64,000 nt of DNA from a virus. Location of the stretch: the IMG/VR virus record IMGVR_UViG_3300017917_000400, positions 1 to 64,000 of that record, one strand, 5' to 3'. The notes beneath the pieces were generated by a model. It searched no databases. It worked only from the letters and a program-made list of their open reading frames with translations, and had not been told where the DNA came from. Of the stretch, positions 1 to 64,000 are shown piece after piece. Made by a program: the position numbers and the translations under genes. How positions within the stretch are numbered: position 1 is the stretch's first letter; every line of letters begins with the position of its first letter.

Positions 1-763
1 TTTCATTATCACCTTGGTTAGTACGAATGTTTACTGGTGCTGAATAGCCTGGACCTTCACCAGTTGGACCACCACCGTCACCTTCTGTCCAAGCCTTTAC
101 ACTTAGACCACTGTTGTCTTGACGAACTGTAGAATTTGTACCATTGTTTTGTTCAGCACCGTAGTCCCATTCTAAGCCGCGGTTAACTCCGTTGCCCGCA
201 CCATCGCCTTGGAATACAGCGTTACCACTACTGTCTATGGTTAAAGAGTTATCACCGTTGACGATCGCATCTACACTAATACCTACTAAACCAGGTTCTA
301 TTTCTGTAATAGTACCGTTGATTAAAATTTCTGTGACATTTTCGACGCTAGGTCCTTGACCGTCACCGACTGCGATAGATCCACCTCGTATTTCGCTGGT
401 AGCATCTGAATCTTCTGGATCTTCTTCTTCGTTTTCTTCGCCCGGATTAATAACTTTTGTGGCAGTAAACTTACCATTTACGTTTGTAAGTTTAATATTA
501 TCGAGATAGATACTGCCGCCTGCGGTATAAACGTGACGCCATTGATTTGTTGGACTTCCTAGATCGTAGGTGTTATCTGCGCTAGGAACAATATTTGTGC
601 TAGGATCATAAATGCTTGGTAGCAAAGTCCATACTGTAGTGCCATCACCAATTTTCAATACACCGTTAGTTGTATCGTAACCAGGTTCTCCTTCTGCTAA
701 TACAGGATCTTCTAACTCCCAATTAGCCGCTGTATCTCTTCTTAATTTAATTTGGGTTGCCAT
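1..763 (-). CDS. Phage fibre/structural protein, N-terminal part (runs off the window)
   Basis: The reading frame begins at the ATG at 763 and stays open to base 1, giving about 254 residues; the C-terminus lies outside the window. The first ~50 residues (MATQIKLRRDTAANWELEDP, then GEPGYDTTNGVLKIGDGTT) are the short beta repeat found at the N-terminus of many phage tail-fibre and tropism-determinant proteins. It is followed by NTYDLGSPTNQWRHVYT, a motif also present in the two beta-helix proteins at 34261-42027. An acidic linker rich in E and D follows near residues 100-115. An AAGGAAT Shine-Dalgarno lies just upstream, between this gene and the small gene that precedes it in transcription. 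Role inferred: virion fibre or adhesin subunit; receptor unknown. Confidence 0.75.
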   Translation of the reverse strand, partial: MATQIKLRRDTAANWELEDPVLAEGEPGYDTTNGVLKIGDGTTVWTLLPSIYDPSTNIVPSADNTYDLGSPTNQWRHVYTAGGSIYLDNIKLTNVNGKFTATKVINPGEENEEEDPEDSDATSEIRGGSIAVGDGQGPSVENVTEILINGTITEIEPGLVGISVDAIVNGDNSLTIDSSGNAVFQGDGAGNGVNRGLEWDYGAEQNNGTNSTVRQDNSGLSVKAWTEGDGGGPTGEGPGYSAPVNIRTNQGDNE

Positions 764-775
764 TTAATCTATTCC

Positions 776-1054
776 TTAAAATTCTGTACTAGCGTTGCCG
801 CCGTCAATACTGACCACGGCTAAATTCATTTTATTTTGATCGTCAATATAATTAACAGTAATACCACTATGTGTACCAGATGTAAACATACTAGCCGCAT
901 AATCTTGAGCTATTTCTGTTAATTCTGAAACGGTGCTACCTGTTAGTGCATAAAGTTCATTAAAATTACTGTTCACTTTAGCAAACGCATCGCGTACGGT
1001 ATCCCCGTCCTTGGCGTTCAGTGCTGTACCGATGTTAATTGTTTGTTTTGCCAT
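776..1054 (-). CDS. Small virion-associated protein
   Basis: A 92-residue protein that I recognise only as a type of small protein encoded beside fibre genes in marine T4-like phages. The N-terminal half contains GDTVRDAFAKVNSNFNELYA, the signature of a short helical motif found in many phage tail/fibre-associated proteins. The C-terminal half is polar with no membrane segment. It is the first gene of the leftward unit starting at 1054; a GATAAATA late-promoter box lies about 30 bases upstream (1091 to 1084, minus strand), so late expression is likely. Only 12 bases separate it from the next fibre gene. Exact function unknown. Confidence 0.6.
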   Translation of the reverse strand: MAKQTINIGTALNAKDGDTVRDAFAKVNSNFNELYALTGSTVSELTEIAQDYAASMFTSGTHSGITVNYIDDQNKMNLAVVSIDGGNASTEF

Positions 1055-1083
1055 GTTTTTTGTCCCGGAAAGCTCGTTATCAG

Positions 1084-1104
1084 TATTTATCGTAGCGATA
1101 AATA
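1084..1104. promoter_or_regulatory. Divergent late promoters in a perfect inverted repeat
   Basis: TATTTATCG, a 3-base spacer TAG, and CGATAAATA form a perfect 9-bp inverted repeat. Each arm carries GATAAATA, one base from the T4 late consensus TATAAATA recognised by gp55-class sigma factors. The minus-strand box (1091-1084) faces the fibre genes ending at 1054. The plus-strand box (1097-1104) faces gene 14 at 1112. Late promoters of T4 need only this -10 element. The plus box is so close to the ATG at 1112 that its transcript would have almost no leader. Confidence 0.65.
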
Positions 1105-1111
1105 TATTACT

Positions 1112-2719
1112 ATGCCAAGATTAAGCCTTTACCGTCCTGAAAAGGGCGCAGATTACAAGTTTTTTGACCGTACAGTCTACGAGATGTTTCAAGTAGGCGG
1201 TGTTGACGTCTATGTACACAAATACATGGGCACAGACGACGGAACTACAGTCAAAGATCATACACAAATTCAGGATCTGCTGTTCCTAGAAAACAGAGAT
1301 CGCAAATACAGTCAGGACATTTACACTATTCGCGGGCATTATCAGACTCAAGATATTGATTTTAATTTAAGCCAATTTGGTTTATTTCTAAGCAACGACA
1401 CAATTTTTATGACTATACATATTAATAACAGTGTAGATTTACTGGGTCGTAAAATTATGCCCGGCGATGTTATAGAATTGCCTAACTTAAAAGACGAATA
1501 TGCAGCCAACGACTATGCTACAGCACTAAAAAGATTCTACGTTGTAGAAGATGTAAATCGTGCCGCAGAAGGATTTTCAGCAACTTGGTATCCACATTTA
1601 TATCGTGTAAAATTAAAGAGCATTGTTGATAGTCAAGAATACAAGGACATATTAGATCGTCCTACAGAAATTGACAACTATGCTGGAGATTATGATCCCA
1701 CAGTAACTTATTATCCCGGTCAAATTGTAAAATACCAAGGCGTACTCTACGAAGTTACACAAGAAATCACAGGCAACGAACCTGGTGTAACAGAAACTAG
1801 TATAGAACCAACAGTCACAGACGACTGGCAAAGTTATTATGCCGTTAGTACCACAGATACTCTTAGAGATCTAATGAGTACCTACGAAAAAGAAAAATCT
1901 ATAAACGACGCAGTAGTAGCAGAAGCAGAAGCAGATGCTAAGAAAAGTGGTTATGAAACTAGTCATTTTTACACAGTTAAAGTTGATGAAACTGGATCAG
2001 GAACTGTCGATCTTACCTTAGTAACCTATGATCAAGATACATCTGTAGATACATCTGTAGATTCTAGTCCATTGCCATTGCGAGATGGGTATTCGGGATA
2101 TTTGTTAGGTGACGGTATAGCACCTAACGGACCAATAGTAGATGTTGATGACATCACTATTCCAGAAGGGCAAGTTGATGCTCAATTTGGTTTTGGTATT
2201 CAATTTCCCAGTACTGCGTATTCTGGAGATATGTTCCTAAGAACAGATTTTTTACCCAATCGTATGTTTAGATTTGACGGACGCCGCTGGGTCAAACAAG
2301 AAGATAATGTACGCATGACTATGACCAACACAGACGATCGTCAAACACAGAAAACTGGATTTATCAATAACACACAAAAATCAGGAATTCGTCAACTGGC
2401 TGCCGACATCATCTACGTTGATCTATTAGGTGATCCAATTTGGGAAAGCGGCAGTATTACGCAAAATCTAGAATTAACAGCGACATCTGCTGTAGTTACT
2501 ACAAATGTTCCTTATAATAAAGATTATCTAGTTGAAGTTTGGCTTGACGAACAAAGCAAAGCCACAAAAATTACAATGTCAAATTTCAGCGGCGCCATAC
2601 AATTTACAATAGGACATCCTATTGCAGATAACAGTGTAATTAGATACACTATCTATGACAAAGTAGTAGCACAAAGACAGAGTCTAAGCAAGGCTCTTAG
2701 ACCACAGGCGGACAACTAA
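1112..2719 (+). CDS. gp14: Neck protein gp14
   Basis: A 535-residue homologue of T4 gp14, which with gp13 forms the neck that closes the head after packaging and joins it to the tail. The match is in the N-terminal ~190 residues: VGGVDVYVHKY, FGLFLSNDTIFMTIHINN, GRKIMPGDVIELP and a C-terminal PHLYRVKLKSI strand correspond to the T4 order of motifs. It is twice the T4 length (256 aa). The extra part contains a short YYPGQIVKYQGVLYEV module like the carbohydrate-binding-type modules of the giant fibres, and a C-terminal domain around FRFDGRRWVKQEDNVRMTM. I chose ATG 1112 over the upstream TTG 1043 because the longer form overlaps the opposing gene and the promoter. Its TAA overlaps the ATG of gene 15 (TAATG). 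Confidence 0.85.
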   Translation: MPRLSLYRPEKGADYKFFDRTVYEMFQVGGVDVYVHKYMGTDDGTTVKDHTQIQDLLFLENRDRKYSQDIYTIRGHYQTQDIDFNLSQFGLFLSNDTIFMTIHINNSVDLLGRKIMPGDVIELPNLKDEYAANDYATALKRFYVVEDVNRAAEGFSATWYPHLYRVKLKSIVDSQEYKDILDRPTEIDNYAGDYDPTVTYYPGQIVKYQGVLYEVTQEITGNEPGVTETSIEPTVTDDWQSYYAVSTTDTLRDLMSTYEKEKSINDAVVAEAEADAKKSGYETSHFYTVKVDETGSGTVDLTLVTYDQDTSVDTSVDSSPLPLRDGYSGYLLGDGIAPNGPIVDVDDITIPEGQVDAQFGFGIQFPSTAYSGDMFLRTDFLPNRMFRFDGRRWVKQEDNVRMTMTNTDDRQTQKTGFINNTQKSGIRQLAADIIYVDLLGDPIWESGSITQNLELTATSAVVTTNVPYNKDYLVEVWLDEQSKATKITMSNFSGAIQFTIGHPIADNSVIRYTIYDKVVAQRQSLSKALRPQADN

Positions 2720-4149
2720 TGCAATATTTCTATGACGGTCAAATAAGACGATACATTGGTCAAGTAATTCGTATGTTAAGCGGATTTAAATATCAAGCCG
2801 CCGACGGGACTCAGCGCACAGTTCCTGTAATGTACGGTGACATGACTCGACAAGTTGGTAGTATTATCAAAGACAATTCTGAAAATAAAATTCCATCTGC
2901 ACCTAGAATAGCCGTGTATGTTACAGGCTTGGCTATGGATAAAACTCGATTAGGGGATGCTACTTTTGTTAGCAAAGTTCATATTCGTGAGCGAGAGTTT
3001 AACGAAAATACTGGAGAATACACTACCAAGCAAGGTAACAATTATACAGTTGAACGATTAATGCCAACGCCGTATAAATTAACATTAAAAGCAGATATAT
3101 GGACTACTAATACTGACATGAAATTACAGATCATGGAACAGATATTGATGTTGTTTAATCCAAGTTTAGAAATACAAACCACAGATAATTTTATCGACTG
3201 GACTAGTTTAAGTGTTGTTGACCTAACTGATATAACTTTTAGCAGTCGTAGTATTCCTGTGGGCAACGAAACTGAAATTGATATTGGTACATTAACATTT
3301 GAAACTCCTATATGGATTAGTCCGCCAACAAAGGTTAAAAAATTAGGAGTAGTTACTGATGTGTTAATGAATATTTTTGACGCAACAGGTAATGTTACTC
3401 CAGAGTTTGCCAACGGTAAACCTACTGCTACTGAATATAACAATGCTGGCGGATATGGATTATTAGTTTATAATAATAAACTAAGTCTACTTAAAGGCAG
3501 AGAACCTATTGCAGTAGATGATGCCAGTGATACAGTGTTTACTAAAATAGGCGATGACATTAGTTGGAACTATATTTTTGAACAGTATCCTGGAAAATTT
3601 AGAACTGGTGTTAGTCAGGTATTTTTGATTCAAGACACTGGCAATCAAGTGGTTGGTACACTCAGCGAAGACCAAGACGACAGTACTATTTTGCATGTTA
3701 ACTGGGATCAGGACACGTTTCCAACTAACACGCTGATAGCCAACGATGCAAATACTGTGCTAAGAGGAACAGTAGATGCTATTGTTGATCCTACTAGATT
3801 TAATCCCAGACCAAGATTGCCAGGCGGCGGCCTAGATTGGCCAGATGTAAGCAACGGCCCAATTAGATATATTATACTAGAGAGCATCGGAGATGAAGTA
3901 AACAATGACGGCCCTGATGGTTGGAAAAATCTCAGCGGTACAGATTTTTATGCTAAAGCAAATAGTATCATCGAGTGGGCTGGAACTCATTGGGAGGTGG
4001 TATTAGATCCCGATGATCCAGAGTTGATAGATACACCGGTTTATATTACTAATTTAAGAACCGGGATACAATACAAGTTTTTTGAAGGATCTTGGACTAA
4101 ATCTTTTGAAGGCGAGTATCCTAAAGGCACTTGGCGCTTAATTTTCTAA
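2719..4149 (+). CDS. gp15: Tail sheath stabilizer and completion protein gp15
   Basis: A 476-residue homologue of T4 gp15, the hexameric terminator that caps the tail tube and sheath and binds the neck. Supporting motifs are the start MQYFYDGQIRRYIGQVIRM (T4: YFYNSSFRRYATLM), RTVPVMYGDMTRQVGSII, PTPYKLTLKADIWTTNTDMK followed by LQIMEQILMLFNPSLEIQ, and FETPIWISPPTKVKKLG; these follow the T4 order over residues ~1-215. T4 gp15 is 272 residues, so about 200 C-terminal residues are extra, ending in repeated W/F/Y-rich turns (YKFFEGSWTKSFEGEYPKGT). It is translationally coupled to gene 14 and is followed 13 bases later by the accessory cassette. Confidence 0.88.
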   Translation: MQYFYDGQIRRYIGQVIRMLSGFKYQAADGTQRTVPVMYGDMTRQVGSIIKDNSENKIPSAPRIAVYVTGLAMDKTRLGDATFVSKVHIREREFNENTGEYTTKQGNNYTVERLMPTPYKLTLKADIWTTNTDMKLQIMEQILMLFNPSLEIQTTDNFIDWTSLSVVDLTDITFSSRSIPVGNETEIDIGTLTFETPIWISPPTKVKKLGVVTDVLMNIFDATGNVTPEFANGKPTATEYNNAGGYGLLVYNNKLSLLKGREPIAVDDASDTVFTKIGDDISWNYIFEQYPGKFRTGVSQVFLIQDTGNQVVGTLSEDQDDSTILHVNWDQDTFPTNTLIANDANTVLRGTVDAIVDPTRFNPRPRLPGGGLDWPDVSNGPIRYIILESIGDEVNNDGPDGWKNLSGTDFYAKANSIIEWAGTHWEVVLDPDDPELIDTPVYITNLRTGIQYKFFEGSWTKSFEGEYPKGTWRLIF

Positions 4150-4162
4150 AATAAGTAAGTGC

Positions 4163-4597
4163 ATGAAAGAACAGATTATCTGCTCTGGCGCACTTTTTTA
4201 TGCCAAATCAACCCGACGATTTTTATTGCTACAAAAAGCCAGTGGCAAGCATGCCAACACCTGGGGACTAGTAGGTGGTACAAACATCGAAGGAGAAACT
4301 GCGTGGCAGGGTCTTCAAAGAGAAATTGAAGAAGAAATTGGTTTTATTCCTCAGATTATTAAAACTATCCCCATTGAAAGTTTTGTCAGCAATGACAGTG
4401 TGTTTAACTTTCACACTTATCTTTGTGTAATTGAAGATGAGTTTATTCCAAAATTAAGCGATGAACACAATGGTTGGGCTTGGGCTAACGTTGATTCTGC
4501 ACCTAAACCCTTACACCAGGGTCTGCGCAGTAGTTTTAGTAACAAGATATTACGCACAAAATTGCAGACAGAATTTGATATTGTAGATTTAATATGA
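4163..4597 (+). CDS. Nudix hydrolase
   Basis: A 144-residue single-domain Nudix protein. Nudix enzymes hydrolyse nucleoside diphosphates linked to another group, using Mg2+ bound by the Nudix box. The complete box G-x5-E-x7-REUxEExGU is present as GTNIEGETAWQGLQ followed by REIEEEIGF at about residues 39-61, so it should be active. The N-terminus IICSGALFYAKSTRRFLLLQK and the WGLVGG lead-in are typical of MutT/NTP-pyrophosphohydrolase relatives. The substrate cannot be told from sequence; dNTPs, nucleotide sugars or ADP-ribose derivatives are all possible. It starts 13 bases after gene 15 and overlaps the next gene by 4 bases (ATGA), so it belongs to the same late transcript. Confidence 0.9.
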   Translation: MKEQIICSGALFYAKSTRRFLLLQKASGKHANTWGLVGGTNIEGETAWQGLQREIEEEIGFIPQIIKTIPIESFVSNDSVFNFHTYLCVIEDEFIPKLSDEHNGWAWANVDSAPKPLHQGLRSSFSNKILRTKLQTEFDIVDLI

Positions 4598-5181
4598 CAC
4601 CCAATCTTATAGTAATAGACAATTTTTTTGAAGATCCGGATGCTGTAAGAAACTTTGCATTAAGTGTTCCCTATGATTTTGTAGCCAACTATCCGGGTAT
4701 GCGAACCAGGGGAGTACATGAAGTACAAAGTTTAGAATTAAAAACAAAATTTGAAAAAATTCTAAACATGCCTATTACTAGATGGGATATCTTTGATGGC
4801 GATAGTGAAAAACAAATGAATACCTGTTATCAATTGTGTTTAGAACAAGACACTACATGGGTGCATCACGATTTTACACAATGGGCGGCTATAATTTATC
4901 TAACTCCTAATGCTGATCCAGACAGCGGCACTGGTCTGTTTATGCATAAGGAAACCGGAGTTACTGAATGGGAAAAGAATGATCCAAAAACAGAATTTAA
5001 CAGAACTGCCGACATGTATGATTTAGATAAATGGCAGTTGACCGCCGAAGTAAAAAACAAATATAATCGTATGATACTTTACAAAGCCAATCAATATCAC
5101 AGAAGTATGAAACCCGGCTTTGGCAATAATTATATCACAGGAAGATTAACGCAGGTGTTTTTCTTTAATACGCATGAATAA
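4594..5181 (+). CDS. Fe(II)/2-oxoglutarate-type oxygenase, DUF6445-like (copy 1)
   Basis: A 195-residue cupin-like protein. Seen in sequence: HHD at 91-93 (the HxD of a facial triad), a distal His169 in YKANQYHRSM, and Arg184 in ITGRLTQVFFF, 15 residues further on, where this superfamily binds 2-oxoglutarate. The strand pattern WVHHDFTQWAAIIYLTP followed by GTGLFMHKETG resembles family DUF6445, recalled from memory rather than searched. The expected reaction is hydroxylation or a related oxidation with O2 and 2-oxoglutarate; the substrate is unknown. The next gene is a clear paralogue of the same length with every triad residue at the same position, so this is a recent tandem duplication. It overlaps the Nudix gene by 4 bases and its own copy by 8 bases. 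Confidence 0.75.
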   Translation: MTPNLIVIDNFFEDPDAVRNFALSVPYDFVANYPGMRTRGVHEVQSLELKTKFEKILNMPITRWDIFDGDSEKQMNTCYQLCLEQDTTWVHHDFTQWAAIIYLTPNADPDSGTGLFMHKETGVTEWEKNDPKTEFNRTADMYDLDKWQLTAEVKNKYNRMILYKANQYHRSMKPGFGNNYITGRLTQVFFFNTHE

Positions 5182-5758
5182 AGATATCATTGTTATTAAT
5201 AATTTCTACGACGATCCCTGGGCTATTAGAGAACAGGCATTAGAGATGGCTCCGTTTCCTATTGTCAACGAGTTGCCTGGACAAAGGACTTTTGGTATAC
5301 CAGAAGAACAAAGCCTAGAATTAAAACAACAATTTGAAAAAATCTTAGGTGTTAATATAACCGAGTGGAGTTTATTTAAAAAAAGAAATGAAAAAAACAA
5401 CACTGCGTTTCAATTGATCACTGAACAAAATACTAGTTGGATTCATCACGATGATACCGACTGGGCCGGCGTCTTATATCTTACACCAGAGCCTGATATA
5501 ACCAGCGGTACTGGATTCTTTACGCATAAGCAGAGCGGTATATTTGAATGGGATCCAAGTAATCCTACTACTGACTTTAATTTACACGAAGATAGATTTG
5601 ATTTTTCTAAGTGGGATTGTAATTTAGAAGTAAAAAATCAGTTTAACAGATTAGTGCTGTACAATAGCAGATTGTATCACAGTAGCATGAAACCGGGATT
5701 TGGTGTAAATTACATGAACGGTCGTTTAACTCAGGTATTTTTCTTTTTTACATCATGA
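5174..5758 (+). CDS. Fe(II)/2-oxoglutarate-type oxygenase, DUF6445-like (copy 2)
   Basis: A 194-residue paralogue of the preceding protein. The triad HHD 91-93, His169 (YNSRLYHSSMKPGFG) and Arg184 (MNGRLTQVFFF) are all kept at identical positions, so both copies look catalytically competent. They differ mostly in residues 60-80 and 125-150, the segments likely to flank the active-site mouth, which suggests different substrates or sites rather than dosage. The start ATG at 5174 lies within the end of copy 1, and the end overlaps the next oxygenase by 4 bases (ATGA). Confidence 0.75.
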   Translation: MNKDIIVINNFYDDPWAIREQALEMAPFPIVNELPGQRTFGIPEEQSLELKQQFEKILGVNITEWSLFKKRNEKNNTAFQLITEQNTSWIHHDDTDWAGVLYLTPEPDITSGTGFFTHKQSGIFEWDPSNPTTDFNLHEDRFDFSKWDCNLEVKNQFNRLVLYNSRLYHSSMKPGFGVNYMNGRLTQVFFFFTS

Positions 5759-6447
5759 TAAAACATTTTAACAATCTAATTTCTAATTTTTATTTAGAAG
5801 ATATACAGGATACTGTATTCAGTGCCGACTATACATGGGTGCGACACAACGAAACTGCTGGCGGTTATAATGGAAATTATGCATGGATCGAAGATGAAAA
5901 TACCGAGGAATGTGATCTGTTTACTCACAAGCCATCAAGAAATCCCAATGATAGATCTATAAACTTTGAACCGCTAATTTACACAATTTCTGATTTAATG
6001 GGCTACAAAATAGAAGTTGACAGAATTAAAACTAATCTAATGTTACCACAATTAAAAAATAAAATCAATGGATACAACAGACCTCATATTGATTTTCCTG
6101 ACAAGGGTATGAAAACGTTATTATTATACTTGAATGATGCGGACGGAGATACTTTTATGTTTGATAAGATTTATACAGGAGAAGATCCTGGAAAATTATC
6201 AGTAATTGAGCGTGTTACTCCTAAAGCAAATTCTGCTATTCTGTTTGATAGCGACAGATATCATGCTAGTTCTATCCCAACACAGGGTAAAAGATCCGTT
6301 ATCAACGTAGTATTTTGGGACGGAAATGCAAAGAAAAACTATCAAGACGAACAAGAAAAAAACATCAACTTACCTTTTGAGCCGCTACCTAACGCATTTC
6401 TTGGCACTGGTCACATAAAAAGTTTTTTCAACAAAGAACAAAAATAA
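5755..6447 (+). CDS. 2OG-Fe(II) oxygenase family protein (type 2, copy 1)
   Basis: A 230-residue protein of a second oxygenase type common in marine myoviruses. Visible features are His111-Ile-Asp113 in YNRPHIDFPDKG, His170 in FDSDRYHASS, and Arg180 in TQGKRSVINVVFW, giving the HxD...H...R order of Fe(II)/2OG dioxygenases of the prolyl-4-hydroxylase-like group. The strand KTLLLYLNDADGDTFMFD and the turn TPKANSAILFDS are family hallmarks. N-terminal 60 residues include YAWIEDENTEE, which is repeated almost exactly in the next gene. The substrate is unknown; prolyl-hydroxylase-like enzymes can act on proteins, but small molecules are not excluded. Confidence 0.82.
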   Translation: MIKHFNNLISNFYLEDIQDTVFSADYTWVRHNETAGGYNGNYAWIEDENTEECDLFTHKPSRNPNDRSINFEPLIYTISDLMGYKIEVDRIKTNLMLPQLKNKINGYNRPHIDFPDKGMKTLLLYLNDADGDTFMFDKIYTGEDPGKLSVIERVTPKANSAILFDSDRYHASSIPTQGKRSVINVVFWDGNAKKNYQDEQEKNINLPFEPLPNAFLGTGHIKSFFNKEQK

Positions 6448-6491
6448 CTTCAGATCTGTAGTTTTAAAGAATTTTTTAGCATAATTACAGT

Positions 6492-7151
6492 ATGATTCAA
6501 TATATTGAAAATTTTGCTTCTGGATTCCTTCAAAAAGATATTCAAAAAGAAATATTATCGTCACCCCATTGGTTATGGCAATATAGAACCGAAACATCTG
6601 GTCAATATGATGCTCCCGACTTTGCATGGATTGAAGACGAAAACACAAAAGATACCCCCCAACTTATTCATGTAGTTGATGACGGGTCAAAAGATATGCA
6701 AATTATAAGTCCATTGATTTATAAAATTGCAGAGACTGTGGGCTACGAATTACAGTTCCAAAGAATCAAAGCCAACTTATTATGGCCAGACGCTGAAAGA
6801 AAAAATCTAAATTCTTATCACAGACCACATGCAGATCATGGAAGAATCGATGCAAAATCTTTAATTTATTATGTTAATGACAGCGACGGCGACACAGTAA
6901 TTTTTAAAAATCGTTGGACTGGTGAAGACCCCGGAACGTTGGAAATTGCTCAGCGCATTACACCAAAGGCAGGGTCAGCAGTGTTATTTGACAGTACACT
7001 TTATCATGCTAGTTCTAGTCCAACCACAGGAGTGCGTTCTGTGTTAAATTTTATTTTTTGGCCTAAACAAATAGATCCGCTGGATCCGGATGGTCTTGCA
7101 CCGCCAATACCAATTAATATACCAATAGGAAAAGGATTTAATAGAATATGA
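6492..7151 (+). CDS. 2OG-Fe(II) oxygenase family protein (type 2, copy 2)
   Basis: A 219-residue paralogue of the preceding gene: FAWIEDENTKD, YHRPHADHG (His113-x-Asp115), YYVNDSDGDTVIF, TPKAGSAVLFDS, LYHASSSPTTG (His172) and VRSVLNFIFW (Arg182) line up throughout. The metal triad and the presumed 2-oxoglutarate Arg are intact. It is the only cassette member preceded by a real gap (44 bases after the previous stop); I see no convincing late or sigma70 promoter in that gap. It overlaps the halogenase by 4 bases (ATGA). Function beyond the family is not known. Confidence 0.82.
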   Translation: MIQYIENFASGFLQKDIQKEILSSPHWLWQYRTETSGQYDAPDFAWIEDENTKDTPQLIHVVDDGSKDMQIISPLIYKIAETVGYELQFQRIKANLLWPDAERKNLNSYHRPHADHGRIDAKSLIYYVNDSDGDTVIFKNRWTGEDPGTLEIAQRITPKAGSAVLFDSTLYHASSSPTTGVRSVLNFIFWPKQIDPLDPDGLAPPIPINIPIGKGFNRI

Positions 7152-8602
7152 AAGTTAAAAGCGTAGGCATCGTTGGCGGTGGCACAGGTGGACTAGTCAC
7201 TGCCCTACTATTAAAGAATTTTTTTCCGTTTTTAAAAGTAGATTTAATAGAATCAAAAGCCATAGGAATCGTAGGCGTCGGTGAAGGATCAACAGAGCAT
7301 TGGGCAAAATTTATGCGCCAGTGTAACATTGATCTAGCAGAATTAGTCAGAGAAACAGATGCAACTTTTAAGTATGGCATTAATTTTGCTAACTGGAACG
7401 GCGACGGGCGTAGTTACATTCAGTCAGTTAATGCAGAAATGAATGCTAACGGACCAACTGGAATTAAATTTGTATATGCAAATCTAATTCAAAGAGGAGT
7501 TGATCCTTTGCATTTAACTAGACCCTATGTTATTAAAAGTGAATTAAGAGAACACAATTATAATATTAATCAGATGCATTTTAACACATTTAAATTAAAT
7601 GAATATTTGCATAAAAAGTGCGAACTTGCAGGCATTGGCTTGATCGAAGCAGAACTAAATGAAGTTCCATTAGATGAAAACGGGTTTATTAAATCTTTAA
7701 AAACTAAAGATGGTCGCACATTTGAATATGATTTTTATGTAGACAGTACCGGCTTTTCAAGATTTATTCTAAACAAGACCATGGGTATTCCATGGAAGAG
7801 CTATTCAAAATATTTGCCGATGAATAGTGCTATTGCATTTCCAACAGAACGTCTCGAAGAAATTCCAGCATGGACTCTTTCACGGGCTATGAAATCTGGA
7901 TGGCTATGGCGTATCCCCACTCAAGAAAGATTTGGCAACGGTTATGTATTCAACGATCAATTTTTAGACTTTGAAGGCGCAAAAAAAGAAGTTGAAGAAC
8001 TGTACGGACACCCTGTTGAAGTTGCAAAACAAATTAAATTTGATGCAGGATGTTTAGAAAAGTCTTGGCATAAAAATTGTTGTGCTATTGGACTTAGCAG
8101 TAGTTTTATAGAACCACTAGAAGCCAGCAGTATTGGTACTAGTATTCAGCAAGCAATTATCTTATGTGAAGTTTTGCCAGACTATGTTCCTGGATATACT
8201 ATGTCTGAACGTATTTTTAATCGACACAGCGATGAAATTTTAGAAAATATTCTGGACTTTGTTGCACTACATTATATCACAAAACGAAACGATACAGAAT
8301 TTTGGAAAAGTACTAAAGAAATACCTAGACCGCCCGGGCTAGAAGAAATGTTAGAAATTTACAAACACAAATTTCCAACCGATCACGACTTTGATAATAA
8401 GCGAGTACTATTCCAAGGTGCAAATTGGATTATTGTTATGCACGGTTTGGGCTTGTTAGATCCTAAAATTGCTGAACAAGAAATACAAAAATTGCCAGAT
8501 TTACTAAAAAATAATATCGATGCACACATGCCTCCTCATTTTACAGATGGCATGATTAGCCATAGACAGGCCATTAATAATCTGTTAAAATTAACAGGAT
8601 GA
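7148..8602 (+). CDS. Flavin-dependent (tryptophan-type) halogenase
   Basis: A 484-residue member of the FADH2-dependent halogenase family, which makes HOCl/HOBr-type species and delivers them through a catalytic lysine. Seen: the N-terminal FAD motif GGGTGG (residues 10-15, GxGxxG); GVGEGSTEHW (43-52); Lys75 in ATFKYGINFANW, aligned with catalytic K79 of PrnA; DSTGFSR (199-205); the family signature WLWRIP (252-257, W.W.IP); and Glu325 in SSFIEPLEASSIG, matching the PrnA E346 segment. All key positions are kept, so activity is expected. A cyanophage relative, VirX1, has been reported as a broad-substrate iodinase. A separate flavin reductase is normally needed and none is visible here, so the host would have to supply it. 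Coupled by ATGA overlaps on both sides. Confidence 0.92.
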   Translation: MKVKSVGIVGGGTGGLVTALLLKNFFPFLKVDLIESKAIGIVGVGEGSTEHWAKFMRQCNIDLAELVRETDATFKYGINFANWNGDGRSYIQSVNAEMNANGPTGIKFVYANLIQRGVDPLHLTRPYVIKSELREHNYNINQMHFNTFKLNEYLHKKCELAGIGLIEAELNEVPLDENGFIKSLKTKDGRTFEYDFYVDSTGFSRFILNKTMGIPWKSYSKYLPMNSAIAFPTERLEEIPAWTLSRAMKSGWLWRIPTQERFGNGYVFNDQFLDFEGAKKEVEELYGHPVEVAKQIKFDAGCLEKSWHKNCCAIGLSSSFIEPLEASSIGTSIQQAIILCEVLPDYVPGYTMSERIFNRHSDEILENILDFVALHYITKRNDTEFWKSTKEIPRPPGLEEMLEIYKHKFPTDHDFDNKRVLFQGANWIIVMHGLGLLDPKIAEQEIQKLPDLLKNNIDAHMPPHFTDGMISHRQAINNLLKLTG

Positions 8603-9303
8603 TATTTTTTAAAAAACCCACAGTCCAATTAGATTGTTTTATTACAAATAATTCTATTGCCGAATTATTTCCAATCTCACATTTAAACGAAAAACTGCCG
8701 GCATGGTGGAAGTCTATGCCTAAGACAGTGCCATCTCCAAACTTTCCTATAGAGATGAGTACTATTAAACGCTGTCCAGGATTTAAAGATCTTTTTAAAA
8801 ATGCACTGTGCGTGCCTGCATGGAGTGAATATCAACTATTTCAAGATCCTAATTTTGGGCTTAGTCACACGGCTCCTAATAGTTTGGCTTCCGGTAATCA
8901 ACATCAACCTGGACAGATGGAGGGAGCATTTCCAGGATATCAGCATTTTAAATTAATTGCACCCTGGGTTATTCAAGAAAAAACTGGTGTACAATTTATA
9001 ATGACACAGGCCAGTTGGCACGATTCAAACCCTTGCGGATTTCATATTCCTGTTGGTTCATTAGAATTTAAATACCAACACTCGGTTCACATCAATCTTA
9101 TTGCGCCAAAAACTGAAGAATTAAAACAATTTAATATACCCGCAGGTCAACCTTTGGTATATCTAATTCCGTTAACTGATAAAAAAATTAAGATAAACAT
9201 ACAAGTTGTAAGTGATGCAGAGTTTAATAAATTTAGAACATATCATCATAGTTTTTACAATAGTTACGAACTAACTAAAAAGATATTAAAGGAAAAAGAA
9301 TGA
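8599..9303 (+). CDS. Conserved protein of unknown function beside the halogenase
   Basis: A 234-residue protein I cannot assign firmly. It is aromatic-rich, with LPAWWKSMPKTVP near residues 34-46, TIKRCPGFKDLF and LCVPAWSEYQ, followed by two beta-rich segments (GVQFIMTQASWHDSNPCGFH and HSVHINLIAPKTEEL) and an IPAGQPLVYLIPLTDKKIKI strand pair. This pattern loosely recalls DUF6065 proteins, an unverified impression. No membrane segment or signal peptide is seen. There are several His and Cys, but no HxD...H triad. It overlaps the halogenase by 4 bases upstream and the next oxygenase by 4 bases downstream, which ties its role to theirs, perhaps as a substrate-binding or accessory subunit. Confidence 0.6.
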   Translation: MIFFKKPTVQLDCFITNNSIAELFPISHLNEKLPAWWKSMPKTVPSPNFPIEMSTIKRCPGFKDLFKNALCVPAWSEYQLFQDPNFGLSHTAPNSLASGNQHQPGQMEGAFPGYQHFKLIAPWVIQEKTGVQFIMTQASWHDSNPCGFHIPVGSLEFKYQHSVHINLIAPKTEELKQFNIPAGQPLVYLIPLTDKKIKINIQVVSDAEFNKFRTYHHSFYNSYELTKKILKEKE

Positions 9304-10004
9304 GTCATCAAGAAGATTATAAAGCCAAAAAAACAGAAGATGAAAATTACGAAGTTCATCCAATATTTCCTATTCCTGTGTATACACGAGAGAATTTTAT
9401 AAAAGATGGCGAGTTTCCAATATTAGATGAAATTGTCAATACTCCCAGAGGACCAACATTTGATTCTAATAGTCTGTATGGTGACCGTAGTGAAAATACT
9501 TACATTTTAAATCAACCCGGTATGTGGGGATTAAAACACAAATTAAACAAATATGTTAATGAATATGCTAATTGTGTATTAGGTCTAGCCGGCGAATACA
9601 CAATTAGCCAAAGTTGGTTGTCTGTTAAAACACCGGGTCAAAAACATATAATGCATACACATGGAAATTCTATTATATCTGGAACATTTTATTTTAATAA
9701 CAAGGATGACGCAGAAGGATTAACATTTATGAAAACAGAGGTATCTAATACCTATCAAATGGTTCCTTTAAAAAATCCTAATGTAAATAATCAGTTTTCG
9801 TTTAATGAAGTAACATTAAAAGTTGAAAATTATATGTTGTGTTTATTTCCTAGTTATCTTGCTCATAAAGTTCAAGGAAATAATACTAAAAACGATAGAT
9901 ATTGTCTGGCCTTTAATGCTGTGCCCAAATATGCGCTAGGAGTAGACACTGAACTAACCGAGTTAGAATTTAAAAGAATTGACAGAGATGCCGATGAGAT
10001 TTGA
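9300..10004 (+). CDS. Putative 2OG-Fe(II) oxygenase (TIGR02466-like)
   Basis: A 234-residue protein with the layout of the TIGR02466 phage oxygenase group. It starts with an HPIFPIPVYTRENF strand and a GLKHKLNKYVNEYANCVLG helix. Then come the core WLSVKTPGQKHIMHTHGNS, ISGTFYFN, a long insertion, PSYLAHKVQG and Arg200 in NDRYCLAFNAVP. Candidate ligands are His119/His121 and His189, with Arg200 for 2-oxoglutarate. The usual HxD is replaced by HTH-G-N here, so the metal site differs from that of the two preceding oxygenase types and activity is less certain. It overlaps the unknown gene upstream (ATGA) and the next gene downstream. Confidence 0.7.
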   Translation: MSHQEDYKAKKTEDENYEVHPIFPIPVYTRENFIKDGEFPILDEIVNTPRGPTFDSNSLYGDRSENTYILNQPGMWGLKHKLNKYVNEYANCVLGLAGEYTISQSWLSVKTPGQKHIMHTHGNSIISGTFYFNNKDDAEGLTFMKTEVSNTYQMVPLKNPNVNNQFSFNEVTLKVENYMLCLFPSYLAHKVQGNNTKNDRYCLAFNAVPKYALGVDTELTELEFKRIDRDADEI

Positions 10005-10578
10005 TTTATGGTTCCCTACAGCAATACTATATGATACGGTAGAAAATGCCGACGATCTAAATAAAAAATTGCTGGAGAGAATTGAAGAAATTAGAAATAC
10101 AATTCCAGCCGGTGGAAGAAATTGGTTGGGGAAACCTTACAATACCTGCGGAACATTAGACATTTCAAAAGATCCTAGTTTTGAAATTATAGTAAAAGAA
10201 ATATCTAAACGTGTACATCATTATGCTAATCGGTTAGGTATAGATACTGCTCGACATCGATTTACTGCCGAAGATGGTTGGTTGAACATTTATAAACAGA
10301 GCGATTTTCAAGAATATCATCACCATGCTACATATCAGTTTTCTGCTGTATATTATGTAAAAGTTCCAGAAAATAGCAGTGAGATTATTTTTGAAAGTCC
10401 AGCACCGCCTGATATGAATCCGTTACCTATTACACTACATAGTCATTTAACAGATCAGCGGGCTCGCTATCCCGTTAAAGCAGGGGATATTGTAATATTT
10501 AGAAGCAACATTAGACACTGTGTTCCTGCACACCAAGGCACAGATGAGAGAATTAGTCTAGCGTTTAATTTTAAATGA
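9988..10578 (+). CDS. Putative 2OG-Fe(II) oxygenase (TIGR02466-like)
   Basis: About 196 residues from ATG 9988; a second ATG at 9994 is also possible, and the upstream TTG at 9979 is less likely. Core motifs are LNIYKQSDFQEYHHHATYQ then FSAVYYVKVP, KAGDIVIFRSNIRHCVPAHQ and DERISLAFNFK. Likely ligands are a His of the 111-113 triplet and His177, with Arg188 for 2-oxoglutarate. As in other TIGR02466-like phage proteins, the classical Asp of HxD is not obvious. It is related in layout to the preceding gene but clearly diverged, an older duplication than the other two pairs. It overlaps the preceding gene by 17 bases and sits one base before the carbamoyltransferase start. Confidence 0.75.
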   Translation: MPMRFDLWFPTAILYDTVENADDLNKKLLERIEEIRNTIPAGGRNWLGKPYNTCGTLDISKDPSFEIIVKEISKRVHHYANRLGIDTARHRFTAEDGWLNIYKQSDFQEYHHHATYQFSAVYYVKVPENSSEIIFESPAPPDMNPLPITLHSHLTDQRARYPVKAGDIVIFRSNIRHCVPAHQGTDERISLAFNFK

Positions 10579-10579
10579 T

Positions 10580-12073
10580 ATGAAATTTCTAGGCCTTAGA
10601 CTGTGCGATCATGATTCAAATATAACATATACCGACGGTGTTAATGTTAGGTATATAAAGTCTGAGCGAATTCATCAGATAAAACATCACGGTTATAATA
10701 ATTTTGATGGATACATTGAAGATATTAAAAACTGGAATATTAATTTCGATGAACTAGATGCAGTGGCCATTTGTGTTGATCAGCACAAACTAAATTTTGA
10801 AAAACAAGATGTTTTGTGGCAACTGGCTCCTAATTTTTTGCCTGGCATAACTTGTCCTATTTACATAATTGATCATCACTATGCACATTCATTGAGTTGC
10901 TGGCCTGTTGTTGATGTGGACACAGTCGATACTGCGTTTGTATTCGATGGTGTTGGTGATTTTCAAATTACCAATTCTATTTTTAAAAAAGACGAACGAA
11001 TTTCTAAATCAAACGTTTCAGGTGTTGGCGTATTGCTGTCAATGTGGGGAAACTTTATAGGAATAGAAGGCCATCCGCTAGATGTTAGTGGAAAAGTTAT
11101 GGCGCTAAAGTCTTACGGAAAAGTTAATAAAGAATTTCTTGATAAATTTTCAAATCTAGATATACTAGACGCTTCAAAAGTATTCTATCTTCAAAATTGG
11201 ATACCGTATCTTAGAGCAGATTCGAGTAGCCTCGAAGGAATTAAACCAGGAAGTCTAGATTGGATTGCATCTATACACCAATGGATTGAAGATAAAATTC
11301 CTGAGTATTTTTTAAAGTTTGCAAATCCTAACGATGTAATCACATTTTCGGGCGGTGTTGCACAAAACATTTGTGTAAACAGTCGTCTTAAAAAAGTTTT
11401 TAAAAACTTACACATTATTCCACATAATCCCGACGACGGATTGTCATTAGGGTGTGTAGAATTTCTGCGAAGAAAATTTAATCAACCAAAATTTAACAAT
11501 GATAATTTTCCGTTTTGGCAAGATGAAACAAGTCCTGACATTCCTAGTAACGAAACAATTGAAAAAATTGCAGAGTATCTTGCTGAAGGAAAAATTGTTG
11601 GGTGGTTTCAGGGACAAGGAGAGATTGGTCCAAGAGCATTGGGCAACAGATCAATTCTAATGCGACCAGATATTCCTAATGGAAAAGATATTATTAATAA
11701 AAGAGTAAAATTTAGAGAAAGTTATAGACCGTTTGGTTGTAGTGTTTTAGAAAATAAAACACAAGAATATTTTGAGTGTGATTATTCTAGTCCTTATATG
11801 TTGTATGCTGTTCCAGTAAAAGACCATTTGCTTTTAGAATCTATTACACACGTAGACGGAACTAGCAGAATACAAACAGTTAACGATTCTCAACCTGTAT
11901 TTTTTAATTTGTTGTCCAAATTTTACGAAAAAACTGGATTGCCTGTTTTGTTAAACACATCTTTAAACGTCAATAAAAAACCCATTGCGTCAACTAGTGA
12001 ACATGCAATGGGTGTTTTTGAAACTACAGAATTAGATGTGCTCTGTATTGGAAATAAAATTATTGTTAAATAA
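10580..12073 (+). CDS. Carbamoyltransferase (NodU/CmcH/TobZ family)
   Basis: A 497-residue two-domain protein. In this family the C-terminal YrdC-like domain makes carbamoyl-AMP from carbamoyl phosphate and ATP, and the N-terminal Kae1-like domain moves the carbamoyl group onto a hydroxyl of an acceptor. Seen: the metal motif HHYAH (99-103), FDGVGD (122-127), FSGGVAQNICVNSRL (256-270), PHNPDDGLSLG, and the C-terminal-domain signature QGEIGPRALGNRSIL (346-360) with PVLLNTSLNVN near the end. Length is slightly below typical members (about 550-600). The acceptor is unknown. As oxygenases upstream could create hydroxyls, a hydroxylate-then-carbamoylate order is an attractive inference. It ends convergently, overlapping the opposing gene by 8 bases. 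Confidence 0.9.
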   Translation: MKFLGLRLCDHDSNITYTDGVNVRYIKSERIHQIKHHGYNNFDGYIEDIKNWNINFDELDAVAICVDQHKLNFEKQDVLWQLAPNFLPGITCPIYIIDHHYAHSLSCWPVVDVDTVDTAFVFDGVGDFQITNSIFKKDERISKSNVSGVGVLLSMWGNFIGIEGHPLDVSGKVMALKSYGKVNKEFLDKFSNLDILDASKVFYLQNWIPYLRADSSSLEGIKPGSLDWIASIHQWIEDKIPEYFLKFANPNDVITFSGGVAQNICVNSRLKKVFKNLHIIPHNPDDGLSLGCVEFLRRKFNQPKFNNDNFPFWQDETSPDIPSNETIEKIAEYLAEGKIVGWFQGQGEIGPRALGNRSILMRPDIPNGKDIINKRVKFRESYRPFGCSVLENKTQEYFECDYSSPYMLYAVPVKDHLLLESITHVDGTSRIQTVNDSQPVFFNLLSKFYEKTGLPVLLNTSLNVNKKPIASTSEHAMGVFETTELDVLCIGNKIIVK

Positions 12074-12569
12074 TTTCTGGTGGCGTGTAAGGGTATGTCT
12101 TAGAAGGCAAACTAATATCTGGGTTTTGCATTATAGTAAAATCTGGAAATGCTCCCTTTAATGTACCTAATGCAGATCCTCTCCAAGGTAATGAGGGATC
12201 CTGTTTAGGAAATTGCTCTTTAATTGCCTTAACATCGTCATACATTGGTTGAATTTTTGGGATTAATCCATCATCCATTGCATGCCATAATGCGTCTAAC
12301 TGAGATTCTAAAGTAGGATATGCTGTTTTTCTCAGCATCTTATATTTGACTTTTTCATCCCACTCTGTTTGTATTTGATTTAAGTAAGACTCAACTTCTT
12401 CTTTAGTTGGTGGAACCCAGTCAGAATCTTCTGGATGTTGCCATACAACATGCTCATAATCATATTCTCCCGTTTCTGGGTTTTGATCGCTTCTAAAACA
12501 CGCACCTGGACACATTAAAGCAAGTGCTTCAATAAGTTGCGGTCTTGTTACAAATGAAAATCCTGGCAT
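12066..12569 (-). CDS. Conserved phage protein, XkdW-like C-terminal motif
   Basis: A 167-residue protein at the downstream end of the leftward fibre operon. The segment YPTLESQLDALWHAMDDGLI followed by PMYDDVKAIKEQFP is a recurring phage motif (XkdW-like region) often found in tail-fibre-associated or assembly proteins. The N-terminal 60 residues include GACFRSDQNPETGEYDYEHV. Position last after three fibre-tip genes fits a fibre assembly or attachment role, as T4 gp38-like proteins do, but sequence similarity to gp38 is not seen. A CGGAGA Shine-Dalgarno and a possible late promoter (AATAAATA) sit upstream. Confidence 0.6.
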   Translation of the reverse strand: MPGFSFVTRPQLIEALALMCPGACFRSDQNPETGEYDYEHVVWQHPEDSDWVPPTKEEVESYLNQIQTEWDEKVKYKMLRKTAYPTLESQLDALWHAMDDGLIPKIQPMYDDVKAIKEQFPKQDPSLPWRGSALGTLKGAFPDFTIMQNPDISLPSKTYPYTPPEII

Positions 12570-12590
12570 TATTAAATCTCCGTTCTCTGT

Positions 12591-12598
12591 TATTTATT
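12591..12598 (-). promoter_or_regulatory. Candidate late promoter
   Basis: AATAAATA on the minus strand, 22 bases before the ATG at 12569. The spacing matches that of the GATAAATA box before the 3154-residue protein. It overlaps the stop-codon region of the preceding fibre-tip gene, so chance occurrence in AT-rich DNA cannot be excluded. Confidence 0.4.
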
Positions 12599-13250
12599 GT
12601 CTAATTTCTGTGATTCTTCCAAAACAGACACCATTTTCGTGATTGTTTTGTCCGCCTGAACCAGTAATACGGTTCATATTAAATGTTCGTGTACCGCCAT
12701 CGGTACTAGCAAATGCTGGTTCGTAATAAATTGCCGATGTAGTGGCTGGGAAATCATAGAATAAAATCTTTACTGATTTTGGTGTACTATTGTTGTCTGG
12801 ATCATACCATGCGGCATTAATAAAACTATGATTATTTCTACCGCTGTTGTTATTGTATCCGCCACTGCCAAAGTCTACTGATCCGTTACGTGCTACACGA
12901 ACACCCGCATCGTGGTTGTTTGGTTCGCCGTGTATAAACCACTCGCAGATAATAAGACTGTTTGAATACTGTGGTGTTATGTTTAGTCTTAATACTGTGG
13001 CAAGATTTCCTGGATAACTAGTTGGCATACTATATTGTGGTCGTGGGTCATATCGAATAACTGATGTTTGGATTACCGCACCGGTATAATTCATATTAGC
13101 GCGACCGATTGCACCGTCGGCTATAGAAGCATTTGTAATTCCCAGAGCAGATAAACTAGAATTGGGTAAACTATTTAAAGATGCTCCGGATCCACTTAGG
13201 GTAGTAGCCGAAACACTACCATTAATTGTTGTTCCTTGTAACTGTGCCAT
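12594..13250 (-). CDS. Fibre-tip-like protein, paralogue 3 of 3
   Basis: A 218-residue protein, the last of three tandem paralogues. All share a start of the MATLQ..S.NG type, then a GSG-rich collar, an A(V)LQT..IRYDPRP block, ITPQYSNSLIICEWFIHGEP, and the same C-terminal end NNHENGV.FGRITEIRQ. Central loops differ, including DFGSGGYNNNSGRNNHSF. The architecture of short N-terminal attachment, conserved jelly-roll-like frame and variable loops is what receptor-binding tips look like; function is inferred from that and from position after an S74 fibre gene. An AAGGATAAAGG ribosome binding site precedes it, 9 bases after the previous gene. Confidence 0.65.
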   Translation of the reverse strand: MAQLQGTTINGSVSATTLSGSGASLNSLPNSSLSALGITNASIADGAIGRANMNYTGAVIQTSVIRYDPRPQYSMPTSYPGNLATVLRLNITPQYSNSLIICEWFIHGEPNNHDAGVRVARNGSVDFGSGGYNNNSGRNNHSFINAAWYDPDNNSTPKSVKILFYDFPATTSAIYYEPAFASTDGGTRTFNMNRITGSGGQNNHENGVCFGRITEIRQ

Positions 13251-13259
13251 CCTTTATCC

Positions 13260-13931
13260 TTATTGTCTAATCTCTGTAATTCGGCCAAAACTTACACCAT
13301 TTTCATGGTTAACTTGTCCCGAACTTCCTACTGTTCTATTAAGGAAGAATGTTCTAGTACCGCCATCGTTGCTACCGTACACAGGATCATATGTTCTAGT
13401 AGCAGTGCTTCCTGGAACATCATAATATGTTAGTAAAGAACATGTTGGTGTAGAACCTTGATCCTGGTCGTAAAATGTATCTCCTAATAGATATGAGTGA
13501 CTGTTTTGACCTACGTTACTATTATATGTTGGGTATGATCCACCTACTAGGTTACCACTGTTAATAGAAACAAACCAACCCGAATCGTGGTTGCCTGCTT
13601 CGCCGTGTATCCACCACTCGCAGACAATTAAACTATTAGAATATTGTGGAGTGATAGTAAGTCTTAGTTCTTGTATTCTTGTTCCGCCGGTGGTGCCGTT
13701 AGTTGGTCCGCTGTATGTTGGTCTAGGATCATATCTAATTACGTTTGTTTGTAAAACTGCGCCAGCAAAATTTAATTTGCCTCTTGTTACTGCATTAGCG
13801 TTGAATTGAGCATTTGCTAATGTATTGCCGTTAAGATTTGACGAGGTTAAACTAGTTACCCCGTTGCCGTTTCCGCTGAACGTAGTAGCAGATAGTGTAC
13901 CCGAAACCGACGATCCTTGTAGTGTTGCCAT
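13260..13931 (-). CDS. Fibre-tip-like protein, paralogue 2 of 3
   Basis: A 223-residue paralogue of its neighbours. Conserved frame: VLQTNVIRYDPRPTYSGPT, LRLTITPQYSNSLIVCEWWI with HGEAGNHDSGW, GGTRTFFLNRTVGSSGQ and NHENGVSFGRITEIRQ. The variable part (residues ~95-165) differs from the other two in the NLVGGSYPTYNSNVGQNSHS stretch. Spacing to both neighbours is 9 bases. No catalytic motif is seen. Confidence 0.65.
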   Translation of the reverse strand: MATLQGSSVSGTLSATTFSGNGNGVTSLTSSNLNGNTLANAQFNANAVTRGKLNFAGAVLQTNVIRYDPRPTYSGPTNGTTGGTRIQELRLTITPQYSNSLIVCEWWIHGEAGNHDSGWFVSINSGNLVGGSYPTYNSNVGQNSHSYLLGDTFYDQDQGSTPTCSLLTYYDVPGSTATRTYDPVYGSNDGGTRTFFLNRTVGSSGQVNHENGVSFGRITEIRQ

Positions 13932-13940
13932 CTTCTATCC

Positions 13941-14600
13941 TTATTGTCTAATCTCTGTAATGCGTCCCCAACTTACACCGTTTTCGTGGTTGTTTTGACC
14001 GCCACTGCTAATTGGTCTATTTTGAAAATATGTTCTTGTATTACCGTCATTGCTGCCTACCTGCGGGTCATAAAAGACCGAAGAGGTAGTTCCTGGAAAA
14101 TCATAAAACAAGAAACTAGGTGATTGCGGTGTTGAGCTATCGTCCGAGTCGTACCACTCTGAGTTGATATAACTGTGATTGTTGTTTCCGGTATCTGTAT
14201 TGTGTCCCGCATAGGTTCCGGTTAATAAAGAACCGTTTCGAGCTACTCTAAATCCACAGTCATGACTGCCTGCTTCGCCGTGCAATCTCCACTCACAGAT
14301 AATAAGACTGTTTGAATAAGTTGGGGTAATAGTTAAACGCATACTTGACACCAGTGTGCCGTTGCCAGTGGGTGCGCTCCATCCTGGTCTAGGATCATAG
14401 CGTATTAGGATAGTCTGTAATACTGCACCAGCATAGCCCATTTTTGTACGACCAATTGTATTGTCTGCAATTTTATCGTTGGTTATTGCACCGCCAACAA
14501 AGGCTGTTCCTGGAATACTGCTTAAACTACCACCAGAACCGCTGATAGTTCCTGTAACTGTTAATGTTCCGTTAACTGATGTTGCTTGCAGTGTTGCCAT
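13941..14600 (-). CDS. Fibre-tip-like protein, paralogue 1 of 3
   Basis: A 219-residue protein, first of the tandem set in transcription order and 2 bases after the S74-type fibre gene. It shows the same frame: VLQTILIRYDPRPGWSAPT, MRLTITPTYSNSLIICEWRL with HGEAGSHDCGFRVARNGS, GNTRTYFQNRPISSGGQ and NHENGVSWGRITEIRQ. Shared RVARNGS with paralogue 3 but not paralogue 2 hints at segmental exchange between copies. Probable receptor-binding tip or fibre-decorating protein; the ligand is unknown. Confidence 0.65.
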   Translation of the reverse strand: MATLQATSVNGTLTVTGTISGSGGSLSSIPGTAFVGGAITNDKIADNTIGRTKMGYAGAVLQTILIRYDPRPGWSAPTGNGTLVSSMRLTITPTYSNSLIICEWRLHGEAGSHDCGFRVARNGSLLTGTYAGHNTDTGNNNHSYINSEWYDSDDSSTPQSPSFLFYDFPGTTSSVFYDPQVGSNDGNTRTYFQNRPISSGGQNNHENGVSWGRITEIRQ

Positions 14601-14602
14601 AT

Positions 14603-15757
14603 TTACTTAATACCCTTTAATTCGTTAATTTCTTGTTTAAGTGACTTAATTGATTCAACCAAGTAGGCTGTTAATTTAGTGTATTTAATACCGTGTGGCT
14701 TACCGTTACTGTCCAAACTGACTAATTCTGGGGCATGTTTATAAACGTGTTCAGCAATTAATCCTGTTTCGTGTTCTTTATTATCTTTACGATCATAAGT
14801 AACACCCATTAATTGTAATACTGTCTCTAAAGCATTTTCTAAAGGATTAATATTTTCTTTAAACTGGATACTAGATGTTTCAACTAGTGTAGTTGCGGTA
14901 ACTTGACCACCTACACCTAATCCTCCAGTAATTGTTAGCGCACCTGTGCCTGTAGTACTCGATGCTGTGTTAGAACTAATACTGTGTGTTCCTGATGCTA
15001 GAGTCAAAGAAAACGTACTATTAGCAGTCAGTGAAGTAAAAGATCCCGAACCTCTAGTACTTGCTCCAATATTCATATTATTAATATTGCCGGTTGAGCC
15101 TGAAGTAATAGTTACAGTGCCTGCAGGATTCAGCGTAACAGTGCCTGAACCTGTTGGCGCAAAGTTAACTGTTTGATTACTAGCAGTGGCACTAATATTA
15201 CCGTTCATAGTAGTAGTTTGGCCAGCAGTTCCCAGTGTCAATGTGCTAGAACCAGTAAGACTGATAGCACCGCCTGGGTTCATTGTTAATGTACTTGCTG
15301 GACTAACAGTTACAGTTCCTGTGCCGCTTGGGCTAATTGTAACGTTGTTACTCGCTGGATTTAGGGTAATTGCACCACCTGAAATGTCTGCACCGCCTTG
15401 AACTGTTAACGAACTACTAAATGTTCCACTAGTAGCAAATAACGGGCCGCCTTGATTATGTACTACTACGTAATTTGATCCGTTTGATTCTAGATAAGCA
15501 GTAGTATTTGTTGGTAGAACATACGTTGTTCCTGGTGTTCCGATCGCTCCAATAATATTGGCAGTGCTACTTAATGTTACTGCACCAGATGCACCGTTGT
15601 AAAACGCAATTTGTTTACCTATATTACCGGGAATACTAGGTAAGGTTACAGTATATGTTGTTCCCGATAATACCACAAACAGATCGTCTATTAAATCTGG
15701 TAATGTAGTAACTCCGGTAACTGAAAATACTGGATTTGTAGTTAAGTATCTTGCCAT
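14603..15757 (-). CDS. Tail fibre with C-terminal S74 intramolecular chaperone
   Basis: A 384-residue fibre. Residues ~120-290 are a low-complexity repeat of TL.P.GT.T.S strands (NPASNNVTISPSGTGTVTVS and similar), typical of triple beta-helical shafts. The last 90 residues are a peptidase S74 chaperone domain, with Ser295 and Lys300 of SSIQFKENI as the candidate Ser-Lys cleavage pair, then GLIAEHVYKHAPELV and a C-terminal coiled-coil (AYLVESIKSLKQEINELKG). In this family the domain trimerises the fibre and then cuts itself off. The gene stands directly before the three tip paralogues. Confidence 0.85.
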   Translation of the reverse strand: MARYLTTNPVFSVTGVTTLPDLIDDLFVVLSGTTYTVTLPSIPGNIGKQIAFYNGASGAVTLSSTANIIGAIGTPGTTYVLPTNTTAYLESNGSNYVVVHNQGGPLFATSGTFSSSLTVQGGADISGGAITLNPASNNVTISPSGTGTVTVSPASTLTMNPGGAISLTGSSTLTLGTAGQTTTMNGNISATASNQTVNFAPTGSGTVTLNPAGTVTITSGSTGNINNMNIGASTRGSGSFTSLTANSTFSLTLASGTHSISSNTASSTTGTGALTITGGLGVGGQVTATTLVETSSIQFKENINPLENALETVLQLMGVTYDRKDNKEHETGLIAEHVYKHAPELVSLDSNGKPHGIKYTKLTAYLVESIKSLKQEINELKGIK

Positions 15758-15772
15758 AGTCTATGCTACCTC

Positions 15773-16105
15773 TTATGTAATTGATGTTTCAATACCATAC
15801 ACCATAGCATTAACTTGAGTCGCCGCGCTGGCTACACATACAATGTTTTGGCCTGCCTGTGCTACTAATCCTGTTCTTTCAAACGTCGATTTAGGTGGTA
15901 TAGGCTGATCGTATTCGATGTATTCTGCTGTACTAGGTGTAGTTGTGGTTGCAATAGCCAATCTAACTGTAACTGTTGAAGTTCCAGTGTTGCATAATGA
16001 CACATTGAATACCGAATAATACCCAGTAGGAACAGTATATAGTGTAGTGTTTGTTAAAAGAACGTTGCCAACTTGTATTGGTGACGCTAATCTTCCTGTT
16101 GCCAT
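15773..16105 (-). CDS. Small beta structural protein (110-residue family, copy c)
   Basis: A 110-residue all-beta protein: TTLYTVPTGYYSVFNVSLCN, TSTVTVRLAIA, IPPKSTFERTGLVAQAGQNI. Its length and strand order resemble two other small proteins in the module, at 33925-34254 and 42826-43164, which suggests three dispersed copies of one adaptor or decoration protein. A GGAG ribosome binding site lies upstream and it is closely packed between the giant protein and the S74 fibre. No enzymatic motif is visible; function is not known. Confidence 0.6.
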   Translation of the reverse strand: MATGRLASPIQVGNVLLTNTTLYTVPTGYYSVFNVSLCNTGTSTVTVRLAIATTTTPSTAEYIEYDQPIPPKSTFERTGLVAQAGQNIVCVASAATQVNAMVYGIETSIT

Positions 16106-16123
16106 GTTATAATTTCTCCATTT

Positions 16124-19100
16124 TTATCTTTGCATAAAGAATCCAAGTGCAACGGGAGCCCCGTCAATGCCACCTGTAAAATTCATTCTACTTGTAACGC
16201 TAATACCTTCGCCTGTTGTAGTACTTATGCTGTTTCCAGCAATATATATTACACCGGATGTCAGTGTATTTACGTTTAGAGCACTTTGTCCTCCACCAAT
16301 CTGTGCAGTGATATATGCTCTAATTGCTCGTTGTGTTGGCACAACGTTATCGCTATCAGCAGTAAAGAACGGATCTGTACTAAACTGCGTGATAATTGCA
16401 CTGTCAATTCCTAATTCAATTGAGCCTAATTGCAAACTATTCAAACCGCTTAGGTTAAACGCTGAAGCATTTAATGTAGCAGTACCAGTTGCCTGTTGAA
16501 CTCCGAACAAGTTACCAACGTTGAAGTTACCGTCTTGGTCAGTACTTGTAAAGAATACTCGTCCACCATTAGTAAACAGTTCTTGATTAGCCTGTATTGC
16601 TGTTGTGATATCCACATTTGGATAGTTTGTTTGTGTTTGATTACCAGTACCAATGTATAGATAATCGTGACCAGTTAAACGAACCTGTGAATATTTCAAT
16701 CTTGTTGTGATTAAATCTCCGTGTCTCGGAGCATTTAATGTTGTTAGGCTTGGATTGATCTGGAATGTTGCTTTATATGTTCCTTGATTATCTCCATCCT
16801 CAACATAGTTTGTTACTGCAACAAGTTTATAGTATTCGCCAGGAATATTTGCAAACTCTACGTTTGCACCTGCTGTAGGTTCTTCACTTAGTCCAGACAC
16901 GTTAACAAAAGTGCTGACTTGATATAGATCACTATAGCCATCGCCCACTGTATCACTTGTAGCAGTAGCATTGTCTGCACCTCTATTACTGAAACTTGGA
17001 TTACCTAATGCACCGTCACCTAAACGTACACGGAATGCCGCAGTTTTAACCTTGTTAGGATCTGTTACAGTAAAGATTGGACCTGCACGATAAGTCATTC
17101 CTGTGATGGTTGCTGTTGATAATGTAACAGCGGTTGCACTGTACTGTGTAGCACTTACTTTAAACTGTGTACTTGTAATAGTAGATCCAATTACATAATA
17201 TGTTTGTTCTTCAACTAACCCGCCAGCACTAGTACCAAAGAATTCAACTGGTTGTCCGTCAACTAAGTTAGTTGTATCGTCGACAGTAATCAGATTAGTT
17301 GAAGTAGTTGTAGCACTTACTGTACCATATGGATATCCAGAACCTGGATCTACCATTCTGACTTCAATTACAGTACCGCTGGCCACTTTAACACGACCCA
17401 ATGACTGAGCACCAGTTCTAATACTTGCGCCGATTGTGCCAGAAGTATTAGATACAGCAACCCACAATGGGCGGGAATTAATAGTACCAAATTCTAATGC
17501 CTGCCAGTTACTTGAACTAGGCATTGCTCTTAGAGTCCATGTAATACCATCTGGGCTTGTTGCCGCTGTAGTACCTCCGCTGGCTACTGCAAAGAACAAT
17601 CCTTGACCGTATTTGATCTGTGTCCAAGTAGCACTTGCTGGTAATTGACTTGCACTTAGTACCCATGATAGGCCTTTATCATAACTAACTGCAACGTTTC
17701 TTGTACCAGTTGCGATAGCAACAAATCTTCCGTTACCATATGCAACACTGTTCCATGTTGAACTTGTTGGTAGATTACCGCCTGCGGTCCAACTTGTACC
17801 GTTTGTAGAATATGCTGTAGCCACGTTGCCTGTTGAAATAGCAACAAATGTTCCGTTACCATAGGCTACACCACTGTAAGTTCCTGAACCTAAAGTTGGG
17901 ATTGTTCTTGAGGTCCATAAACTACCTGTTGCACTAGATGCCGCGCTGGCTGTTCCGCCAACTATTACATATACTCCGCCACCGTAGGCAATTCCTGCAA
18001 AATCCGTTGCAGGTAGTGCTGTACCGGCTGTCCATGCGCTGGCTCCGGTAACTCCTGATCGTGTAGTATAGGCATTATTCGAACTGCCGCTGGCGATAGC
18101 AACATATCTTGCTCCGCTATCTAATATAGTAATAGCCGGAACAGATGAATAACCTTGTCCGCTATAGTTAATTGCATAACTGCTGACACCATAATTAGTT
18201 CTTGTTGGTGTGACCACTGCGGTAGTACCGATGAACAATAAGGTTGCTGTACCGTTAGCAGCCGATCCAGATGTATGTGTAGGTCCTGTGGTAGTTAATG
18301 TTCCGCCTGTGGTTGCACGATACCAGTTCTTACGGTTCGGTGTAACAGTGGTATTAGTGTAGTAAATGATATCATTTAATGATACAGAACCTCCACTGCT
18401 CCACGCAGTACCAGTAAACGGATCATCAATAGTGACTGTTGGGTCACTAAAGTAATTTTTACCCCAGTCGTTGGCAATGATATCAGTTACTCGATCTGTG
18501 GCCACGCTCACTGTTGGTGCTACGCTATAGCCTGAACCAGGAACTGTAACAGTTACAGTTGCTATAGCGCCGTTTAGTACTGTACAGGTAGCCACTGCTC
18601 CCGATCCACCGCTAACTGGTGTAAACACAATAACAGGAGGTGTTGTGTAGCCAGCACCGCCGTCGACGATTGTTACTGTAGACACTTGGTCTGCTGTTGG
18701 GTTACCTAGTGTATTAGCAACGCCTAAGTTTGCTGTTAATACGGCACCTCTACCGCCGAATCCGCCAACAACTACTGTAGCCACTGCGGCTTCACCACCA
18801 CCATAAACAACATCTATCCAGGTAGCACTTGTTGGCAATGCTCCGGCATTGGCCCAAGTAGTGCCGTTGGTACTATAAGATGTACTTGTTCCGCCATTGG
18901 CTATGGCAACATATTTTCCATCACCAAATGTAACATCTCTCCAAGTTGCTGTTGCACTTAAAGTTCTTGATGTTGCTGTATATCCAGGTGCAGAATAGTT
19001 AATTCTTGGTTCAATAATATAAGTTGTTGTAAGGTCAAGTATGTTATCAATCGCTGTTCCAGGAACAACATGATCCCACCCAGCAGCCAATATATTCATA

Positions 19101-22100
19101 GAACCAGATGCTGTTGACAATGTAACTGCTGTACCGGCAGCACCTGTGGTACTAATTGTAAATTGTGTTGCTGTTAATCCTGCAGTTCTTACATAGTATA
19201 ATGTATTAGCAGAAACACCACCAAACGTTGTGCCAGTGAAGTATATTGGCATGCCAGCATATAATGTGGCTGTGCTGGCTACAGTGATTACGTTAGTAGT
19301 TACTGTGGTATTTGTTGCGGCAAGTGTAGTAAAACTGTCTTTGTATACAGTTGCAATTTTACTACCAGTTTGATATGTTAAGATGTTAGCATATTGACCC
19401 ACGCCAGTACCGGCAGTAATTTGTATACGCATTCCTACGTATGCAGAACTTAATGCTTGATCTGTTGCGGCAATAGTAATATATCCAACATCGCCTGTCT
19501 GTGCGGCATTTGCGGCCGTTACATAACTTGTACCGCCTACACCGTCACCATTGTCTAGATCAATAATACGTGTTTCAAATACTGCGCCGTCGCGGAATTC
19601 GTCTCCAATTGCGGCAGCGTTATAACCTGAACCGTTAATTGTATGCTGTGTATTAGTATAATTTGTACCAGCATTTCCGTATTCAAATCTCAATACTTCA
19701 TTTACGCCGTCTGTAACAGTTTGTGTAATCTGTGCCTGAGCACCACGGTTGTTTAGTGTTGCATATAATGGTGTTTCTTGACTGTCAACACCTTCTGCAA
19801 TAACACCGTATACACCATATGAGCTGTTACCGTTAGTAGCACGGATACGTCCGCCTAGTTCTGCTAGGTAGCCTGCATATGAATAGTATGCGAATACAGA
19901 AACAAGTTCTGTCAGTGAATCGCTACCAGTACACCACACACCGATACCATCGCTAAGAACTGTGGTAAAGTCATTCTTAACCATAGACTTATTACCACCG
20001 GCGTGTAATGCTGAATCAATCTTAGCACCTACGCAACCGTAACCAAACATGGTTACGTTCTGTGAATAGTGTGAACGATTTGTTACCCAAACTTTACTGT
20101 CATTTGGTCCAAATCCTGGATTCAATGCTACATAAGCACCTGCTGTTGGACGTTTAGTTCCATAGTCGTTTTCATCAGATAGGTCGCCTTCTAGTCCTCT
20201 TAGAGTACAGTTGCGTAGACCGGTTGCATTACTTACATGGAACATGTCTGATTTTTCTGAACCTTCTACCGCGTTTTTGTACAATACCGCAGATCTCGCT
20301 GAACGATAATTCCCTGGCCAGTTTAAATCATAGATAATGGAATTGATAAATTCTTCCATATCACGCTTACATGCTGTTTCATCAAATGCGTATGTAACAG
20401 TCATAGTTCCTGAACCGTCTGCTATTGCTTTGGTAGAGCCGCCTAATTCATCACTTATAGTAAATGCAGTATCTGTTACTGATTCTACCCAGTATGTTGT
20501 ACCTGCGGTTATACCACCAAATACTGTGCCTGTAAAGATTACAGGATCGCCTGCTGATAAATTATGATTACTACTGGTTGTAAATACATCAGTACTTGCT
20601 GTAGATGTAGTTACTGTTCCGCCATATTGGTTGGCGATCCAAGCAGTTGATTCGCTTTGTAAGAAGTCACTGTTGACTCTTAGAATCTCGGCAGCGTTAA
20701 TAATACCAACATCATTCATGTATGACAGTGTACCGGTTACATCTGGTGTTTCACCAACGCCAAATTCAATAATGTTGATAATAATTTTCATTAATTTTTT
20801 AACAAATGCTTCTGCATCTGCGTTATTATCAATTACATCGGCTACTAAAGATTTCATGTATCTAAATGCTTGCAGAGTAGCACGTTTTTGTTCGCCTGAA
20901 ACAGCACTAGCCTGTGCTTGCCAGTAACTCATACCTGCTTTGATTGAGCGGAAGTTACTGTTTAACATTAAGTCATAGCGGATTGCGTCAATAATATAAC
21001 CTACATCTCGGCTGCAAGTTGCTGAGTCGTAGTCTAAATTTGGATAATTTGTATTAACGTAGTTGACAACGCTGGTTTGTATGCTTGCCTTGTTTGTTGA
21101 CAACAATGTGTTTTGTCCAATAAGATTTGAACTAACCCAACTTGTTCCTGGCAAGTTAGTTATTTCAACGGCAATACTTAGACCAGTACCGTTGGTAAAT
21201 GATGTTAATGCTGTTCCACCATATGTATCAGTTAGTGTAAATGTTGTTGTTAACGGAGTAGTCTTAACATAGTAAGTTGTTCCTGCAACTAGTCCATTAG
21301 ATGATGTCTGTGCAATTACTTCGTCGCCGATCGCTAATCCGTGTGCAGAGCCAGTAGTAAATGTTGTACCGGATGCGATTGTTGTAATTGTTACTCTTGG
21401 TACACCTGTGGTCAATCCGCTGTTAATGATGTTTGTAATAACATCTATTAATGCACCAACTCGGGTAGCACTGGCAGCGTCGCCTGCTGTACCCGATACA
21501 TAACTTACACCAACTTGTAAAGGTGTGTATGAACTTAATCCACCGTTAGCAATATCTTGCAAGGCAGTTTTTAAATTACCGTAAGCGGCAAGAGTTGCGG
21601 CTTTGTCTGCGGCATCAATTTGTAATACACTAGTTAATCTTGAATAATAAGCAATACCTGCTTGTTTACTTGCAAAGTGTCCTCCATAGGTTAAATCATA
21701 ACGCAGTGCATCAATGATGTAACCAACGTCTCTGGCACACGCACTTTGGCTATAGACTACTGAAGGATAGTTTGTAGTAATATACTGCAAGGTTTCTGCT
21801 TGTAAGAAAGCACTGTTTTCCCAAATTAATTCTGCGGCTGCAAAGTCTTGTGTGTCAACTCCAGTATAATCGGGCCATAAGAATCTTGGTACTGCGCCGC
21901 CTCGAATTGTTCCAATAGTGTCGTCAATGATTGATGCAATTTGATACACTGCTCCGCCGGTTGCTAGTCCTTTAATCTTATATTTCAAGAACTTAATTAA
22001 ACCTAAACTAGCATCTTTTTGGCTGGCTAGTACTACTGCTGTAGAACTTAAACCTCTATAATAACTCTTTCCTGCAATTCCGGAAGCAAAGTTACTGTTA

Positions 22101-25100
22101 AACATGGTATCGTAACCGATTGCGTCGATCATTAATCCAATATCTCGCGAGCAAAGAGTTTCATCAAAACTCAACGATTGGAAATATTTACGGACATACG
22201 CAAGACCATCGGATTGTATTTCTGTTTTTCTATCTTGTATCTCGTTAAATCCTGTAACAAGACTACTGCTCACCCAAGAAGTACATGGTGCTATGGCTGT
22301 TCCAGAAACGCCGTTGTTAATCCAATCAATAACATCCTGTACACGATCTTGTGCAAATGTTCCAGACACTAACGGGCCGCCTGTTCCGCTTAATGATTGC
22401 GGTGTGGTGTTACCGCTCTGAGGAGTAACGCTTGATCTTTGAGCAATCGTAGTAATGATTGATTTTAAATGTGCGTATGCGGCCAATGTAGCAGTTAACT
22501 CGCTGGTATCAATGGTTAAATTTAAACCGCTATAATAAGCACTGCCTGCAATTTCACTTTGTGTATTACCACCGTAGGTGATGTCGTATCTGATCGCATC
22601 TAAAATATATCCAACATCTCGCTGACATGCGGCTTGACCTGTTGCTCCCAATGCAGACCATACAGCAGGATAGGTGTTTTCAATATACTTGCTTACGTCT
22701 GCTTTAATAAATGCATAGTTGTTAGCAATTTGTGTTCTTGCGTTGTTATAACCGGTTGTATCACCTGTAGTGTTACCTGTTGTTGCATAGGCTGTATGTG
22801 TAAGACTAGTTCCCCAGTTAGTTGGATCAGTGATTAATTCGTTTGGTGCAGAATTAATTCCATTGTTTAAAATATCGTAAATTGTATTTGCGCTTCTTTC
22901 AACACGACTTACAGCAACAGAACTACCAACTGATCCTGCATTTAGTGAAGTAACCTGTGTTTCAGTATTACCAGACGTTGGCGTTACTGAAATATTTTGA
23001 ATTAGATTGCTAGTAACTGCTTTAATTCTTGTCAATGCTGAAATAGATTTTTCTGTATCGTTAGACAACAGTGTAATTGCTGGCTGTGGGCTAATTACTG
23101 TAGAACGAAGTTCGTCGCCTACAACCGCAGTATTTTTTGGTATTACAATTGGTAATACTTCAAAGTATGTTCCTGTTTTAACACTAACAGTTGTATTAGA
23201 ATAAACAGGAGTTGGAATCGCTGTGGCTGAACCGGCTTCAATACCGTCTGTGACTACAGTTAATAAGTCTGTTGCGGTGTCTGATGCACCGTCTTCGCCG
23301 ACTAACACAGGTGTTTGAATATAATCTGCTTGATCGCCTGCGGCAACACCATTAGCAACTTGATAATTTGAACTGTCTGCGGTGTTGTCGATAACCGCGG
23401 CTACTAGAGTTTTTAAATAATTATATGCGGCAATGGTCTGAGTAGTCTGTTGACCAAAGTTAGCATTAATATAATCTGATCCTGCTGGTGTGTAATATGC
23501 CTTAGCGGCTTTAGTTGCTTCTTCGTTTCCGCCGTGACCTAAGTCATATATAACTGCATCAACTAGATAACCAACATCGCGTTCGCACAATGTTTGATCA
23601 TAGGATAAAGTTCCTGTCATTGTAGCAGTTTGTGTAGTTAAAGTTCTTACTACACCAACTTCAGGAACATCACTAATTGAAAATTCAGTAGGACTATCTA
23701 TAAATTTAACATAATATGTTGTACCTGCGGTTACTCCGCCAACTGTGCCACTAAATTTAATTGGCATGTTTAGAGATAAATTACTAGTGTCGTCACAGGT
23801 AAAATTATTTGTTGCCGCAGAACTAGAAGTAATATTAACAGTATATGTATAAATTACCCAGTTGGTAATTTCTTTCATTATATATTGTTTGTTTCTAGTT
23901 AGGTTTGCAACAGCATTTCGATTTCTGTAACCCTTTTCAATTTGTTCACAGGCAAATCGAACACTAGCCCATGGTTTATCAATGGTCAGTCCCCAACCAG
24001 GTTCTATACTGTTTGTACCGCTCGGAGCAACATAAACAATGTTATTAACAACACCATAGTAGGCCCACTCTGGGTAACCATTTCTTACACGAAGAACCTG
24101 TCCGTCTGAGCCAAGTGGTAATCTTGTAGGACCATTCTCTCCGTAGTAATAAGTGTCTCCTGCGGTAGTTAGTACAGAAGATTCTGAACCTGCTGAAAAT
24201 AAATTCCAGTAAGTAGCAGATGTATCGTTGTCAGGTCTATTAAGTGTAGCCGCAGTATGTCCAGCCACGCAGATATATGTATTTGCGCCCCAGAATACTA
24301 AATCTCCTAGTACATACACTGTACCAGATGCCCACGATACGGAATTACCTGTGTGACTAACTGCTGTTATTGCGCCGCCACTTTGTCCTGTTACTGTGAT
24401 TAGAATATCGTTGGCTGGACTTACGCCGCCAACATCTGATCCTAAAACTTTTAATGTATTGCCGTTAGAGTAAAGTGTTCCACCTTGCCCAGATGTTACA
24501 GATATTGTATATCTAGTACCTGATCTTGTAACATCAAATTGTGCGCCCGACCCACTGCCTGTTAGTGTTGTACTTGATACAGCACTGTATGATGCTGTGG
24601 TATTAGTCCAACGCATTCCTTGATTTAGTCTAGCCCAATAGGTAAGATTTGGAGGAATATATCCTGTGTTATCTACAATGGCTACATAGGTGTAACCGCC
24701 AAGACGAACTACATCGCCAACTTTATAGGCTGTAGAAATTAACCAATCACCTTGGAAACTAAATCCTGTAGTATAAACTTGCCAGTATGCCGTAGCAGTT
24801 GATGGTGTTTGATTAGAATGATTTTGTAAAGCAACATAAGAGTAACCACCATAGGTTACTACATCGCCTATTTGATAAACTGAACTACTGCTCCAAGAGT
24901 CTTCAAATTCTAAACCTTCGACAAATGTTTCCCATTTAGTTATATCAAAAGATGCACTTGATGTATGTGCGTCTACGCAGATCCAGGTGCTTGCTCCGTA
25001 TTTTACAATGTCATTTATACGATAACGAACAGAACTGCCACTCCAAACACCTAAGTAAACGAATCCTTCGTTGAAAATATCCCACTTTGATTGATCTGCT

Positions 25101-25588
25101 TCTAGACCTGATGCGGTTGTTGATGCTGAAGTATGGTAAGCATTACATACGTAAGTGATACCGCCATATGAAACTACATCGTTGGCCCTGTATCTTGTAG
25201 ATGTTGCCCATGCTCCTGACCAATATAATGATTCTGCAAGTATATCCCATTTGCTTAAATCTGCTTCAAGGCCTAATGCAGTTGTGGCTGCTGATGTATG
25301 AGCATCGTTACAGACATATACGTTACCACCGTACTTAACTTGATCGCTGATATTGTAGTAAGTACTGGTTGCCCAATCTTCTCTCCATGAAAGGCCGCCG
25401 GCCACTAGTTCCCAGTAAGTAGGATTTGCTGTTAGATCTGTTTCAAATAGTGCAGACGATGTGTGATTTTTAACGCAGATATAACTACTTCCGCCGACTC
25501 TAACTACATCATCCACAACATAAGTAGTTGCTGTGGTCCATAGACCTTGCCATACCAGTCTAATTCTACCTAATTTAAATTCTGCCAT
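16124..25588 (-). CDS. Giant modular fibre/adhesin protein (3154 aa)
   Basis: A single uninterrupted frame of 3154 residues. Order: six N-terminal ~55-residue modules of the W...T.Y..GDVV.YGG..YVC type, like carbohydrate-binding family 5/12 modules, with a seventh near residue 430; a beta-helix entry segment (NNIVYVAPSGTN, DKPWASVRFACEQIEKG); six copies of a CxRDVGYIIDAIRYD module; a right-handed beta-helix block (FHVSNATGLRNCTLRGLEGD, SSYGVYGVIAEG); then FTGTTFGGVSANTLYYVRT-type repeats, BNR-like repeats (YSTNGTTWANAG, YGNGRFVAIATG), and a C-terminal VFFTSTDQDGNFNVGNLFGV and VPTQRAIRAYI domain. Paralogous over its ends to the 2623-residue protein. It probably forms a long virion fibre that binds surface glycans; no enzyme motif is certain. 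A GATAAATA late promoter lies 23 bases upstream. Confidence 0.8.
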   Translation of the reverse strand: MAEFKLGRIRLVWQGLWTTATTYVVDDVVRVGGSSYICVKNHTSSALFETDLTANPTYWELVAGGLSWREDWATSTYYNISDQVKYGGNVYVCNDAHTSAATTALGLEADLSKWDILAESLYWSGAWATSTRYRANDVVSYGGITYVCNAYHTSASTTASGLEADQSKWDIFNEGFVYLGVWSGSSVRYRINDIVKYGASTWICVDAHTSSASFDITKWETFVEGLEFEDSWSSSSVYQIGDVVTYGGYSYVALQNHSNQTPSTATAYWQVYTTGFSFQGDWLISTAYKVGDVVRLGGYTYVAIVDNTGYIPPNLTYWARLNQGMRWTNTTASYSAVSSTTLTGSGSGAQFDVTRSGTRYTISVTSGQGGTLYSNGNTLKVLGSDVGGVSPANDILITVTGQSGGAITAVSHTGNSVSWASGTVYVLGDLVFWGANTYICVAGHTAATLNRPDNDTSATYWNLFSAGSESSVLTTAGDTYYYGENGPTRLPLGSDGQVLRVRNGYPEWAYYGVVNNIVYVAPSGTNSIEPGWGLTIDKPWASVRFACEQIEKGYRNRNAVANLTRNKQYIMKEITNWVIYTYTVNITSSSAATNNFTCDDTSNLSLNMPIKFSGTVGGVTAGTTYYVKFIDSPTEFSISDVPEVGVVRTLTTQTATMTGTLSYDQTLCERDVGYLVDAVIYDLGHGGNEEATKAAKAYYTPAGSDYINANFGQQTTQTIAAYNYLKTLVAAVIDNTADSSNYQVANGVAAGDQADYIQTPVLVGEDGASDTATDLLTVVTDGIEAGSATAIPTPVYSNTTVSVKTGTYFEVLPIVIPKNTAVVGDELRSTVISPQPAITLLSNDTEKSISALTRIKAVTSNLIQNISVTPTSGNTETQVTSLNAGSVGSSVAVSRVERSANTIYDILNNGINSAPNELITDPTNWGTSLTHTAYATTGNTTGDTTGYNNARTQIANNYAFIKADVSKYIENTYPAVWSALGATGQAACQRDVGYILDAIRYDITYGGNTQSEIAGSAYYSGLNLTIDTSELTATLAAYAHLKSIITTIAQRSSVTPQSGNTTPQSLSGTGGPLVSGTFAQDRVQDVIDWINNGVSGTAIAPCTSWVSSSLVTGFNEIQDRKTEIQSDGLAYVRKYFQSLSFDETLCSRDIGLMIDAIGYDTMFNSNFASGIAGKSYYRGLSSTAVVLASQKDASLGLIKFLKYKIKGLATGGAVYQIASIIDDTIGTIRGGAVPRFLWPDYTGVDTQDFAAAELIWENSAFLQAETLQYITTNYPSVVYSQSACARDVGYIIDALRYDLTYGGHFASKQAGIAYYSRLTSVLQIDAADKAATLAAYGNLKTALQDIANGGLSSYTPLQVGVSYVSGTAGDAASATRVGALIDVITNIINSGLTTGVPRVTITTIASGTTFTTGSAHGLAIGDEVIAQTSSNGLVAGTTYYVKTTPLTTTFTLTDTYGGTALTSFTNGTGLSIAVEITNLPGTSWVSSNLIGQNTLLSTNKASIQTSVVNYVNTNYPNLDYDSATCSRDVGYIIDAIRYDLMLNSNFRSIKAGMSYWQAQASAVSGEQKRATLQAFRYMKSLVADVIDNNADAEAFVKKLMKIIINIIEFGVGETPDVTGTLSYMNDVGIINAAEILRVNSDFLQSESTAWIANQYGGTVTTSTASTDVFTTSSNHNLSAGDPVIFTGTVFGGITAGTTYWVESVTDTAFTISDELGGSTKAIADGSGTMTVTYAFDETACKRDMEEFINSIIYDLNWPGNYRSARSAVLYKNAVEGSEKSDMFHVSNATGLRNCTLRGLEGDLSDENDYGTKRPTAGAYVALNPGFGPNDSKVWVTNRSHYSQNVTMFGYGCVGAKIDSALHAGGNKSMVKNDFTTVLSDGIGVWCTGSDSLTELVSVFAYYSYAGYLAELGGRIRATNGNSSYGVYGVIAEGVDSQETPLYATLNNRGAQAQITQTVTDGVNEVLRFEYGNAGTNYTNTQHTINGSGYNAAAIGDEFRDGAVFETRIIDLDNGDGVGGTSYVTAANAAQTGDVGYITIAATDQALSSAYVGMRIQITAGTGVGQYANILTYQTGSKIATVYKDSFTTLAATNTTVTTNVITVASTATLYAGMPIYFTGTTFGGVSANTLYYVRTAGLTATQFTISTTGAAGTAVTLSTASGSMNILAAGWDHVVPGTAIDNILDLTTTYIIEPRINYSAPGYTATSRTLSATATWRDVTFGDGKYVAIANGGTSTSYSTNGTTWANAGALPTSATWIDVVYGGGEAAVATVVVGGFGGRGAVLTANLGVANTLGNPTADQVSTVTIVDGGAGYTTPPVIVFTPVSGGSGAVATCTVLNGAIATVTVTVPGSGYSVAPTVSVATDRVTDIIANDWGKNYFSDPTVTIDDPFTGTAWSSGGSVSLNDIIYYTNTTVTPNRKNWYRATTGGTLTTTGPTHTSGSAANGTATLLFIGTTAVVTPTRTNYGVSSYAINYSGQGYSSVPAITILDSGARYVAIASGSSNNAYTTRSGVTGASAWTAGTALPATDFAGIAYGGGVYVIVGGTASAASSATGSLWTSRTIPTLGSGTYSGVAYGNGTFVAISTGNVATAYSTNGTSWTAGGNLPTSSTWNSVAYGNGRFVAIATGTRNVAVSYDKGLSWVLSASQLPASATWTQIKYGQGLFFAVASGGTTAATSPDGITWTLRAMPSSSNWQALEFGTINSRPLWVAVSNTSGTIGASIRTGAQSLGRVKVASGTVIEVRMVDPGSGYPYGTVSATTTSTNLITVDDTTNLVDGQPVEFFGTSAGGLVEEQTYYVIGSTITSTQFKVSATQYSATAVTLSTATITGMTYRAGPIFTVTDPNKVKTAAFRVRLGDGALGNPSFSNRGADNATATSDTVGDGYSDLYQVSTFVNVSGLSEEPTAGANVEFANIPGEYYKLVAVTNYVEDGDNQGTYKATFQINPSLTTLNAPRHGDLITTRLKYSQVRLTGHDYLYIGTGNQTQTNYPNVDITTAIQANQELFTNGGRVFFTSTDQDGNFNVGNLFGVQQATGTATLNASAFNLSGLNSLQLGSIELGIDSAIITQFSTDPFFTADSDNVVPTQRAIRAYITAQIGGGQSALNVNTLTSGVIYIAGNSISTTTGEGISVTSRMNFTGGIDGAPVALGFFMQR
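20280..23595 (-). repeat. Six-copy CxRDVGYIIDAIRYD module array inside the giant protein
   Basis: Within the 3154-residue protein, blocks of roughly 150-200 residues each start with a variant of CxRDVGYIIDAIRYDxxxGGN followed by AGxAYY. Copies begin near 23590 (CERDVGYLVDAVIYD), 22630 (CQRDVGYILDAIRYD), 22160 (CSRDIGLMIDAIGYD), 21740 (CARDVGYIIDALRYD), 21020 (CSRDVGYIIDAIRYD) and 20370 (CKRDMEEFINSIIYD). The sister giant protein has just one, at about 31720 (TRRDAKIIIDALSYD). The extra copies account for much of the size difference. Confidence 0.75.
24600..25585 (-). repeat. Six tandem carbohydrate-binding-like modules
   Basis: The first ~330 residues of the giant protein are six tandem modules with the pattern W-(x)5-Y-(x)3-D-x-V-(x)2-G-(x)3-Y-x-C-(x)3-H-T-S. 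Examples are WATSTYYNISDQVKYGGNVY and WATSTRYRANDVVSYGGITY. The aromatic positions match those used by family 5/12 carbohydrate-binding modules. Identification is by pattern only. Confidence 0.65.
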
Positions 25589-25610
25589 TTAATGCTCCAT
25601 CCGTATATGT

Positions 25611-25618
25611 TATTTATC
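25611..25618 (-). promoter_or_regulatory. Late promoter for the 3154-residue fibre gene
   Basis: GATAAATA on the minus strand, 23 bases before the ATG at 25588 and within the short gap after the upstream giant gene. A GGATGGAG ribosome binding region follows. Same box as at 1084-1104. Confidence 0.6.
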
Positions 25619-25635
25619 TTAGTTTATATTTCCGA

Positions 25636-28600
25636 TTAAATGCTGGTTCGACTACCTGGAATTCTTCCAGATTTTACAAACTGCAAGTAAGCGGCACCGT
25701 CTCCATCCCATCCACCAAATTGTCCCTGTACTCTAACTATATTTGGCATGTTTACTACTGCACCTTCTTGTCCTTCGGGTATAGTACTGCTTATTTTATT
25801 AGCGCCACCAACTAATACTGTACCAGCAATTAATTGACCTGTAAATGTATTAGATCCGCCCTGACTTAATCTGTTAGACAAGTAGGCTTTAATTGCTCTC
25901 TGTGTTGGCACTATTTCGTTACTGTTAGCAACAAACGATTGATCTGTACTAAATGATCTAATAACAACACTGGCTGTACCAACTGCAATACCGCCTAATG
26001 ACAATGTTTCTAATCCGCTTAGTCCAAACTGGCTTGCGCTTAGGGTAACAATACCTGTTGCCTGTTCAACTGCAAATAATCCACCAACACGGAAGTTACC
26101 GTCTTGGTCTGTTGAGGTGTAAAATACTCGACCAAAGTTTACTTCGACTGCCTGATCCTGAGGACTTAATACAGTGTCCTCTGGTACGTCTGGATAATTT
26201 GTCTGTTCAATATTACCGTAACCAATACTTAAGAAATCGTGTCCGGTTAATCTTGCTTGACTATATTTTTGACGAATAATAAGATCGGTCTCGTGATCAG
26301 GACTCAATGCTGTGGTCATTTCAGGAGATATTGTAATATTTGCTTGAATGTTTGGTGCTACACTTCCAAATATTGCTTCAGCACTGGTTACCTTATAGAT
26401 AGTATCATTACCGTCTATAACTAAATTGTCGCCAGGTCCGGGTAAACTTGATAGATTTTTCACAGTTATTGATAACCCAACTTGGAAAATATCTGCATAA
26501 CCACCGCCACTGATAATCACTACTGTAGAGTTTGTGTTATAATCTTGGCCGCGATTTACAAAACTTGGATTAGCCAATGTTCCATTACTAATTCTATTAA
26601 GAGTTGTAGCCTCTAATGTGTTGTTAGGATCAAAGAACGAAGTTGTAGGTGCTGAGCTGTACCCAGATCCTGGTTCCCATAAACTAATTGAGCTGATTCT
26701 ACCTGAAGATATAACTGCTCGTCCCTTAGTTGTACAACCTGCTGATATAACACTACCCACTGCTTGTCCCGATGCTGTAAGAAATTTACCAACACCGTCG
26801 CTATCATAACCAAATTCAACAGCAGAATATCCATAGTTACCAACTGAAATCGGTTTCCATTGATGTCCATCTTCTGTTGTCCATGCTGTTCCGGAAGTTG
26901 CATCTAAAGCAATAAACACGCCCTGACCATAACTTATTTTTGCGGCTGGTCCTATGTTAATCTTTGCCTGATACCAATTAATTCCATCTCGACTATATGC
27001 GTTCTTTGCAGATTCGTTAGCCACTGCAACAAATAATCCATTACCAAATGCTACATCGCTCCAGTCCTGTGAACTTGGCAATGATGATGATGACCAATTA
27101 ATCCCGTCAGTACTATATGCTACTGTTACTGCATTAGCAGTTCCTGTGGCTGTAACTGTTTCGATCGCGCCAGGGGTTATTGAACTTATTTGCGAGATTG
27201 TCAATGTCACATCATTGGCCGGTGTTGCGCCGCCTAGGCTTGTTCCTAATATTTTTAATGTCTGTCCTGCTGAATAACCAGTTCCGCCTGCGGCTACTGT
27301 AGCAGTATAGGTAGTTCCTGTTATTGTAACATTAAATGTTGCACTGGAACCAGTTGCCGTAATGTTAGTTGCTCCTAATGCGCTAAATGTTTTTCCATTA
27401 GAAATTGCTACAAATCTTCCAGACCCATAGGCAAGTCCAGTCCATCTATATGTAGGAAGACCTGTACCACTGCTCCATGTTTTTCCAAAATTAGAAGAAT
27501 ATGCAGATGCAGTAGATGATACTGTTACAAATTTACCGTTACCGTATGCTACTTTTGTCCAGTCTGTCTTAGAAGGAAGTTGCCCTGTTCTCCAACCTGC
27601 ACCGTTAGAATTGCTATATGCAAATGTTGACCCTGTTCCTATTGGTGTGTCGTTGGCTACAACTACCCAGTAATTATTTCCGTAGGCTATATCAGTCCAA
27701 GATGTATTAAGCGGAAGTGTTAATGCTGACCATGTTGTTCCATTATTAGTACTTCTTGCTCCAGTGCTAAATGAATCTGGAATTGCAATATATGTATTGT
27801 TTCCATAGGCGATTGCTTGCCATTCACTGCTAACACCTAGTGTAGGTAATGTTGAACTAGCCTCTGTTACAGAGGGTGATGTGTACTGTACTCTTGGTTC
27901 AACATAATAAACTGTTGAATTATCTAAAGGATTTGCTGGCTGAGTTCCTGGATTGATATGATCCCAGCCTACTGCTCCGACTTGCATGCCTCCCGAGTCT
28001 GTGGTTAAACTTGTTGTTGCGCCACCTAAACTAGCACTAACGGTAAATGTAGTACTTGAAGGAATGCTCTTAACATAATAAGTCGTTCCTGAACTAATTC
28101 CGCCAAATAATTTAGTTTTATATGTGGCTACCATACTACCTTGACCAAATGTTAATGTAGATTTAACATTAGTAGATGTTATCGACATTGAACCCGATGC
28201 TGTTGTTAATGTTACCGGTGTGCTTGTAGTTCTTGCTTTGATTTCGCCCGACGCTGTTGATAGTGTAAGTGCAGATCCTCCAGGACTTGTACTAACAGTA
28301 AATGTTGTTTCGTCGTTAATTGCTAGTATGTAATATGTTGTTCCGTTAACTAATCCACCAAATGTGTTGCCTACAAACTGAACGGGATTGTTCACGATAA
28401 ATCCTGTAGTACTGCTGACGGTAATTAAGTTTGAAACTGCTTCGGTTATGGTCGCTGTTACTTCAATTATCGAAGTAGTTACAGTGAATTGACTAGAATT
28501 AATAATCTTATTAATGTAATATTTTGTATTAGCAGACAATCCACCTATAGTTGTTCCTCCAAATAATACTGGATTTAAAGGAACCAAGTTAGTTGTAGAT

Positions 28601-31600
28601 GATGTAGTAATATAGTTTGTTGTTGCTTGTGTAGCAGTGGCTGTCAATTCAATTAGTGTTGTACTAATTGTAAAGGTATCTGAGTCAATAACATCATTTA
28701 CATAATAGGTAGTTCCTACAGAAATACCGCCTAAACTAGTACCTACAAATGTTATAGGCATGTTTGGAATCATGCTAGTAGTTGTGGTACAGTCAATATA
28801 ATTATTGTATGAAGGAAAGCTCATAGTCAACGAACTTGGTGTGGCAGTTGTTAATGCTACTGCTGTTCCTGATGGCTCTGTGCTTATTGAAAATGTTGTG
28901 CCGTCAATAATTTCTTTGATATAATAGGTAAAGTTTGTTGTTATAGCGCCTGCTGGAGTACCCGAAAATTTAACGGTCATGTTTTGAGACAATTTTGCTG
29001 TAGATGATACTGTTATAAAATTGTTTACGCCTCCAGAAACTCCAATTATAGATAAAGTGTCTGTTCCTGTTTTTGTAATATTAGTAGTATAATATGTTGG
29101 TATAAATTGAAGTTTTTGATCAACATATAGTGTGTCCGTAGTACTAGTGCTTAATGTAAATCTATTAGTTGCGCTAGAAGTTGCGGAAATATTCAAAGGA
29201 GTAAACGATTCTTTTAATACGTAGGCAGTTTTACTAAATGCGGCATCATAGGCACTGATATAACCGTACTGGCCTGCGCCTGTACCACTTTGTAAAAATA
29301 CTCTCATTCCTGCATACTCAATTTCAGTTCCAACGTCAGACCCTGATAATATTACAGTATCGTCGTCGCCTCCCTGAGCATTGTTACTGACGATTAGATA
29401 ATTTCTTCCGCCAACACCGTTGCCTGTGTCGGTCATTCTTGTTTGAAAATTAGAGCCTGATCTAATTTCGTCGCCAATAACTTCTACGCCTGTTCCTGAT
29501 CCTGTAATATAAAAATCAGCATAAGCAGTATGACGATTATTCTTAGTATCTAAGTAAAAAGTAGAAGAACTACCAATTTGTAGTTGAGCTCCGTAAAATC
29601 TTGTTGAGCCGGTATTTCCTGTTAATCCTCTAGGATAAATTCTAGTCTGTAATGATGTATTAGTTGCATTATAGTCATTGGCTGTTAGGCTAATTCTATA
29701 CCAACCGTCACCTAAATCTAATTTGTCAGTTATAATATTTGCAGGACTGCTAGTTGCACCAACAACTGCTGTTGTAAATATCTCTGTATCAAAGTTAAAG
29801 TTAAGTCTTGCTGAACATGTACTACTTCCGCTAAAAATCATCATCATATCAAAACTTGAGCTGGTGCTCTTTTTAGCGTGAACGCTAAATGTATAGGTCT
29901 GTGCAGACCCAGTAGGCACTACTCCTGTTGGTGTAACTGTTAATATAGAACTACCTGCCAATGATGCTACTTCTAAGAAGCAGTCGTTTGTTCCGTCAAC
30001 ACCACCAAGTTCACTACCTAAAATTCTTAATTGATTTCCAACAACATAACCAGTTCCGCCATTGTTTACTAATGCACTGTAAGATGTTGCGCCAACAGTG
30101 ATATCAAACGTAGCATCGCTTCCTGAACCAGTGATGTTTAATGCTGACAATCCGGTGTAAGATGCACCAACTGACGGAATTGTATTGTCTTGATAAATGT
30201 AACTGCTATCTGTAGACGATGTTGTACCGTTAAATGTCCAACCTATACTTTGTCCGTTCGGTGCTTCTGTATTTTGTTGTACAGTGACATTACCGTCGGT
30301 GGTCCAGCCAGTTGTAAATGTATTACTATAAGTTAACAAGTTGGTTGTTGATTCTAAATAATCTGAACCAGCATTGTTATATTCCATTGATAGAATTTCT
30401 GCGGCTGTACCAAATGCGCTCTGTACATCGGCTTGTACCTGTGTTGATTGATTATCAATTACGCCTGTAATTGGAACTTCTGTAGAATCAAATCCTTCTG
30501 CAATAACACCATACACACCGTATGAGCTGTTACCATTAGTAGCACGAATTCTTCCACCGTCTTCAGCAAAGTATCCAGCATAGTTATAGTATCCAAACAC
30601 AGAAACACATTCTGTTAATGAATCTGGTCCTGTACACCATACACCAATACCGTCGCTTAATACCTGTGTAAAGTCGTTACACACAATAGATTTATTTCCA
30701 CCATTGTGTAATGTGCCGTCAATTTTTAATCCGGTACATCCTACACCAAAGTTAGTAACGTTTTGAATATATGGGCTACGTCTTAGAATCCAGCAACGTG
30801 TGTCGTCTGGTCCTTCGCCTGGATCTAAACTTACATAGGCTCCGCCAGTTGGTCTCTGAGTACCAAAACTATTCCTAGCACTTAGTGAACCAGCCAATCC
30901 TGTTAAGGTCATATTGCGGATACCTGTGGCGTTACGCACATAGAACATATCTTTTAGACAATCACCTGCATATACAGTTAGGTAACCAGTGCCCGCAGTT
31001 AATTGAAATACTGATCCGCCTACTGTTGTAGAAACTTTAATCTTTTTAGTATCTTGATCAATCGTTTTAATATAGTATGTTTGTCCTAGTGTCACACCAC
31101 CAAACTCGTCAACTGTGTTAGCGGCAGAAAATTGAATTGGCATGTCTTCTGCCATGTCTGCTACACTATAAACTGTAAATTCATCGGTCGCGTCGGATGC
31201 CACTGTGGCGAAAGTTACTATTCGTGTCTTAGGTTGTACCACTGTTCCACGCAATTCGTCACCATTTAGTGCAACGTTGTCAGGAACAACTATCGGTAAT
31301 TCTTCAGAATAGGTTCCTGTCTTAACCATAATGGTTGCTGTAATTCCCTGATTAGGAGAAGGTAGATTTGATTTATCAGCATTTGTTATTGCTGTAATTA
31401 ATAAATCCATTAAACTTTGTATTTCTGTATAAGCACCTGCTTCTGAAACATACGCAGGATCAAAATTTTGAGAAATCTGTTCTTCTACGGGAATTCCGTT
31501 GAGAGTTTGATAATTGCTCGGAGGTGCTGTTTTAGACAGTGCATATCCGATTAGTGTTTCAAGATATGTCAATGAAGCCGCAATATAATCCTGTGCGGCA

Positions 31601-33507
31601 TCTGTGCCTTCAGTTCTAAAAGTAGTATCACTGCCGTCAGCAAAATAGTATTCTGTTGCAAACACTATTCTACTATTGCTGCCGCGAGTAATGTCATATG
31701 ATAGAGCATCTATAATTATTTTTGCATCTCTTCTTGTTGAAAACTCATCAAAAACTGATGCTAATGTAAAAGGAGCATTTTCTTCTTGTACTTGATAAAG
31801 CATCCATTGGTACATTTCTTCAATTAACCATTCTTTGTTGCCCGTTAATAGTGCGTTGGCGTTTTGATAATAACTTCCGGCTGCGATTGTTTCACAGGCA
31901 TACTTAATAGTTTTCCAAGGTTTATCAATAGTATCGCCTCGAGCAATATCATCAACTCCGTCTGGCGCAACATAGTAAACATCAGGAACAACTTGTATTT
32001 TCCTCCACTGAGGTTCACCGTCTGTGCTACGTAACACTTCATCTTGATCACCAATAGGTATAGCAACGTTTTCAGTATTTGTTGTATCACGTGCTACAAT
32101 ATCACCTTGTGTATTACCGGCATTAAACCGATCGTGTAATACATGAACAGTCCAAAAATCATTATTTGTATCTAGATCCGGTCTAATAACTTCGCCTAGA
32201 CTGGTAAATGTTTTGATACAGCGATATGTAGCATTTTGCCAAATTACTAATTCTCCTACGCTGTATAATGTAGCAGACTGCCAAAAACTTCTCCATGCTG
32301 TTCCGGGAACTATCAAACTCCAATAGGTATAATTGACGCCAACAAAATTTAGTGGCTGAGCATCTGCAGGCGAACCGTCAGGTGCTTCGTTTAAAATAAC
32401 TGTAGTTGCGTTGGTCACGGAAACAACAGTCTGCCCTCGACTAAAACCGTTTCCAATTATAATCATGCCTGAAACAATACCAGTAGTAGAGTTTACTTTT
32501 AATGTAGTTCCACTGCTGCCTGTAGCAGTATATGTTTTTGTTAGAGAAACTGCTGAAGGATCTTGTCCTACACTGTCAGTTATCGCAACAAATAAATTGC
32601 CGCCCCTTCTTACTACATCGCCTACTTGATATGATCCGCCAGCCCAGTCACCGCTGACGCTGTATCCTTTGGTTACTAAACTCCATGCACTAGAACTATC
32701 AACTGAATTAGTAGATGGAATATTGTTTAAATTATTGTTTACTAGACTTATGTAAGAATAGCCGCCATAGATAACAACATCGCCTGCCTGATAAGTGGTT
32801 GTTTCGCTCCAACCATTTTCATATTGTTGTCCTGGTAACCATACATTAAATTTAGGATCATCAAATGTAGAAGTAGAAGTATGCCCTAAGATACATACTT
32901 GAATATCTGGGCCAATTCTTACAAGATCGTTTAATTTATATCGTAGCCCAGATGTCCAAGTGCCTTTATATTCATAACCGTTGTGTACTATTTCCCACTT
33001 GGCTTGATCTGATTCTAAGCCTAATGCGGTTGTAGATGCTGATACGTGATTTTCAATACAGCGATAAACAATACCACCGTATTTTACAATATCTCCTAGA
33101 CCATAAACAGTTGATGTAGACCATCCACTATTCCAGTTATCAAACTGGCTATATGTTGTCCACTTGCTTAGATCAATCTGTGTTAACCCGCTGGTATGTT
33201 CGTCTATACAAACATATACTGCACCACCATATCTAACAATATTTCCTAAGGAATAAAATGTACTAGGTGTCCAATCTTCTTTCCATTGCACACCGTCAAG
33301 CATTAACTCCCAGCGAGGCTGTGAAGCCAATTCTGGAGTTATGTAATTTAAATCACTGTAAAAATTGGCCTGCGATGTATGGGGTTCTTTACAAACATAA
33401 CATTTTCCGTTATATTGAACGATAGCATCTCTATTATAAAAAATACCATCGGCCCATTCGCCCTTCCATGTAAATCGCAATCTACCAATCTTAAATTCTG
33501 AAGCCAT
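25636..33507 (-). CDS. Giant modular fibre/adhesin protein (2623 aa)
   Basis: Paralogue of the 3154-residue protein and transcribed just before it. N-terminal: MASEFKIGRLRFTWKGEWAD and seven W...Y..GDIV.YGG..Y.C modules. Then YYVAPDGVDDIARGDTIDKPW, a single RRDAKIIIDALSYD module, the same beta-helix block (FYVRNATGIRNMTLTGLAG, SSYGVYGVIAEG), about six ~75-residue FxGTxxGGxxxGTTYYV repeats, BNR-like ASP/W-turn repeats (YGNGKFVTVSS, YGSGRFVAIS), and the C-terminal VFYTSTDQDGNFRVGGLFAV and VPTQRAIKAYL domain. Shared ends with different middles show that the two proteins diverged by module gain and loss. Expected role is a long distal or side fibre binding cell-surface polysaccharide. Confidence 0.8.
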   Translation of the reverse strand: MASEFKIGRLRFTWKGEWADGIFYNRDAIVQYNGKCYVCKEPHTSQANFYSDLNYITPELASQPRWELMLDGVQWKEDWTPSTFYSLGNIVRYGGAVYVCIDEHTSGLTQIDLSKWTTYSQFDNWNSGWSTSTVYGLGDIVKYGGIVYRCIENHVSASTTALGLESDQAKWEIVHNGYEYKGTWTSGLRYKLNDLVRIGPDIQVCILGHTSTSTFDDPKFNVWLPGQQYENGWSETTTYQAGDVVIYGGYSYISLVNNNLNNIPSTNSVDSSSAWSLVTKGYSVSGDWAGGSYQVGDVVRRGGNLFVAITDSVGQDPSAVSLTKTYTATGSSGTTLKVNSTTGIVSGMIIIGNGFSRGQTVVSVTNATTVILNEAPDGSPADAQPLNFVGVNYTYWSLIVPGTAWRSFWQSATLYSVGELVIWQNATYRCIKTFTSLGEVIRPDLDTNNDFWTVHVLHDRFNAGNTQGDIVARDTTNTENVAIPIGDQDEVLRSTDGEPQWRKIQVVPDVYYVAPDGVDDIARGDTIDKPWKTIKYACETIAAGSYYQNANALLTGNKEWLIEEMYQWMLYQVQEENAPFTLASVFDEFSTRRDAKIIIDALSYDITRGSNSRIVFATEYYFADGSDTTFRTEGTDAAQDYIAASLTYLETLIGYALSKTAPPSNYQTLNGIPVEEQISQNFDPAYVSEAGAYTEIQSLMDLLITAITNADKSNLPSPNQGITATIMVKTGTYSEELPIVVPDNVALNGDELRGTVVQPKTRIVTFATVASDATDEFTVYSVADMAEDMPIQFSAANTVDEFGGVTLGQTYYIKTIDQDTKKIKVSTTVGGSVFQLTAGTGYLTVYAGDCLKDMFYVRNATGIRNMTLTGLAGSLSARNSFGTQRPTGGAYVSLDPGEGPDDTRCWILRRSPYIQNVTNFGVGCTGLKIDGTLHNGGNKSIVCNDFTQVLSDGIGVWCTGPDSLTECVSVFGYYNYAGYFAEDGGRIRATNGNSSYGVYGVIAEGFDSTEVPITGVIDNQSTQVQADVQSAFGTAAEILSMEYNNAGSDYLESTTNLLTYSNTFTTGWTTDGNVTVQQNTEAPNGQSIGWTFNGTTSSTDSSYIYQDNTIPSVGASYTGLSALNITGSGSDATFDITVGATSYSALVNNGGTGYVVGNQLRILGSELGGVDGTNDCFLEVASLAGSSILTVTPTGVVPTGSAQTYTFSVHAKKSTSSSFDMMMIFSGSSTCSARLNFNFDTEIFTTAVVGATSSPANIITDKLDLGDGWYRISLTANDYNATNTSLQTRIYPRGLTGNTGSTRFYGAQLQIGSSSTFYLDTKNNRHTAYADFYITGSGTGVEVIGDEIRSGSNFQTRMTDTGNGVGGRNYLIVSNNAQGGDDDTVILSGSDVGTEIEYAGMRVFLQSGTGAGQYGYISAYDAAFSKTAYVLKESFTPLNISATSSATNRFTLSTSTTDTLYVDQKLQFIPTYYTTNITKTGTDTLSIIGVSGGVNNFITVSSTAKLSQNMTVKFSGTPAGAITTNFTYYIKEIIDGTTFSISTEPSGTAVALTTATPSSLTMSFPSYNNYIDCTTTTSMIPNMPITFVGTSLGGISVGTTYYVNDVIDSDTFTISTTLIELTATATQATTNYITTSSTTNLVPLNPVLFGGTTIGGLSANTKYYINKIINSSQFTVTTSIIEVTATITEAVSNLITVSSTTGFIVNNPVQFVGNTFGGLVNGTTYYILAINDETTFTVSTSPGGSALTLSTASGEIKARTTSTPVTLTTASGSMSITSTNVKSTLTFGQGSMVATYKTKLFGGISSGTTYYVKSIPSSTTFTVSASLGGATTSLTTDSGGMQVGAVGWDHINPGTQPANPLDNSTVYYVEPRVQYTSPSVTEASSTLPTLGVSSEWQAIAYGNNTYIAIPDSFSTGARSTNNGTTWSALTLPLNTSWTDIAYGNNYWVVVANDTPIGTGSTFAYSNSNGAGWRTGQLPSKTDWTKVAYGNGKFVTVSSTASAYSSNFGKTWSSGTGLPTYRWTGLAYGSGRFVAISNGKTFSALGATNITATGSSATFNVTITGTTYTATVAAGGTGYSAGQTLKILGTSLGGATPANDVTLTISQISSITPGAIETVTATGTANAVTVAYSTDGINWSSSSLPSSQDWSDVAFGNGLFVAVANESAKNAYSRDGINWYQAKINIGPAAKISYGQGVFIALDATSGTAWTTEDGHQWKPISVGNYGYSAVEFGYDSDGVGKFLTASGQAVGSVISAGCTTKGRAVISSGRISSISLWEPGSGYSSAPTTSFFDPNNTLEATTLNRISNGTLANPSFVNRGQDYNTNSTVVIISGGGYADIFQVGLSITVKNLSSLPGPGDNLVIDGNDTIYKVTSAEAIFGSVAPNIQANITISPEMTTALSPDHETDLIIRQKYSQARLTGHDFLSIGYGNIEQTNYPDVPEDTVLSPQDQAVEVNFGRVFYTSTDQDGNFRVGGLFAVEQATGIVTLSASQFGLSGLETLSLGGIAVGTASVVIRSFSTDQSFVANSNEIVPTQRAIKAYLSNRLSQGGSNTFTGQLIAGTVLVGGANKISSTIPEGQEGAVVNMPNIVRVQGQFGGWDGDGAAYLQFVKSGRIPGSRTSI
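27960..29180 (-). repeat. Tandem ~75-residue FxGTxxGGxxxGTTYYV modules
   Basis: Five near-consecutive copies in the 2623-residue protein contain GGISSGTTYYVKSI, GGLVNGTTYYILAI, GGLSANTKYYINKI, GGISVGTTYYVNDV and GAITTNFTYYIKEI. Each is followed by a TTFTIST-type strand and joined by TTNxITVSSTT linkers. A sixth (GGVTLGQTYYIKTI) sits further upstream in the gene near 31090. The fold is probably a beta-sandwich; function not known. Confidence 0.65.
32240..33490 (-). repeat. Seven carbohydrate-binding-like modules in the 2623-residue protein
   Basis: The N-terminal 420 residues carry seven modules, for example WTPSTFYSLGNIVRYGGAVY, WSTSTVYGLGDIVKYGGIVY and WSETTTYQAGDVVIYGGYSY. They match, module by module, the array of the sister protein. 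This region is the best conserved between the two giants, as expected for a shared attachment or glycan-binding stalk. Confidence 0.65.
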
Positions 33508-33543
33508 TTTATTTTCCTTATTCCTAGATTATCTCTATACTTA

Positions 33544-33912
33544 TCAGGTTACAATCTGTGTAGGATCGTAAACATATTCTTTGTTAATGCGAACTACAAA
33601 TTCGCCTTGGTCGTTGATATAATAGAACACGCTTCTGTTATCCCAGCGATATTGATCCCACTGTAAATTACTAAAAGGACGACTATGATCTTCTTCTAAG
33701 CGTCCATCAAAAAAATCAACACCATATTCAAATTCTGTATAATCGTTTTCTGTTAAACCTGGATTATTAATTGTGATAGAGTCGTCTGCATCTTTTAATT
33801 GATCAATTTTGACGAAATACAATAATCCGTCGTCTGTGCGTCTGATAGCATAGAAATATCGAGTGTTTGAATCACCAGTGTCTGATGGTTGTGTTCCAAT
33901 ATAATAAGACAT
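33544..33912 (-). CDS. Small structural protein, unknown function
   Basis: A 122-residue protein with alternating acidic and aromatic residues: MSYYIGTQPSDTGDSNTRYF, DDGLLYFVKIDQLKD, WDQYRWDNRSVFYYINDQGE. It has no signal or membrane segment. It lies between the small beta protein at 33925 and the giant fibre, with an AAGGAG ribosome binding site. Proteins of this look occur in the structural modules of marine myoviruses; I infer a fibre-adaptor or baseplate role, without direct proof. Confidence 0.55.
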   Translation of the reverse strand: MSYYIGTQPSDTGDSNTRYFYAIRRTDDGLLYFVKIDQLKDADDSITINNPGLTENDYTEFEYGVDFFDGRLEEDHSRPFSNLQWDQYRWDNRSVFYYINDQGEFVVRINKEYVYDPTQIVT

Positions 33913-33924
33913 TTATTTTTCTCC

Positions 33925-34254
33925 TTATGCTATTTCAACGTAACTTAATACTAGATCTAGCGAATCGTCTTGACTGCAAAATACGTGTAATGAATTTTCT
34001 GGCGCAAGTATTAATTTTTCTCCGCCGTTAACTACACGTAAACTTGAATTTGGTGCAATAATTACATCTTTAATGAAGTAACCAACTGTACTAGCGTCAT
34101 CTGTGATAGTTACACTGGCTAATATATTACTGGCTGTTAAATTTGCTAGGCTTAAGCCAATTACTGTTGCACGAGTTGATGCAGTTGTTTCTAATATTTG
34201 AATAGGTGTTGTTCCTACTTCAGTTACTACTTTGTTCTTAAAAAAGTTTGCCAT
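33925..34254 (-). CDS. Small beta structural protein (110-residue family, copy b)
   Basis: A 109-residue all-beta protein: MANFFKNKVVTEVGTTPIQI, RATVIGLSLANLTASNI, IIAPNSSLRVVNGGEKLILAPENSLHV cut by turns. Strand order and length parallel the proteins at 15773 and 42826. The most similar segments are the central 'N-x-T' strand and the proline-led 'iaP.s...' loop. Placed immediately after a large beta-helix protein in the operon. Function not known. Confidence 0.55.
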   Translation of the reverse strand: MANFFKNKVVTEVGTTPIQILETTASTRATVIGLSLANLTASNILASVTITDDASTVGYFIKDVIIAPNSSLRVVNGGEKLILAPENSLHVFCSQDDSLDLVLSYVEIA

Positions 34255-34260
34255 TTATTC

Positions 34261-37200
34261 TTATCCTAATATTAATGCAAATGTAATTGCAATATCTTCT
34301 GCGGTAGTTGCATTAATGCCACCGCCGGCACCTGCGGCTGAATCCCAAGTTGTACCATTAAACACTTCTAATTGTTTTAATTCTGAATTATAACGAGTCA
34401 TACCAACAACAGCATAGGCAGTAGGACGTTCTGAACTAACTCCAGTAGGAACTACAAATCCGTTAGTACCGGCAATTTTAAAGTAACCAATTCCGGTTTG
34501 TGTAATCTGTGTTACTGCACCTGATACTGTGTTAGTAATGGTATTATCTTTTATTGCAAAGTTTGCTAATTTGATGCTACCTGTACCAGTAGCATTAAAA
34601 ATAATATCTGTGTTTGTTGTACTGCTGATTGTATTGCCATCTATGATAATGTTATCAACTTCAACTCTAGGAACTTGTAATCTAGCACTAGTCAAATCTG
34701 CTGTTAAAACATTATTATTATAAAATCTAATCGTGTCATCGTTAGCGCCCGGTGTTAGCTCTGCGGTAATTCTTGTGGTGTCATCTAAGTCACCAACTCC
34801 ACTTAACTTGATCCAGTTAACACCGTCATAGCCCTCATAGCGGCCAATTTGACTGTTAAAACGAATCATACCAGACTGTGCTGTAGGACGCTCTGCGGTA
34901 TTACCCACAGGAATTATTAAACTTTGGTTAGAGTTGATACTTACTAGTTTATTTGTACCAGGTTGAATTACAATATCGCTGGCGGAATTACTGCTGATAA
35001 CGTTAGCATCAACATTAAATTCTTCTAAAACAATGTATCCAGTGCCGTTGGCACGTAATTCTAAATTACTATTTGAATTAGTTGTTGTGATATAATTGTC
35101 TTTGATAAAAATATCACCGTTGGAAAATTCTTCTGCGGTAATTCTATTGCTGGCTGTTAGATTTGCTGAACTAATGTCACCCGTAACAGACAAATTCTGT
35201 CCCATAGAAACATTATTATAAGGCATTGTGATAATACCTGTGCCTGCGGCACTTAGTTCTAAATTACTGTTTGATAATGTTGTGTATAATCTATTTCCAG
35301 CAATTTTAATATCTTGAAATTGGGCATCGCTGCCAACTGTTAATGTTCCTGTAACAGAATAATTACCCGTTTGTGTTACATCTCCAGTTTGAATTAAATT
35401 ACCAGTATAGGTAACTGTACCTGTAATATTTGTATTACCTAGCGTGGAAGTTCCAAGAACTGTTAAATCATTGTCTATTTGAACATTGTCGTTGGGGACA
35501 TAAATTCTACCAGTTCCATTAGCACGTAATTCTAAGTCTGCATTTGAATCTACAGTCTTAATAACATTGCCATCGATGTTAATGCTGTCAATGTGTAAGT
35601 TGCCGGTGTAGACATTTGCCCATTGTAGACCGTTTGTTCCTAGTGTATAGGTTTCTGTTACACCCGGAGTAATGTTACTAGTAATGCCTGCAACAATATT
35701 AATTGTGTCAGTAGGCTGATTACCGAGTGTAATATTACCACCAATATTAACATTACCAACAACATCAAGATTACCTGCGATGTTTACGTTATTTTGTAAA
35801 TTAATTTCGTCACTGGCAGAAACTATGTTTAGGTCACCGGTAATGCTTTCAACAGTGTTTCCACTGATTTTAATATTTCCAGTGTCAATTTCTGTACCAT
35901 CAATATAGGTAGTATTAACACCATCAGTAAATGTTACCCCTGTTAATGAACTAATATTAAAACTTGTAGTAGTAAACTCTACAGTTCCTGCGGCTTGATT
36001 AACATAGAATAAATCACCAACACGGAAGTCGCCCTTATGGTCTACTGAACTATAATAAATCTTAGCATCATTAAGTTCAACAATTTCGTTGGCTTGTACG
36101 ACATAAGAAGGATCATTATCTACACGCTTACCTGTACCAATATAGGCTAAGTTTTGTCCAATTAGATAAGCAATTACTCCTAGTCCGTCGCCATAGAATC
36201 CATAGTTACCGTAAACACAGGCACTACCAATACTACGAACTTCTGTACCAAAGTCGCTGTGGTCAACTAGAGTAATTGCAGTAGCAGTGCCGCCTGCATT
36301 TGTTCTAATATCTTGTTCTAATAATGTTTCATCAACAAATGTTGTAGAATTGTTTGCACCGTCAAATCTTAAAAGTAATACAGTACTGCTTAAATTAGGA
36401 ACAACAGATGTTGGTGCTGAAAAAGATACGGTATAGAGTCCAGTTCCTTTAGTAACTCTAAAGTCATCAATGTATCCATTCCATCCTGTGCTACCGCTCC
36501 AGGATGCTCCTATGTTCAGAGGTTTTGTAGTTCCATAATTATTAGAATCAGAATAGGTGTTTGTTGAAACCGTTCCGTTGATAAAGAATCTTGTTACGCC
36601 GCCGGATTTAGAAATAGCAACATGAGTCCATGCTCCTGTAGGAACAATATTACTACTAGTTAAAACATAACCGCCATTAACAAATAATCTTAAATTGCCT
36701 GCGGCACTAGATTCTACATACAAACTAAATTGTGCAGTACCAGAAGTTCTTTGATCAAATAATATCATTTGACTGGCTGAGTTTTTATAAACCCAACCTT
36801 CTATAGTAAAGTCCCCTGTTCCAAAACCAAAATCTATATTACTTGCTATTGATGCGTAATCGCCTGTGCCGTCTAATATAAGACTTGCTGTGCCAAATTT
36901 TTTCTGTGCTGTAGATAACTTAGCGTTTCCTACGGCTGTGATTGTTTTGCCGCCGCGTTCAAATTGTGTTTCTAATCCAGAAACTTTACCTGTTAAGTAA
37001 ATTTTTCCGTCTGTGTCAATTTTACTAATTGTACCAGATGCTAGTACTGTAGGATATATTGAGTAATATGTTAATGTATTACCAACATTAAATGTTCCTG
37101 TTTGTCCGCTTAGTCTTAATTCTGTCTTGCCTGCGCCAGCAAACCCTGTGCTACCGCTAACTGCATTAAAACCTTTGTTGGCAAAATATGTAAATGAATT

Positions 37201-38454
37201 TAACCACTCGATGCGTGTACCGTTAGTGGTTACAATCGCATCAACACCCGGTGTGATAAATGTCGCACTGTGGAATAATACACTGGCTTCTTTTGACAGC
37301 ACATTAGCAACACTGCCATCTAAGTATGCTCCACGACCTGCATCGCCAGCATCAAAACCTCTAGGATCTGATACGCTAGTTACAGAGCCGGCAGTAATAA
37401 CAGTGATGTTTCTAACATAAGGACTACGACTAGTTACTGTAAATCCTGGAGCAAATTTAAAAGCATATCCCGGACTGTAAAAGTCTGCAATAGTTAAATC
37501 TTCTACAGTACATTCACCATTTAGTAATATAGCGTCTTGAGTATTAGTTCCTGCTGTTGGTGTAATTTTTACACTGCGTAGACCATAACCTTTAACTGTA
37601 ACGCCTGTAGGCACAGTTAAAGGAAATATTTCTTGATAATCTCCTGGATAGATATAAACAGTATCTCCGCTAGTTGCTTGACTTAGCGCATATTTGATAG
37701 TTAAATATGGATCATTTTGATGTGTACCGCTGTAACTATCACTACCGTTTGTAGCAACATAAAGTATATTGCCTTGTCTTAGATTTAAATTAATTAAATC
37801 AACTACTAGATCGCCGGTGTCAATAACATCTGCGTATAGAGTATTTGTCCATACATCTGCCCAACGCTTTCCGCTTTCACCTAAAGTATACGTGTCATCT
37901 TGATCTGGTACAATATTGCTGACAACTTCTCCGGTAAATGTAATATTATCTGTATTTGCATTACCTAATTGTATGTTGCCGTCCGCAGTAATATTGCCAG
38001 TTGCGTGTATATTACCATTGACAGTTACGTTTGAAAATACTTCAACAGAGCCTGTACCGTTAGGACGCAGTTCTAAGTCTGTATTAGTAGTATGTGTGCG
38101 TATGATGTTGTTTTCTATTTCAACATCATCTACACGTAATTTTTGTTGATAAACAACAGGACTCGATCCTGCTGGAATTAATGAAAGTACATCTTCATTA
38201 GTTGATATAGTTGTGCCGGAAATACTTACATCGGCAATTTCTGCTAGTGTATCTACTAATAGTGATGTTGTTCTTGTTGTGCCGTTAACAGTGAGTGTAT
38301 GAGACGGGGTTGTGGTCTTAATACCAATCTTATGATTAGCGGAGTTTGGATCTGTAACATTTAAGTATATAAGGTCAGTCTCAAATGCTAGATCCACACC
38401 TTGGCGTAGAAGGTTAGCCTTTAAGAGCGGACCGGAAATTCGACCAACGGCCAT
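34261..38454 (-). CDS. Beta-helix fibre protein with inserted LamG-type lectin domain (1397 aa)
   Basis: Residues 1-230: GRISGPLLKANLLRQGVDLA start and repeated NTDLELRPNGTGSV strands. Residues 230-430: pectate-lyase-like beta-helix (YVATNGSDSYSGTHQNDPY, SGDTVYIYPGDYQEIFPL, GVTVKGYGLRSVKI). Residues ~515-695: a concanavalin/LamG-type domain (FGTASLILDGTGDYASI, GDFTIEGWVYKN, WTHVAISKSGG, GYIDDFRVTKGTGLY). Then VVQANEIVELNDAKIYYSS, more NSNLELRANGTGYI repeats and a C-terminal WDSAAGAGG tail. The 1140-residue neighbour is paralogous at both ends but lacks the LamG block. Likely a fibre or baseplate-associated adhesin; the LamG domain probably binds a glycan. An AGGAG site precedes the ATG. Confidence 0.8.
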   Translation of the reverse strand: MAVGRISGPLLKANLLRQGVDLAFETDLIYLNVTDPNSANHKIGIKTTTPSHTLTVNGTTRTTSLLVDTLAEIADVSISGTTISTNEDVLSLIPAGSSPVVYQQKLRVDDVEIENNIIRTHTTNTDLELRPNGTGSVEVFSNVTVNGNIHATGNITADGNIQLGNANTDNITFTGEVVSNIVPDQDDTYTLGESGKRWADVWTNTLYADVIDTGDLVVDLINLNLRQGNILYVATNGSDSYSGTHQNDPYLTIKYALSQATSGDTVYIYPGDYQEIFPLTVPTGVTVKGYGLRSVKITPTAGTNTQDAILLNGECTVEDLTIADFYSPGYAFKFAPGFTVTSRSPYVRNITVITAGSVTSVSDPRGFDAGDAGRGAYLDGSVANVLSKEASVLFHSATFITPGVDAIVTTNGTRIEWLNSFTYFANKGFNAVSGSTGFAGAGKTELRLSGQTGTFNVGNTLTYYSIYPTVLASGTISKIDTDGKIYLTGKVSGLETQFERGGKTITAVGNAKLSTAQKKFGTASLILDGTGDYASIASNIDFGFGTGDFTIEGWVYKNSASQMILFDQRTSGTAQFSLYVESSAAGNLRLFVNGGYVLTSSNIVPTGAWTHVAISKSGGVTRFFINGTVSTNTYSDSNNYGTTKPLNIGASWSGSTGWNGYIDDFRVTKGTGLYTVSFSAPTSVVPNLSSTVLLLRFDGANNSTTFVDETLLEQDIRTNAGGTATAITLVDHSDFGTEVRSIGSACVYGNYGFYGDGLGVIAYLIGQNLAYIGTGKRVDNDPSYVVQANEIVELNDAKIYYSSVDHKGDFRVGDLFYVNQAAGTVEFTTTSFNISSLTGVTFTDGVNTTYIDGTEIDTGNIKISGNTVESITGDLNIVSASDEINLQNNVNIAGNLDVVGNVNIGGNITLGNQPTDTINIVAGITSNITPGVTETYTLGTNGLQWANVYTGNLHIDSINIDGNVIKTVDSNADLELRANGTGRIYVPNDNVQIDNDLTVLGTSTLGNTNITGTVTYTGNLIQTGDVTQTGNYSVTGTLTVGSDAQFQDIKIAGNRLYTTLSNSNLELSAAGTGIITMPYNNVSMGQNLSVTGDISSANLTASNRITAEEFSNGDIFIKDNYITTTNSNSNLELRANGTGYIVLEEFNVDANVISSNSASDIVIQPGTNKLVSINSNQSLIIPVGNTAERPTAQSGMIRFNSQIGRYEGYDGVNWIKLSGVGDLDDTTRITAELTPGANDDTIRFYNNNVLTADLTSARLQVPRVEVDNIIIDGNTISSTTNTDIIFNATGTGSIKLANFAIKDNTITNTVSGAVTQITQTGIGYFKIAGTNGFVVPTGVSSERPTAYAVVGMTRYNSELKQLEVFNGTTWDSAAGAGGGINATTAEDIAITFALILG

Positions 38455-38472
38455 ATATCACTCCTGATAACC

Positions 38473-38525
38473 CCGTGTTTCACGGTTAACCAATTTTGGA
38501 TTTCTCCGCAGCCGTTTTTACGGCT
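38473..38525 (-). other. Structured leader upstream of the 1397-residue fibre gene
   Basis: The 150-base gap 38455-38604 holds two perfect hairpins: CCGTG-TTT-CACGG (38473-38485) and AGCCGT-TTTT-ACGGCT (38510-38525). Imperfect ones (ACAAGG/CCTTGT, TGGTT/AACCA) lie nearer the promoter. With the promoter at 38585-38594 the mRNA leader would be about 120 bases, long for this phage. No T-tract follows the hairpins on the minus strand, so they are not standard terminators. Confidence 0.45.
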
Positions 38526-38584
38526 CTTTGCTGGTTTACCACAGTTTAACCATACAAGGAATTGGTCATCCCTTGTAATCATTA

Positions 38585-38594
38585 GTATTTAGCC
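38585..38594 (-). promoter_or_regulatory. Late promoter variant GGCTAAATAC
   Basis: GGCTAAATAC on the minus strand, an exact 10-base match to the box at 44732-44741. Its core CTAAATA differs from the T4 TATAAATA box only at the first two positions. It follows the stop of the 1140-residue fibre gene and precedes the 1397-residue fibre gene. Confidence 0.55.
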
Positions 38595-38604
38595 GTTTGG
38601 ATTT

Positions 38605-41600
38605 TTAACCTAGTATTAGGTTCCAGAGATATGAAATTTCTTCCATGTAATCTGAGGTTACAGTTTCGCCCTCACCGCCCGCATTACCCCATGCAGTACC
38701 TGTCCAGACTTCAACATATCCTTCCTCAATATTGAATCTAGTTTCACCTAATTCAGGAGTTGATCGCTGTTCTGCCGTTGTGCCCGATGGCATTACGAAG
38801 CCGTTATTTCCTGAAATGGCTACGTATCCTAGTCCGGTTGTACTTAAAACAATAGCAGAATTTAAATTATTCTGTACAGTTGATCCAGTAATCGTGGTAT
38901 TTTCTATTTGATTAACGCCCGTGCCGTTTGGCGCAAAAGTAAGATCGTTATTAGTTGTTATAACAGTGTTTGTGTCAAATAGTGTATTATCTACCAGTAA
39001 CCCGTTAGTGCGTAATCGTGTACTGGTAATATCCATAGTTAGAATATTATCTGCTCTAAAATTTAACTCTTCGCTAGATCCTGCTGTTACTGATGTTTGT
39101 CTATCTAAGGAATATACTCCGCCAAAGGCAGCACCAAAGCCTTCAAAAATTCCAGTTATTGTGTTAAATCGAATGTCGCCCTGTGTAGGTATTGGGCGAT
39201 CTGCTGTAGTCCCTTTAGGCACTATTAACGCCGCAGTTGTGTCAAATTTTAAATTTTTGCCTGTGTTTGGCTGTATAAAGATATCGTCAACATTAGATAT
39301 TACATTTGATGTAAATTTTGTAGTTTCTAAAAATACTCCGCCGCCGCCGTTTCCTCGGAGTTCTAAATTGTTGTTTCCTACTGTAGTTGTAATATAGTTG
39401 TCTTTGATTAAAATGTCATTGTTATAAAATTCTTCAGCAGTGACTCTATTTACGGTGTTCTGATTAGTTGTTGTAATATTGCTTGTTACTGATAAGTTTT
39501 GACTAATACTAACATTTTTATTTGGTACAGAAATAATACCTGTACCTGCGGCGCTTAATTCTAAATTGCTGTTTGAATCTGTAGTAAAAAGTCTGTTATC
39601 AACAATATTAATGTTGTCAAAAAACGCATCACCGCCAACTGTTATTGTGCCAGTGTGCGAAGAAAAACCAGTTATTGTTTTATTTCCAGCAAGAACTATA
39701 TTTCCTAACTGATTTAGATTTCCTATAAAATCTGCAGATTGTAGTGTTGTTAGACCAGCAACGGTCATTGTTTGATCAAACTTAGCAGAATCTTTTATGT
39801 TTACAATACCTGCAGAGTTAGCACGTAATTCTAAATCACTGTTTGAAACTGTAGTTTCAATTATGTTATTACGAACACGAATATCGTTTATATTTGCTTC
39901 ACTGACATAGACGTCGCTCCAAACTTTTGATGCAGATCCTAAATCGTAGGTTTCTGTTGCATCTGGTTCAAAGTTTTGATTTAAAGATTGTGCAAATGTA
40001 ACAGTATCAACAGTTTGATTGCCTAGTGTTAATTGCCCATCAAGACTAAAATCTCCGGTAATATCAAGATTTTTAGCAATATTAACATTCTGTGTTAGAT
40101 TAGTACTTGTGCTTGCGGCTAGTAATTTTACGTCTCCTGCTAAACTTTCAATTGTATTGCCTGCAATCTTTAAATTGCCTGTAGTGATAAAATCTTTGTT
40201 AATAACTGTAACTTCTGATCCTGTGGTAACAGTCAGTCCGGTTGCACCAGTAGATGCTAATCCACTAGCATCAAAACTTACTGTACCTTGTTCAAAGTCA
40301 ACATAAAAAATATCGCCCACTCGGAATGTGCCGGTGTGATCTTGACTTTGATAATAAATTTTTCCAGAGTTTAATTCAACTGTTTCGTTGGCCTGTACAA
40401 CTAGGGTTTTATCGTTGCTAACATCTTTGCCTGTGCCTGTATAGGCAAAGTTATGCTGAATAAGATACATTAGCGTGTTTGCGCCGTCTGCTACTGCACC
40501 GTAATTTCCGTAAACGTTTGCGGATCCGATACTGCGAATTTCAGCACCGTATGCTAGTGTACTACCGTCTTGTGTTAATCTTCCAGTACCTTGTGTAGCA
40601 TATAATCCTCTATTGGCAAAATATGTAAATGAGTTTAACCATTCAACTCTAACACCATTTGTCATAGTTAGAGCATCAACACCGGGTGTGATAAATGTTA
40701 CACTATGGAATAACATTGAGGCTTCATTAGTTAGGTAAGTTGCTTCGCTACCGTCTACTAGTGCTCCACGACCTGCATCGCCGCTGGCAAATCCCCTTGG
40801 ATCGTCTACTGTGGTTGTTGTTCCCTGTGTAATAACTGTAACGTTTTGAACATACGGACTACGTGAAGTAACTGTAAATCCAGGAGCAAATCTAAAAGCA
40901 TAACCTTTGTCATTAATACTGTCATAATAAAAATCTTTAATAGTTAAATCTGATACTGTAGTTTCGCCATTCATATGAAACACGTCTTCACTTTGACTAG
41001 CAGTATCTGGAACAATTATAACAGAACGTAAATCGTGTCCACGAACAGCGACGCCTTGTGGTACTACCAGTGGTAGTAGTTCATAATATGTTCCTGGAAA
41101 AATTTTAACCGTGTCGCCCGGTACTGCTACACTTAATGCTTTTTCAATTGTACCAAACGGCCCGTTTTCATGATTGCCTTGATTTGTATTGTCGCCGTTG
41201 GTTGCTACAAACCAAATGTTTCCTGGACGTAGTGCATAATTAACACCGCTAGGTGTTTGCAGAGAAGACGTTGTTATTGAAGAACCATTAACTAAATTAG
41301 TATATAAACTGTTCCACCTTTTTGTAGATGAGGAACCTAATTTATACAAATTATCTTGGTCTGGGATTATATTACTGTTTACATCTGCGTTAAAATCAAT
41401 GTTATCATCAGAGTTACTACCAAATTGTATGTTTCCGTCTAATGTAATATCATTTGTAGAATGTAAGTTTCCAGTGACATTAAAATTGCTATAAACTGTT
41501 AATTGCCCTGTTCCGTTAGGACGTATTTCTAAATTAGTATTAGACAACGTTTCTGTTAAGAATGCATCACCTAAATCAATACTATCAACAAAAGACACAG

Positions 41601-42027
41601 TAGATGCTGAACCTAAATCTAATTCAGACAATGCTGTAATAAATGCATTACCACCGTCGATGTCGTCAAGTAAACTTCCGCTGGTTGTTGATATTACATT
41701 GTTATTGATGCTTATATCGTTTGTCTGTATTTCTGAAGCAAACACACGATCAACTGCGGTAATGTTTAGCGGCCCTAATGCTGTAGTAATTCGAGAAGTA
41801 TCAACAGTAATATCACCGTTGCTATAGGATAAATCAATTAGAAGATTTGTAGTTCTAATTGTACCTGCTACATCTAATGGTACAGTAGGCGACGATGTTT
41901 TAATACCTATTTGATTAGTGTTTACATCAAGGTATATTAAATCAGTTTCAAAGGCAAGATCAACCCCATCTCGTGTGAGGTTATCTTTGAGCATTATACC
42001 TGAAATTCTACCAATATCTGCGGGCAT
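38605..42027 (-). CDS. Beta-helix fibre protein (1140 aa)
   Basis: Start set at ATG 42027 (MPADIGRISGIMLKDNLTRD): the upstream TTG at 42042 would place its own GGAG ribosome binding site inside the coding frame. Architecture matches the 1397-residue neighbour: N-terminal GRISG..LK.NL.R.GVDLAFETDLIYL, IWFVATNGDNTNQGNHENGP beta-helix entry, VPGDTVKIFPGTYYELLPL, FAPGFTVTSRSPYVQNVTVI, EWLNSFTYFANRG, then repeated NNNLELRGNG strands. No LamG domain: EWLNSFTYFANRG passes in about 25 residues to EIRSIGSANVYGNYG. It probably forms part of the tail fibre or baseplate-anchored adhesin complex. Confidence 0.78.
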   Translation of the reverse strand: MPADIGRISGIMLKDNLTRDGVDLAFETDLIYLDVNTNQIGIKTSSPTVPLDVAGTIRTTNLLIDLSYSNGDITVDTSRITTALGPLNITAVDRVFASEIQTNDISINNNVISTTSGSLLDDIDGGNAFITALSELDLGSASTVSFVDSIDLGDAFLTETLSNTNLEIRPNGTGQLTVYSNFNVTGNLHSTNDITLDGNIQFGSNSDDNIDFNADVNSNIIPDQDNLYKLGSSSTKRWNSLYTNLVNGSSITTSSLQTPSGVNYALRPGNIWFVATNGDNTNQGNHENGPFGTIEKALSVAVPGDTVKIFPGTYYELLPLVVPQGVAVRGHDLRSVIIVPDTASQSEDVFHMNGETTVSDLTIKDFYYDSINDKGYAFRFAPGFTVTSRSPYVQNVTVITQGTTTTVDDPRGFASGDAGRGALVDGSEATYLTNEASMLFHSVTFITPGVDALTMTNGVRVEWLNSFTYFANRGLYATQGTGRLTQDGSTLAYGAEIRSIGSANVYGNYGAVADGANTLMYLIQHNFAYTGTGKDVSNDKTLVVQANETVELNSGKIYYQSQDHTGTFRVGDIFYVDFEQGTVSFDASGLASTGATGLTVTTGSEVTVINKDFITTGNLKIAGNTIESLAGDVKLLAASTSTNLTQNVNIAKNLDITGDFSLDGQLTLGNQTVDTVTFAQSLNQNFEPDATETYDLGSASKVWSDVYVSEANINDIRVRNNIIETTVSNSDLELRANSAGIVNIKDSAKFDQTMTVAGLTTLQSADFIGNLNQLGNIVLAGNKTITGFSSHTGTITVGGDAFFDNINIVDNRLFTTDSNSNLELSAAGTGIISVPNKNVSISQNLSVTSNITTTNQNTVNRVTAEEFYNNDILIKDNYITTTVGNNNLELRGNGGGGVFLETTKFTSNVISNVDDIFIQPNTGKNLKFDTTAALIVPKGTTADRPIPTQGDIRFNTITGIFEGFGAAFGGVYSLDRQTSVTAGSSEELNFRADNILTMDITSTRLRTNGLLVDNTLFDTNTVITTNNDLTFAPNGTGVNQIENTTITGSTVQNNLNSAIVLSTTGLGYVAISGNNGFVMPSGTTAEQRSTPELGETRFNIEEGYVEVWTGTAWGNAGGEGETVTSDYMEEISYLWNLILG

Positions 42028-42045
42028 GTGATTAGTCTCCAATAA

Positions 42046-42053
42046 TATTTATT
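42046..42053 (-). promoter_or_regulatory. Late promoter in a short palindrome
   Basis: AATAAATA on the minus strand lies inside the perfect 7-bp inverted repeat CCAATAA-TAT-TTATTGG (42039-42055). It is 19 bases before the chosen ATG at 42027, with TTGGAG in between as ribosome binding site. Confidence 0.5.
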
Positions 42054-42082
42054 GGATCCTGGAAGATTAAAAGTATGGGTGT

Positions 42083-42826
42083 TTAACGGTCAAAACCGTG
42101 GATTACAGTAACAGGCTTACCGTAGGGAACTGCGCTGGTAAATTCAACAAAGCGACCATCTCTAGTTACTGTAATAGAAACAGTTCCTGTGCCAACGGCA
42201 TTATCAGTAACAGTTAAACTTACACCCGGTATAACACCTGTAACTGTTCCCGATACGCCAGTACCAGACACTGTAGCGCCTATCATACTGTCAGTTGCTT
42301 CACTAGTAATTAGTGTAGGATTTCCGTTTGTCTTTGCCACGGATATAGTACTAACAGGATTATCTGCCAGTGTATAGTTTGTTGTTGATATTTGAAAAAC
42401 GTTTTCAATAAGCACAACAATATTTTGAGGATTTAATAGTTCTGGATATGGGTAATCTGTGTTGCCAGAGTCTAAAGGACCAAAGTAGATTTCGGCAGCA
42501 TCTCCGTTACCTAAATTTTGCTGTTTAATCAATACTGGTTCTTTATATCTAATTCTTCTCCATGCTTCTGCTACAGGCAATCCGGTAGCAGGATCTAAGC
42601 CACCACCTTGACGCACTTCAAATTCTTGATCGTCTGTGTTGTATCGCATGTGTCCAACTTTTGGACTAGTAATAGTTCCCACTTCGCCTGGACGATTTAC
42701 TGTAGGGCCATTAGGTATTAATACTGCATTTAAAGTATCCAACAAAACTTCATCTGTAATTTCAACAGCAATTCGATTGTCTTTGACATTACGATAATTT
42801 AATTGATTACGTTTTAAAAATTTCAT
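42083..42826 (-). CDS. Structural protein with beta-sandwich C-terminus, unknown function
   Basis: About 247 residues from ATG 42826 (MKFLKRNQLNYRNVKDNRIA); the start overlaps the stop of the preceding gene as TAATG, so an upstream start is unlikely. Features: PNGPTVNRPGEVGTITSPKV then GHMRYNTDDQEFEVRQGG, the 'RYN...E.y....W' motif used at fibre C-termini, and a C-terminal Ig-like stretch (VSGTGVSGTVTGVIPGVSLT) ending FTSAVPYGKPVTVIHGFD. It probably attaches or caps fibres; no enzymatic site is seen. Confidence 0.6.
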   Translation of the reverse strand: MKFLKRNQLNYRNVKDNRIAVEITDEVLLDTLNAVLIPNGPTVNRPGEVGTITSPKVGHMRYNTDDQEFEVRQGGGLDPATGLPVAEAWRRIRYKEPVLIKQQNLGNGDAAEIYFGPLDSGNTDYPYPELLNPQNIVVLIENVFQISTTNYTLADNPVSTISVAKTNGNPTLITSEATDSMIGATVSGTGVSGTVTGVIPGVSLTVTDNAVGTGTVSITVTRDGRFVEFTSAVPYGKPVTVIHGFDR

Positions 42827-43164
42827 TAACTTACTCTCATCGCTGTTACAGATACGCTTAATCTTGTATTTGCACTGGCTTCTGCCCAAACTCTTTCACC
42901 TGTGGCTAACACTAATTTTTCTGTATCAAATGTAAATGTTTCACCTGCAGGTATAGTTAGTTCGTGTATAATTTTAGTTGTGTTAGATATTGTTGCTGGA
43001 AGAGGTGCTAACAGATATAAATCCAATGTTACATCATTAGTTGGATCATAGTTACAGAACATCATACAAGTAACAGCGTATTCTCTGTCGTCTGATCCAA
43101 TAGTGCCGGGAGCAGTATAAATCGCTAGTCCCGCAGTTGTTACTAAGTTACTTGTGATTGCCAT
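42826..43164 (-). CDS. Small beta structural protein (110-residue family, copy a)
   Basis: A 112-residue protein: TTAGLAIYTAPGTIGSDDRE, AVTCMMFCNYDPTNDVTLDL, LTIPAGETFTFDTEKLVLATGERVW interrupted by turns. It has the same order of strands as copy c at 15773 (LYTVP, N-x-T, IPPKSTFE) and copy b at 33925. Its TAA overlaps the ATG of the next gene, so the two are translationally coupled. Function not known. Confidence 0.55.
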   Translation of the reverse strand: MAITSNLVTTAGLAIYTAPGTIGSDDREYAVTCMMFCNYDPTNDVTLDLYLLAPLPATISNTTKIIHELTIPAGETFTFDTEKLVLATGERVWAEASANTRLSVSVTAMRVS

Positions 43165-43173
43165 TTTTTATCC

Positions 43174-44190
43174 TTAAAATATCATGCTATAAGCAAGAGC
43201 TTTACGTCTACTTATAAGCTCGTCTTTGGTGTTTTCTGTATTTACAAAATACAATCCGGTGCCACCTTGTGCTTCGGCTTTAGCATACATTTTAACACCG
43301 TTTGCTACACTTGCCGGATCTGTGGCTTGTACGTATAATTTAAAATGATCGTCTACTCCCACGCATCCGGTACCATCACTGCGTAATACTAAATCTTCAT
43401 TACTTAATCTACTTTCAATTGTAGCATTATAAAATTTTAAATCTTGTACTTCAAAACGATCTGTAAAGAAAGCCGCATTGACAACATTGTCTAATGTTAA
43501 TGTAAGATTACTCGGACCACCGTCTGCTTCAAAATCACTAATTTCTAAATAAGAATCATATAACACAGTAGTACCGCCAATAATAGCACTGTCCTGAATC
43601 TTATATGGAGGATTTAACGTAAAATAATTTCCAACATAGTCAATAACTGCTTTAATGTTAGGTATAATGTCTGGATCAATTGCTGGCAGTCCTGGAGCAG
43701 TATAATCTAGAACTTGTTCTTCGTAGTTAACTGTACCAGTTACATTAACTACTGCTGTGCCGACACCGATTAAATTTAAATCATATCCGTTGGTTGTAAT
43801 AGAGTTAGTCTGCAACCCCATAAGTTCATCGTTTTCATTTCTTAAAACAAATAAACCACTGCGTGTTTCGCCGATCTGAGTGTCATTCCAACTTCTGGCT
43901 TCATCAAATAATAAAAATGCATCCGGTCTTGACCCTCTACTGATCTGTATACCAGAACTGCCTGCTCCGCCGGGAGCAATACCGGCACCAACTTCTCCTC
44001 TGTTTAATAAAATAATTTTATCTTCTATTTCAACGTTGGCTGTTTGTATGCTGGTGGTATTACCTAAGACTGTTAGGTCTCCTGTTATAAGAACCGTACC
44101 AATTTGATCTCCGGTGTTTAGAGTAATCGTTCCGCCAGAGTTAACTGATAATTTATAGGCTGTATCCTGTACTTTTACTATTCTTGCCAT
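43174..44190 (-). CDS. Virion structural protein, fibre-like N-terminal repeats
   Basis: A 338-residue protein. LNTGDQIGTVLITGDLTVLG and TTSIQTANVEIEDKIILLNR resemble N-terminal repeats of marine myovirus structural proteins; RSWNDTQIGETRSGLFVLRN and SNEDLVLRSDGTGCVGVDDH follow. The C-terminus ATDPASVANGVKMYAKAEAQ and GLYFVNTENTKDELISRRKA, ending YSMIF, is a compact motif I have seen at the end of phage fibre-like proteins. It is the second gene of the late fibre operon. Role inferred only as structural. Confidence 0.65.
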   Translation of the reverse strand: MARIVKVQDTAYKLSVNSGGTITLNTGDQIGTVLITGDLTVLGNTTSIQTANVEIEDKIILLNRGEVGAGIAPGGAGSSGIQISRGSRPDAFLLFDEARSWNDTQIGETRSGLFVLRNENDELMGLQTNSITTNGYDLNLIGVGTAVVNVTGTVNYEEQVLDYTAPGLPAIDPDIIPNIKAVIDYVGNYFTLNPPYKIQDSAIIGGTTVLYDSYLEISDFEADGGPSNLTLTLDNVVNAAFFTDRFEVQDLKFYNATIESRLSNEDLVLRSDGTGCVGVDDHFKLYVQATDPASVANGVKMYAKAEAQGGTGLYFVNTENTKDELISRRKALAYSMIF

Positions 44191-44225
44191 TTATAATCCT
44201 TAATAAGGGACCTAAGTCCCTTATA

Positions 44226-44648
44226 TTATACTGCAATTAAAACTAATACGTCTGCTGACGAATCGTTATCTAAGTACCACTTGTACTTGTTACCGCTGAA
44301 GTCATATGCAAGACGCTTAGTTAGTTTAGCAATAGCAATATCTCCAGGTGTTTGACCTGTTGTAGAACCAAGGATGCGAATTTCTCCGTTGGCTGCTGGC
44401 TCGCCGGAAACTAGTTTACCTGTTTTTAAATTAGTACCAGTAATAGAACTAATGCTTTCTGCTTCTGTAAATGCATCTGTAGAAGTCTTTAGAACAACGT
44501 ATGTGCTTTTACCACGTTGCTTAACAATTTGATAGTCACTGGCTAGTGAGCCGCCAAAGTAACCTTGAACTACGATGCCTGCTTGTGATGTTGTAAATGA
44601 ACGGGTAACTTTAGTACCGTATACATCTTTCTTTAATGGACGTCCCAT
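44226..44648 (-). CDS. Small structural protein downstream of gp23
   Basis: A 140-residue protein: MGRPLKKDVYGTKVTRSFTT, IVVQGYFGGSLASDYQIVKQRGK broken by a loop, and IAIAKLTKRLAYDFSGNKYK then WYLDNDSSADVLVLIAV. Proteins of this type accompany capsid genes in marine T4-like phages and may decorate the virion. It has its own promoter (44732-44741) and an ~85-base leader with two small hairpins (TTCGC-TACT-GCGAA at 44703-44716 and GCAGA/TCTGC at 44683-44697). It is separated from gp23 by a terminator, so it can be expressed independently of the head operon. Confidence 0.6.
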   Translation of the reverse strand: MGRPLKKDVYGTKVTRSFTTSQAGIVVQGYFGGSLASDYQIVKQRGKSTYVVLKTSTDAFTEAESISSITGTNLKTGKLVSGEPAANGEIRILGSTTGQTPGDIAIAKLTKRLAYDFSGNKYKWYLDNDSSADVLVLIAV

Positions 44649-44731
44649 TTGTTTTCTCCTTATGTTGACGTTTTAGGTCTACGCAGAGGGATTCTGCATA
44701 AGTTCGCTACTGCGAATATAATTTAGACATT

Positions 44732-44741
44732 GTATTTAGCC
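44732..44741 (-). promoter_or_regulatory. Late promoter variant GGCTAAATAC
   Basis: Identical 10-base box to that at 38585-38594, placed between the gp23 terminator and the 140-residue gene. It is the expected start of the long leftward fibre operon. Confidence 0.6.
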
Positions 44742-44749
44742 GCAAAAGA

Positions 44750-44776
44750 AAAAGGACTCCGAAGAGTCCTTTTCTT
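44750..44776 (-). terminator. Rho-independent terminator after gp23
   Basis: A 9-bp perfect stem AAAGGACTC-CGAA-GAGTCCTTT (44751-44772). On the minus strand it is followed by a T-rich tract reading TTTTTCTTTT. It starts 28 bases past the gp23 stop. Stem, tetraloop and T-tract fit an intrinsic terminator that insulates the very highly expressed capsid gene. Confidence 0.85.
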
Positions 44777-44799
44777 AGTTCTAATTTAAGTAATGTTGA

Positions 44800-45966
44800 T
44801 TACTGGAATGTAGCATTAGAAATGCTTACAGTTCCTAGGTAGTCAGCGGCATTACCTAAAGAGCTTGCTGTGTTGCTTAGTTCAACATAACCATAACGTG
44901 TCATGAATGATACGACTGGTTCAAATGTTGCTGGATCTAACACAACGCCAGAGCTCATTAGAGGAATGTATGGGCAATAGAATGCTGCCGCATCACTCTC
45001 GCTTGAACCTTTGTAGCCAACTAAAACGTCTGCATTGTCGGCTGCGTATGTGTTTACATACACCTTCATTGCATTGTTTAGTGTACCAACAAACTTAGTA
45101 TTTGTTGGGGCTTCAAATGTACCTTCTGTTGTACGAGCAAATGCAGAAGTAGTTGCGCTTTGTAGAATTGTCAAAGCGTATGGGCTAACAACTGCCCAGT
45201 TACCTGCACCACGACGTGTACGCTGAGCGATAACGTTTGCGGCACGGTTGATTAGAACTGCCAATGCGGCATGCTCGTCACCAACGAATGTTGCTGTACC
45301 AGATACTGTTGCCTGGTCAAATGCTTGGTTGTTACCGTTAGAACCTGCAAGAGTTGCTAGGGAACCTAGAACTTCTTGGTCGATTTCAGCAGTAATTTCT
45401 TGAGCCAAAGCAGCCATGATTTCTGCTTCGATGTCAATACCTTGTTGGGCTTGTGCATCTTGTGCAGCCTCGAATGTCCAACGTGCAGACAATTTACGAG
45501 TTTTGGCTTCAACTGTTTGTTTCAAGATTTGAATGCTCATCTTCTTACCAGCAACACCTTCTAGTGCGGCTGTAGCGGCAGCGCGAGCTGTGCTAGATGA
45601 TGAGTTAGCAGAATAACCCTGAGCGATTGCAAATGGGCTTAATGCTTCTGTACCAGCGGCAAATTCACCAGCCTCTGCGTAACGAACACGTAGAGTATGG
45701 ATTTGACCAACTGGACCAGTCATTGGTTGTACACCAACCAACTCGTTAGCAATAACGGTTGGCATAACACGACGGATCACTGGGAGGATCACGCGGTTAA
45801 GGGTTGCGACGTTACCGGCAGAAGTAGCACCTGCGCTTGCACTTTCAGAAAGATACTTACGAGTATTCTCTAAAGTAACTCCCATGTTTGTGCGCTTGGT
45901 ACCTTGAAGGCCTTCTAATAGTGCCTCTTTAGTTTCTTGCCAGCGGCTTTCTAGTAGTTCTGACAT
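44800..45966 (-). CDS. gp23: Major capsid protein gp23
   Basis: A 388-residue homologue of T4 gp23. Diagnostic segments are the N-terminal ESRWQETKEALLEGLQGTK, GNVATLNRVILPVIRRVMPT, IANELVGVQPMTGPVGQIHT and LRVRYAE, KQTVEAKTRKLSARWTFEAA, and the C-terminal FMTRYGYVELSN. T4 gp23 has 521 residues; here the protein is far shorter, with no room for the T4 insertion domain, so the lattice may rely on other decoration. The prohead protease consensus (L/I)-x-E occurs as L39-S40-E41 before SASAGATSAG, a likely maturation site. It follows gp22 by 11 bases and is closed by a strong terminator. Confidence 0.95.
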   Translation of the reverse strand: MSELLESRWQETKEALLEGLQGTKRTNMGVTLENTRKYLSESASAGATSAGNVATLNRVILPVIRRVMPTVIANELVGVQPMTGPVGQIHTLRVRYAEAGEFAAGTEALSPFAIAQGYSANSSSSTARAAATAALEGVAGKKMSIQILKQTVEAKTRKLSARWTFEAAQDAQAQQGIDIEAEIMAALAQEITAEIDQEVLGSLATLAGSNGNNQAFDQATVSGTATFVGDEHAALAVLINRAANVIAQRTRRGAGNWAVVSPYALTILQSATTSAFARTTEGTFEAPTNTKFVGTLNNAMKVYVNTYAADNADVLVGYKGSSESDAAAFYCPYIPLMSSGVVLDPATFEPVVSFMTRYGYVELSNTASSLGNAADYLGTVSISNATFQ

Positions 45967-45977
45967 TTAAATTCTCC

Positions 45978-47069
45978 TTATTTTATTCCAGCAAGGCGAC
46001 GAATATCAATGACTTCCGCCTGGCTTGTAGCACTACTAATGCTATGAGTTTCTTTATTGCCTGTTATTTCTTTTGCCTCGACAAGTGCCTTCTTCTTCTC
46101 CGGTGTGCTGCCACTCAAAACTGCTGGTAGGTACTTGTCAAAACTAGTACGTAGTTTTGCAGTTTGCACACTTTCTAGTAACTCGCTCATAATTTCTTTT
46201 TGGTCCTTAGATAAAGGATTTAGAAGTTCACTCATTACTTCTTTACGCTCAGCAGTTTCTTGTGCGCGAGCAACTTCTTGCTCTTTGCTTTCAACTAACT
46301 GTTGCTTCTCAGAAATAATGCTCTGTGCTTCTGCGAGTTTTTGATCTTTTTCTGCAATTACCTTTAGAAGTTTACTAGTCTCACTCTTTTCATTGTGTAG
46401 ACTATTTTGGTATTCTGTGGTAAATGCTTCAAAAATCTTGCGACCAAAGTCGTTTTGACGAGCTTGGTCAATATCTTCTTTAAGTTGATTAATTTCTGTT
46501 TCAAGACTTTGTTTAACAGTAGATTCAACAAGTTCTGCTGAAGTCTTGATAAATTTGCTCTTAAGTTGAGCAAATTGTTCTTTTGCTTCTTTGATAAGAC
46601 GAACTTTGGTTTCTGCCAAATCTTTCTTATCTTCGTAAAAGTCTGCAATTTCCTTCGCCAATGCTTCAACGATAAACTGCTCTAACTTAGCGAAATTCTC
46701 AGCCATGACTTTCTGATCTTCGTGAAGTTCAGAAATTTCGTTAGCCAATGAATGTAATACGAACTCGTTTAGTTTGCTTGAGTGTTCGCGAATAGCCACA
46801 GCATAGCGAGCTTTTGCTTCTGCTAACTGTGTACGATCTTCTGCAAATTCTTGGATTTCGATTGACAAACGATCTTCGATCATTGCATCAATTGCTTCGA
46901 TCATTGTTTGTTTGTCGTGTTCGTATTTTTGTGCGAATTCTTCGCGTAGTTGTTGAGTAGCCTGTTCGCGGTTTTCAGCGATTTTGGCATTCCAAGCAGA
47001 TTCGATGTCTGCTTTGATTTCCTCGGAAATCACATTGTTCTCGAATAATGATTTAAGTGCATCCAACAT
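45978..47069 (-). CDS. gp22: Prohead core scaffolding protein gp22
   Basis: A 363-residue, highly charged, almost entirely helical protein with long coiled-coil heptads (e.g. FAQKYEHDKQTMIEAIDAMI, REHSSKLNEFVLHSLANEIS). In T4, gp22 forms the scaffold core of the prohead and is cut to peptides by gp21. The repeated block LANEISELHEDQKVMAENFA / LAKEIADFYEDKKDLAETKV shows internal duplication of a ~45-residue unit. Position between gp21 and gp23, with a GGGAGAA ribosome binding site, is the invariant T4 order. Confidence 0.9.
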   Translation of the reverse strand: MLDALKSLFENNVISEEIKADIESAWNAKIAENREQATQQLREEFAQKYEHDKQTMIEAIDAMIEDRLSIEIQEFAEDRTQLAEAKARYAVAIREHSSKLNEFVLHSLANEISELHEDQKVMAENFAKLEQFIVEALAKEIADFYEDKKDLAETKVRLIKEAKEQFAQLKSKFIKTSAELVESTVKQSLETEINQLKEDIDQARQNDFGRKIFEAFTTEYQNSLHNEKSETSKLLKVIAEKDQKLAEAQSIISEKQQLVESKEQEVARAQETAERKEVMSELLNPLSKDQKEIMSELLESVQTAKLRTSFDKYLPAVLSGSTPEKKKALVEAKEITGNKETHSISSATSQAEVIDIRRLAGIK

Positions 47070-47081
47070 TGTGATTCTCCC

Positions 47082-47717
47082 TTATGATTGGAGTCCACCT
47101 ATTATTTTTAATAGGCTTTCTTTTAAGTATTGCTGTGCCTTTTTATCGCCTTGTACTTCTTGAGCTATTCTAAATGCCTGGTTACCGCCCCTGGTATTCA
47201 TGAGATGCTCATAAATTGGTGTTGGATATGCACCTGGGGCTGATGGTTGAGCTACTACATCAACTGTAATAATCTCGAAATCGCTCACTTCACCGGAACC
47301 GTCTTCTTTGACGTTTCCGGATCCGCGACTACTAACTCCTAACTTAACACCCGATTCCAACATAGTTTTCACTAATTGTCCCATTGGGGTTGGAAGAATT
47401 TTAAGTTTTCCATAACCGTTTGGACCATCCATCCACATTTCTGTGATCATATGGCTTACACGATCTAGATTAATTTTTAGGTCATCTGGATGATCTACTT
47501 CGCCGAGAATTGAATATCCGCCTTCTTTCTGGTCGTTTAGTGTTTTGACAGCCCTTGCGATTTCGCTCACAGGATACACACGCTGATTTGCGTTACGGAT
47601 ACCACCTTGGATAAAAATACCTTTCATGTAAAGATTTTTACCGTCAGTGCCTTCCGACTCCACAACCATCCGGGCTTGATCGAATGTTAAATTCTCTCTT
47701 AAGTAAAGATTACTCAT
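47082..47717 (-). CDS. gp21: Prohead core protease gp21
   Basis: A 211-residue serine protease of the T4 gp21 (herpesvirus-protease-fold) family, which cleaves core and capsid proteins before packaging. Seen: YMKGIFIQGGIRNANQRVYP, GEVDHPDDLKINLDRVSHMI with candidate catalytic His76, GKLKILPTPMGQLVKTMLES, and GVSSRGSGNVKEDGSG with the candidate catalytic Ser at 129-130. This is essentially the complete length of the family. It lies 12 bases before gp22. Confidence 0.93.
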   Translation of the reverse strand: MSNLYLRENLTFDQARMVVESEGTDGKNLYMKGIFIQGGIRNANQRVYPVSEIARAVKTLNDQKEGGYSILGEVDHPDDLKINLDRVSHMITEMWMDGPNGYGKLKILPTPMGQLVKTMLESGVKLGVSSRGSGNVKEDGSGEVSDFEIITVDVVAQPSAPGAYPTPIYEHLMNTRGGNQAFRIAQEVQGDKKAQQYLKESLLKIIGGLQS

Positions 47718-47739
47718 CTAGTTAGACCCTATATTAATC

Positions 47740-48510
47740 TTACTTGCTACCAATAATGCTTTTAGTAGCGGCACCGCTTTCGGCGGAACCTTTCTTCTCT
47801 GCGCCATGACCTTTCGCTACGCTACTTAGTTTTGTCGCATTTTTTGAACCTGGTGTATTAACATTACCAGAATTCAAATCCTTTGTTGCTGGGTTTAATA
47901 AACCGCCTTTAGTACCTTCGCCTTTGCTTTCTCCGCCTTTAGCGATGTTAGCAGTTGTACCACCCATATCGTTCTTACCGGCTACAACAGATTTTTTGTT
48001 GTCACCGTCGTCACCCATTTTTGGTGAACCAACTTTTTCTACATATTCTACAACGAAGTCTTCTTTAGTTTCTTCTTCGCCTTCTTCACCTGCTGGCTCT
48101 TCTGGACCTTCTTCGGCACCACCTGCTGGGATTTCTTCACCCTTGTCACCGCCCATCATTTGTTCAAATTCTGCGGTTAATGCATCAATGATGTCTTGTT
48201 TCATTAGGTCTAGGTCGCCTACAGTTGCTGGCTCTTCATCGCCACCTTCCATGTCGCCCATATCGTCCATACCGCCTTCATCGTCGTCGGCTTCAATATC
48301 ACCTAGTAGGTCGTCTGCTGGCTCGTCTGCGGCTTCTAAACCTAGATCTTCTTCTGTTGGTTGATCAAATGTTAGATCATCGTCTAACAAATTTTCATAA
48401 ATTTCGCGAGATTTTGCTACCACTAATTCGTGGAACAATTCTTCGGCTTTTTGTTTGTCTTCATTAATTAGATATTCAAGCATCTGCTCGAACTTTGCGC
48501 GATCAGTCAT
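47740..48510 (-). CDS. Acidic prohead core protein (gp67/gp68 position)
   Basis: A 256-residue, very acidic, low-complexity protein. Helical N-terminus FEQMLEYLINEDKQKAEELF and HELVVAKSREIYENLL, then a D/E/G-rich stretch (residues ~60-155: GDIEADDDEGGMDDMGDMEG, GEEETKEDF) and a Lys/Gly/Ser-rich C-terminal region ending GAATKSIIGSK. The N-terminal helix resembles the head-core protein gp68 of T4-like phages. Its place directly before gp21 is that of the T4 internal core proteins. Likely a scaffold component cleaved by gp21. Confidence 0.7.
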   Translation of the reverse strand: MTDRAKFEQMLEYLINEDKQKAEELFHELVVAKSREIYENLLDDDLTFDQPTEEDLGLEAADEPADDLLGDIEADDDEGGMDDMGDMEGGDEEPATVGDLDLMKQDIIDALTAEFEQMMGGDKGEEIPAGGAEEGPEEPAGEEGEEETKEDFVVEYVEKVGSPKMGDDGDNKKSVVAGKNDMGGTTANIAKGGESKGEGTKGGLLNPATKDLNSGNVNTPGSKNATKLSSVAKGHGAEKKGSAESGAATKSIIGSK

Positions 48511-48559
48511 GTTATTCTCCTATAAGTTGTGGGGCAATTCTGCCCGCAAGGCTGTCGAT

Positions 48560-48568
48560 GTATTTAAT
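48560..48568 (-). promoter_or_regulatory. Candidate late promoter for the gp21-22-23 unit
   Basis: ATTAAATAC on the minus strand, between the terminator at 48576-48600 and the ATG at 48510. A GGGC/GCCC hairpin (plus-strand 48530-48545) lies in the leader, followed by an AGGAGAA ribosome binding site. It shares the final AAATAC with the GGCTAAATAC boxes. Confidence 0.45.
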
Positions 48569-48575
48569 ATGCACA

Positions 48576-48600
48576 TAAAAAAAACCGGTATAAACCGGTT
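48576..48600 (-). terminator. Rho-independent terminator after the glycosyltransferase-like gene
   Basis: Stem AACCGGT-ATAA-ACCGGTT (48583-48600, 7 bp). On the minus strand it is followed by a run of eight T. It lies 15 bases after the stop of the gene at 48615 and ahead of a new late promoter, so the head cluster is cut into two transcripts here. Confidence 0.82.
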
Positions 48601-48614
48601 CAAAATACGAAATT

Positions 48615-49190
48615 TTAATAAAATATTACAGATTTAAACTCATCATAAGTGAGTGTACTGTAGTTTTCATATTTCTTCCAACCAAACTCAATACTACCTG
48701 GTTCAGTTACTCTAATGTATTTAGTATTAGGAAATTCTTTTATAACACTTTCGGTCTGTCTTTGCCAGTTTCCGTGAAAGGTTGCAGGTTCTACACTGCG
48801 TCTATAATTGTGTGTATCAGCATAGACATTGTTTAATTTGTTATTAATTCCAACATAATCAAAACCTAAAATATAGATAGTTTCATAACCGTGTGTGCTG
48901 GCTAACCATAGTGCTGTTGGGCCACTACTCCAACCTTTACTTGGTTCAAAAAAGTTTAATCCGTGGATATTTTTTATTTTTGTATTGAGATTAGTGTACA
49001 CAGGAATACGTCTGTGTACTGCATTATCTGTTAATTCTAGAACCATTTTTGGATCTACAGCCACAAGATAATCCGGGTCGCAGTCCCTATATAGTGCGTT
49101 ACAACCGTATAATTTTCCTAGAGATTTTAATCTATTAGGCTCAACGGCCATACGGCTACGTCCGTTGCCTAATACAAAGGCGTGATTCAT
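48615..49190 (-). CDS. Glycosyltransferase-like / MAF-type protein inserted in the head cassette
   Basis: A 191-residue protein. Its start AFVLGNGRSRMAVEPNRLKS with GKLYGCNALYRDCDPDYLVA then VDPKMV matches the nucleotide-sugar-binding layout of sialyltransferase-like (GT42, CstII) and DUF115/MAF proteins, where 'GNGPS' and 'CN..Y' line the CMP-sugar site. GWSSGPTALWLASTHGYETI then YILGFDY continues that fold. Family placement is by motif recall only. It stands between the conserved 79-residue gene and the acidic core protein and has its own terminator. A role in glycosylating a virion protein is possible but unproven. Confidence 0.6.
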   Translation of the reverse strand: MNHAFVLGNGRSRMAVEPNRLKSLGKLYGCNALYRDCDPDYLVAVDPKMVLELTDNAVHRRIPVYTNLNTKIKNIHGLNFFEPSKGWSSGPTALWLASTHGYETIYILGFDYVGINNKLNNVYADTHNYRRSVEPATFHGNWQRQTESVIKEFPNTKYIRVTEPGSIEFGWKKYENYSTLTYDEFKSVIFY

Positions 49191-49201
49191 GTATTAATTT
49201 A

Positions 49202-49441
49202 TCAAGCGGCTGGGGGAGGGGCCGCGTACATTCGAGCAATAAATTCTAGCTCTGCTTGAGTTTCTTTGATGTGTTGATCTGATGCTCTACGCAATTCGTT
49301 AATTTGACCTAAGGTCAAACGAGTTTTGCGTGTATCGTCTAAACCGTCAAGACGATCTGTATCACGATCTGCAATATAGTTGTCATCCTGCTCTAATTCA
49401 GCAGTGTCACGATTAAAATAAAATAATTCACGTAGGATCAT
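49202..49441 (-). CDS. Small conserved head-cluster protein
   Basis: A 79-residue protein: MILRELFYFNRDTAELEQDD, then DDTRKTRLTLGQINELRRAS and an amphipathic helix ending YAAPPPAA. Small proteins with the DTRKTRLTL..IN.LR.ASE pattern follow gp20 in marine T4-like phages, in the place of T4 gp67 (a prohead core protein). Homology to gp67 is not evident. Possibly a scaffold or portal-associated protein. Confidence 0.7.
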   Translation of the reverse strand: MILRELFYFNRDTAELEQDDNYIADRDTDRLDGLDDTRKTRLTLGQINELRRASDQHIKETQAELEFIARMYAAPPPAA

Positions 49442-49449
49442 GATATTAT

Positions 49450-51162
49450 TTATGCTGGAGGTGCGCCTGCCGGAGCGGCTGCTCCTGGTTCTGCTGGTGC
49501 TCCACCTTCTGCACCTGCCTCTGGAGCCATACCTTCTGGTGCTGGTTCTGCACCTGCCATTGCTGAAGCATCAGCGGCGATGCCAGTTGGGCTTACGCCG
49601 GCGGTACGTAATTCGCCTGCGGCATCTTGTGATGTGCTCTTAGCCATACCGCTTTCTTCTTTCCACAGGCGTTCGTTTTCTGCTAGGTCTTCGTCTGTCA
49701 TACCTAGGAATCGTTTTAATGCAAAACGTTTAGCAATAAACGGTAATGCAACTACCTGTGCAAATGTTGAAATGCGCTGATTATCTAACTCTGCTTGACG
49801 ATATGCGGCAAAGTTTTGTGGGCTTTGAAAGCGAATATCAAATAAACTAAAGTCAATGTTTACACCTTTGTTATACAAGAATAATTTAAATTCTGTATCA
49901 AAAGTTTCAATCATTGCTGTTTGCAAACGCTCGCAATATTTGTTAAATCTTAGTTCTTGAATATATGCTGTGCCAACACGACCGTCATTAAATGCGGCTT
50001 GACTGTCATCTGCACCTGTAGGCAAATAACTACTAGGAATACGCAGAGCTCGCATTAGTTTGTTGGTAAAATATTTTAAATCGTCAATCTCGCCCAGGTT
50101 AGTGCCGCCTGGTAATGTTTCAACTTTTGATCCACGACCTTCTGCTGTCTGAGGAAAGAAGTAGTCTTCATTGATAGACAACGGATTATAAGCACTATCG
50201 ATAGCACTGCCACCGCCTGTGCTACTAGGAATACGACGTTGATGAATTTCATTTTTTACTCTTTCAACGAACCCCATGGCTAAGTGGCTAGGCATATTAC
50301 CAACATCAATGTAGAAAATTCTACGCTCTGGAGCACGTTGTATGCGATAGATAATGATCGCATCTTCTAATAATTCTTTTTGTTTATAAACTTTGAATAC
50401 AGATTCTAATAAACTGTTACCAAACGGATAATTGTTATCTAAGCCTTCGCTTAGGCTTAGATGCACTACATGTTTGGCTTCAACTGCAAATTCATTTTGA
50501 CTGCGACTAAATCTTGTACCTGACTGTTGAGGATATGCGCCTGTCATGCCTCGTGCGCCACCGCCACCTTGAACATAGGCAGCACCGCCTGGTTGTACAT
50601 TTTGTGTGTTAGGATTGATCTGTGTTACTACTAGATCTTGTAGATTAATGTTTAAATCACGAATAACATACTGCTCAGGTTTTTTACCTTCGCTTTCGTT
50701 GACGATAATCTTAACTACTTTGCCTGGATCAACGTAGTACCATTTTTGTGTTTCTGGATCTCTAACAAAAAACCCGTCGCCATACTTAAACAAGTTACGT
50801 GCAATACGGAACATTCTTTGATCTAATTTCTGTAGTTTACTCCACTGCTGTAGATATTCTTTTAGAATTTTAACTTCAGAATTAGTTGCTCGATTTCTAA
50901 ATTGTAGAGTAAATGGAGTGCCGTTTTCTTTGTTTTTCTGTGTGCAGAATTCTGCTAGAATGTCCAGTGCGGCATTAACTTCACTGTCCCAGTCCATAGT
51001 ATCGTACTGCATATAACGTTCGACACGATTTGGACTACCAGTGTAGACATCTGGAAGATAAGAACTGTAGTTACTGCGAGCTGGTCCGGGTTTACCGCCA
51101 GCACCAGATATTGGGCTAATATTGCCTGTGGTTACCGGTGAAAAGTGTCTTTTCCAACTCAT
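49450..51162 (-). CDS. gp20: Portal vertex protein gp20
   Basis: A 570-residue portal protein, forming the dodecameric ring through which DNA enters. Diagnostic segments: VERYMQYDTMDWDSEVNAAL, DILAEFCTQKNKENGTPFTL, FKYGDGFFVRDPETQKWYYV, AIIIYRIQRAPERRIFYIDV then GNMPSHLA, and DDLKYFTNKLMRALRIPSSY. Length is close to other T4-like portals (T4: 524). The C-terminal ~50 residues are an Ala/Gly/Pro/Glu-rich tail. It has a glycine-rich insert (YVQGGGGARGMTGAYPQQ) near residue 205. First of the leftward head operon after the tape-measure-like gene. Confidence 0.95.
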   Translation of the reverse strand: MSWKRHFSPVTTGNISPISGAGGKPGPARSNYSSYLPDVYTGSPNRVERYMQYDTMDWDSEVNAALDILAEFCTQKNKENGTPFTLQFRNRATNSEVKILKEYLQQWSKLQKLDQRMFRIARNLFKYGDGFFVRDPETQKWYYVDPGKVVKIIVNESEGKKPEQYVIRDLNINLQDLVVTQINPNTQNVQPGGAAYVQGGGGARGMTGAYPQQSGTRFSRSQNEFAVEAKHVVHLSLSEGLDNNYPFGNSLLESVFKVYKQKELLEDAIIIYRIQRAPERRIFYIDVGNMPSHLAMGFVERVKNEIHQRRIPSSTGGGSAIDSAYNPLSINEDYFFPQTAEGRGSKVETLPGGTNLGEIDDLKYFTNKLMRALRIPSSYLPTGADDSQAAFNDGRVGTAYIQELRFNKYCERLQTAMIETFDTEFKLFLYNKGVNIDFSLFDIRFQSPQNFAAYRQAELDNQRISTFAQVVALPFIAKRFALKRFLGMTDEDLAENERLWKEESGMAKSTSQDAAGELRTAGVSPTGIAADASAMAGAEPAPEGMAPEAGAEGGAPAEPGAAAPAGAPPA

Positions 51163-51174
51163 TATTAATTCCTA

Positions 51175-53568
51175 TTATACAATGTTTCCAGTGGCTTGTC
51201 TAGTGTATTTGGCTGTCTTGCTTAAGAAATCATTAGCATCAGATTGATGTGATACTAACTGTCCCATGTTCATATTTAACTGATTTAACAAGGTAACCAT
51301 TTCTTTTTCCATTCCCGGACCAAGTGCTGTTGGTGTTTTTAATTCTGGTTTTGGCTGTGTAGTTTGTTTTTCAACTGCTGAACTTAATTTACTAATGCTG
51401 TCATTTAATGTGTTTAAGTTTACATTATTAAGGTCTTTAAATGCAGATGTAGTTACACTGATAGTATCTTTAAGTGTTTTTAATTTGATTACACTTTGAT
51501 CAATACTAGTTCCTACAGATTCAGGTATGGCTAATTTAGAGAAATCGACACTCTTAAGTGCAGTATTAAGTTCGTTAACATCCTTTGACATTTGACCTGT
51601 AACCGCCTGTGCATTAGACGCTGCCTGCATATTTTGGGGAATATTTGCGCCCGCTGTTGGGGTCGCTGGAGCGACAACAGTGTTAGTTCCGCCTGTTTCA
51701 AATGCTTTTCTTGCTTTTAAGAAATCTGGAGTAACCATATCCATTAGATCGTCTGCAAAATAAACAGCGGCACCCGCGGCAGTAGTTCCCATTAATACAT
51801 ATTTGTTTTTCTTGGCGGCGCCCATAATCTTTTGCCACCAACTTGGCTTTTCACCTATTTCTTCTGCACCTTCTTTTAAAATTTTACCAGGTGTAGTTCC
51901 AGGTTTTTCAGGAGTTCCTGGCTTTTTGCTATCAGGCTTGCTAGGTTCAGTTGTTGGTGCAGTTGTTGGGGCTTTACCGTCTCTGTATTTGTCATAGGCC
52001 ATGCCTGCGGCCTTAGCACCTACATAAGTTGCGGCTGCGGCACCCCCAACCTTAATAAGATCGTTAATTAGTACTTTAGCAGTTTCAGCACCAAATAGAG
52101 TTATCATTCTACGTGAGGGATCAATTTCTGCAAACTTGTCAGCGGCTGCCATACCAGCATCGGCAGCCATTTTCATTCCTTTGGCTGTTAAATCTAATGT
52201 GCCTGTTTCAATAAAAGATTTTTTAAACGAATTTTGAATCTGAGTTAATGTTTGATCTAAACCAGCGGCAGCTCTTGTTGGATCTGTTGATTTTAATTTG
52301 TCTGCTTGTTCTTTGGCAGCGGCATCCATGGCTGCATTAGTATCCTGCATACCCTGCATCACTGCTTTACCTAATGCTGGAGTAAAATTACCCATTGTGG
52401 CCATAGAACCCGCAAGTCTACGTTCACCTTCTGTTAACTGTTCGCCTGCTCGACCTGCTTTAGCAAATCCTTCATTCATTCCTCTTACAGCATCTTTACT
52501 ACCGTTGAACAGATCTCTACCCATTTTACCTGCATCAACACCTGCACTGGCCATGGTCATTGTAAAGTTACGTGCTTCTTTAGTTACTGCAACACCGCCA
52601 GATGCTATTAAATCTTTAAAGCCCGCTGCCATTTGACCGGTTGGATCTAATTGATTTAACTGTGCAATCTTAGCGTTGACTGCGGTACGTTCTTCTTCAC
52701 TAAGTTTACCAAGAGCTAGTTTCATTCTAGCATCTCTCTGTGCGGCTTTGTTCTGTTCGTCTAATTGCTGTCTAGATATACCAGTAGCCTTGGCCATCTT
52801 ATCTAGTTCTTCGTTGTACTTGGCGGCACCTTCTGCAACTTCTGCATCGCTCATTGAGCGAAGTCTTCCACTTCTTTGCAGTTGTTCCATGTAACTAGCA
52901 TTATAGTTAGCCAGTTCGTCCATGCTAAAGCCAAGTGAGGCAAATTTCTGTCCAGACTTATCCATGAATTTGCCTTGTATGGAAGCAAATTTATCAGCAC
53001 CTTGGCTGGCTGTACCAAATGCCATAGATAACGTTGTAGAGTTTTCTTTGATTGTACGTGCAAAGATTTCTAAAGGAAGCCTTGCTTCACCGGCTTTTAA
53101 TTGAGCAGTTAGTAATGAGTCGCCTAGATCAATACCTGACTGAGATAACTGTCTAAAAATCTGTACTTGATCGTCAAGAACTCCGCCAAACTGTGTTATT
53201 ACATCACTGACACCTTTAAGATTAGCCAACGGCATTGAAGCCAAGTAGCCAGTAAAGTCTCTAATAGCCGGTGTTGTGTTAGTAAATGCTTTGCCAAATG
53301 TCTGTGCAGTGCCTTGTAGAGCATCGCCGAATACATTTATAGATTCTGTAAAGCCCTTTTCTGCTTGCGCTCCTTTTGCTCTAGCGTCGTCTGCCGCAGT
53401 TTTTGTAGCACCTGCATCACCACCGGCGGGTATACCACTAGGCTTGGCTCCCGATGTTTGACCTGCACCTTTGTTCAACTGCGCCAATATCTGGCGCATT
53501 GTAGATTCTTCGGCGGCTCCTTCAACTAATACTGTACCGTACTGCGGTATGGTGACTTTTATTGCCAT
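51175..53568 (-). CDS. Tape-measure-like tail protein (gp29 position)
   Basis: A 797-residue protein, largely helical and Ala/Lys-rich: MLAS-type N-terminus with IPQYGTVLVEGA, helical repeats (FGTASQGADKFASIQGKFMD, EEERTAVNAKIAQLNQLD), a Pro/Thr/Lys linker (TTAPTTEPSKPDSKKPGTPE) near residue 555, two hydrophobic stretches (KVGGAAAATYVGAKAAGMAY; YVLMGTTAAGAAVYFADDLM), and a coiled C-terminus. This composition and the divergent tail-chaperone gene (53643) beside it suggest a tape measure / baseplate hub protein equivalent to T4 gp29. Direct motif identity with gp29 is not clear, hence moderate confidence. It is transcribed into gp20. Confidence 0.6.
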   Translation of the reverse strand: MAIKVTIPQYGTVLVEGAAEESTMRQILAQLNKGAGQTSGAKPSGIPAGGDAGATKTAADDARAKGAQAEKGFTESINVFGDALQGTAQTFGKAFTNTTPAIRDFTGYLASMPLANLKGVSDVITQFGGVLDDQVQIFRQLSQSGIDLGDSLLTAQLKAGEARLPLEIFARTIKENSTTLSMAFGTASQGADKFASIQGKFMDKSGQKFASLGFSMDELANYNASYMEQLQRSGRLRSMSDAEVAEGAAKYNEELDKMAKATGISRQQLDEQNKAAQRDARMKLALGKLSEEERTAVNAKIAQLNQLDPTGQMAAGFKDLIASGGVAVTKEARNFTMTMASAGVDAGKMGRDLFNGSKDAVRGMNEGFAKAGRAGEQLTEGERRLAGSMATMGNFTPALGKAVMQGMQDTNAAMDAAAKEQADKLKSTDPTRAAAGLDQTLTQIQNSFKKSFIETGTLDLTAKGMKMAADAGMAAADKFAEIDPSRRMITLFGAETAKVLINDLIKVGGAAAATYVGAKAAGMAYDKYRDGKAPTTAPTTEPSKPDSKKPGTPEKPGTTPGKILKEGAEEIGEKPSWWQKIMGAAKKNKYVLMGTTAAGAAVYFADDLMDMVTPDFLKARKAFETGGTNTVVAPATPTAGANIPQNMQAASNAQAVTGQMSKDVNELNTALKSVDFSKLAIPESVGTSIDQSVIKLKTLKDTISVTTSAFKDLNNVNLNTLNDSISKLSSAVEKQTTQPKPELKTPTALGPGMEKEMVTLLNQLNMNMGQLVSHQSDANDFLSKTAKYTRQATGNIV

Positions 53569-53593
53569 TTATTTTTCCATGAAAAACTGCGTA

Positions 53594-53626
53594 TATAAAT
53601 AATAAGACGAGCAGTATATTATTTAG
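53594..53626. promoter_or_regulatory. Divergent late promoters between tape-measure and chaperone genes
   Basis: On the plus strand TATAAATA (53594-53601) is an exact T4 late consensus, 41 bases before the ATG at 53643 and followed by a GTGGAG ribosome binding site. On the minus strand CTAAATAA (53626-53619) points to the gene starting at 53568. The 74-base gap contains nothing else. Confidence 0.7.
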
Positions 53627-53642
53627 TGGAGTTAAAAAACAC

Positions 53643-54509
53643 ATGGAAAACCAAGAACAACAAGGAATGAATCCTTTAAAGAAATATTTCAGACAACCAA
53701 AGATATATCTTAAATTACCTAGTAGCGGTAATTTTTATCCCAAGGGTTCAATTGAATTTACACAAAATATGGAATTTCCTGTGTATGCCATGACTGCTAG
53801 AGATGAAATCGCAATTAAAACTCCAGATGCACTAATGAATGGTCAAAGCACAGTTGACGTTATACAAAGTTGCATTCCAAATATTAAAAATGCTTGGATG
53901 ATTCCAAGTATCGACATTGATGCTATTCTTATCGCTATCCGTATTGCTACCTACGGAGAGCAAATTGATCTTGATATCAGTATTCCAAATACCACTATAA
54001 CTAAGACATATACCACAGATCTAAGATTGGCCTTAGATAAACTACTTACTGCTGTCTACGATTCAGAAATTAAAATAAATGATGAATTAACTGCGTTTAT
54101 ACGCCCTATTAACTATGAAGAATTTACTAAAAATTCAATTAAAACCTTAGAGGAACAAAGAATATTCAGCATAGTTAACAGTCAAGAAATGTCAGAACAC
54201 CAAAAAATTGAGCAGTTTAATAAAAGTTTTAAAATTTTAACAGAAATTAATGTTGGTTCTATTGTTAAAAGTATTGTTAAGATTGTTACTCCTGACGGAG
54301 AAGTAACAAATATTGATCATATTAATGAATTTGTCAACAATTCGGACACAGAGTTTTTTAACAAAGTCACAGATCATTTAGAAAAACAACGTGACAAGTT
54401 TACAATGCCTATGTTTAAAATTGTTACTACTCAAGAAGAGCGCGAACAAGGCGCTCCAGACGAATTTGAAACACCAGTATCGTTGGATGCTTCAAATTTT
54501 TTCGCATAA
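53643..54509 (+). CDS. gp26: Tail assembly chaperone / baseplate hub protein gp26-like (zero frame)
   Basis: A 288-residue protein of the type annotated as gp26 in marine T4-like phages: KYFRQPKIYLKLPSSGNFYP, FPVYAMTARDEIAIKTPDAL, MNGQSTVDVIQSCIPNIKNA, LIAIRIATYGEQIDLDISIP and a C-terminal end LDASNFFA. In T4, gp26 and gp51 help assemble the baseplate hub around the tape measure. The N-terminal half matches the G-type tail assembly chaperone idea: a short form is made here and a longer form by frameshifting (see 54494-54733). It lies divergently next to the tape-measure-like gene and has an exact TATAAATA promoter. Confidence 0.85.
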   Translation: MENQEQQGMNPLKKYFRQPKIYLKLPSSGNFYPKGSIEFTQNMEFPVYAMTARDEIAIKTPDALMNGQSTVDVIQSCIPNIKNAWMIPSIDIDAILIAIRIATYGEQIDLDISIPNTTITKTYTTDLRLALDKLLTAVYDSEIKINDELTAFIRPINYEEFTKNSIKTLEEQRIFSIVNSQEMSEHQKIEQFNKSFKILTEINVGSIVKSIVKIVTPDGEVTNIDHINEFVNNSDTEFFNKVTDHLEKQRDKFTMPMFKIVTTQEEREQGAPDEFETPVSLDASNFFA

Positions 54510-54554
54510 AGCTCTTCAACCTTAACCTCGAAGACGCACTGCGAGTCGTTGAAG
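54494..54554 (+). other. -1 ribosomal frameshift site with downstream stem-loop
   Basis: Near the end of the gp26-like gene the message reads TC A AAT TTT TTC GCA TAA. A-AAT-TTT (54494-54500) has the X-XXY-YYZ form of a -1 slippery heptamer, in the correct frame and three codons before the stop. From 54514 a stem CTTCAAC (54514-54520) can pair with GTTGAAG (54548-54554), with an inner CTCG/CGAG (54527-54530/54542-54545). Spacing from the slip site is about 13 bases, slightly long for a stimulator. A slip gives continuous coding for 77 more codons. Confidence 0.8.
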
Positions 54555-54733
54555 GGCTTGATAAAGAAGTTAAAGCGATTCGTACAGATCTACTAAAAAT
54601 TACCTGGTACATGAGAGGTGGTATCACATTAGATGATGCCTTTGCTCTTACAGTTGAAGATCGTGAGATCATATCAGAGATTATCAAAGATAATCTAGAA
54701 ACTACTAAGAAATCAGGATTACCTTTCTTTTAA
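54500..54733 (+). CDS. Frameshift extension of the gp26-like chaperone (GT-type C-terminus)
   Basis: Read in the -1 frame, bases 54500-54730 encode 77 residues (beginning FRIKLFNLNLEDALRVVEGL and including TDLLKITWYMRGGITLDDAF, ending TKKSGLPFF) and stop at TAA 54731-54733. The frame has no usable start codon of its own near the beginning: the frame is closed upstream by a TGA and has no ATG before the internal one in WYM. It has good coding character. The fusion would be about 363 residues. This is the layout of lambda G/GT and related tail assembly chaperones, in which the T extension binds the tape measure. Confidence 0.8.
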   Translation, partial: FRIKLFNLNLEDALRVVEGLDKEVKAIRTDLLKITWYMRGGITLDDAFALTVEDREIISEIIKDNLETTKKSGLPFF

Positions 54734-54739
54734 TATTAT

Positions 54740-55170
54740 AGATGAACTGCGTTCATCTGTTCTTCGCTATCGCTCGAACTATTTGTTTCTTTTTAATAAT
54801 AGAGCATTATTAAGTGCGAAGCACTTTAGCATTATCCAGATTGTTCAGTCACACTTTGCCCGCACAGGGCAAAGAAATGAACATTATCCGAGTTGCACAA
54901 TGTCACACAGCAGTAGAGCATTACAGTGGCGGTTGACCGGTACCACGAGCTCCGTCTTCATTCAACGGCGGCATACATTAATCTGCTATCACTAGTGTAT
55001 GCGTGAGGTTTTTCTCCTCTCTTTGGGCCTTTATTCTTTCAAACAGCAAAACTTGGGCAGTTTCAAGTCGTCGTCCTGTTAAGGATAGTTGCTGAGTACT
55101 CTTTACGGCGAGAGATTTCCGTCCCTGCGACCCGCGGTCCAGGTATAAGGGCGCATGAAGTTAGCCTGCG
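54740..55170. ncRNA. Structured non-coding region, candidate novel RNA
   Basis: The ~440 bases between the convergent genes ending at 54733 and 55177 hold no credible ORF on either strand. Perfect hairpins: AGATGAAC-TGC-GTTCATCT (54740-54758); AAGTGC-GAA-GCACTT (54812-54826); TGTTCA/TGAACA (54842-54847/54878-54883) enclosing CTTTGCCC-GCACA-GGGCAAAG (54854-54874); GCATACA/TGTATGC (54971-54977/54996-55002); GCGCA/TGCGC and GACC-CGC-GGTC near 55125-55175. TAGAGCATTA occurs twice (54800-54809, 54914-54923) and CATTATCC twice (54830-54837, 54882-54889). G+C is raised: 33/60 in 54901-54960 and 34/60 in 55081-55140 by hand count. Strand cannot be decided from stems alone. Confidence 0.5.
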
Positions 55171-55176
55171 CGAGCT

Positions 55177-55620
55177 TTAACCGTTTGATTTGGCCTGTGC
55201 TTGCTCTTGAAGACGTTGCCTTAGAATGTTTGAGCCGCCTACTCTGACGTTAATGATACCATTATAGTAATCATCTGTTTCTAATACTCTGCGTTCAAAC
55301 TGTTCTCTTGCCTCTAGATATGACATTTCTGCCTTGGACTTGCAATAATAAAGTATTTCTCTAGTGAATTTTTCTGGACCTAATGCTTGTACATCTGCAT
55401 TTAATCTGTCAGAAGAACCCCAATAGTCGCGCCAATCGCTTTCTACGGTACTTCTTCTTTTAAGTTTACGGCCTTTGAGTGGTGGTTTAGTGCGTTTAAA
55501 CTGTGCTAGTTTTTTGCCTATGTACTTTTGCCCGGTTGTAAGATTGGTTATAAGATAAACAAAACCTATATAACCTTCGGGAATTTCTTCGACTAAACTG
55601 TTTTGATAGTGCCATGACAT
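55177..55620 (-). CDS. GIY-YIG nuclease domain protein
   Basis: A 147-residue protein with a GIY-YIG core: FVY at 20-22 standing for GIY, then ITNLTTGQK, then YIG at 33-35. Catalytic-type Arg64 lies in SDWRDYWGSS and Glu103 in SYLEAREQFE. T4-like marine phages often carry this family, best known from Seg-type homing endonucleases. It lacks a DNA-binding C-terminal module beyond the Gln-rich tail, so it may be a free-standing homing or repair nuclease. It is the last gene of the gp55-47-46 leftward unit and borders the non-coding structured region. Confidence 0.82.
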   Translation of the reverse strand: MSWHYQNSLVEEIPEGYIGFVYLITNLTTGQKYIGKKLAQFKRTKPPLKGRKLKRRSTVESDWRDYWGSSDRLNADVQALGPEKFTREILYYCKSKAEMSYLEAREQFERRVLETDDYYNGIINVRVGGSNILRQRLQEQAQAKSNG

Positions 55621-55654
55621 GCACTTATATACCGGTTAGTCACTGCCTGTGTCT

Positions 55655-55855
55655 TTAGTTTTGGTTTTTTTTACGTGAAGCCTGTATTTCCATTCGCCTT
55701 TTTTTACATAGATCTCTAATTGTTCTTAGATATTCTCTTGCCTGTACGCTAGATCCGTGATAGCCGTAACGTTCATATCGTTCGTTCCAGCGAGAGTACT
55801 CAATAAACGCTTTAACTAAAGAGTCGTGAGTGTCGTCTTTGATATCATCAGTCAT
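55655..55855 (-). CDS. Small conserved phage protein
   Basis: A 66-residue protein, MTDDIKDDTHDSLVKAFIEY, SRWNERYERYGYHGSSVQAR, EYLRTIRDLCKKRRMEIQAS. Acidic N-terminus, basic C-terminus and helical throughout. Proteins of this pattern sit next to gp46 in marine T4-like phages. Start overlaps gp46 by 8 bases. No known function; tight coupling to gp46 suggests a role in recombination or replication, by association only. Confidence 0.7.
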   Translation of the reverse strand: MTDDIKDDTHDSLVKAFIEYSRWNERYERYGYHGSSVQAREYLRTIRDLCKKRRMEIQASRKKNQN

Positions 55856-57629
55856 AAACTTCTATATCGTTAGCGTAACTAGTGAACCCGTTTTCTTTTA
55901 TTACCTTGAGCACGTTGTTCACTCGACCCACTAATTCATCCCTATGAGAAATTAGATAGATGTTCTTATTGCGTTCACGGCCCATCTTTTTCAAGATTCC
56001 TAAGGAGTTTTCAACTCCTGCGGCGTCCATGCCCGAATCAATAAGTTCATCTATGAATAAGAGATTGATGTTCTGGTATAACGACTCCCAGACATCGCGG
56101 AATGCCCAACTTAATCCTAAGATTAATCGATTCCTTTCTCCTCGTGACAGGTTATCAAAATCTAAGTCCTGCCCGAGTTGGGTTATTTCTACCGTTAGGT
56201 CATTTTGGAATACAACGGTGTGAGGTAGACCCACCTTATCAAGGTAATAAGTGAGACGATTATTCAAATAAGCAAGATTCTGATCAATAATCTTCTTACG
56301 AATAAACGAATCTTTGTTAGTTAACAGTTTTAATAAGAACTCTTGATGTTCCTTCATAGAATTTAAACTGTTAACTGAATCCCAAGACACTTCTTGTAGA
56401 GCAGTATTTTCTAATTCAACAATCTGTTCTTGATAAGTGTCAACTTCGTCTTGTTTATTTTTTAATTGAACTGCAAGACTTTCTAAATTGCTTCGATGAT
56501 TGTATGCTTCGTTTAAGGTGTCGTAGAACGTTGCGGGTCTGCCGTTGATATCTCCAATACTGTCTAATTCTTTGACAATCAACTCTAGGTCCCCTGTGAC
56601 TTTGGACAAGTATATATCTGCATCAACGAGATTTTTTTCTGCCGCTTTAATCATTTCTCCGTGCTTATGATCGTGCAATTCTTGTTCGCAGGCTGGACAA
56701 GTTTTATTTTCTAGTTGTTCAACTTCTTTACGATATTTTTTTACACTTTTATCTGCTTGCATCACAGCAGTTTCTAATGTTGCACGTTCTTTATTAAGAC
56801 TTTTAATCTTTGCTGATTGCTCGTCATAAATTTTAACTAATTCATGTTGTGCAATTTCTTGATCAATGTCTACTTTAGCCAACTCGTCTATAGCACTTTG
56901 AATTTTTGCAATATCTACATCTTTATTTTTCTGCCACACAGATTGTTTTAATTTTAAACTGTTAATACTCTCTTGAATTTTATCGTTAGATTTTTTAACA
57001 GCATCAATTCTTGCACTTTCCTGTGTAATTTCGTCTTTGGTAATACGAATTTGTTCTTTAAGTTCCTCTGCCTTTTCGCTCAACAGAGTAATACCTAACA
57101 GTTGTTCAATAATAACACGTTGATCGTTAGATTTCATACTTAAAAAAGGTTCAGTATATGTGTTCAATGCTACAACGTGTTTGAACATGTCGTGACTTAG
57201 CCCTAATAATTCGTCAATGTCTTTTTGTGTTTCGCGACTATCGCCTTGGCCTTCGTCGTCAACATCTGCGTTTTCCTGTTCTTGTTCGTCTACATAAAAC
57301 TTTAGTACATTAGGTTTACGACCACGTTCAATTCTATACAGTCTTCCGTCTTTTTCAAACTCAACAGTGACTAACATGTTCTTATTGTTAATTTTATTAA
57401 TAAGATTATCTTTTTTGATGTTAGTCAGTGCTTGTCCGTAAAGCGCATAACTTAATGCGTTTACAATAGTGGTCTTACCCGTGCCGTTTCGAGAGCCGGA
57501 ATCGTCACCTCCTTGGTCCAAGTTCTCGCCTAAGACTAGGGTAAGTTGCTCTTTATTAAAATCTACTGCCTGCGTAGCATTACCTACGCTCATAAAATTT
57601 TTAACTGTTAGATCTTTTATTTTTATCAT
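55848..57629 (-). CDS. gp46: Recombination endonuclease subunit gp46 (Rad50-like)
   Basis: A 593-residue SMC/Rad50-type ATPase. Walker A NGTGKTTIVNAL (48-59), coiled-coil arms (residues ~180-470) with a zinc hook CPAC at 311-314, a signature LSRGERNRLILGLSWAFRDV and a Walker B NLLFIDELIDSGMDAAG near residues 485-535. With gp47 it processes DNA ends for recombination-dependent replication and double-strand break repair. Starts overlapping gp47 by 4 bases (ATGA). Essentially full length (T4: 560). Confidence 0.95.
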   Translation of the reverse strand: MIKIKDLTVKNFMSVGNATQAVDFNKEQLTLVLGENLDQGGDDSGSRNGTGKTTIVNALSYALYGQALTNIKKDNLINKINNKNMLVTVEFEKDGRLYRIERGRKPNVLKFYVDEQEQENADVDDEGQGDSRETQKDIDELLGLSHDMFKHVVALNTYTEPFLSMKSNDQRVIIEQLLGITLLSEKAEELKEQIRITKDEITQESARIDAVKKSNDKIQESINSLKLKQSVWQKNKDVDIAKIQSAIDELAKVDIDQEIAQHELVKIYDEQSAKIKSLNKERATLETAVMQADKSVKKYRKEVEQLENKTCPACEQELHDHKHGEMIKAAEKNLVDADIYLSKVTGDLELIVKELDSIGDINGRPATFYDTLNEAYNHRSNLESLAVQLKNKQDEVDTYQEQIVELENTALQEVSWDSVNSLNSMKEHQEFLLKLLTNKDSFIRKKIIDQNLAYLNNRLTYYLDKVGLPHTVVFQNDLTVEITQLGQDLDFDNLSRGERNRLILGLSWAFRDVWESLYQNINLLFIDELIDSGMDAAGVENSLGILKKMGRERNKNIYLISHRDELVGRVNNVLKVIKENGFTSYANDIEVYD

Positions 57630-58630
57630 AGATTATTATAGATAGCCAACAGAACTTTAGGATCGTAACTGTCGCTTTGAATACTGGCAATTTGATTGCT
57701 AACAATTTGATCTACACTTTCAAACTGTTGCACGTCTAAGTTAGTGTTAATTTCTACATCTTTCTTTTCAGGTATCAACGTAAGTTCTCTAATATTTTCT
57801 TGCGCCATATACGTTTCTTTAATAAAACTAGCCTCTTCAAAACTAATATCAATATCAATGCCTACTCGTAGATATGTTTTAGGCAGTATTAGTTTTTCAG
57901 AATTATCAATCAACTCGCTGAGCTTTATAGTCTTAAATTTAGGAGCACCCTCCCATATTTTATAAACAGGAGTCTTGCCGTGTTCTAAAATCATCATACC
58001 CCTATCGTCATCCCACGCATCTGCGTAGTTGTGCGGAAAAGCATTTCCAATATAGACAATATTTTGTTTGGCCTGTCGCTTGTGAAAGTGTCCGCTGAAT
58101 ACATATTCGGGATTTTTAAAATGATGTGCTTGTAATTCTCCATGGTCTGGCATCTGCACCATAGCATTCATCATAAACAACGGAAGTTCAAAGTGTCCAA
58201 ATATGTAACGACTCTTTAATTTCTCCATTTTTTTCCACTCGTCACCTACTAGCCACGGAACCATAGTAACATCATCTATAGTAGTAATGTCGCTGACAAT
58301 AGTGACACCCGGTATATGACGTCCCCAATCAACAGAATGTACATCACGTTTATCTTTGTAATATAAATCGTGATTACCTGGGAAGAAATAAAACTGATCA
58401 AATGCTTTGCCTAATTTTTCTAAACTACGAATGCTACTAACCATAGTCAGCATATTTAGGCTGTTACGATTGTGATGCCAGTCGCCTAGAAATATTCCAG
58501 TGTCACAACCTTCTTTTTTGGCTTCGGCAATAAACCAATCTACGAAATCCTCGCAGTCTTGATTGTGTACAGCAGAATTTGATTTTAGTCCAAAGTGTAT
58601 ATCTGTAAAACAGGCTATCTTTTTAAACAT
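57626..58630 (-). CDS. gp47: Recombination endonuclease subunit gp47 (Mre11-like)
   Basis: A 334-residue metallophosphoesterase, the nuclease partner of gp46. Metal-binding motifs are FTDIHFG (8-14, D10 and H12), FLGDWHHNR (48-55), FPGNHDLYY, FGHFELP and SGHFHKRQ in the order of Mre11/SbcD proteins. T4 gp47 has 339 residues, so the length agrees. It lies 47 bases after gp55 in the same leftward unit, without an obvious promoter in between. Confidence 0.95.
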   Translation of the reverse strand: MFKKIACFTDIHFGLKSNSAVHNQDCEDFVDWFIAEAKKEGCDTGIFLGDWHHNRNSLNMLTMVSSIRSLEKLGKAFDQFYFFPGNHDLYYKDKRDVHSVDWGRHIPGVTIVSDITTIDDVTMVPWLVGDEWKKMEKLKSRYIFGHFELPLFMMNAMVQMPDHGELQAHHFKNPEYVFSGHFHKRQAKQNIVYIGNAFPHNYADAWDDDRGMMILEHGKTPVYKIWEGAPKFKTIKLSELIDNSEKLILPKTYLRVGIDIDISFEEASFIKETYMAQENIRELTLIPEKKDVEINTNLDVQQFESVDQIVSNQIASIQSDSYDPKVLLAIYNNL

Positions 58631-58677
58631 TCTTTACCTTTTTGATTGATATAGTGTAACAAATAATTTACTATAGG

Positions 58678-59514
58678 TCAATCTTCTCCGGTGATTGTGG
58701 GCAAATTTTCTCGTTTCATTGCATTATCGTACTCTTGATTAATCATACGAGTATAACTTGGATTCATTCCGTTTTCTTGCAAGATATCGTCTCGAATATT
58801 TTGCATTTTCTTTTCAATATTGATAACTCTAACAAATGAGTTGGTTACTGCGGCAGTAAAGTAGGCAAATGGGTTATCCGATTTACTTTCGTCAAATTGT
58901 AATCCAATTTGTGTAAGTTGCAAAATAGCCTGTCCTTTCATTTCGTCGTTATAGGTATAACCTCGAACGTTGCCACGGGTAGCATAACGCTCACAGAGTT
59001 TGATGTACATGCGAGCCAGTGTGTCTGTGATCTGTCCATGATCCTTACTAAATTTGCCTTTGATCATTCCTCCGCGCCAGTGGCTTTTTCCTACGCAGAC
59101 AAGCTCATCGTTTTCGTCAAATTTCCAATGTTGGAAGGCAGGAAAGTTTATTTTTTCTCTGTGATCTGCTTGACTCTTTGGTGTGCGTTTACGACCCGGT
59201 TCTAAAGGAATGTGATCGTAAGTCATGATGCGAAATACTAAATCTGTTTTTTCAATTTTTTTGTAATCAACTTCAAATTCTGCTAGTTTGACCTTAGTAT
59301 TTTCTGCTTTGGCTACTTCATATGCCTGCTGTGCTAGACGCTTTGCTCTAGATCTTTTTGCTTCTGCTATAGTTCTAATATTAATTTTTTCTAAACTAGG
59401 TAGAATTAGATCGTATTGATGATATTCTGGTTTGACAAAACTACAGTAGGTATTTTTACTTTTGTGTATTTCTGCTAGTAAATCTTTGTTGTTTAAGTAG
59501 TTTACTTTTTTCAT
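58678..59514 (-). CDS. gp55: Late sigma factor gp55, with long N-terminal extension
   Basis: A 278-residue homologue of T4 gp55 (185 residues), the sigma factor that directs host RNA polymerase to TATAAATA promoters late in infection. The sigma-like part is the C-terminal ~140 residues: GQITDTLARMYIKLCERYAT then RGNVRGYTYNDEMKGQAILQ, SKSDNPFAYFTAAVTNSFVR and VINIEKKMQNIRDD. About 130 extra N-terminal residues include KNTYCSFVKPEYHQYDLILP and KRSRAKRLAQQAYEVAKAEN, whose role is unknown. It has a near-consensus sigma70 promoter, as expected for a regulator needed before late transcription. Confidence 0.92.
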   Translation of the reverse strand: MKKVNYLNNKDLLAEIHKSKNTYCSFVKPEYHQYDLILPSLEKINIRTIAEAKRSRAKRLAQQAYEVAKAENTKVKLAEFEVDYKKIEKTDLVFRIMTYDHIPLEPGRKRTPKSQADHREKINFPAFQHWKFDENDELVCVGKSHWRGGMIKGKFSKDHGQITDTLARMYIKLCERYATRGNVRGYTYNDEMKGQAILQLTQIGLQFDESKSDNPFAYFTAAVTNSFVRVINIEKKMQNIRDDILQENGMNPSYTRMINQEYDNAMKRENLPTITGED

Positions 59515-59538
59515 TATAATTATGACTCCTCAATATAA

Positions 59539-59567
59539 ATTATAAACTCAGCACTTTATAAAGTCAA
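59539..59567 (-). promoter_or_regulatory. Early sigma70-type promoter of the gp55-gp47-gp46 unit
   Basis: On the minus strand TTGACT (59567-59562), a 17-base spacer and TATAAT (59544-59539) form a near-perfect sigma70 promoter. Transcription would start near 59532, directly ahead of the GAGGAG ribosome binding site (59531-59526) and the ATG at 59514. Five of six bases of -35 and all of -10 match consensus. Confidence 0.85.
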
Positions 59568-59573
59568 TAAATA
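59566..59573 (+). promoter_or_regulatory. Late promoter for the baseplate genes
   Basis: AATAAATA on the plus strand, 22 bases before the ATG at 59596, with AAGGATAA (59583-59590) as ribosome binding site. The box overlaps by two bases the -35 element of the divergent gp55 promoter. Confidence 0.6.
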
Positions 59574-59595
59574 TGTTTAATAAGGATAACCAAAT

Positions 59596-60489
59596 ATGCC
59601 AGTAGACTTTAATAATTTTGTAAGTGGTGCAAGATCAATTGCCGGGTCAGCCGCTAATACTCTAGGTACAATTACAAACACTGTAAACACATTGAAAACA
59701 CAGGGATTTGGTGCGGCACTACGTAGCATAAATTTAATCCCAGGAGGGGAAACTGGTTCTAGTTCTAATCCAGCATCGGCAATTTTTAGTTCTTCTGCTA
59801 GTAGAGACTGGCGGGTTAAATTAAGTTTACCTAATAACCCGGTGTATAAAAGTAGTGCGATATTGAGACCTCTGGTAGAAACGAATGGTCTAGTGTTTCC
59901 TTACACACCAGCAATTCAGATGACACATACGGCAAACTATCAGCCAATGAATCCTGTACACAATAATTATCCTTTTTTGTCATATGAAAATAGCAAAATT
60001 GACGCTATGACAATTAACGGAACGTTTTACTGCGAAGACAGCACAGAAGCCGCATACTGGATTGCCGCAGTGCATTTTTTAAAATCTGTAACAAAAATGT
60101 CTTTTGGAAAAGATACAAACGCCGGCGCTCCTCCGCCTGTGTTAAAATTAAACGGGTACGGTGACTATGTGTTTAAAGATGTGCCTGTAGTAGTTACAAA
60201 CTTTATGATAGATTTGCCTAACGATGTTGACTACATTTCTACAGGATTGTCAGCCAATGCTCCTACAACTGCTAGTAGAGTTTCTGCCGCAGTGGCCGCA
60301 GTGACAGGCTTTCAAATTCCTGGTTCATCTTTAGGACAGGGCGTAGCATGGGCACCAGTAAAGAGCTCAATAAACGTTACAGTACAGCCTCTATACAGTA
60401 GAGACCAAGTTCGTAATTTCAGTCTTGATAAATTTATCAAAGGAGATTACGTATTAGGCTCTGGCGACAATAAAGCAGGATTTATTTAA
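59596..60489 (+). CDS. Baseplate tail-tube cap / initiator protein (gp48-like)
   Basis: A 297-residue protein that I match, from memory of marine T4-like phages, with the baseplate tail-tube cap or initiator genes gp48/gp54. Motifs: RDWRVKLSLPNNPVYKSSAI, GLVFPYTPAIQMTHTANYQP then NYPFLSYENSKIDAMTINGT and FYCEDSTEAAYWIAAVHFLK, KLNGYGDYVFKDVPVVVTNF, and a C-terminal SINVTVQPLYSRDQVRNFSL. The strand pattern is that of tail-tube-like folds used by gp19, gp48 and gp54. Which of gp48 or gp54 it represents is not certain. It is followed with a one-base overlap by gp53. Confidence 0.65.
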   Translation: MPVDFNNFVSGARSIAGSAANTLGTITNTVNTLKTQGFGAALRSINLIPGGETGSSSNPASAIFSSSASRDWRVKLSLPNNPVYKSSAILRPLVETNGLVFPYTPAIQMTHTANYQPMNPVHNNYPFLSYENSKIDAMTINGTFYCEDSTEAAYWIAAVHFLKSVTKMSFGKDTNAGAPPPVLKLNGYGDYVFKDVPVVVTNFMIDLPNDVDYISTGLSANAPTTASRVSAAVAAVTGFQIPGSSLGQGVAWAPVKSSINVTVQPLYSRDQVRNFSLDKFIKGDYVLGSGDNKAGFI

Positions 60490-60788
60490 TGGCAAACTAT
60501 ACTAACAAAAGTCCTTGGTTTAAAACAAAAGAGTTGCCTGGATATTTGGCACCAATCAATGTTAGACCAGTAAGCGCAGAACCCGATGACTGGGTCTATA
60601 CAGTTGAACCTCAGTACAACTACCGGCCAGATCTATTAGCCAATGACTTATACGGATCTTCAAAGTTGTGGTGGGTGTTTATGCAACGCAATATGGACAT
60701 AATCAAAGATCCAGTTTTTGATTTTCGTTCTGGTGTAAAAATTTACATTCCTAAAAAATCTAGTCTTTTCCTTGTGTTAGGATTGTAA
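60489..60788 (+). CDS. gp53: Baseplate wedge protein gp53
   Basis: A 99-residue protein matching the LysM-like core of T4 gp53, which links wedges and hub: VEPQYNYRPDLLANDLYGSS, KLWWVFMQRNMDIIKDPVFD and FRSGVKIYIPKK. T4 gp53 is 196 residues; marine relatives are commonly shorter. Context between the tube-cap-like gene and the hub genes supports this. Confidence 0.82.
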   Translation: MANYTNKSPWFKTKELPGYLAPINVRPVSAEPDDWVYTVEPQYNYRPDLLANDLYGSSKLWWVFMQRNMDIIKDPVFDFRSGVKIYIPKKSSLFLVLGL

Positions 60789-60789
60789 A

Positions 60790-63087
60790 ATGCCATTAGC
60801 AGACAGCATTGGAATTCAGCCTAACATACTGGAACTATTCACTTCCTATACTACACTGTTTACAGTTAGTGCGCTGACCAGCGATCAAATAAATTTTCCT
60901 GAATCTAGTTATAAAAACAATCAGTTAGGAAAAATAATTTTAAGAAGTGCCGCAGGTAAACCTGATAACAGAATTGCTACCGCTTACAAAACATCTGCTA
61001 ATCCTTCAGGAAAATATGATTTTTATATTGACAATATAGAAATAGGAAGTTTAATAACCTATGATAAAAGAACTAAAGGTACAAATTCAACTAACATTAG
61101 TTTTAATGTATTTGAACCTTATAGTTTAGGTATGTTTTTACAGGCACTACAAATTGCCGCCGCAGAAGTAGCCGACAACGGCATAGCAGTAAATTACACA
61201 GAGATCCCATATCTTCTAACAATAGAATTTATTGGCTATGATAAAAACGGAAATATTATACCTATAGGAGATGTACTGAACAGACATATCCCATTTACCT
61301 TTGGTAACATCGATATGGACATTACCGCGTCTGGTTGTAGGTACAGCGTAACAGCAGTTCCTTATAATGAATCTGCTCTAGCAGATGCAGTAAACATTTT
61401 AAAATCAGATATTAAGATTAGCGGAACAACAGTTCAAGAGATTTTGCAATCTGGCGAAAATAGTTTACAGCGATGGTTAAATGAACGTACAAAGGAGATG
61501 GCTAAACAGGGCAGTGAAACAGGCAAAGAAGAATATGTGCCGGATGAAATTGTTATTATTTTTCCTAAAGACGGCGCTCGTATTTCTTCAACAGAACTAC
61601 CAGATGACTCGGGGCAGTCAGTGACTGAAAACCCAAATAATTCTGGATCGCAGTCAAAAATAGAAAATAAACTTACACTAAACAAAACGTCTGTAGCATC
61701 TGCAAGTTCCATAACCTTATTAGTACAGAATTCTGAATCTTTAAATGCTATTGGCACTTCTAAGATGGGGTTCACTCTTAATACTGGGGGCGAAAGTCAG
61801 TTAAAGCCTAAAGATCAAATACAAAAAGATCCAGATAAGCCAAACTCTAGAAAAGACAATGTCTACGACCCTAAGGATAAAGTTTTTAAATTTGCCAAGG
61901 GTAGTTCTATTATCAATGCTATTACAGAAGTTTTGTTAATGAGTGAATACTGTAAAACTAATGTAACTGCACCGTCAGATAGTTCAGGTTTAAAAAAATG
62001 GTTTAGAGTAGAGACTCAAGTTTATAATTTAAAACCTACGGTTGGTAATAATAATAGAGCAAAAATTCCTAGGTTATATGTTTTTAAAGTAGTAGAATAT
62101 CTAGTACACGAGCATAGATTTAAACCACCTTCATCGCAGCCGCAAGGGTATGAACAATTAAAGAAAAATGCTGTAAAAGAATATAATTATATCTACACTG
62201 GTAAAAATGTAGATATTCTTACTTTTAATATACAATTAAAAGCCGGTATGTTTACCACAGCCTATGCTGATAGAAATGCATTATCTGGTTCAGCATATGG
62301 TCAAATTAATGGTCAAGGATTAGAAAAAACCGGACAGCCAACTAGCGATGAATCTAATAAAGTATCTACTGATAAAGGAATACCTAATCAACCAGTAGGC
62401 GAACTAGCCTCAAGATACAAAAACGCCGGCGGCGGCCCTAACGACGATTATCGAAGTTTAATTGCTAAAAATTTCTATGAAGCATTATTAAACAGCCAGG
62501 GCGATATGTTAACGGCAGAAATTGAGATTATAGGAGATCCTTATTATATTGCTGACAGTGGCATGGGAAATTTTAGCGATATTCCTGTTAACTTTAACGA
62601 AAACGAAAACGGTTCAATGAATTATCAAAGCGGGGAAGTTGACATTATTGTAAATTTTCGAACACCTGTTGACTACAATGGTTTAACAGGTGGTATGGAT
62701 TTTATTAACGGTGTTGAAAATACAGGATTCAGTGGGTTGTATAATGTACAAGAAGTTATTAACAGTTTTAAGAGCGGAAAGTTTACGCAAACATTAAAAG
62801 CAATTAGAAGACCAATTCAGGAACCTTCTAAAGAAGTACAAAATCCGTCAAGTTCTCCAATACGTGATGAAACAGGAAAAATAAGCAACATTAGAAGAAA
62901 TGAGGAAACTGGAGAATTGTATGATGCTACTGGATTATACGAAGATGATGGAAAAACATTGACTAAGAAACCAGGAGAGGCTGATAAGAAATCAATTGAT
63001 TCTGTCAGCAGAGGAACAAGAGAAAGTCAAGTTGAATATACAAACTCAGGAATACCAGTTCCTGGACGTCCTAGAGGTGGTACATAA
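60790..63087 (+). CDS. Large baseplate/hub structural protein, possible gp27 counterpart
   Basis: A 765-residue protein. N-terminal half: ILELFTSYTTLFTVSALTSD, KYDFYIDNIEIGSLITYDKR, NISFNVFEPYSLGMFLQALQ, and ITASGCRYSVTAVPYNESAL. Residues ~260-380 are a Ser/Asn/Lys-rich linker; then KFAKGSSIINAITEVLLMSE, DILTFNIQLKAGMFTTAYAD and IEIIGDPYYIADSGMGNFSD, ending in a polar tail. Position directly before gp5 (TAATG overlap), with which T4 gp27 forms the hub, and hub-like beta domains suggest a gp27 counterpart. No specific motif proves this. Confidence 0.6.
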   Translation: MPLADSIGIQPNILELFTSYTTLFTVSALTSDQINFPESSYKNNQLGKIILRSAAGKPDNRIATAYKTSANPSGKYDFYIDNIEIGSLITYDKRTKGTNSTNISFNVFEPYSLGMFLQALQIAAAEVADNGIAVNYTEIPYLLTIEFIGYDKNGNIIPIGDVLNRHIPFTFGNIDMDITASGCRYSVTAVPYNESALADAVNILKSDIKISGTTVQEILQSGENSLQRWLNERTKEMAKQGSETGKEEYVPDEIVIIFPKDGARISSTELPDDSGQSVTENPNNSGSQSKIENKLTLNKTSVASASSITLLVQNSESLNAIGTSKMGFTLNTGGESQLKPKDQIQKDPDKPNSRKDNVYDPKDKVFKFAKGSSIINAITEVLLMSEYCKTNVTAPSDSSGLKKWFRVETQVYNLKPTVGNNNRAKIPRLYVFKVVEYLVHEHRFKPPSSQPQGYEQLKKNAVKEYNYIYTGKNVDILTFNIQLKAGMFTTAYADRNALSGSAYGQINGQGLEKTGQPTSDESNKVSTDKGIPNQPVGELASRYKNAGGGPNDDYRSLIAKNFYEALLNSQGDMLTAEIEIIGDPYYIADSGMGNFSDIPVNFNENENGSMNYQSGEVDIIVNFRTPVDYNGLTGGMDFINGVENTGFSGLYNVQEVINSFKSGKFTQTLKAIRRPIQEPSKEVQNPSSSPIRDETGKISNIRRNEETGELYDATGLYEDDGKTLTKKPGEADKKSIDSVSRGTRESQVEYTNSGIPVPGRPRGGT

Positions 63088-64000
63088 TGGGTATTGAAAA
63101 TAATCGATCAGTTGAAAAAAGTAGTCGAAGCACGATTGATCCAGGGCCGCATCTTGCTCGAGTTATTAGAACAGAAGATAACAAATACATGGGAACTCTC
63201 CATGTACAGTTATTGCGAGACATTGGCAATATTCCTAACAGCGAAGCCAGCACATATCCAGTTCAGTATCTTAGTCCGTTCTATGGTGTAACAAATGTTG
63301 AACTCATAGGTAAAAATAATACATTTAATGATACACAAAAAAGTTATGGTATGTGGATGGTACCGCCAACTGAGGGCGGAGTTGTTGTTGTGATGTTTAT
63401 TAATGGCGATGTTAGTTTAGGTTTTTGGATTGGATGCGTACAAGACGAATACATGAACTTTATGGTACCAGGATTAGCCGCAACAGAAATAAACACAAAA
63501 CTTCCTTCATCTAAACAACCTGTCGCAGAATTTAACAGACTAATAGTTGAAGGAAATCAACCAGACTCTACACAAATTAAAAAACCAGTACATCCATTTT
63601 CTGAAGTGTTGTTGCAACAAGGACTGTTAGAAGACGAGACTAGAGGAATTACAACCAGCAGTGCTCGCCGAGAAAGTCCAAGTAATGTATTTGGAATATC
63701 TACTCCTGGTCCAGTTGATAGAACTCAAGGTGCTCCTCGAGGAAAAACTGGCTCAAAAGAAAATCCGTCTACTGGAACATTTTACAGCAGACTTGGTGGT
63801 ACAACGTTTGTTATGGACGACGGTGATGATAATTTTTTAAGAAAAACACTAGCAAGTGATGGCCCGCCAGAATATGCTAGTGTAGAAAACGATCAAAAGG
63901 GAGGCATTCCTAATATTCCTCATAATGAGTTATTTCGTATTCGTACTAGAACTGGTCATCAAATACTATTACACAACAGCGAAGACTTAATCTATATAGG
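63087..64000 (+). CDS. gp5: Baseplate hub/spike protein gp5 (runs off the window)
   Basis: The open frame from ATG 63087 continues to the end (about 304 codons). Residues ~20-125 are an OB-fold as in gp5/VgrG: PHLARVIRTEDNKYMGTLHV, MWMVPPTEGGVVVVMFINGD, GFWIGCVQDEYMNFMVPG. The rest includes GTFYSRLGGTTFVMDDGDDN then IRTRTGHQILLHNSEDLIYI, the entry of the spike beta-helix. In T4 a lysozyme domain lies between; here no lysozyme motif is seen in the ~180 residues between these parts. The start codon overlaps the previous stop (TAATG). Confidence 0.85.
   Translation, partial: MGIENNRSVEKSSRSTIDPGPHLARVIRTEDNKYMGTLHVQLLRDIGNIPNSEASTYPVQYLSPFYGVTNVELIGKNNTFNDTQKSYGMWMVPPTEGGVVVVMFINGDVSLGFWIGCVQDEYMNFMVPGLAATEINTKLPSSKQPVAEFNRLIVEGNQPDSTQIKKPVHPFSEVLLQQGLLEDETRGITTSSARRESPSNVFGISTPGPVDRTQGAPRGKTGSKENPSTGTFYSRLGGTTFVMDDGDDNFLRKTLASDGPPEYASVENDQKGGIPNIPHNELFRIRTRTGHQILLHNSEDLIYI

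Follow-up and report, generated by a model that had tools for sequence, protein, structure and literature searches.

A putatively late, fibre-linked cassette of halogenase, oxygenase and carbamoyltransferase genes in a T4-like phage, and its candidate role in virion tailoring

What does a T4-like phage do with a series of oxygenases, a halogenase and a carbamoyltransferase encoded directly after its neck genes? Marine phage halogenases and many 2-oxoglutarate (2OG) oxygenases have been listed for more than 15 years as auxiliary metabolic genes, and the guesses on their role include nitrogen signalling, DNA repair and antibiotic protection. The locus studied here lies in a 64-kb stretch of DNA (hereafter the window), positions 1 to 64,000 of the IMG/VR record IMGVR_UViG_3300017917_000400, an incomplete record of 104 kb whose source phage is T4-like; tRNA-based host prediction gave no result. 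The promoter and cassette layout were read in this window, and the families were assigned by HMM profiles. The explanation that we tentatively favour is that the module at 4594-12073 serves the late enzymatic tailoring of fibre or virion proteins. Such a late module, conserved with defined fibre genes, makes the substrate question of phage halogenases and oxygenases directly testable on virions.

The enzymes of the cassette

The ten plus-strand genes that the sequence-only reading had described after genes 14 and 15, at 4163-12073, are all present as open reading frames. Successive genes of the cassette overlap by 4, 8, 4, 4, 4 and 4 nt, and gaps of 13, 44 and 1 nt are found between gene 15 and the Nudix gene, before OxyB and before the carbamoyltransferase gene, respectively.

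Behind the Nudix gene lies a tandem duplicate of DUF6445 proteins (4594..5181 and 5174..5758), 53% identical to each other and matching the DUF6445 profile at 2e-13 and 3e-12. The HxD...H...R motif is kept, H91, D93, H169 and R184 being invariant in 18 sequences, and the predicted model (pLDDT 91) is a double-stranded beta-helix whose best PDB matches are PHD2, OGFOD1 and BesD (E ~1e-5), with a bacterial P4H also listed. Several of these four enzymes act on proteins. Identity to PHD2, OGFOD1 and the bacterial P4H is only ~11-14%, with TM-scores of ~0.5-0.6, but the predicted fold is alike and the motif conserved, and DUF6445 is thus predicted to be an Fe/2OG oxygenase folding like the prolyl hydroxylases. 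The PHROG label "minor coat protein" was discarded for this family, as Pfam, motifs and model all indicate an oxygenase; the label "DNA endonuclease V", attached to oxygenases of the cassette, was likewise rejected on Pfam and motifs.

The next two genes encode the 2OG-Fe(II) oxygenases OxyA (5755..6447, HID...H...R) and OxyB (6492..7151, HAD...H...R), both of PF13640 and 45.6% identical, whose matches to 2OG-FeII_Oxy_3 (1.5e-6 and 3e-6) score 29.5 and 28.4 bits, the cut-off being 27. Farther downstream, a second pair, c8 (9300..10004) and c9 (9994..10578), belongs to TIGR02466/2OG-FeII_Oxy_5, with 2OG-FeII_Oxy_5 matches of 4e-20 and 9e-20; the TIGR02466 model gives 4e-26 for c9, and c8 falls just below its cut-off. 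The two genes overlap by 11 nt with the ATG start of c9 at 9994, or by 26 nt with a possible upstream TTG at 9979. Both proteins have HxH at the first iron site, where HxD is expected, and their solved relatives, 2rg4 and 3bvc, are both uncharacterised.

The flavin-dependent halogenase (FDH; 7148..8602) is a full-length match to PF04820 (Trp_halogenase, 2e-100; 337 bits for a cut-off of 21). As had been stated from the letters, all its key residues are present: GGGTGG, ATFKYG with the catalytic Lys75, GWLWRIP, and FIEPLEASS with Glu325, Lys75 and Glu325 being invariant in 15 relatives. A dedicated flavin reductase nearby is a common companion of FDHs without being essential to the family; none matching PF01613 was found in the 104-kb record, Syn10 or HTVC008M, and we assume that FADH2 would come from the host. 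VirX1, the Syn10 halogenase (PDB 6qgm), is also a phage PF04820 enzyme, but it is only ~29% identical to the window FDH. Membership of the latter in the VirX1 clade was rejected, since the FDH tree places it in a separate, virus-only clade with a support of 1.00.

Directly after the FDH gene comes c7 (8599..9303), a phrog_7084 protein (1.5e-16) of a group that usually directly adjoins phage FDH genes and whose 11 members gave no Pfam match. Its model (pLDDT 73) matches the dUTPase fold weakly (E 5.5e-4, TM 0.59 on the target), so that c7 may be a dUTPase-like-fold partner of the FDH. The c7 sequences proved too diverged to be aligned.

The last gene (10580..12073) encodes a NodU/TobZ-type O-carbamoyltransferase (phrog_1601, 4e-158) with both Carbam_trans domains, N (5e-18) and C (1.7e-58). 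The HxxxH metal site is present (DHHYAHS at 98) and aligns, like GPRALGNRS, with TobZ. The window enzyme is shorter than TobZ (497 against 576 aa), and its NCBIfam NodU score, 100.9, is far below the cut-off of 1000. Used as lone queries in viral contigs, neither this enzyme nor c7 found anything.

Late promoters and the borders of the cassette

A T4-type late promoter, GATAAATA (1097..1104, plus strand), lies 14-15 nt upstream of the ATG (1112) of the gene in gene 14 position, which encodes a neck or virion structural protein (1112..2719). Its earlier naming as gp14 holds by phrog_11591 and by position, but not by any T4 gp14 model; the following gene (2719..4149) encodes a gp15-like tail sheath stabiliser (T4-gp15_tss, 3e-22). 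In the 64 kb the ATAAATA late-promoter core was observed 8 times against 29.4 expected, and seven of these cores are directly 5′ of clear gene starts, the eighth (49453, minus strand) being 5′ of a short ORF. Before or within the cassette, the plus strand carries a single core, at 1098 ahead of gene 14, and the same scan found none inside the cassette. Both elements of a T4-type late unit are present, NATAAATA just 5′ of a gene start and a gene for the late sigma factor gp55 (phrog_12791, 1.2e-76). The layout recurs in relatives: the two closest, L001 and L002, have their own core 34-36 nt 5′ of the first cassette gene, and the Syn10 halogenase operon has one in front. The promoter layout is therefore best read as late expression alongside the virion genes, as first proposed. 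Sigma-70-like matches within the cassette are at chance level overall, yet one 11/12 match at 5038-5067 makes some earlier transcription conceivable.

The borders of the cassette had to be redrawn. The Nudix hydrolase (4163..4597; NUDIX, 4e-16) had been counted among the tailoring enzymes, but a Nudix gene also comes after gp15 in relatives whose cargo is otherwise different, as well as in PA5oct-like jumbo phages. Where the cassettes of relatives reach 58-80% identity, the Nudix protein stands at only 32%. In L001 and L002 a fibre-connector gene and the cassette's own late promoter stand between Nudix and cassette. On these comparisons we judge that Nudix belongs to the gp15 operon, outside the tailoring cassette. 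The proposed fusion of the cassette to the neck operon is likewise not intrinsic, because this connector gene and promoter make the cassette a separate late unit in both relatives; in the window phage the gene in between has been lost or was never acquired.

Linkage to fibre genes in relatives and in other phages

Convergent with the cassette, on the minus strand, lie a gene for a fibre-chaperone-like protein (12066..12569), with a late-promoter core at 12591..12597 found in the ATAAATA scan, and a trio of small tail-fibre genes (12594..13250, 13260..13931 and 13941..14600), of which the first, a phrog_6942 member, encodes a candidate substrate. A query with a fibre protein returned three contigs, L001, L002 and, newly, L223, and all three contain the cassette. 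The module formed by cassette, chaperone-like gene and fibre trio is kept in 3/3 of these close relatives, the exact arrangement being known from the window phage and these three, of which L001 and L002 are very similar to each other. Between the window and the relatives, the cassette enzymes are 48-80% and the fibre trio 69-84% identical, against 61% for gp14, 48-50% for gp15, 37-46% for s384, 46-48% for s110 and 49% for the large fibre outside the module. Ordinary differences in constraint may account for part of this gap between enzymes and structural proteins, but they leave the conserved fibre trio unexplained. Saturation of synonymous sites, within the module as well as outside it, leaves protein conservation as the only basis for co-inheritance, and we make no claim of a recent horizontal transfer. 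The synteny search proposed earlier thus found the gene order conserved in relatives, and the link between cassette and fibres is stronger than first seen, one set of small fibre genes being co-conserved with the enzymes. The conserved unit comprises the cassette, the chaperone-like gene and the fibre trio, and not the neck operon.

Similar sets recur beside fibre genes elsewhere, an unrelated phage contig included. In Syn10, fibre genes are followed by two FDHs, one of which is VirX1, and a c7 homologue and a run of 2OG oxygenases come directly behind VirX1; unlike in the window, a carbamoyltransferase was not recognised in the Syn10 region read. L063 has fibre-like genes, then an oxygenase, FDH, TIGR02466 and Oxy genes, and the multi-FDH cassettes of L005, L012 and L046 adjoin fibre or baseplate genes. 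In the Pelagibacter phage HTVC008M, FDH and oxygenases surround neck and terminase genes: a PhyH oxygenase and an FDH lie between gp15 and the large terminase, and four further oxygenases adjoin the neck genes, but the gene order differs and the neck site contains no DUF6445, c7 or carbamoyltransferase gene. The scattered, unlinked occurrence that had been named as a counter-argument is found in part: the cassette is linked in 3/3 close relatives, but in other phage lineages (L027, L029, L030 and L037) the FDH stands alone, without oxygenases, in L009 it sits among T4 replication genes, and in L061 FDH and oxygenases are dispersed among replication genes. L061 and L063, entered as bacterial MAGs, look like phage contigs by gene content. 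A bacterial origin was not retained; a few bacterial FDH loci do have DUF6445 nearby as well, 7 of 80 loci showing just DUF6445 and FDH.

The g15-g18 hyperplastic region of cyanomyoviruses, with its 4-14 inserted genes, likewise places accessory genes immediately behind gene 15 of a T4-like structural module (Millard et al. 2009, in PMC2984593), and position alone therefore tells little. According to the same source, the cargo there consists mainly of photosynthesis and carbon-metabolism genes, whereas the window phage has a fixed FDH, oxygenase and carbamoyltransferase set tied to fibres, in a record without psbA. Single enzymes and the insertion site after gene 15 were already known.

Candidate substrates

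If 4594-12073 is one chemical tailoring module of the virion phase, we infer the following course. Several of the Fe(II)/2OG oxygenases would hydroxylate side chains, the FDH would halogenate aromatic ones, and the carbamoyltransferase would O-carbamoylate hydroxyls, perhaps those made by the oxygenases. The likeliest substrates would be the phage's own late proteins, primarily the small fibre proteins of the trio together with the chaperone-like protein, and the outcome could be fibre tips with altered adhesion or stability. Protein tailoring is favoured by the late regulation, the fibre linkage and the recurrence beside fibres in other phages, by the proximity of the DUF6445 model to protein hydroxylases, and by a cassette without a scaffold-building gene. 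FDHs that stand alone or among replication genes count against it, as does the small-molecule activity of characterised FDHs. We know of no modified virion residue in any of these phages. A broader proposal, possible but more doubtful, is that phages hydroxylate, halogenate and O-carbamoylate their own tail fibres during assembly by a co-inherited modification system, variants of which would be widespread in marine T4-like phages including Syn10; the natural substrate of VirX1 would then be a virion protein. If true, phages would diversify their receptor-binding surface by chemistry besides mutation, and could be a source of enzymes halogenating or carbamoylating folded proteins.

The cassette might instead tailor a late-made small molecule (a host metabolite, an indole or tryptophan derivative or a short peptide), for example as a signal or to inhibit competitors or a second infection. 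The characterised tryptophan halogenases, BrvH and VirX1 use free small molecules in vitro, the solved structures closest to the window FDH are the halogenases 6y1w, 9luq and 6frl, and a multi-enzyme tailoring set recalls natural-product gene clusters. The VirX1 paper, to judge from its title (as cited in PMC10452541), describes activity on diverse small substrates, and for cyanophage prnA a role in protection from antibiotics has been suggested (PMC2984593, PMC9964418). Yet the HMM profiles revealed neither a scaffold-forming enzyme nor a gene for a carrier protein, a transporter or resistance in the cassette, and the layout is late and fibre-linked, with the trio co-conserved with the enzymes; we hold this explanation to be rather unlikely. 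NodU and TobZ, the characterised relatives of the carbamoyltransferase, use sugar-containing acceptors, which would suit the remodelling of a host-derived or phage-carried glycan or of the cell surface, for instance by carbamoylating or hydroxylating sugars, altering adsorption or blocking superinfection. Cyanophage cell-wall modification genes also adjoin many oxygenases (PMC9602691). This is improbable in our view, as a glycosyltransferase or sugar-nucleotide enzyme was recognised neither in the cassette nor in L001, L002 or L223, and late timing is ill-suited to superinfection exclusion.

The two remaining explanations concern the oxygenases as consumers of 2OG and the phage DNA. For cyanophage 2OG oxygenases, a role as a 2OG sink that steers host nitrogen and energy metabolism has been put forward (PMC3037559), and the other enzymes would then be unrelated cargo of a hypervariable region such as that between g15 and g18. 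The proposal depends on cyanobacterial NtcA, however, and photosystem genes were not found in the 104-kb record; late timing, a gene order with FDH, c7 and carbamoyltransferase that is fixed across four phages and unlike that of random cargo, and several divergent active sites, needless for a pure sink, make it very improbable. Least of all would we expect that carbamoyltransferase and oxygenases hypermodify phage DNA, which the gene content disfavours. A known phage carbamoyltransferase of the same Pfam families acts on 5-hydroxymethylcytosine to make 5-carbamoyloxymethylcytosine and co-occurs with thymidylate-synthase homologues (PMC8670742), and the full record contains one such homologue (89247-90068). 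The window phage differs from that system in gene neighbourhood, and no dCMP hydroxymethylase of the Asp177 type was found in the incomplete record; the homologue keeps PFNIASY, whose Asn177 is typical of canonical dUMP enzymes as opposed to dCMP hydroxymethylases (PMC8670742). L012, L018, Syn10 and HTVC008M have FDH/oxygenase cassettes without any thymidylate-synthase homologue. Late, fibre-linked expression also fits DNA hypermodification poorly, and the homologue at 89247-90068 adjoins a DHFR-like gene.

Cassette genes and their phage

The ten same-strand genes that the sequence-only reading had proposed (4163-12073, + strand) are all present as ORFs, and profile searches bore out their families: a Nudix protein, two DUF6445 proteins, two 2OG-FeII_Oxy_3 (PF13640) oxygenases (OxyA and OxyB), a flavin-dependent halogenase (FDH, 7148-8602) of the Trp_halogenase family, a phrog_7084 protein (c7), two 2OG-FeII_Oxy_5/TIGR02466 proteins, and a carbamoyltransferase matched in both NodU/TobZ-type domains. 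Two tandem duplications are seen: the DUF6445 proteins are 53% identical to each other, the PF13640 oxygenases 45.6%.

The DUF6445 residues H91, D93, H169 and R184 are kept in 18/18 aligned sequences, and the model (pLDDT 91) matches PHD2, OGFOD1 and BesD; a bacterial prolyl hydroxylase comes lower in the list. DUF6445 is best read as a predicted active hydroxylase. The c7 family is the usual direct neighbour of phage FDH genes (window 8599-9303; L059 11499-12284; L062 3672-4448), lying at most 31 nt away from one in the majority of its 20 hits, some of which come from near-identical contigs. We found no Pfam match for c7; its model (pLDDT 73) matched a dUTPase fold weakly but consistently, and our guess is that it might be an FDH partner or substrate handler.

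The source record is a 104,075-bp IMG/VR contig of a T4-like phage, with recognisable gp15 (3e-22), portal, major head protein, protease, gp46/47-like and gp55 late sigma factor genes. No photosystem gene was found in this record, and a cyanobacterial host is therefore not indicated. Two paralogous fibre proteins of giant size, 3154 and 2623 aa (16124-33507, - strand), bear repeated W...Y...GG..Y.C modules resembling CBM5/12 carbohydrate-binding repeats, and residues 194-220 of the gene 14 product form a CBM_5_12-like stretch as well. A 191-aa protein in the head-gene block (48615-49190, - strand) weakly matches an alpha-2,3-sialyltransferase PHROG. Right after the baseplate-like genes lies a 4694-aa ORF (68370-82454 of the record; L051 5371-19455), unusually long for a baseplate gene in a T4-like phage.

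Conservation with the small fibre genes

A viral-contig search with the halogenase as query gave 49 loci. In the close relatives L001 and L002 (FDH 79% and 77% identical to that of the window) the gene order is near-identical: DUF6445, OxyA, DUF6445, OxyB, FDH, c7, an extra gene, the TIGR02466 genes and the carbamoyltransferase, and then, on the opposite strand, a chaperone-like gene (12066-12569 in the window) and small fibre genes (a trio at 12594-14600). A fibre-protein query returned three contigs: these two and L223, where the cassette is again present and converges with these fibre genes. Conserved synteny is found in relatives.

Protein identity between the window and L001 is 58-80% for the cassette, 68% for the chaperone-like gene and 75-84% for the fibre trio, against 61% for gp14, 50% for gp15 and 32% for Nudix; with L002, the genes next outward fall to 37% and 46%. 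In L223 the values are 69-80% (trio), 48-74% (enzymes), 43% (chaperone-like gene) and 46-49% (the neighbouring gene s384 and the large fibre). This pattern argues that the conserved unit is made up of the cassette and the small fibre genes, with Nudix and the neck genes outside. Synonymous sites are saturated throughout the compared genes, so what the conservation shows is shared protein-level constraint and not recent transfer.

The earlier claim that Nudix belongs to the tailoring set has accordingly been given up, and the cassette is not intrinsically fused to the neck operon. Besides the low identity of Nudix, a - strand fibre-connector gene (phrog_677 in L001) separates gp15-Nudix from the cassette in both L001 and L002, where the cassette has its own late core. 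L001 has this gene (4529-6559), between Nudix and the cassette, instead of the window's gp9/10-domain protein. L223 has a 79-aa DUF6445 fragment beside the carbamoyltransferase (13409-13645, - strand), left by gene decay or by a frameshift.

Late promoters

The T4-type late core ATAAATA occurs 8 times in the window, versus 29 expected from shuffles; seven copies lie directly upstream of a clear gene start, and the eighth (49453, - strand) precedes a short ORF. One copy stands 14 nt before gene 14, and the window scan found none within the cassette. Sigma-70-like matches are about as many as chance would give (44 versus 48.7), although one, at 5038-5067, is an 11/12 match. The first cassette gene follows a late core at 34 nt in L001 and 36 nt in L002, and in cyanophage Syn10 a core lies 33 nt ahead of the gene preceding its two halogenases. 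From this promoter layout, expression of the cassette late, together with the virion genes as first proposed, appears well supported. Divergent from gene 14 is the gene for a short protein (776-1054, - strand) whose N-terminal domain is of the T4 gp9/10 type; it has its own core at 1084-1090.

Possible roles and wider occurrence

The best-supported mechanism, which we hold tentatively, is late tailoring of virion proteins, the convergent fibre trio foremost: the enzymes would hydroxylate, halogenate (on aromatic residues) and O-carbamoylate them, as expected from their families. The genes, motifs, promoters and linkage are observed; we infer the reactions, the substrate and the benefit. Tailoring of a small molecule by the same enzymes is less probable, and modification of a glycan or the cell surface rather unlikely. 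A drain on 2-oxoglutarate, although already proposed (PMC3037559), seems improbable here, and DNA hypermodification (PMC8670742) more so still, as the sole thymidylate-synthase homologue carries the canonical Asn177.

Cyanophages are on record as carrying halogenases, numerous 2OG oxygenases and carbamoyltransferases (PMC3037559, PMC9602691, PMC9964418, PMC9146016), and a hypervariable region downstream of gene 15 has been described (PMC2984593); the roles proposed in these papers are nitrogen/2OG metabolism, DNA repair, antibiotic protection and unspecified protein modification. As far as the literature consulted shows, what is new is that a fixed module includes the carbamoyltransferase, is co-conserved with the fibre trio and has a late promoter of its own; that the c7 family neighbours FDH genes, also beside the Syn10 halogenase VirX1; and that DUF6445 is assigned as an oxygenase. 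Were fibre modification shown, a categorically new reading would be possible.

In distant T4-like contigs (L005, L010-L012, L017-L019, L023, L044, L046, L228) gp15-Nudix is followed by regions with as many as five halogenases, as well as several oxygenases, adjoining fibre or baseplate genes; L228 (1-8427) reads gp14-gp15-Nudix, a c7-like gene, a TIGR02466 gene and three FDHs. In Pelagibacter phage HTVC008M the stretch from gp15 to the large terminase includes an FDH and PhyH, and the neck genes have four oxygenases as neighbours. The second Syn10 halogenase, identical in sequence to VirX1, lies downstream of fibre genes and is directly followed by a c7 homologue and an oxygenase run. In the FDH tree the window enzyme falls in a virus-only clade separate from VirX1, and the three FDHs in the L005 cassette belong to different branches, one of them to the VirX1 group. 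Scattered occurrence, which had been named beforehand as an outcome that would refute the proposal, is found in part: other phage lineages (L027, L029, L030, L037) have a lone FDH and no oxygenases with it, and an FDH sits among replication genes in L009 and, scattered along with oxygenases, in L061. In the unrelated phage-like contig L063, fibre-like genes stand in a row with an oxygenase, then an FDH, then further oxygenases. L061, L062 and L063 bear FDH/oxygenase genes though titled bacterial MAGs (Porticoccaceae, Actinomycetota, Maricaulis); since their genes look phage-like, L061 and L063 may be misbinned phage contigs.

Follow-up and report, generated by a model that had tools for sequence, protein, structure and literature searches.

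The locus described here raises the question of what a phage does with a flavin-dependent halogenase. Halogenases are widespread in phages: they were found in 20 of 153 cyanophages (PMC10452541), PrnA has been reported in phage (PMC3037559), and VirX1, which is studied as a biocatalyst, prefers iodide (PMC8407142, where the mechanism of the family is also partly described). On the native substrate of phage halogenases, the portions of PMC2984593, PMC9964418 and PMC7824862 available to us offer proposals only. We analyzed a window consisting of the first 64,000 nucleotides of the 104,075-base IMG/VR record IMGVR_UViG_3300017917_000400, a virus whose portal protein has matches in 2488 phage records, none of which reaches 60% identity. 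The record carries one halogenase. Because phage halogenases have already been published, that gene alone is an ordinary, new member of a known family; the interesting part is instead its partnership with a protein of predicted dUTPase fold, here called p8599, inside a tail-side oxygenase island. A conserved partner and a constant place near tail-fiber genes bear on the role of phage halogenases, which they reduce to two questions: what effect the partner has on activity, and whether the tail fibers of the virion carry halogen.

The halogenase gene is one of ten coding sequences that follow one another on the plus strand (4163-12073), a run with many stop/start overlaps, including ATGA overlaps at both ends of the halogenase gene (7148-7151 and 8599-8602). 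The run and its tail-gene surroundings are as follows:

2719-4149, plus strand: tail sheath or sheath stabilizer (PHROG 11196 and 227), the upstream boundary of the island
4163-4597, plus strand: Nudix hydrolase (PF00293, 4e-16)
4594-5181, plus strand: DUF6445 protein (PF20043) with an HxD...H...R motif, 2OG-Fe oxygenase-like
5174-5758, plus strand: second DUF6445 protein (Pfam) with an HxD...H...R motif
5755-6447, plus strand: 2OG-Fe(II) oxygenase (Pfam 2OG-FeII_Oxy_3)
6492-7151, plus strand: 2OG-Fe(II) oxygenase (Pfam 2OG-FeII_Oxy_3), its stop overlapping the halogenase start
7148-8602, plus strand: flavin-dependent halogenase (PF04820), assigned from Pfam, PHROG and solved relatives, with Lys75 and Glu325 present
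8599-9303, plus strand: p8599, conserved halogenase partner of a predicted dUTPase-fold family (PHROG 7084), dUTPase catalytic motifs absent
9300-10004, plus strand: 2OG-Fe(II) oxygenase (Pfam 2OG-FeII_Oxy_5), its start overlapping the p8599 stop
9979-10578, plus strand: 2OG-Fe(II) oxygenase (profile matches to 2OG-FeII_Oxy_5 and TIGR02466)
10580-12073, plus strand: NodU-type carbamoyltransferase (PF16861, 1.7e-58; PF02543; PHROG 1601)
12066-12569, minus strand: PHROG 9114/1787 protein
12594-14600, minus strand: three ORFs of about 220 aa (12594-13250, 13260-13931 and 13941-14600)
16124-25588, minus strand: 3154-aa tail-type structural protein

Since both DUF6445 proteins carry the HxD...H...R pattern, we count six 2OG-type oxygenases in the window, a number based on Pfam and motif. 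For proteins within 4594-7151 of the window, PHROGs calls the DUF6445 members 'minor coat protein' (phrog_1644) and 2OG-type oxygenases 'DNA endonuclease V' (phrog_274), the latter a name also used in phage records such as those of S-H38 and Sf-FP1. Judging by the HxD...H...R pattern, both annotations appear to be wrong.

Read from the window translation, the ORF at 7148-8602 starts with ATG, is complete and encodes 484 aa. Pfam PF04820 (Trp_halogenase) covers residues 6-438 (profile positions 2-446 of 458; E 2e-100) with a score of 337 bits against a curated cut-off of 21, and the PHROG match is family 2928, 'tryptophan halogenase' (E 6e-103). The top relatives among solved structures are 6y1w (4e-62), 9luq and 6frl, and VirX1 (6qgm) was recovered in the same search at E 8.5e-44. 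The FAD-binding motif GxGxxG reads GGGTGG at residues 10-15, the WxWxIP motif reads W252-L-W254-R-I256-P257, and the catalytic Lys and Glu are K75 and E325, the latter inside FIEPLEASSIGT. Both catalytic residues align with the Lys and Glu of VirX1 and the solved relatives, and both are invariant across 17 closer sequences (in an alignment that includes the window). When 62 viral homologs were aligned to the window protein, Lys was kept in every row reaching the K75 column; in two rows (L051:18732 and L134) Gln takes the place of Glu325, and a few partial rows contain gaps. WxWxIP is retained in the window protein and most relatives. A preliminary description, made from the letters of the window, had proposed a flavin-dependent halogenase with catalytic Lys and Glu and had suggested checking the Lys75 equivalent by alignment; the family assignment, all of the residues it named at their positions, and the Lys in that alignment are borne out. 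On this sequence evidence the ORF is a full-length viral flavin-dependent halogenase.

The same description likened the protein to VirX1, and this holds in part. The two belong to the same superfamily and their catalytic Lys and Glu align, but they are not closely similar, with 29.9% identity over 475 aa. A quickly built maximum-likelihood tree with 127 rows (reduced from 297 at 75% identity; support by SH-aLRT only, root arbitrary) places the window halogenase in a 31-row clade with support of 99 and VirX1 in a separate 33-row clade with support of 100. Given these separate supported clades we rejected the window protein as a VirX1 orthologue, and the identity and the clades together mean that the halide and substrate profile of VirX1 is not transferable to it. 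The halogenases of Synechococcus phage S-H38 (43% identity) and Prochlorococcus phage P-SSM2 (41.5% identity) share its larger clade and have full catalytic motifs. Unlike in the window, no p8599 neighbor was detected in their loci (L002 and L003), and the P-SSM2 gene lies a few kb from nrdA/nrdB. PrnA, RebH and BrvH (6frl) are significant matches from the flavin-dependent halogenase family that differ from the window protein in being bacterial enzymes, and PrnA and RebH, which act on free Trp, score below its best solved relatives.

The preliminary description had also claimed that the gene at 8599 is coupled to the halogenase, and here the relatives go further than the ATGA overlap at 8599-8602. 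We searched viral contigs with the p8599 family alone, using a profile built iteratively from window-seeded matches and no halogenase query, and analyzed 80 of the 153 relatives. A halogenase was present in 76 of these 80 loci, and in 75 it lay directly upstream of p8599 on the same strand with overlapping ORFs; since the loci are related and some are near-copies, these are not 75 independent events. As a control, 80 loci recovered with DUF6445, which were often shorter than the p8599 loci, contained a halogenase once and p8599 never. Across phage records carrying p8599, it lies beside a halogenase in 14 of 15, S-RIM4 being the exception (several were judged from feature names, and NC_028663 enters only as the RefSeq twin of KP211958). 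A scan of the collection with the window p8599 sequence alone gave no confirmed match.

The coupling extends across distant phages. In Cyanophage Syn10, the source of VirX1, a p8599 homolog follows VirX1 immediately (E 2e-76) and is itself followed by 2OG oxygenases, so that the window and Syn10 have in common a halogenase of one superfamily, a downstream partner of predicted dUTPase fold and an array of 2OG oxygenases. They differ in that a second halogenase precedes VirX1 and that VirX1 comes after tail-type ORFs on the same strand. Approached from the other side, 49 loci recovered with the window halogenase contained p8599 in 15 cases and lacked it in 34, counting the DNA within each locus, and thus many halogenase relatives have no partner in their locus DNA. 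Rows paired with p8599 occur in both the window and the VirX1 clades, and the paired label needs eight changes on the tree, seven of them forced by starred branches. By this tree, the pairing would be either ancient and often lost, or regained, and its recurrence or retention suggests function rather than mere linkage. Together, gene order and phylogeny strongly support a conserved halogenase-p8599 partnership, which is more than the coupling first claimed. A literature search by title and abstract opening, with subscription journals thinly covered, found no report of it.

Members of the p8599 family were also found with no halogenase, in S-RIM4, L281, L283, L302 and L303, and in L299 the halogenase is 1.8 kb away. 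The S-RIM4 homolog is close to ribonucleotide reductase genes and a Nudix match directly precedes p8599 in L302. In L281, L283 and L303 the gene setting is different, with neighbors that we take, by eye, to resemble ThyX, QueD-type, KDO-8-P synthase-type, IscS/IscU-type and UV-endonuclease-type proteins. Halogenase loci from bacterial genomes lacked p8599 in 75 of 79 cases and contained it in four (L138, L139, L140 and L159). In L138, L139 and L159, scans of flanking proteins gave some matches to tail or virion families of phages, which suggests that these contigs of metagenome-assembled genomes are prophage or misbinned phage DNA, and the listed ORFs of L140 resemble those of L139. With only four of 79 loci, three of them scanned and phage-like, we rejected a pairing in true bacterial genomes.

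What kind of protein p8599 is was addressed by structure prediction. The model of the window protein itself was poor (pLDDT 52 with 11 sequences). AF2 with 43 sequences gave a confident model of a homolog, L236, which lies behind the twin of VirX1 in syn9 (pLDDT 90.1, pTM 0.83); as the window protein is 16% identical to it in the alignment, the window fold is assigned by homology only. Searched with Foldseek, the L236 model had 18 PDB matches with E of 0.001 or lower, and each of the 50 matches listed is a dUTPase or a dCTP deaminase. The highest Z from VIA-align was 10.2, and 8hrv aligned over 117 residues at 2.6 Å. A profile of the p8599 family searched against PDB sequences found eight matches with E of 1 or below, every one a dUTPase, the best at 0.01, and an earlier 12-sequence profile found two, both Wsv112, named a dUTPase; phmmer of single members against the PDB yielded no useful match. 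The p8599 family is thus predicted to have a dUTPase-like fold, and the S-CREM1 record, in line with this, names its homolog 'triphosphate nucleotidohydrolase'.

Despite the fold predicted in common with dUTPases and dCTP deaminases, the strict catalytic motifs I-V are each found in 0 of 43 family members. Relaxed patterns of motifs III and IV remain in 30 and 38 of the 43, in the window protein Glu replaces the Asp of motif III, and the Pfam dUTPase model at E 0.1 finds none of the members. With strict motifs missing in all 43 members, we rejected p8599 as an active dUTPase. The suggestion that the 8599 product could be a substrate carrier likewise does not stand in the usual sense: the predicted fold is dUTPase-like, and the window protein has neither DS[LI] nor G.[DH]S[LIM], the patterns of the phosphopantetheine serine motif. 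Cys59, Gly183 and Pro185 of the window protein fall in columns invariant across the 43 members and His102 is kept in 38 of 43; C59 and H102 could form a metal site or a catalytic site that has nothing to do with the dUTPase reaction.

The island sits between the tail-sheath gene and tail-fiber genes on the facing strand. The first and third of the three ORFs of about 220 aa scan as tail fiber proteins, while the second (13260-13931) is assigned by similar sequence only. Because they are on the opposite strand, these genes share no operon with the island; relative to its relatives the window is reversed in orientation, with the same tail neighbors on the facing strand. In three relatives tested, the PHROG 1787/9114 family lies between the tail ORFs and the halogenase, just upstream of the latter. 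Defining a Gly-rich ORF as one of at least 150 aa with at least 18% Gly, we counted 172 such ORFs in the 533 kb upstream of p8599, spread over 63 of 80 loci, none downstream in the 547 kb of the same 80 loci, and 20 in the 648 kb of the DUF6445 control loci. Four were scanned, three matching tail-fiber families and one only a family of unknown function. The window tail ORFs of about 220 aa, at 10.6-13.0% Gly, fall below this threshold applied to the relatives. In 10 of 16 long records, a distance of 4.0-4.5 kb (calculated by hand) separates the end of a homolog of the 3154-aa tail protein from the halogenase-p8599 pair downstream of it; of the remaining six, five gave only weak matches and one no match. 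Comparison of the window tail proteins with six Syn10 ORFs upstream of the Syn10 halogenases found no homology. The 3154-aa ORF and an adjacent one of 2623 aa are two giant tail-type ORFs that span 16124-33507 of the window on the minus strand. Related phages keep the halogenase set beside tail-fiber genes, a hint that it may modify the tail fibers themselves.

In flavin-dependent halogenases, a reductase supplies reduced FAD, whose reaction with O2 and halide yields hypohalous acid (HOX). The HOX moves to the Lys, and its delivery to an aromatic substrate is assisted by the Glu. The preliminary description saw no flavin reductase, and this holds for the two families searched, PF01613 and PF03358, neither of which matched in the 104,075-base record, itself possibly a fragment; for this reason the host is the likely source of reductase. 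We hypothesize that the window gene encodes a working two-component halogenase that would take FADH2 from a host flavin reductase and form hypohalous acid, with Lys75 and Glu325 directing halogenation of an electron-rich aromatic group. p8599 would act with the halogenase, most likely as a substrate-binding, presenting or specificity subunit, and the pair, the six 2OG-Fe oxygenases and the carbamoyltransferase would make up a modification island that is expressed late, together with the tail genes. Because the halogenase is repeatedly tied to p8599 and tail genes, we rate tail-fiber protein as the most likely substrate: the phage's own tail-fiber or adhesin proteins, whose side chains would be halogenated and hydroxylated before assembly. 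This late modification of tail-fiber proteins, using flavin reduced by the host, is our best reading, although we infer the substrate and hold the whole tentatively, at somewhat below even confidence. That phages in general carry such a machine, in which a halogenase, a repurposed dUTPase-fold subunit and 2OG hydroxylases halogenate and hydroxylate their own tail-fiber adhesins, is possible and rather doubtful; if true, it would fill in the native role that is missing for VirX1 and its relatives. Against the tail-fiber reading, location in a tail module may reflect only shared late expression or an insertion hot-spot, and some phage halogenases are found elsewhere, as in P-SSM2 near nrdA/nrdB and in the 16 halogenase loci L033-L048, where 180 kb contain no Gly-rich ORF.

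The island could instead produce a small metabolite that is halogenated, hydroxylated and carbamoylated, or decorate host capsule or LPS. The available part of PMC7824862 proposes a metabolite, antibiotic or toxin, or capsule decoration for a ten-gene cluster of carbamoyltransferases, halogenase, 2OG oxygenases and cupins in cyanophage S-SSM6a, and the window has the same combination of halogenase, 2OG oxygenases and carbamoyltransferase (10580-12073). Unlike the window, the cluster has no dUTPase-fold partner named in that part of the source, and the records that the Syn10 partner protein matched do not include S-SSM6a. The carbamoyltransferase profile matches three ORFs across all loci searched, including L007 and L008 (tblastn), whereas p8599 and tail genes are far more widely shared, and no glycosyltransferase, PKS or NRPS was found among the ten island proteins scanned; we consider a metabolite or capsule product unlikely, though well worth keeping in view. 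The predicted fold of p8599, the Nudix gene of the island and the S-RIM4 homolog near ribonucleotide reductase genes would fit a pyrimidine nucleotide or nucleotide-linked substrate, delivered or hydrolyzed by p8599, with the Nudix protein and 2OG oxygenases on the same path. Such a role is improbable given the loss of strict motifs I-V from all 43 members, the Asp to Glu change in motif III of the window protein, the survival of only relaxed motif III and IV patterns and the lack of any Pfam dUTPase match at E 0.1.

Two further alternatives concern the enzyme rather than the island. The protein might keep the fold and residues and yet not be a halogenase in the cell, acting for example as a flavin monooxygenase, since its activity is read from its sequence and only proposals exist for a native substrate. 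The Lys and Glu that are invariant in all 17 closer sequences and the WxWxIP motif of the window and most relatives suggest selection for halogenation chemistry, however, and leave little room for this. Still more improbable is a free-tryptophan halogenase that gives the infected host antibiotic protection, an older published idea for cyanophage prnA. The family name and speculation in PMC9964418 and PMC2984593, as far as their available parts go, speak for it, but the latter itself terms the idea speculative, no recognizable enzyme of a pyrrolnitrin path was found among the other nine island proteins scanned, and the best solved relatives outscore PrnA and RebH.

Literature searches for a halogenase with a TonB-dependent receptor and SapC, or for a prolyl hydroxylase with a tail fiber in cyanophage, found nothing, and one for a tryptophan halogenase with a TonB-dependent receptor found nothing relevant by title. 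A last observation comes from related phages (L017, L018, L020, L023-L025, L028, L029, L050 and L052), in which a single region contains two to four halogenase genes belonging to different clades and the facing strand bears 2OG oxygenases.
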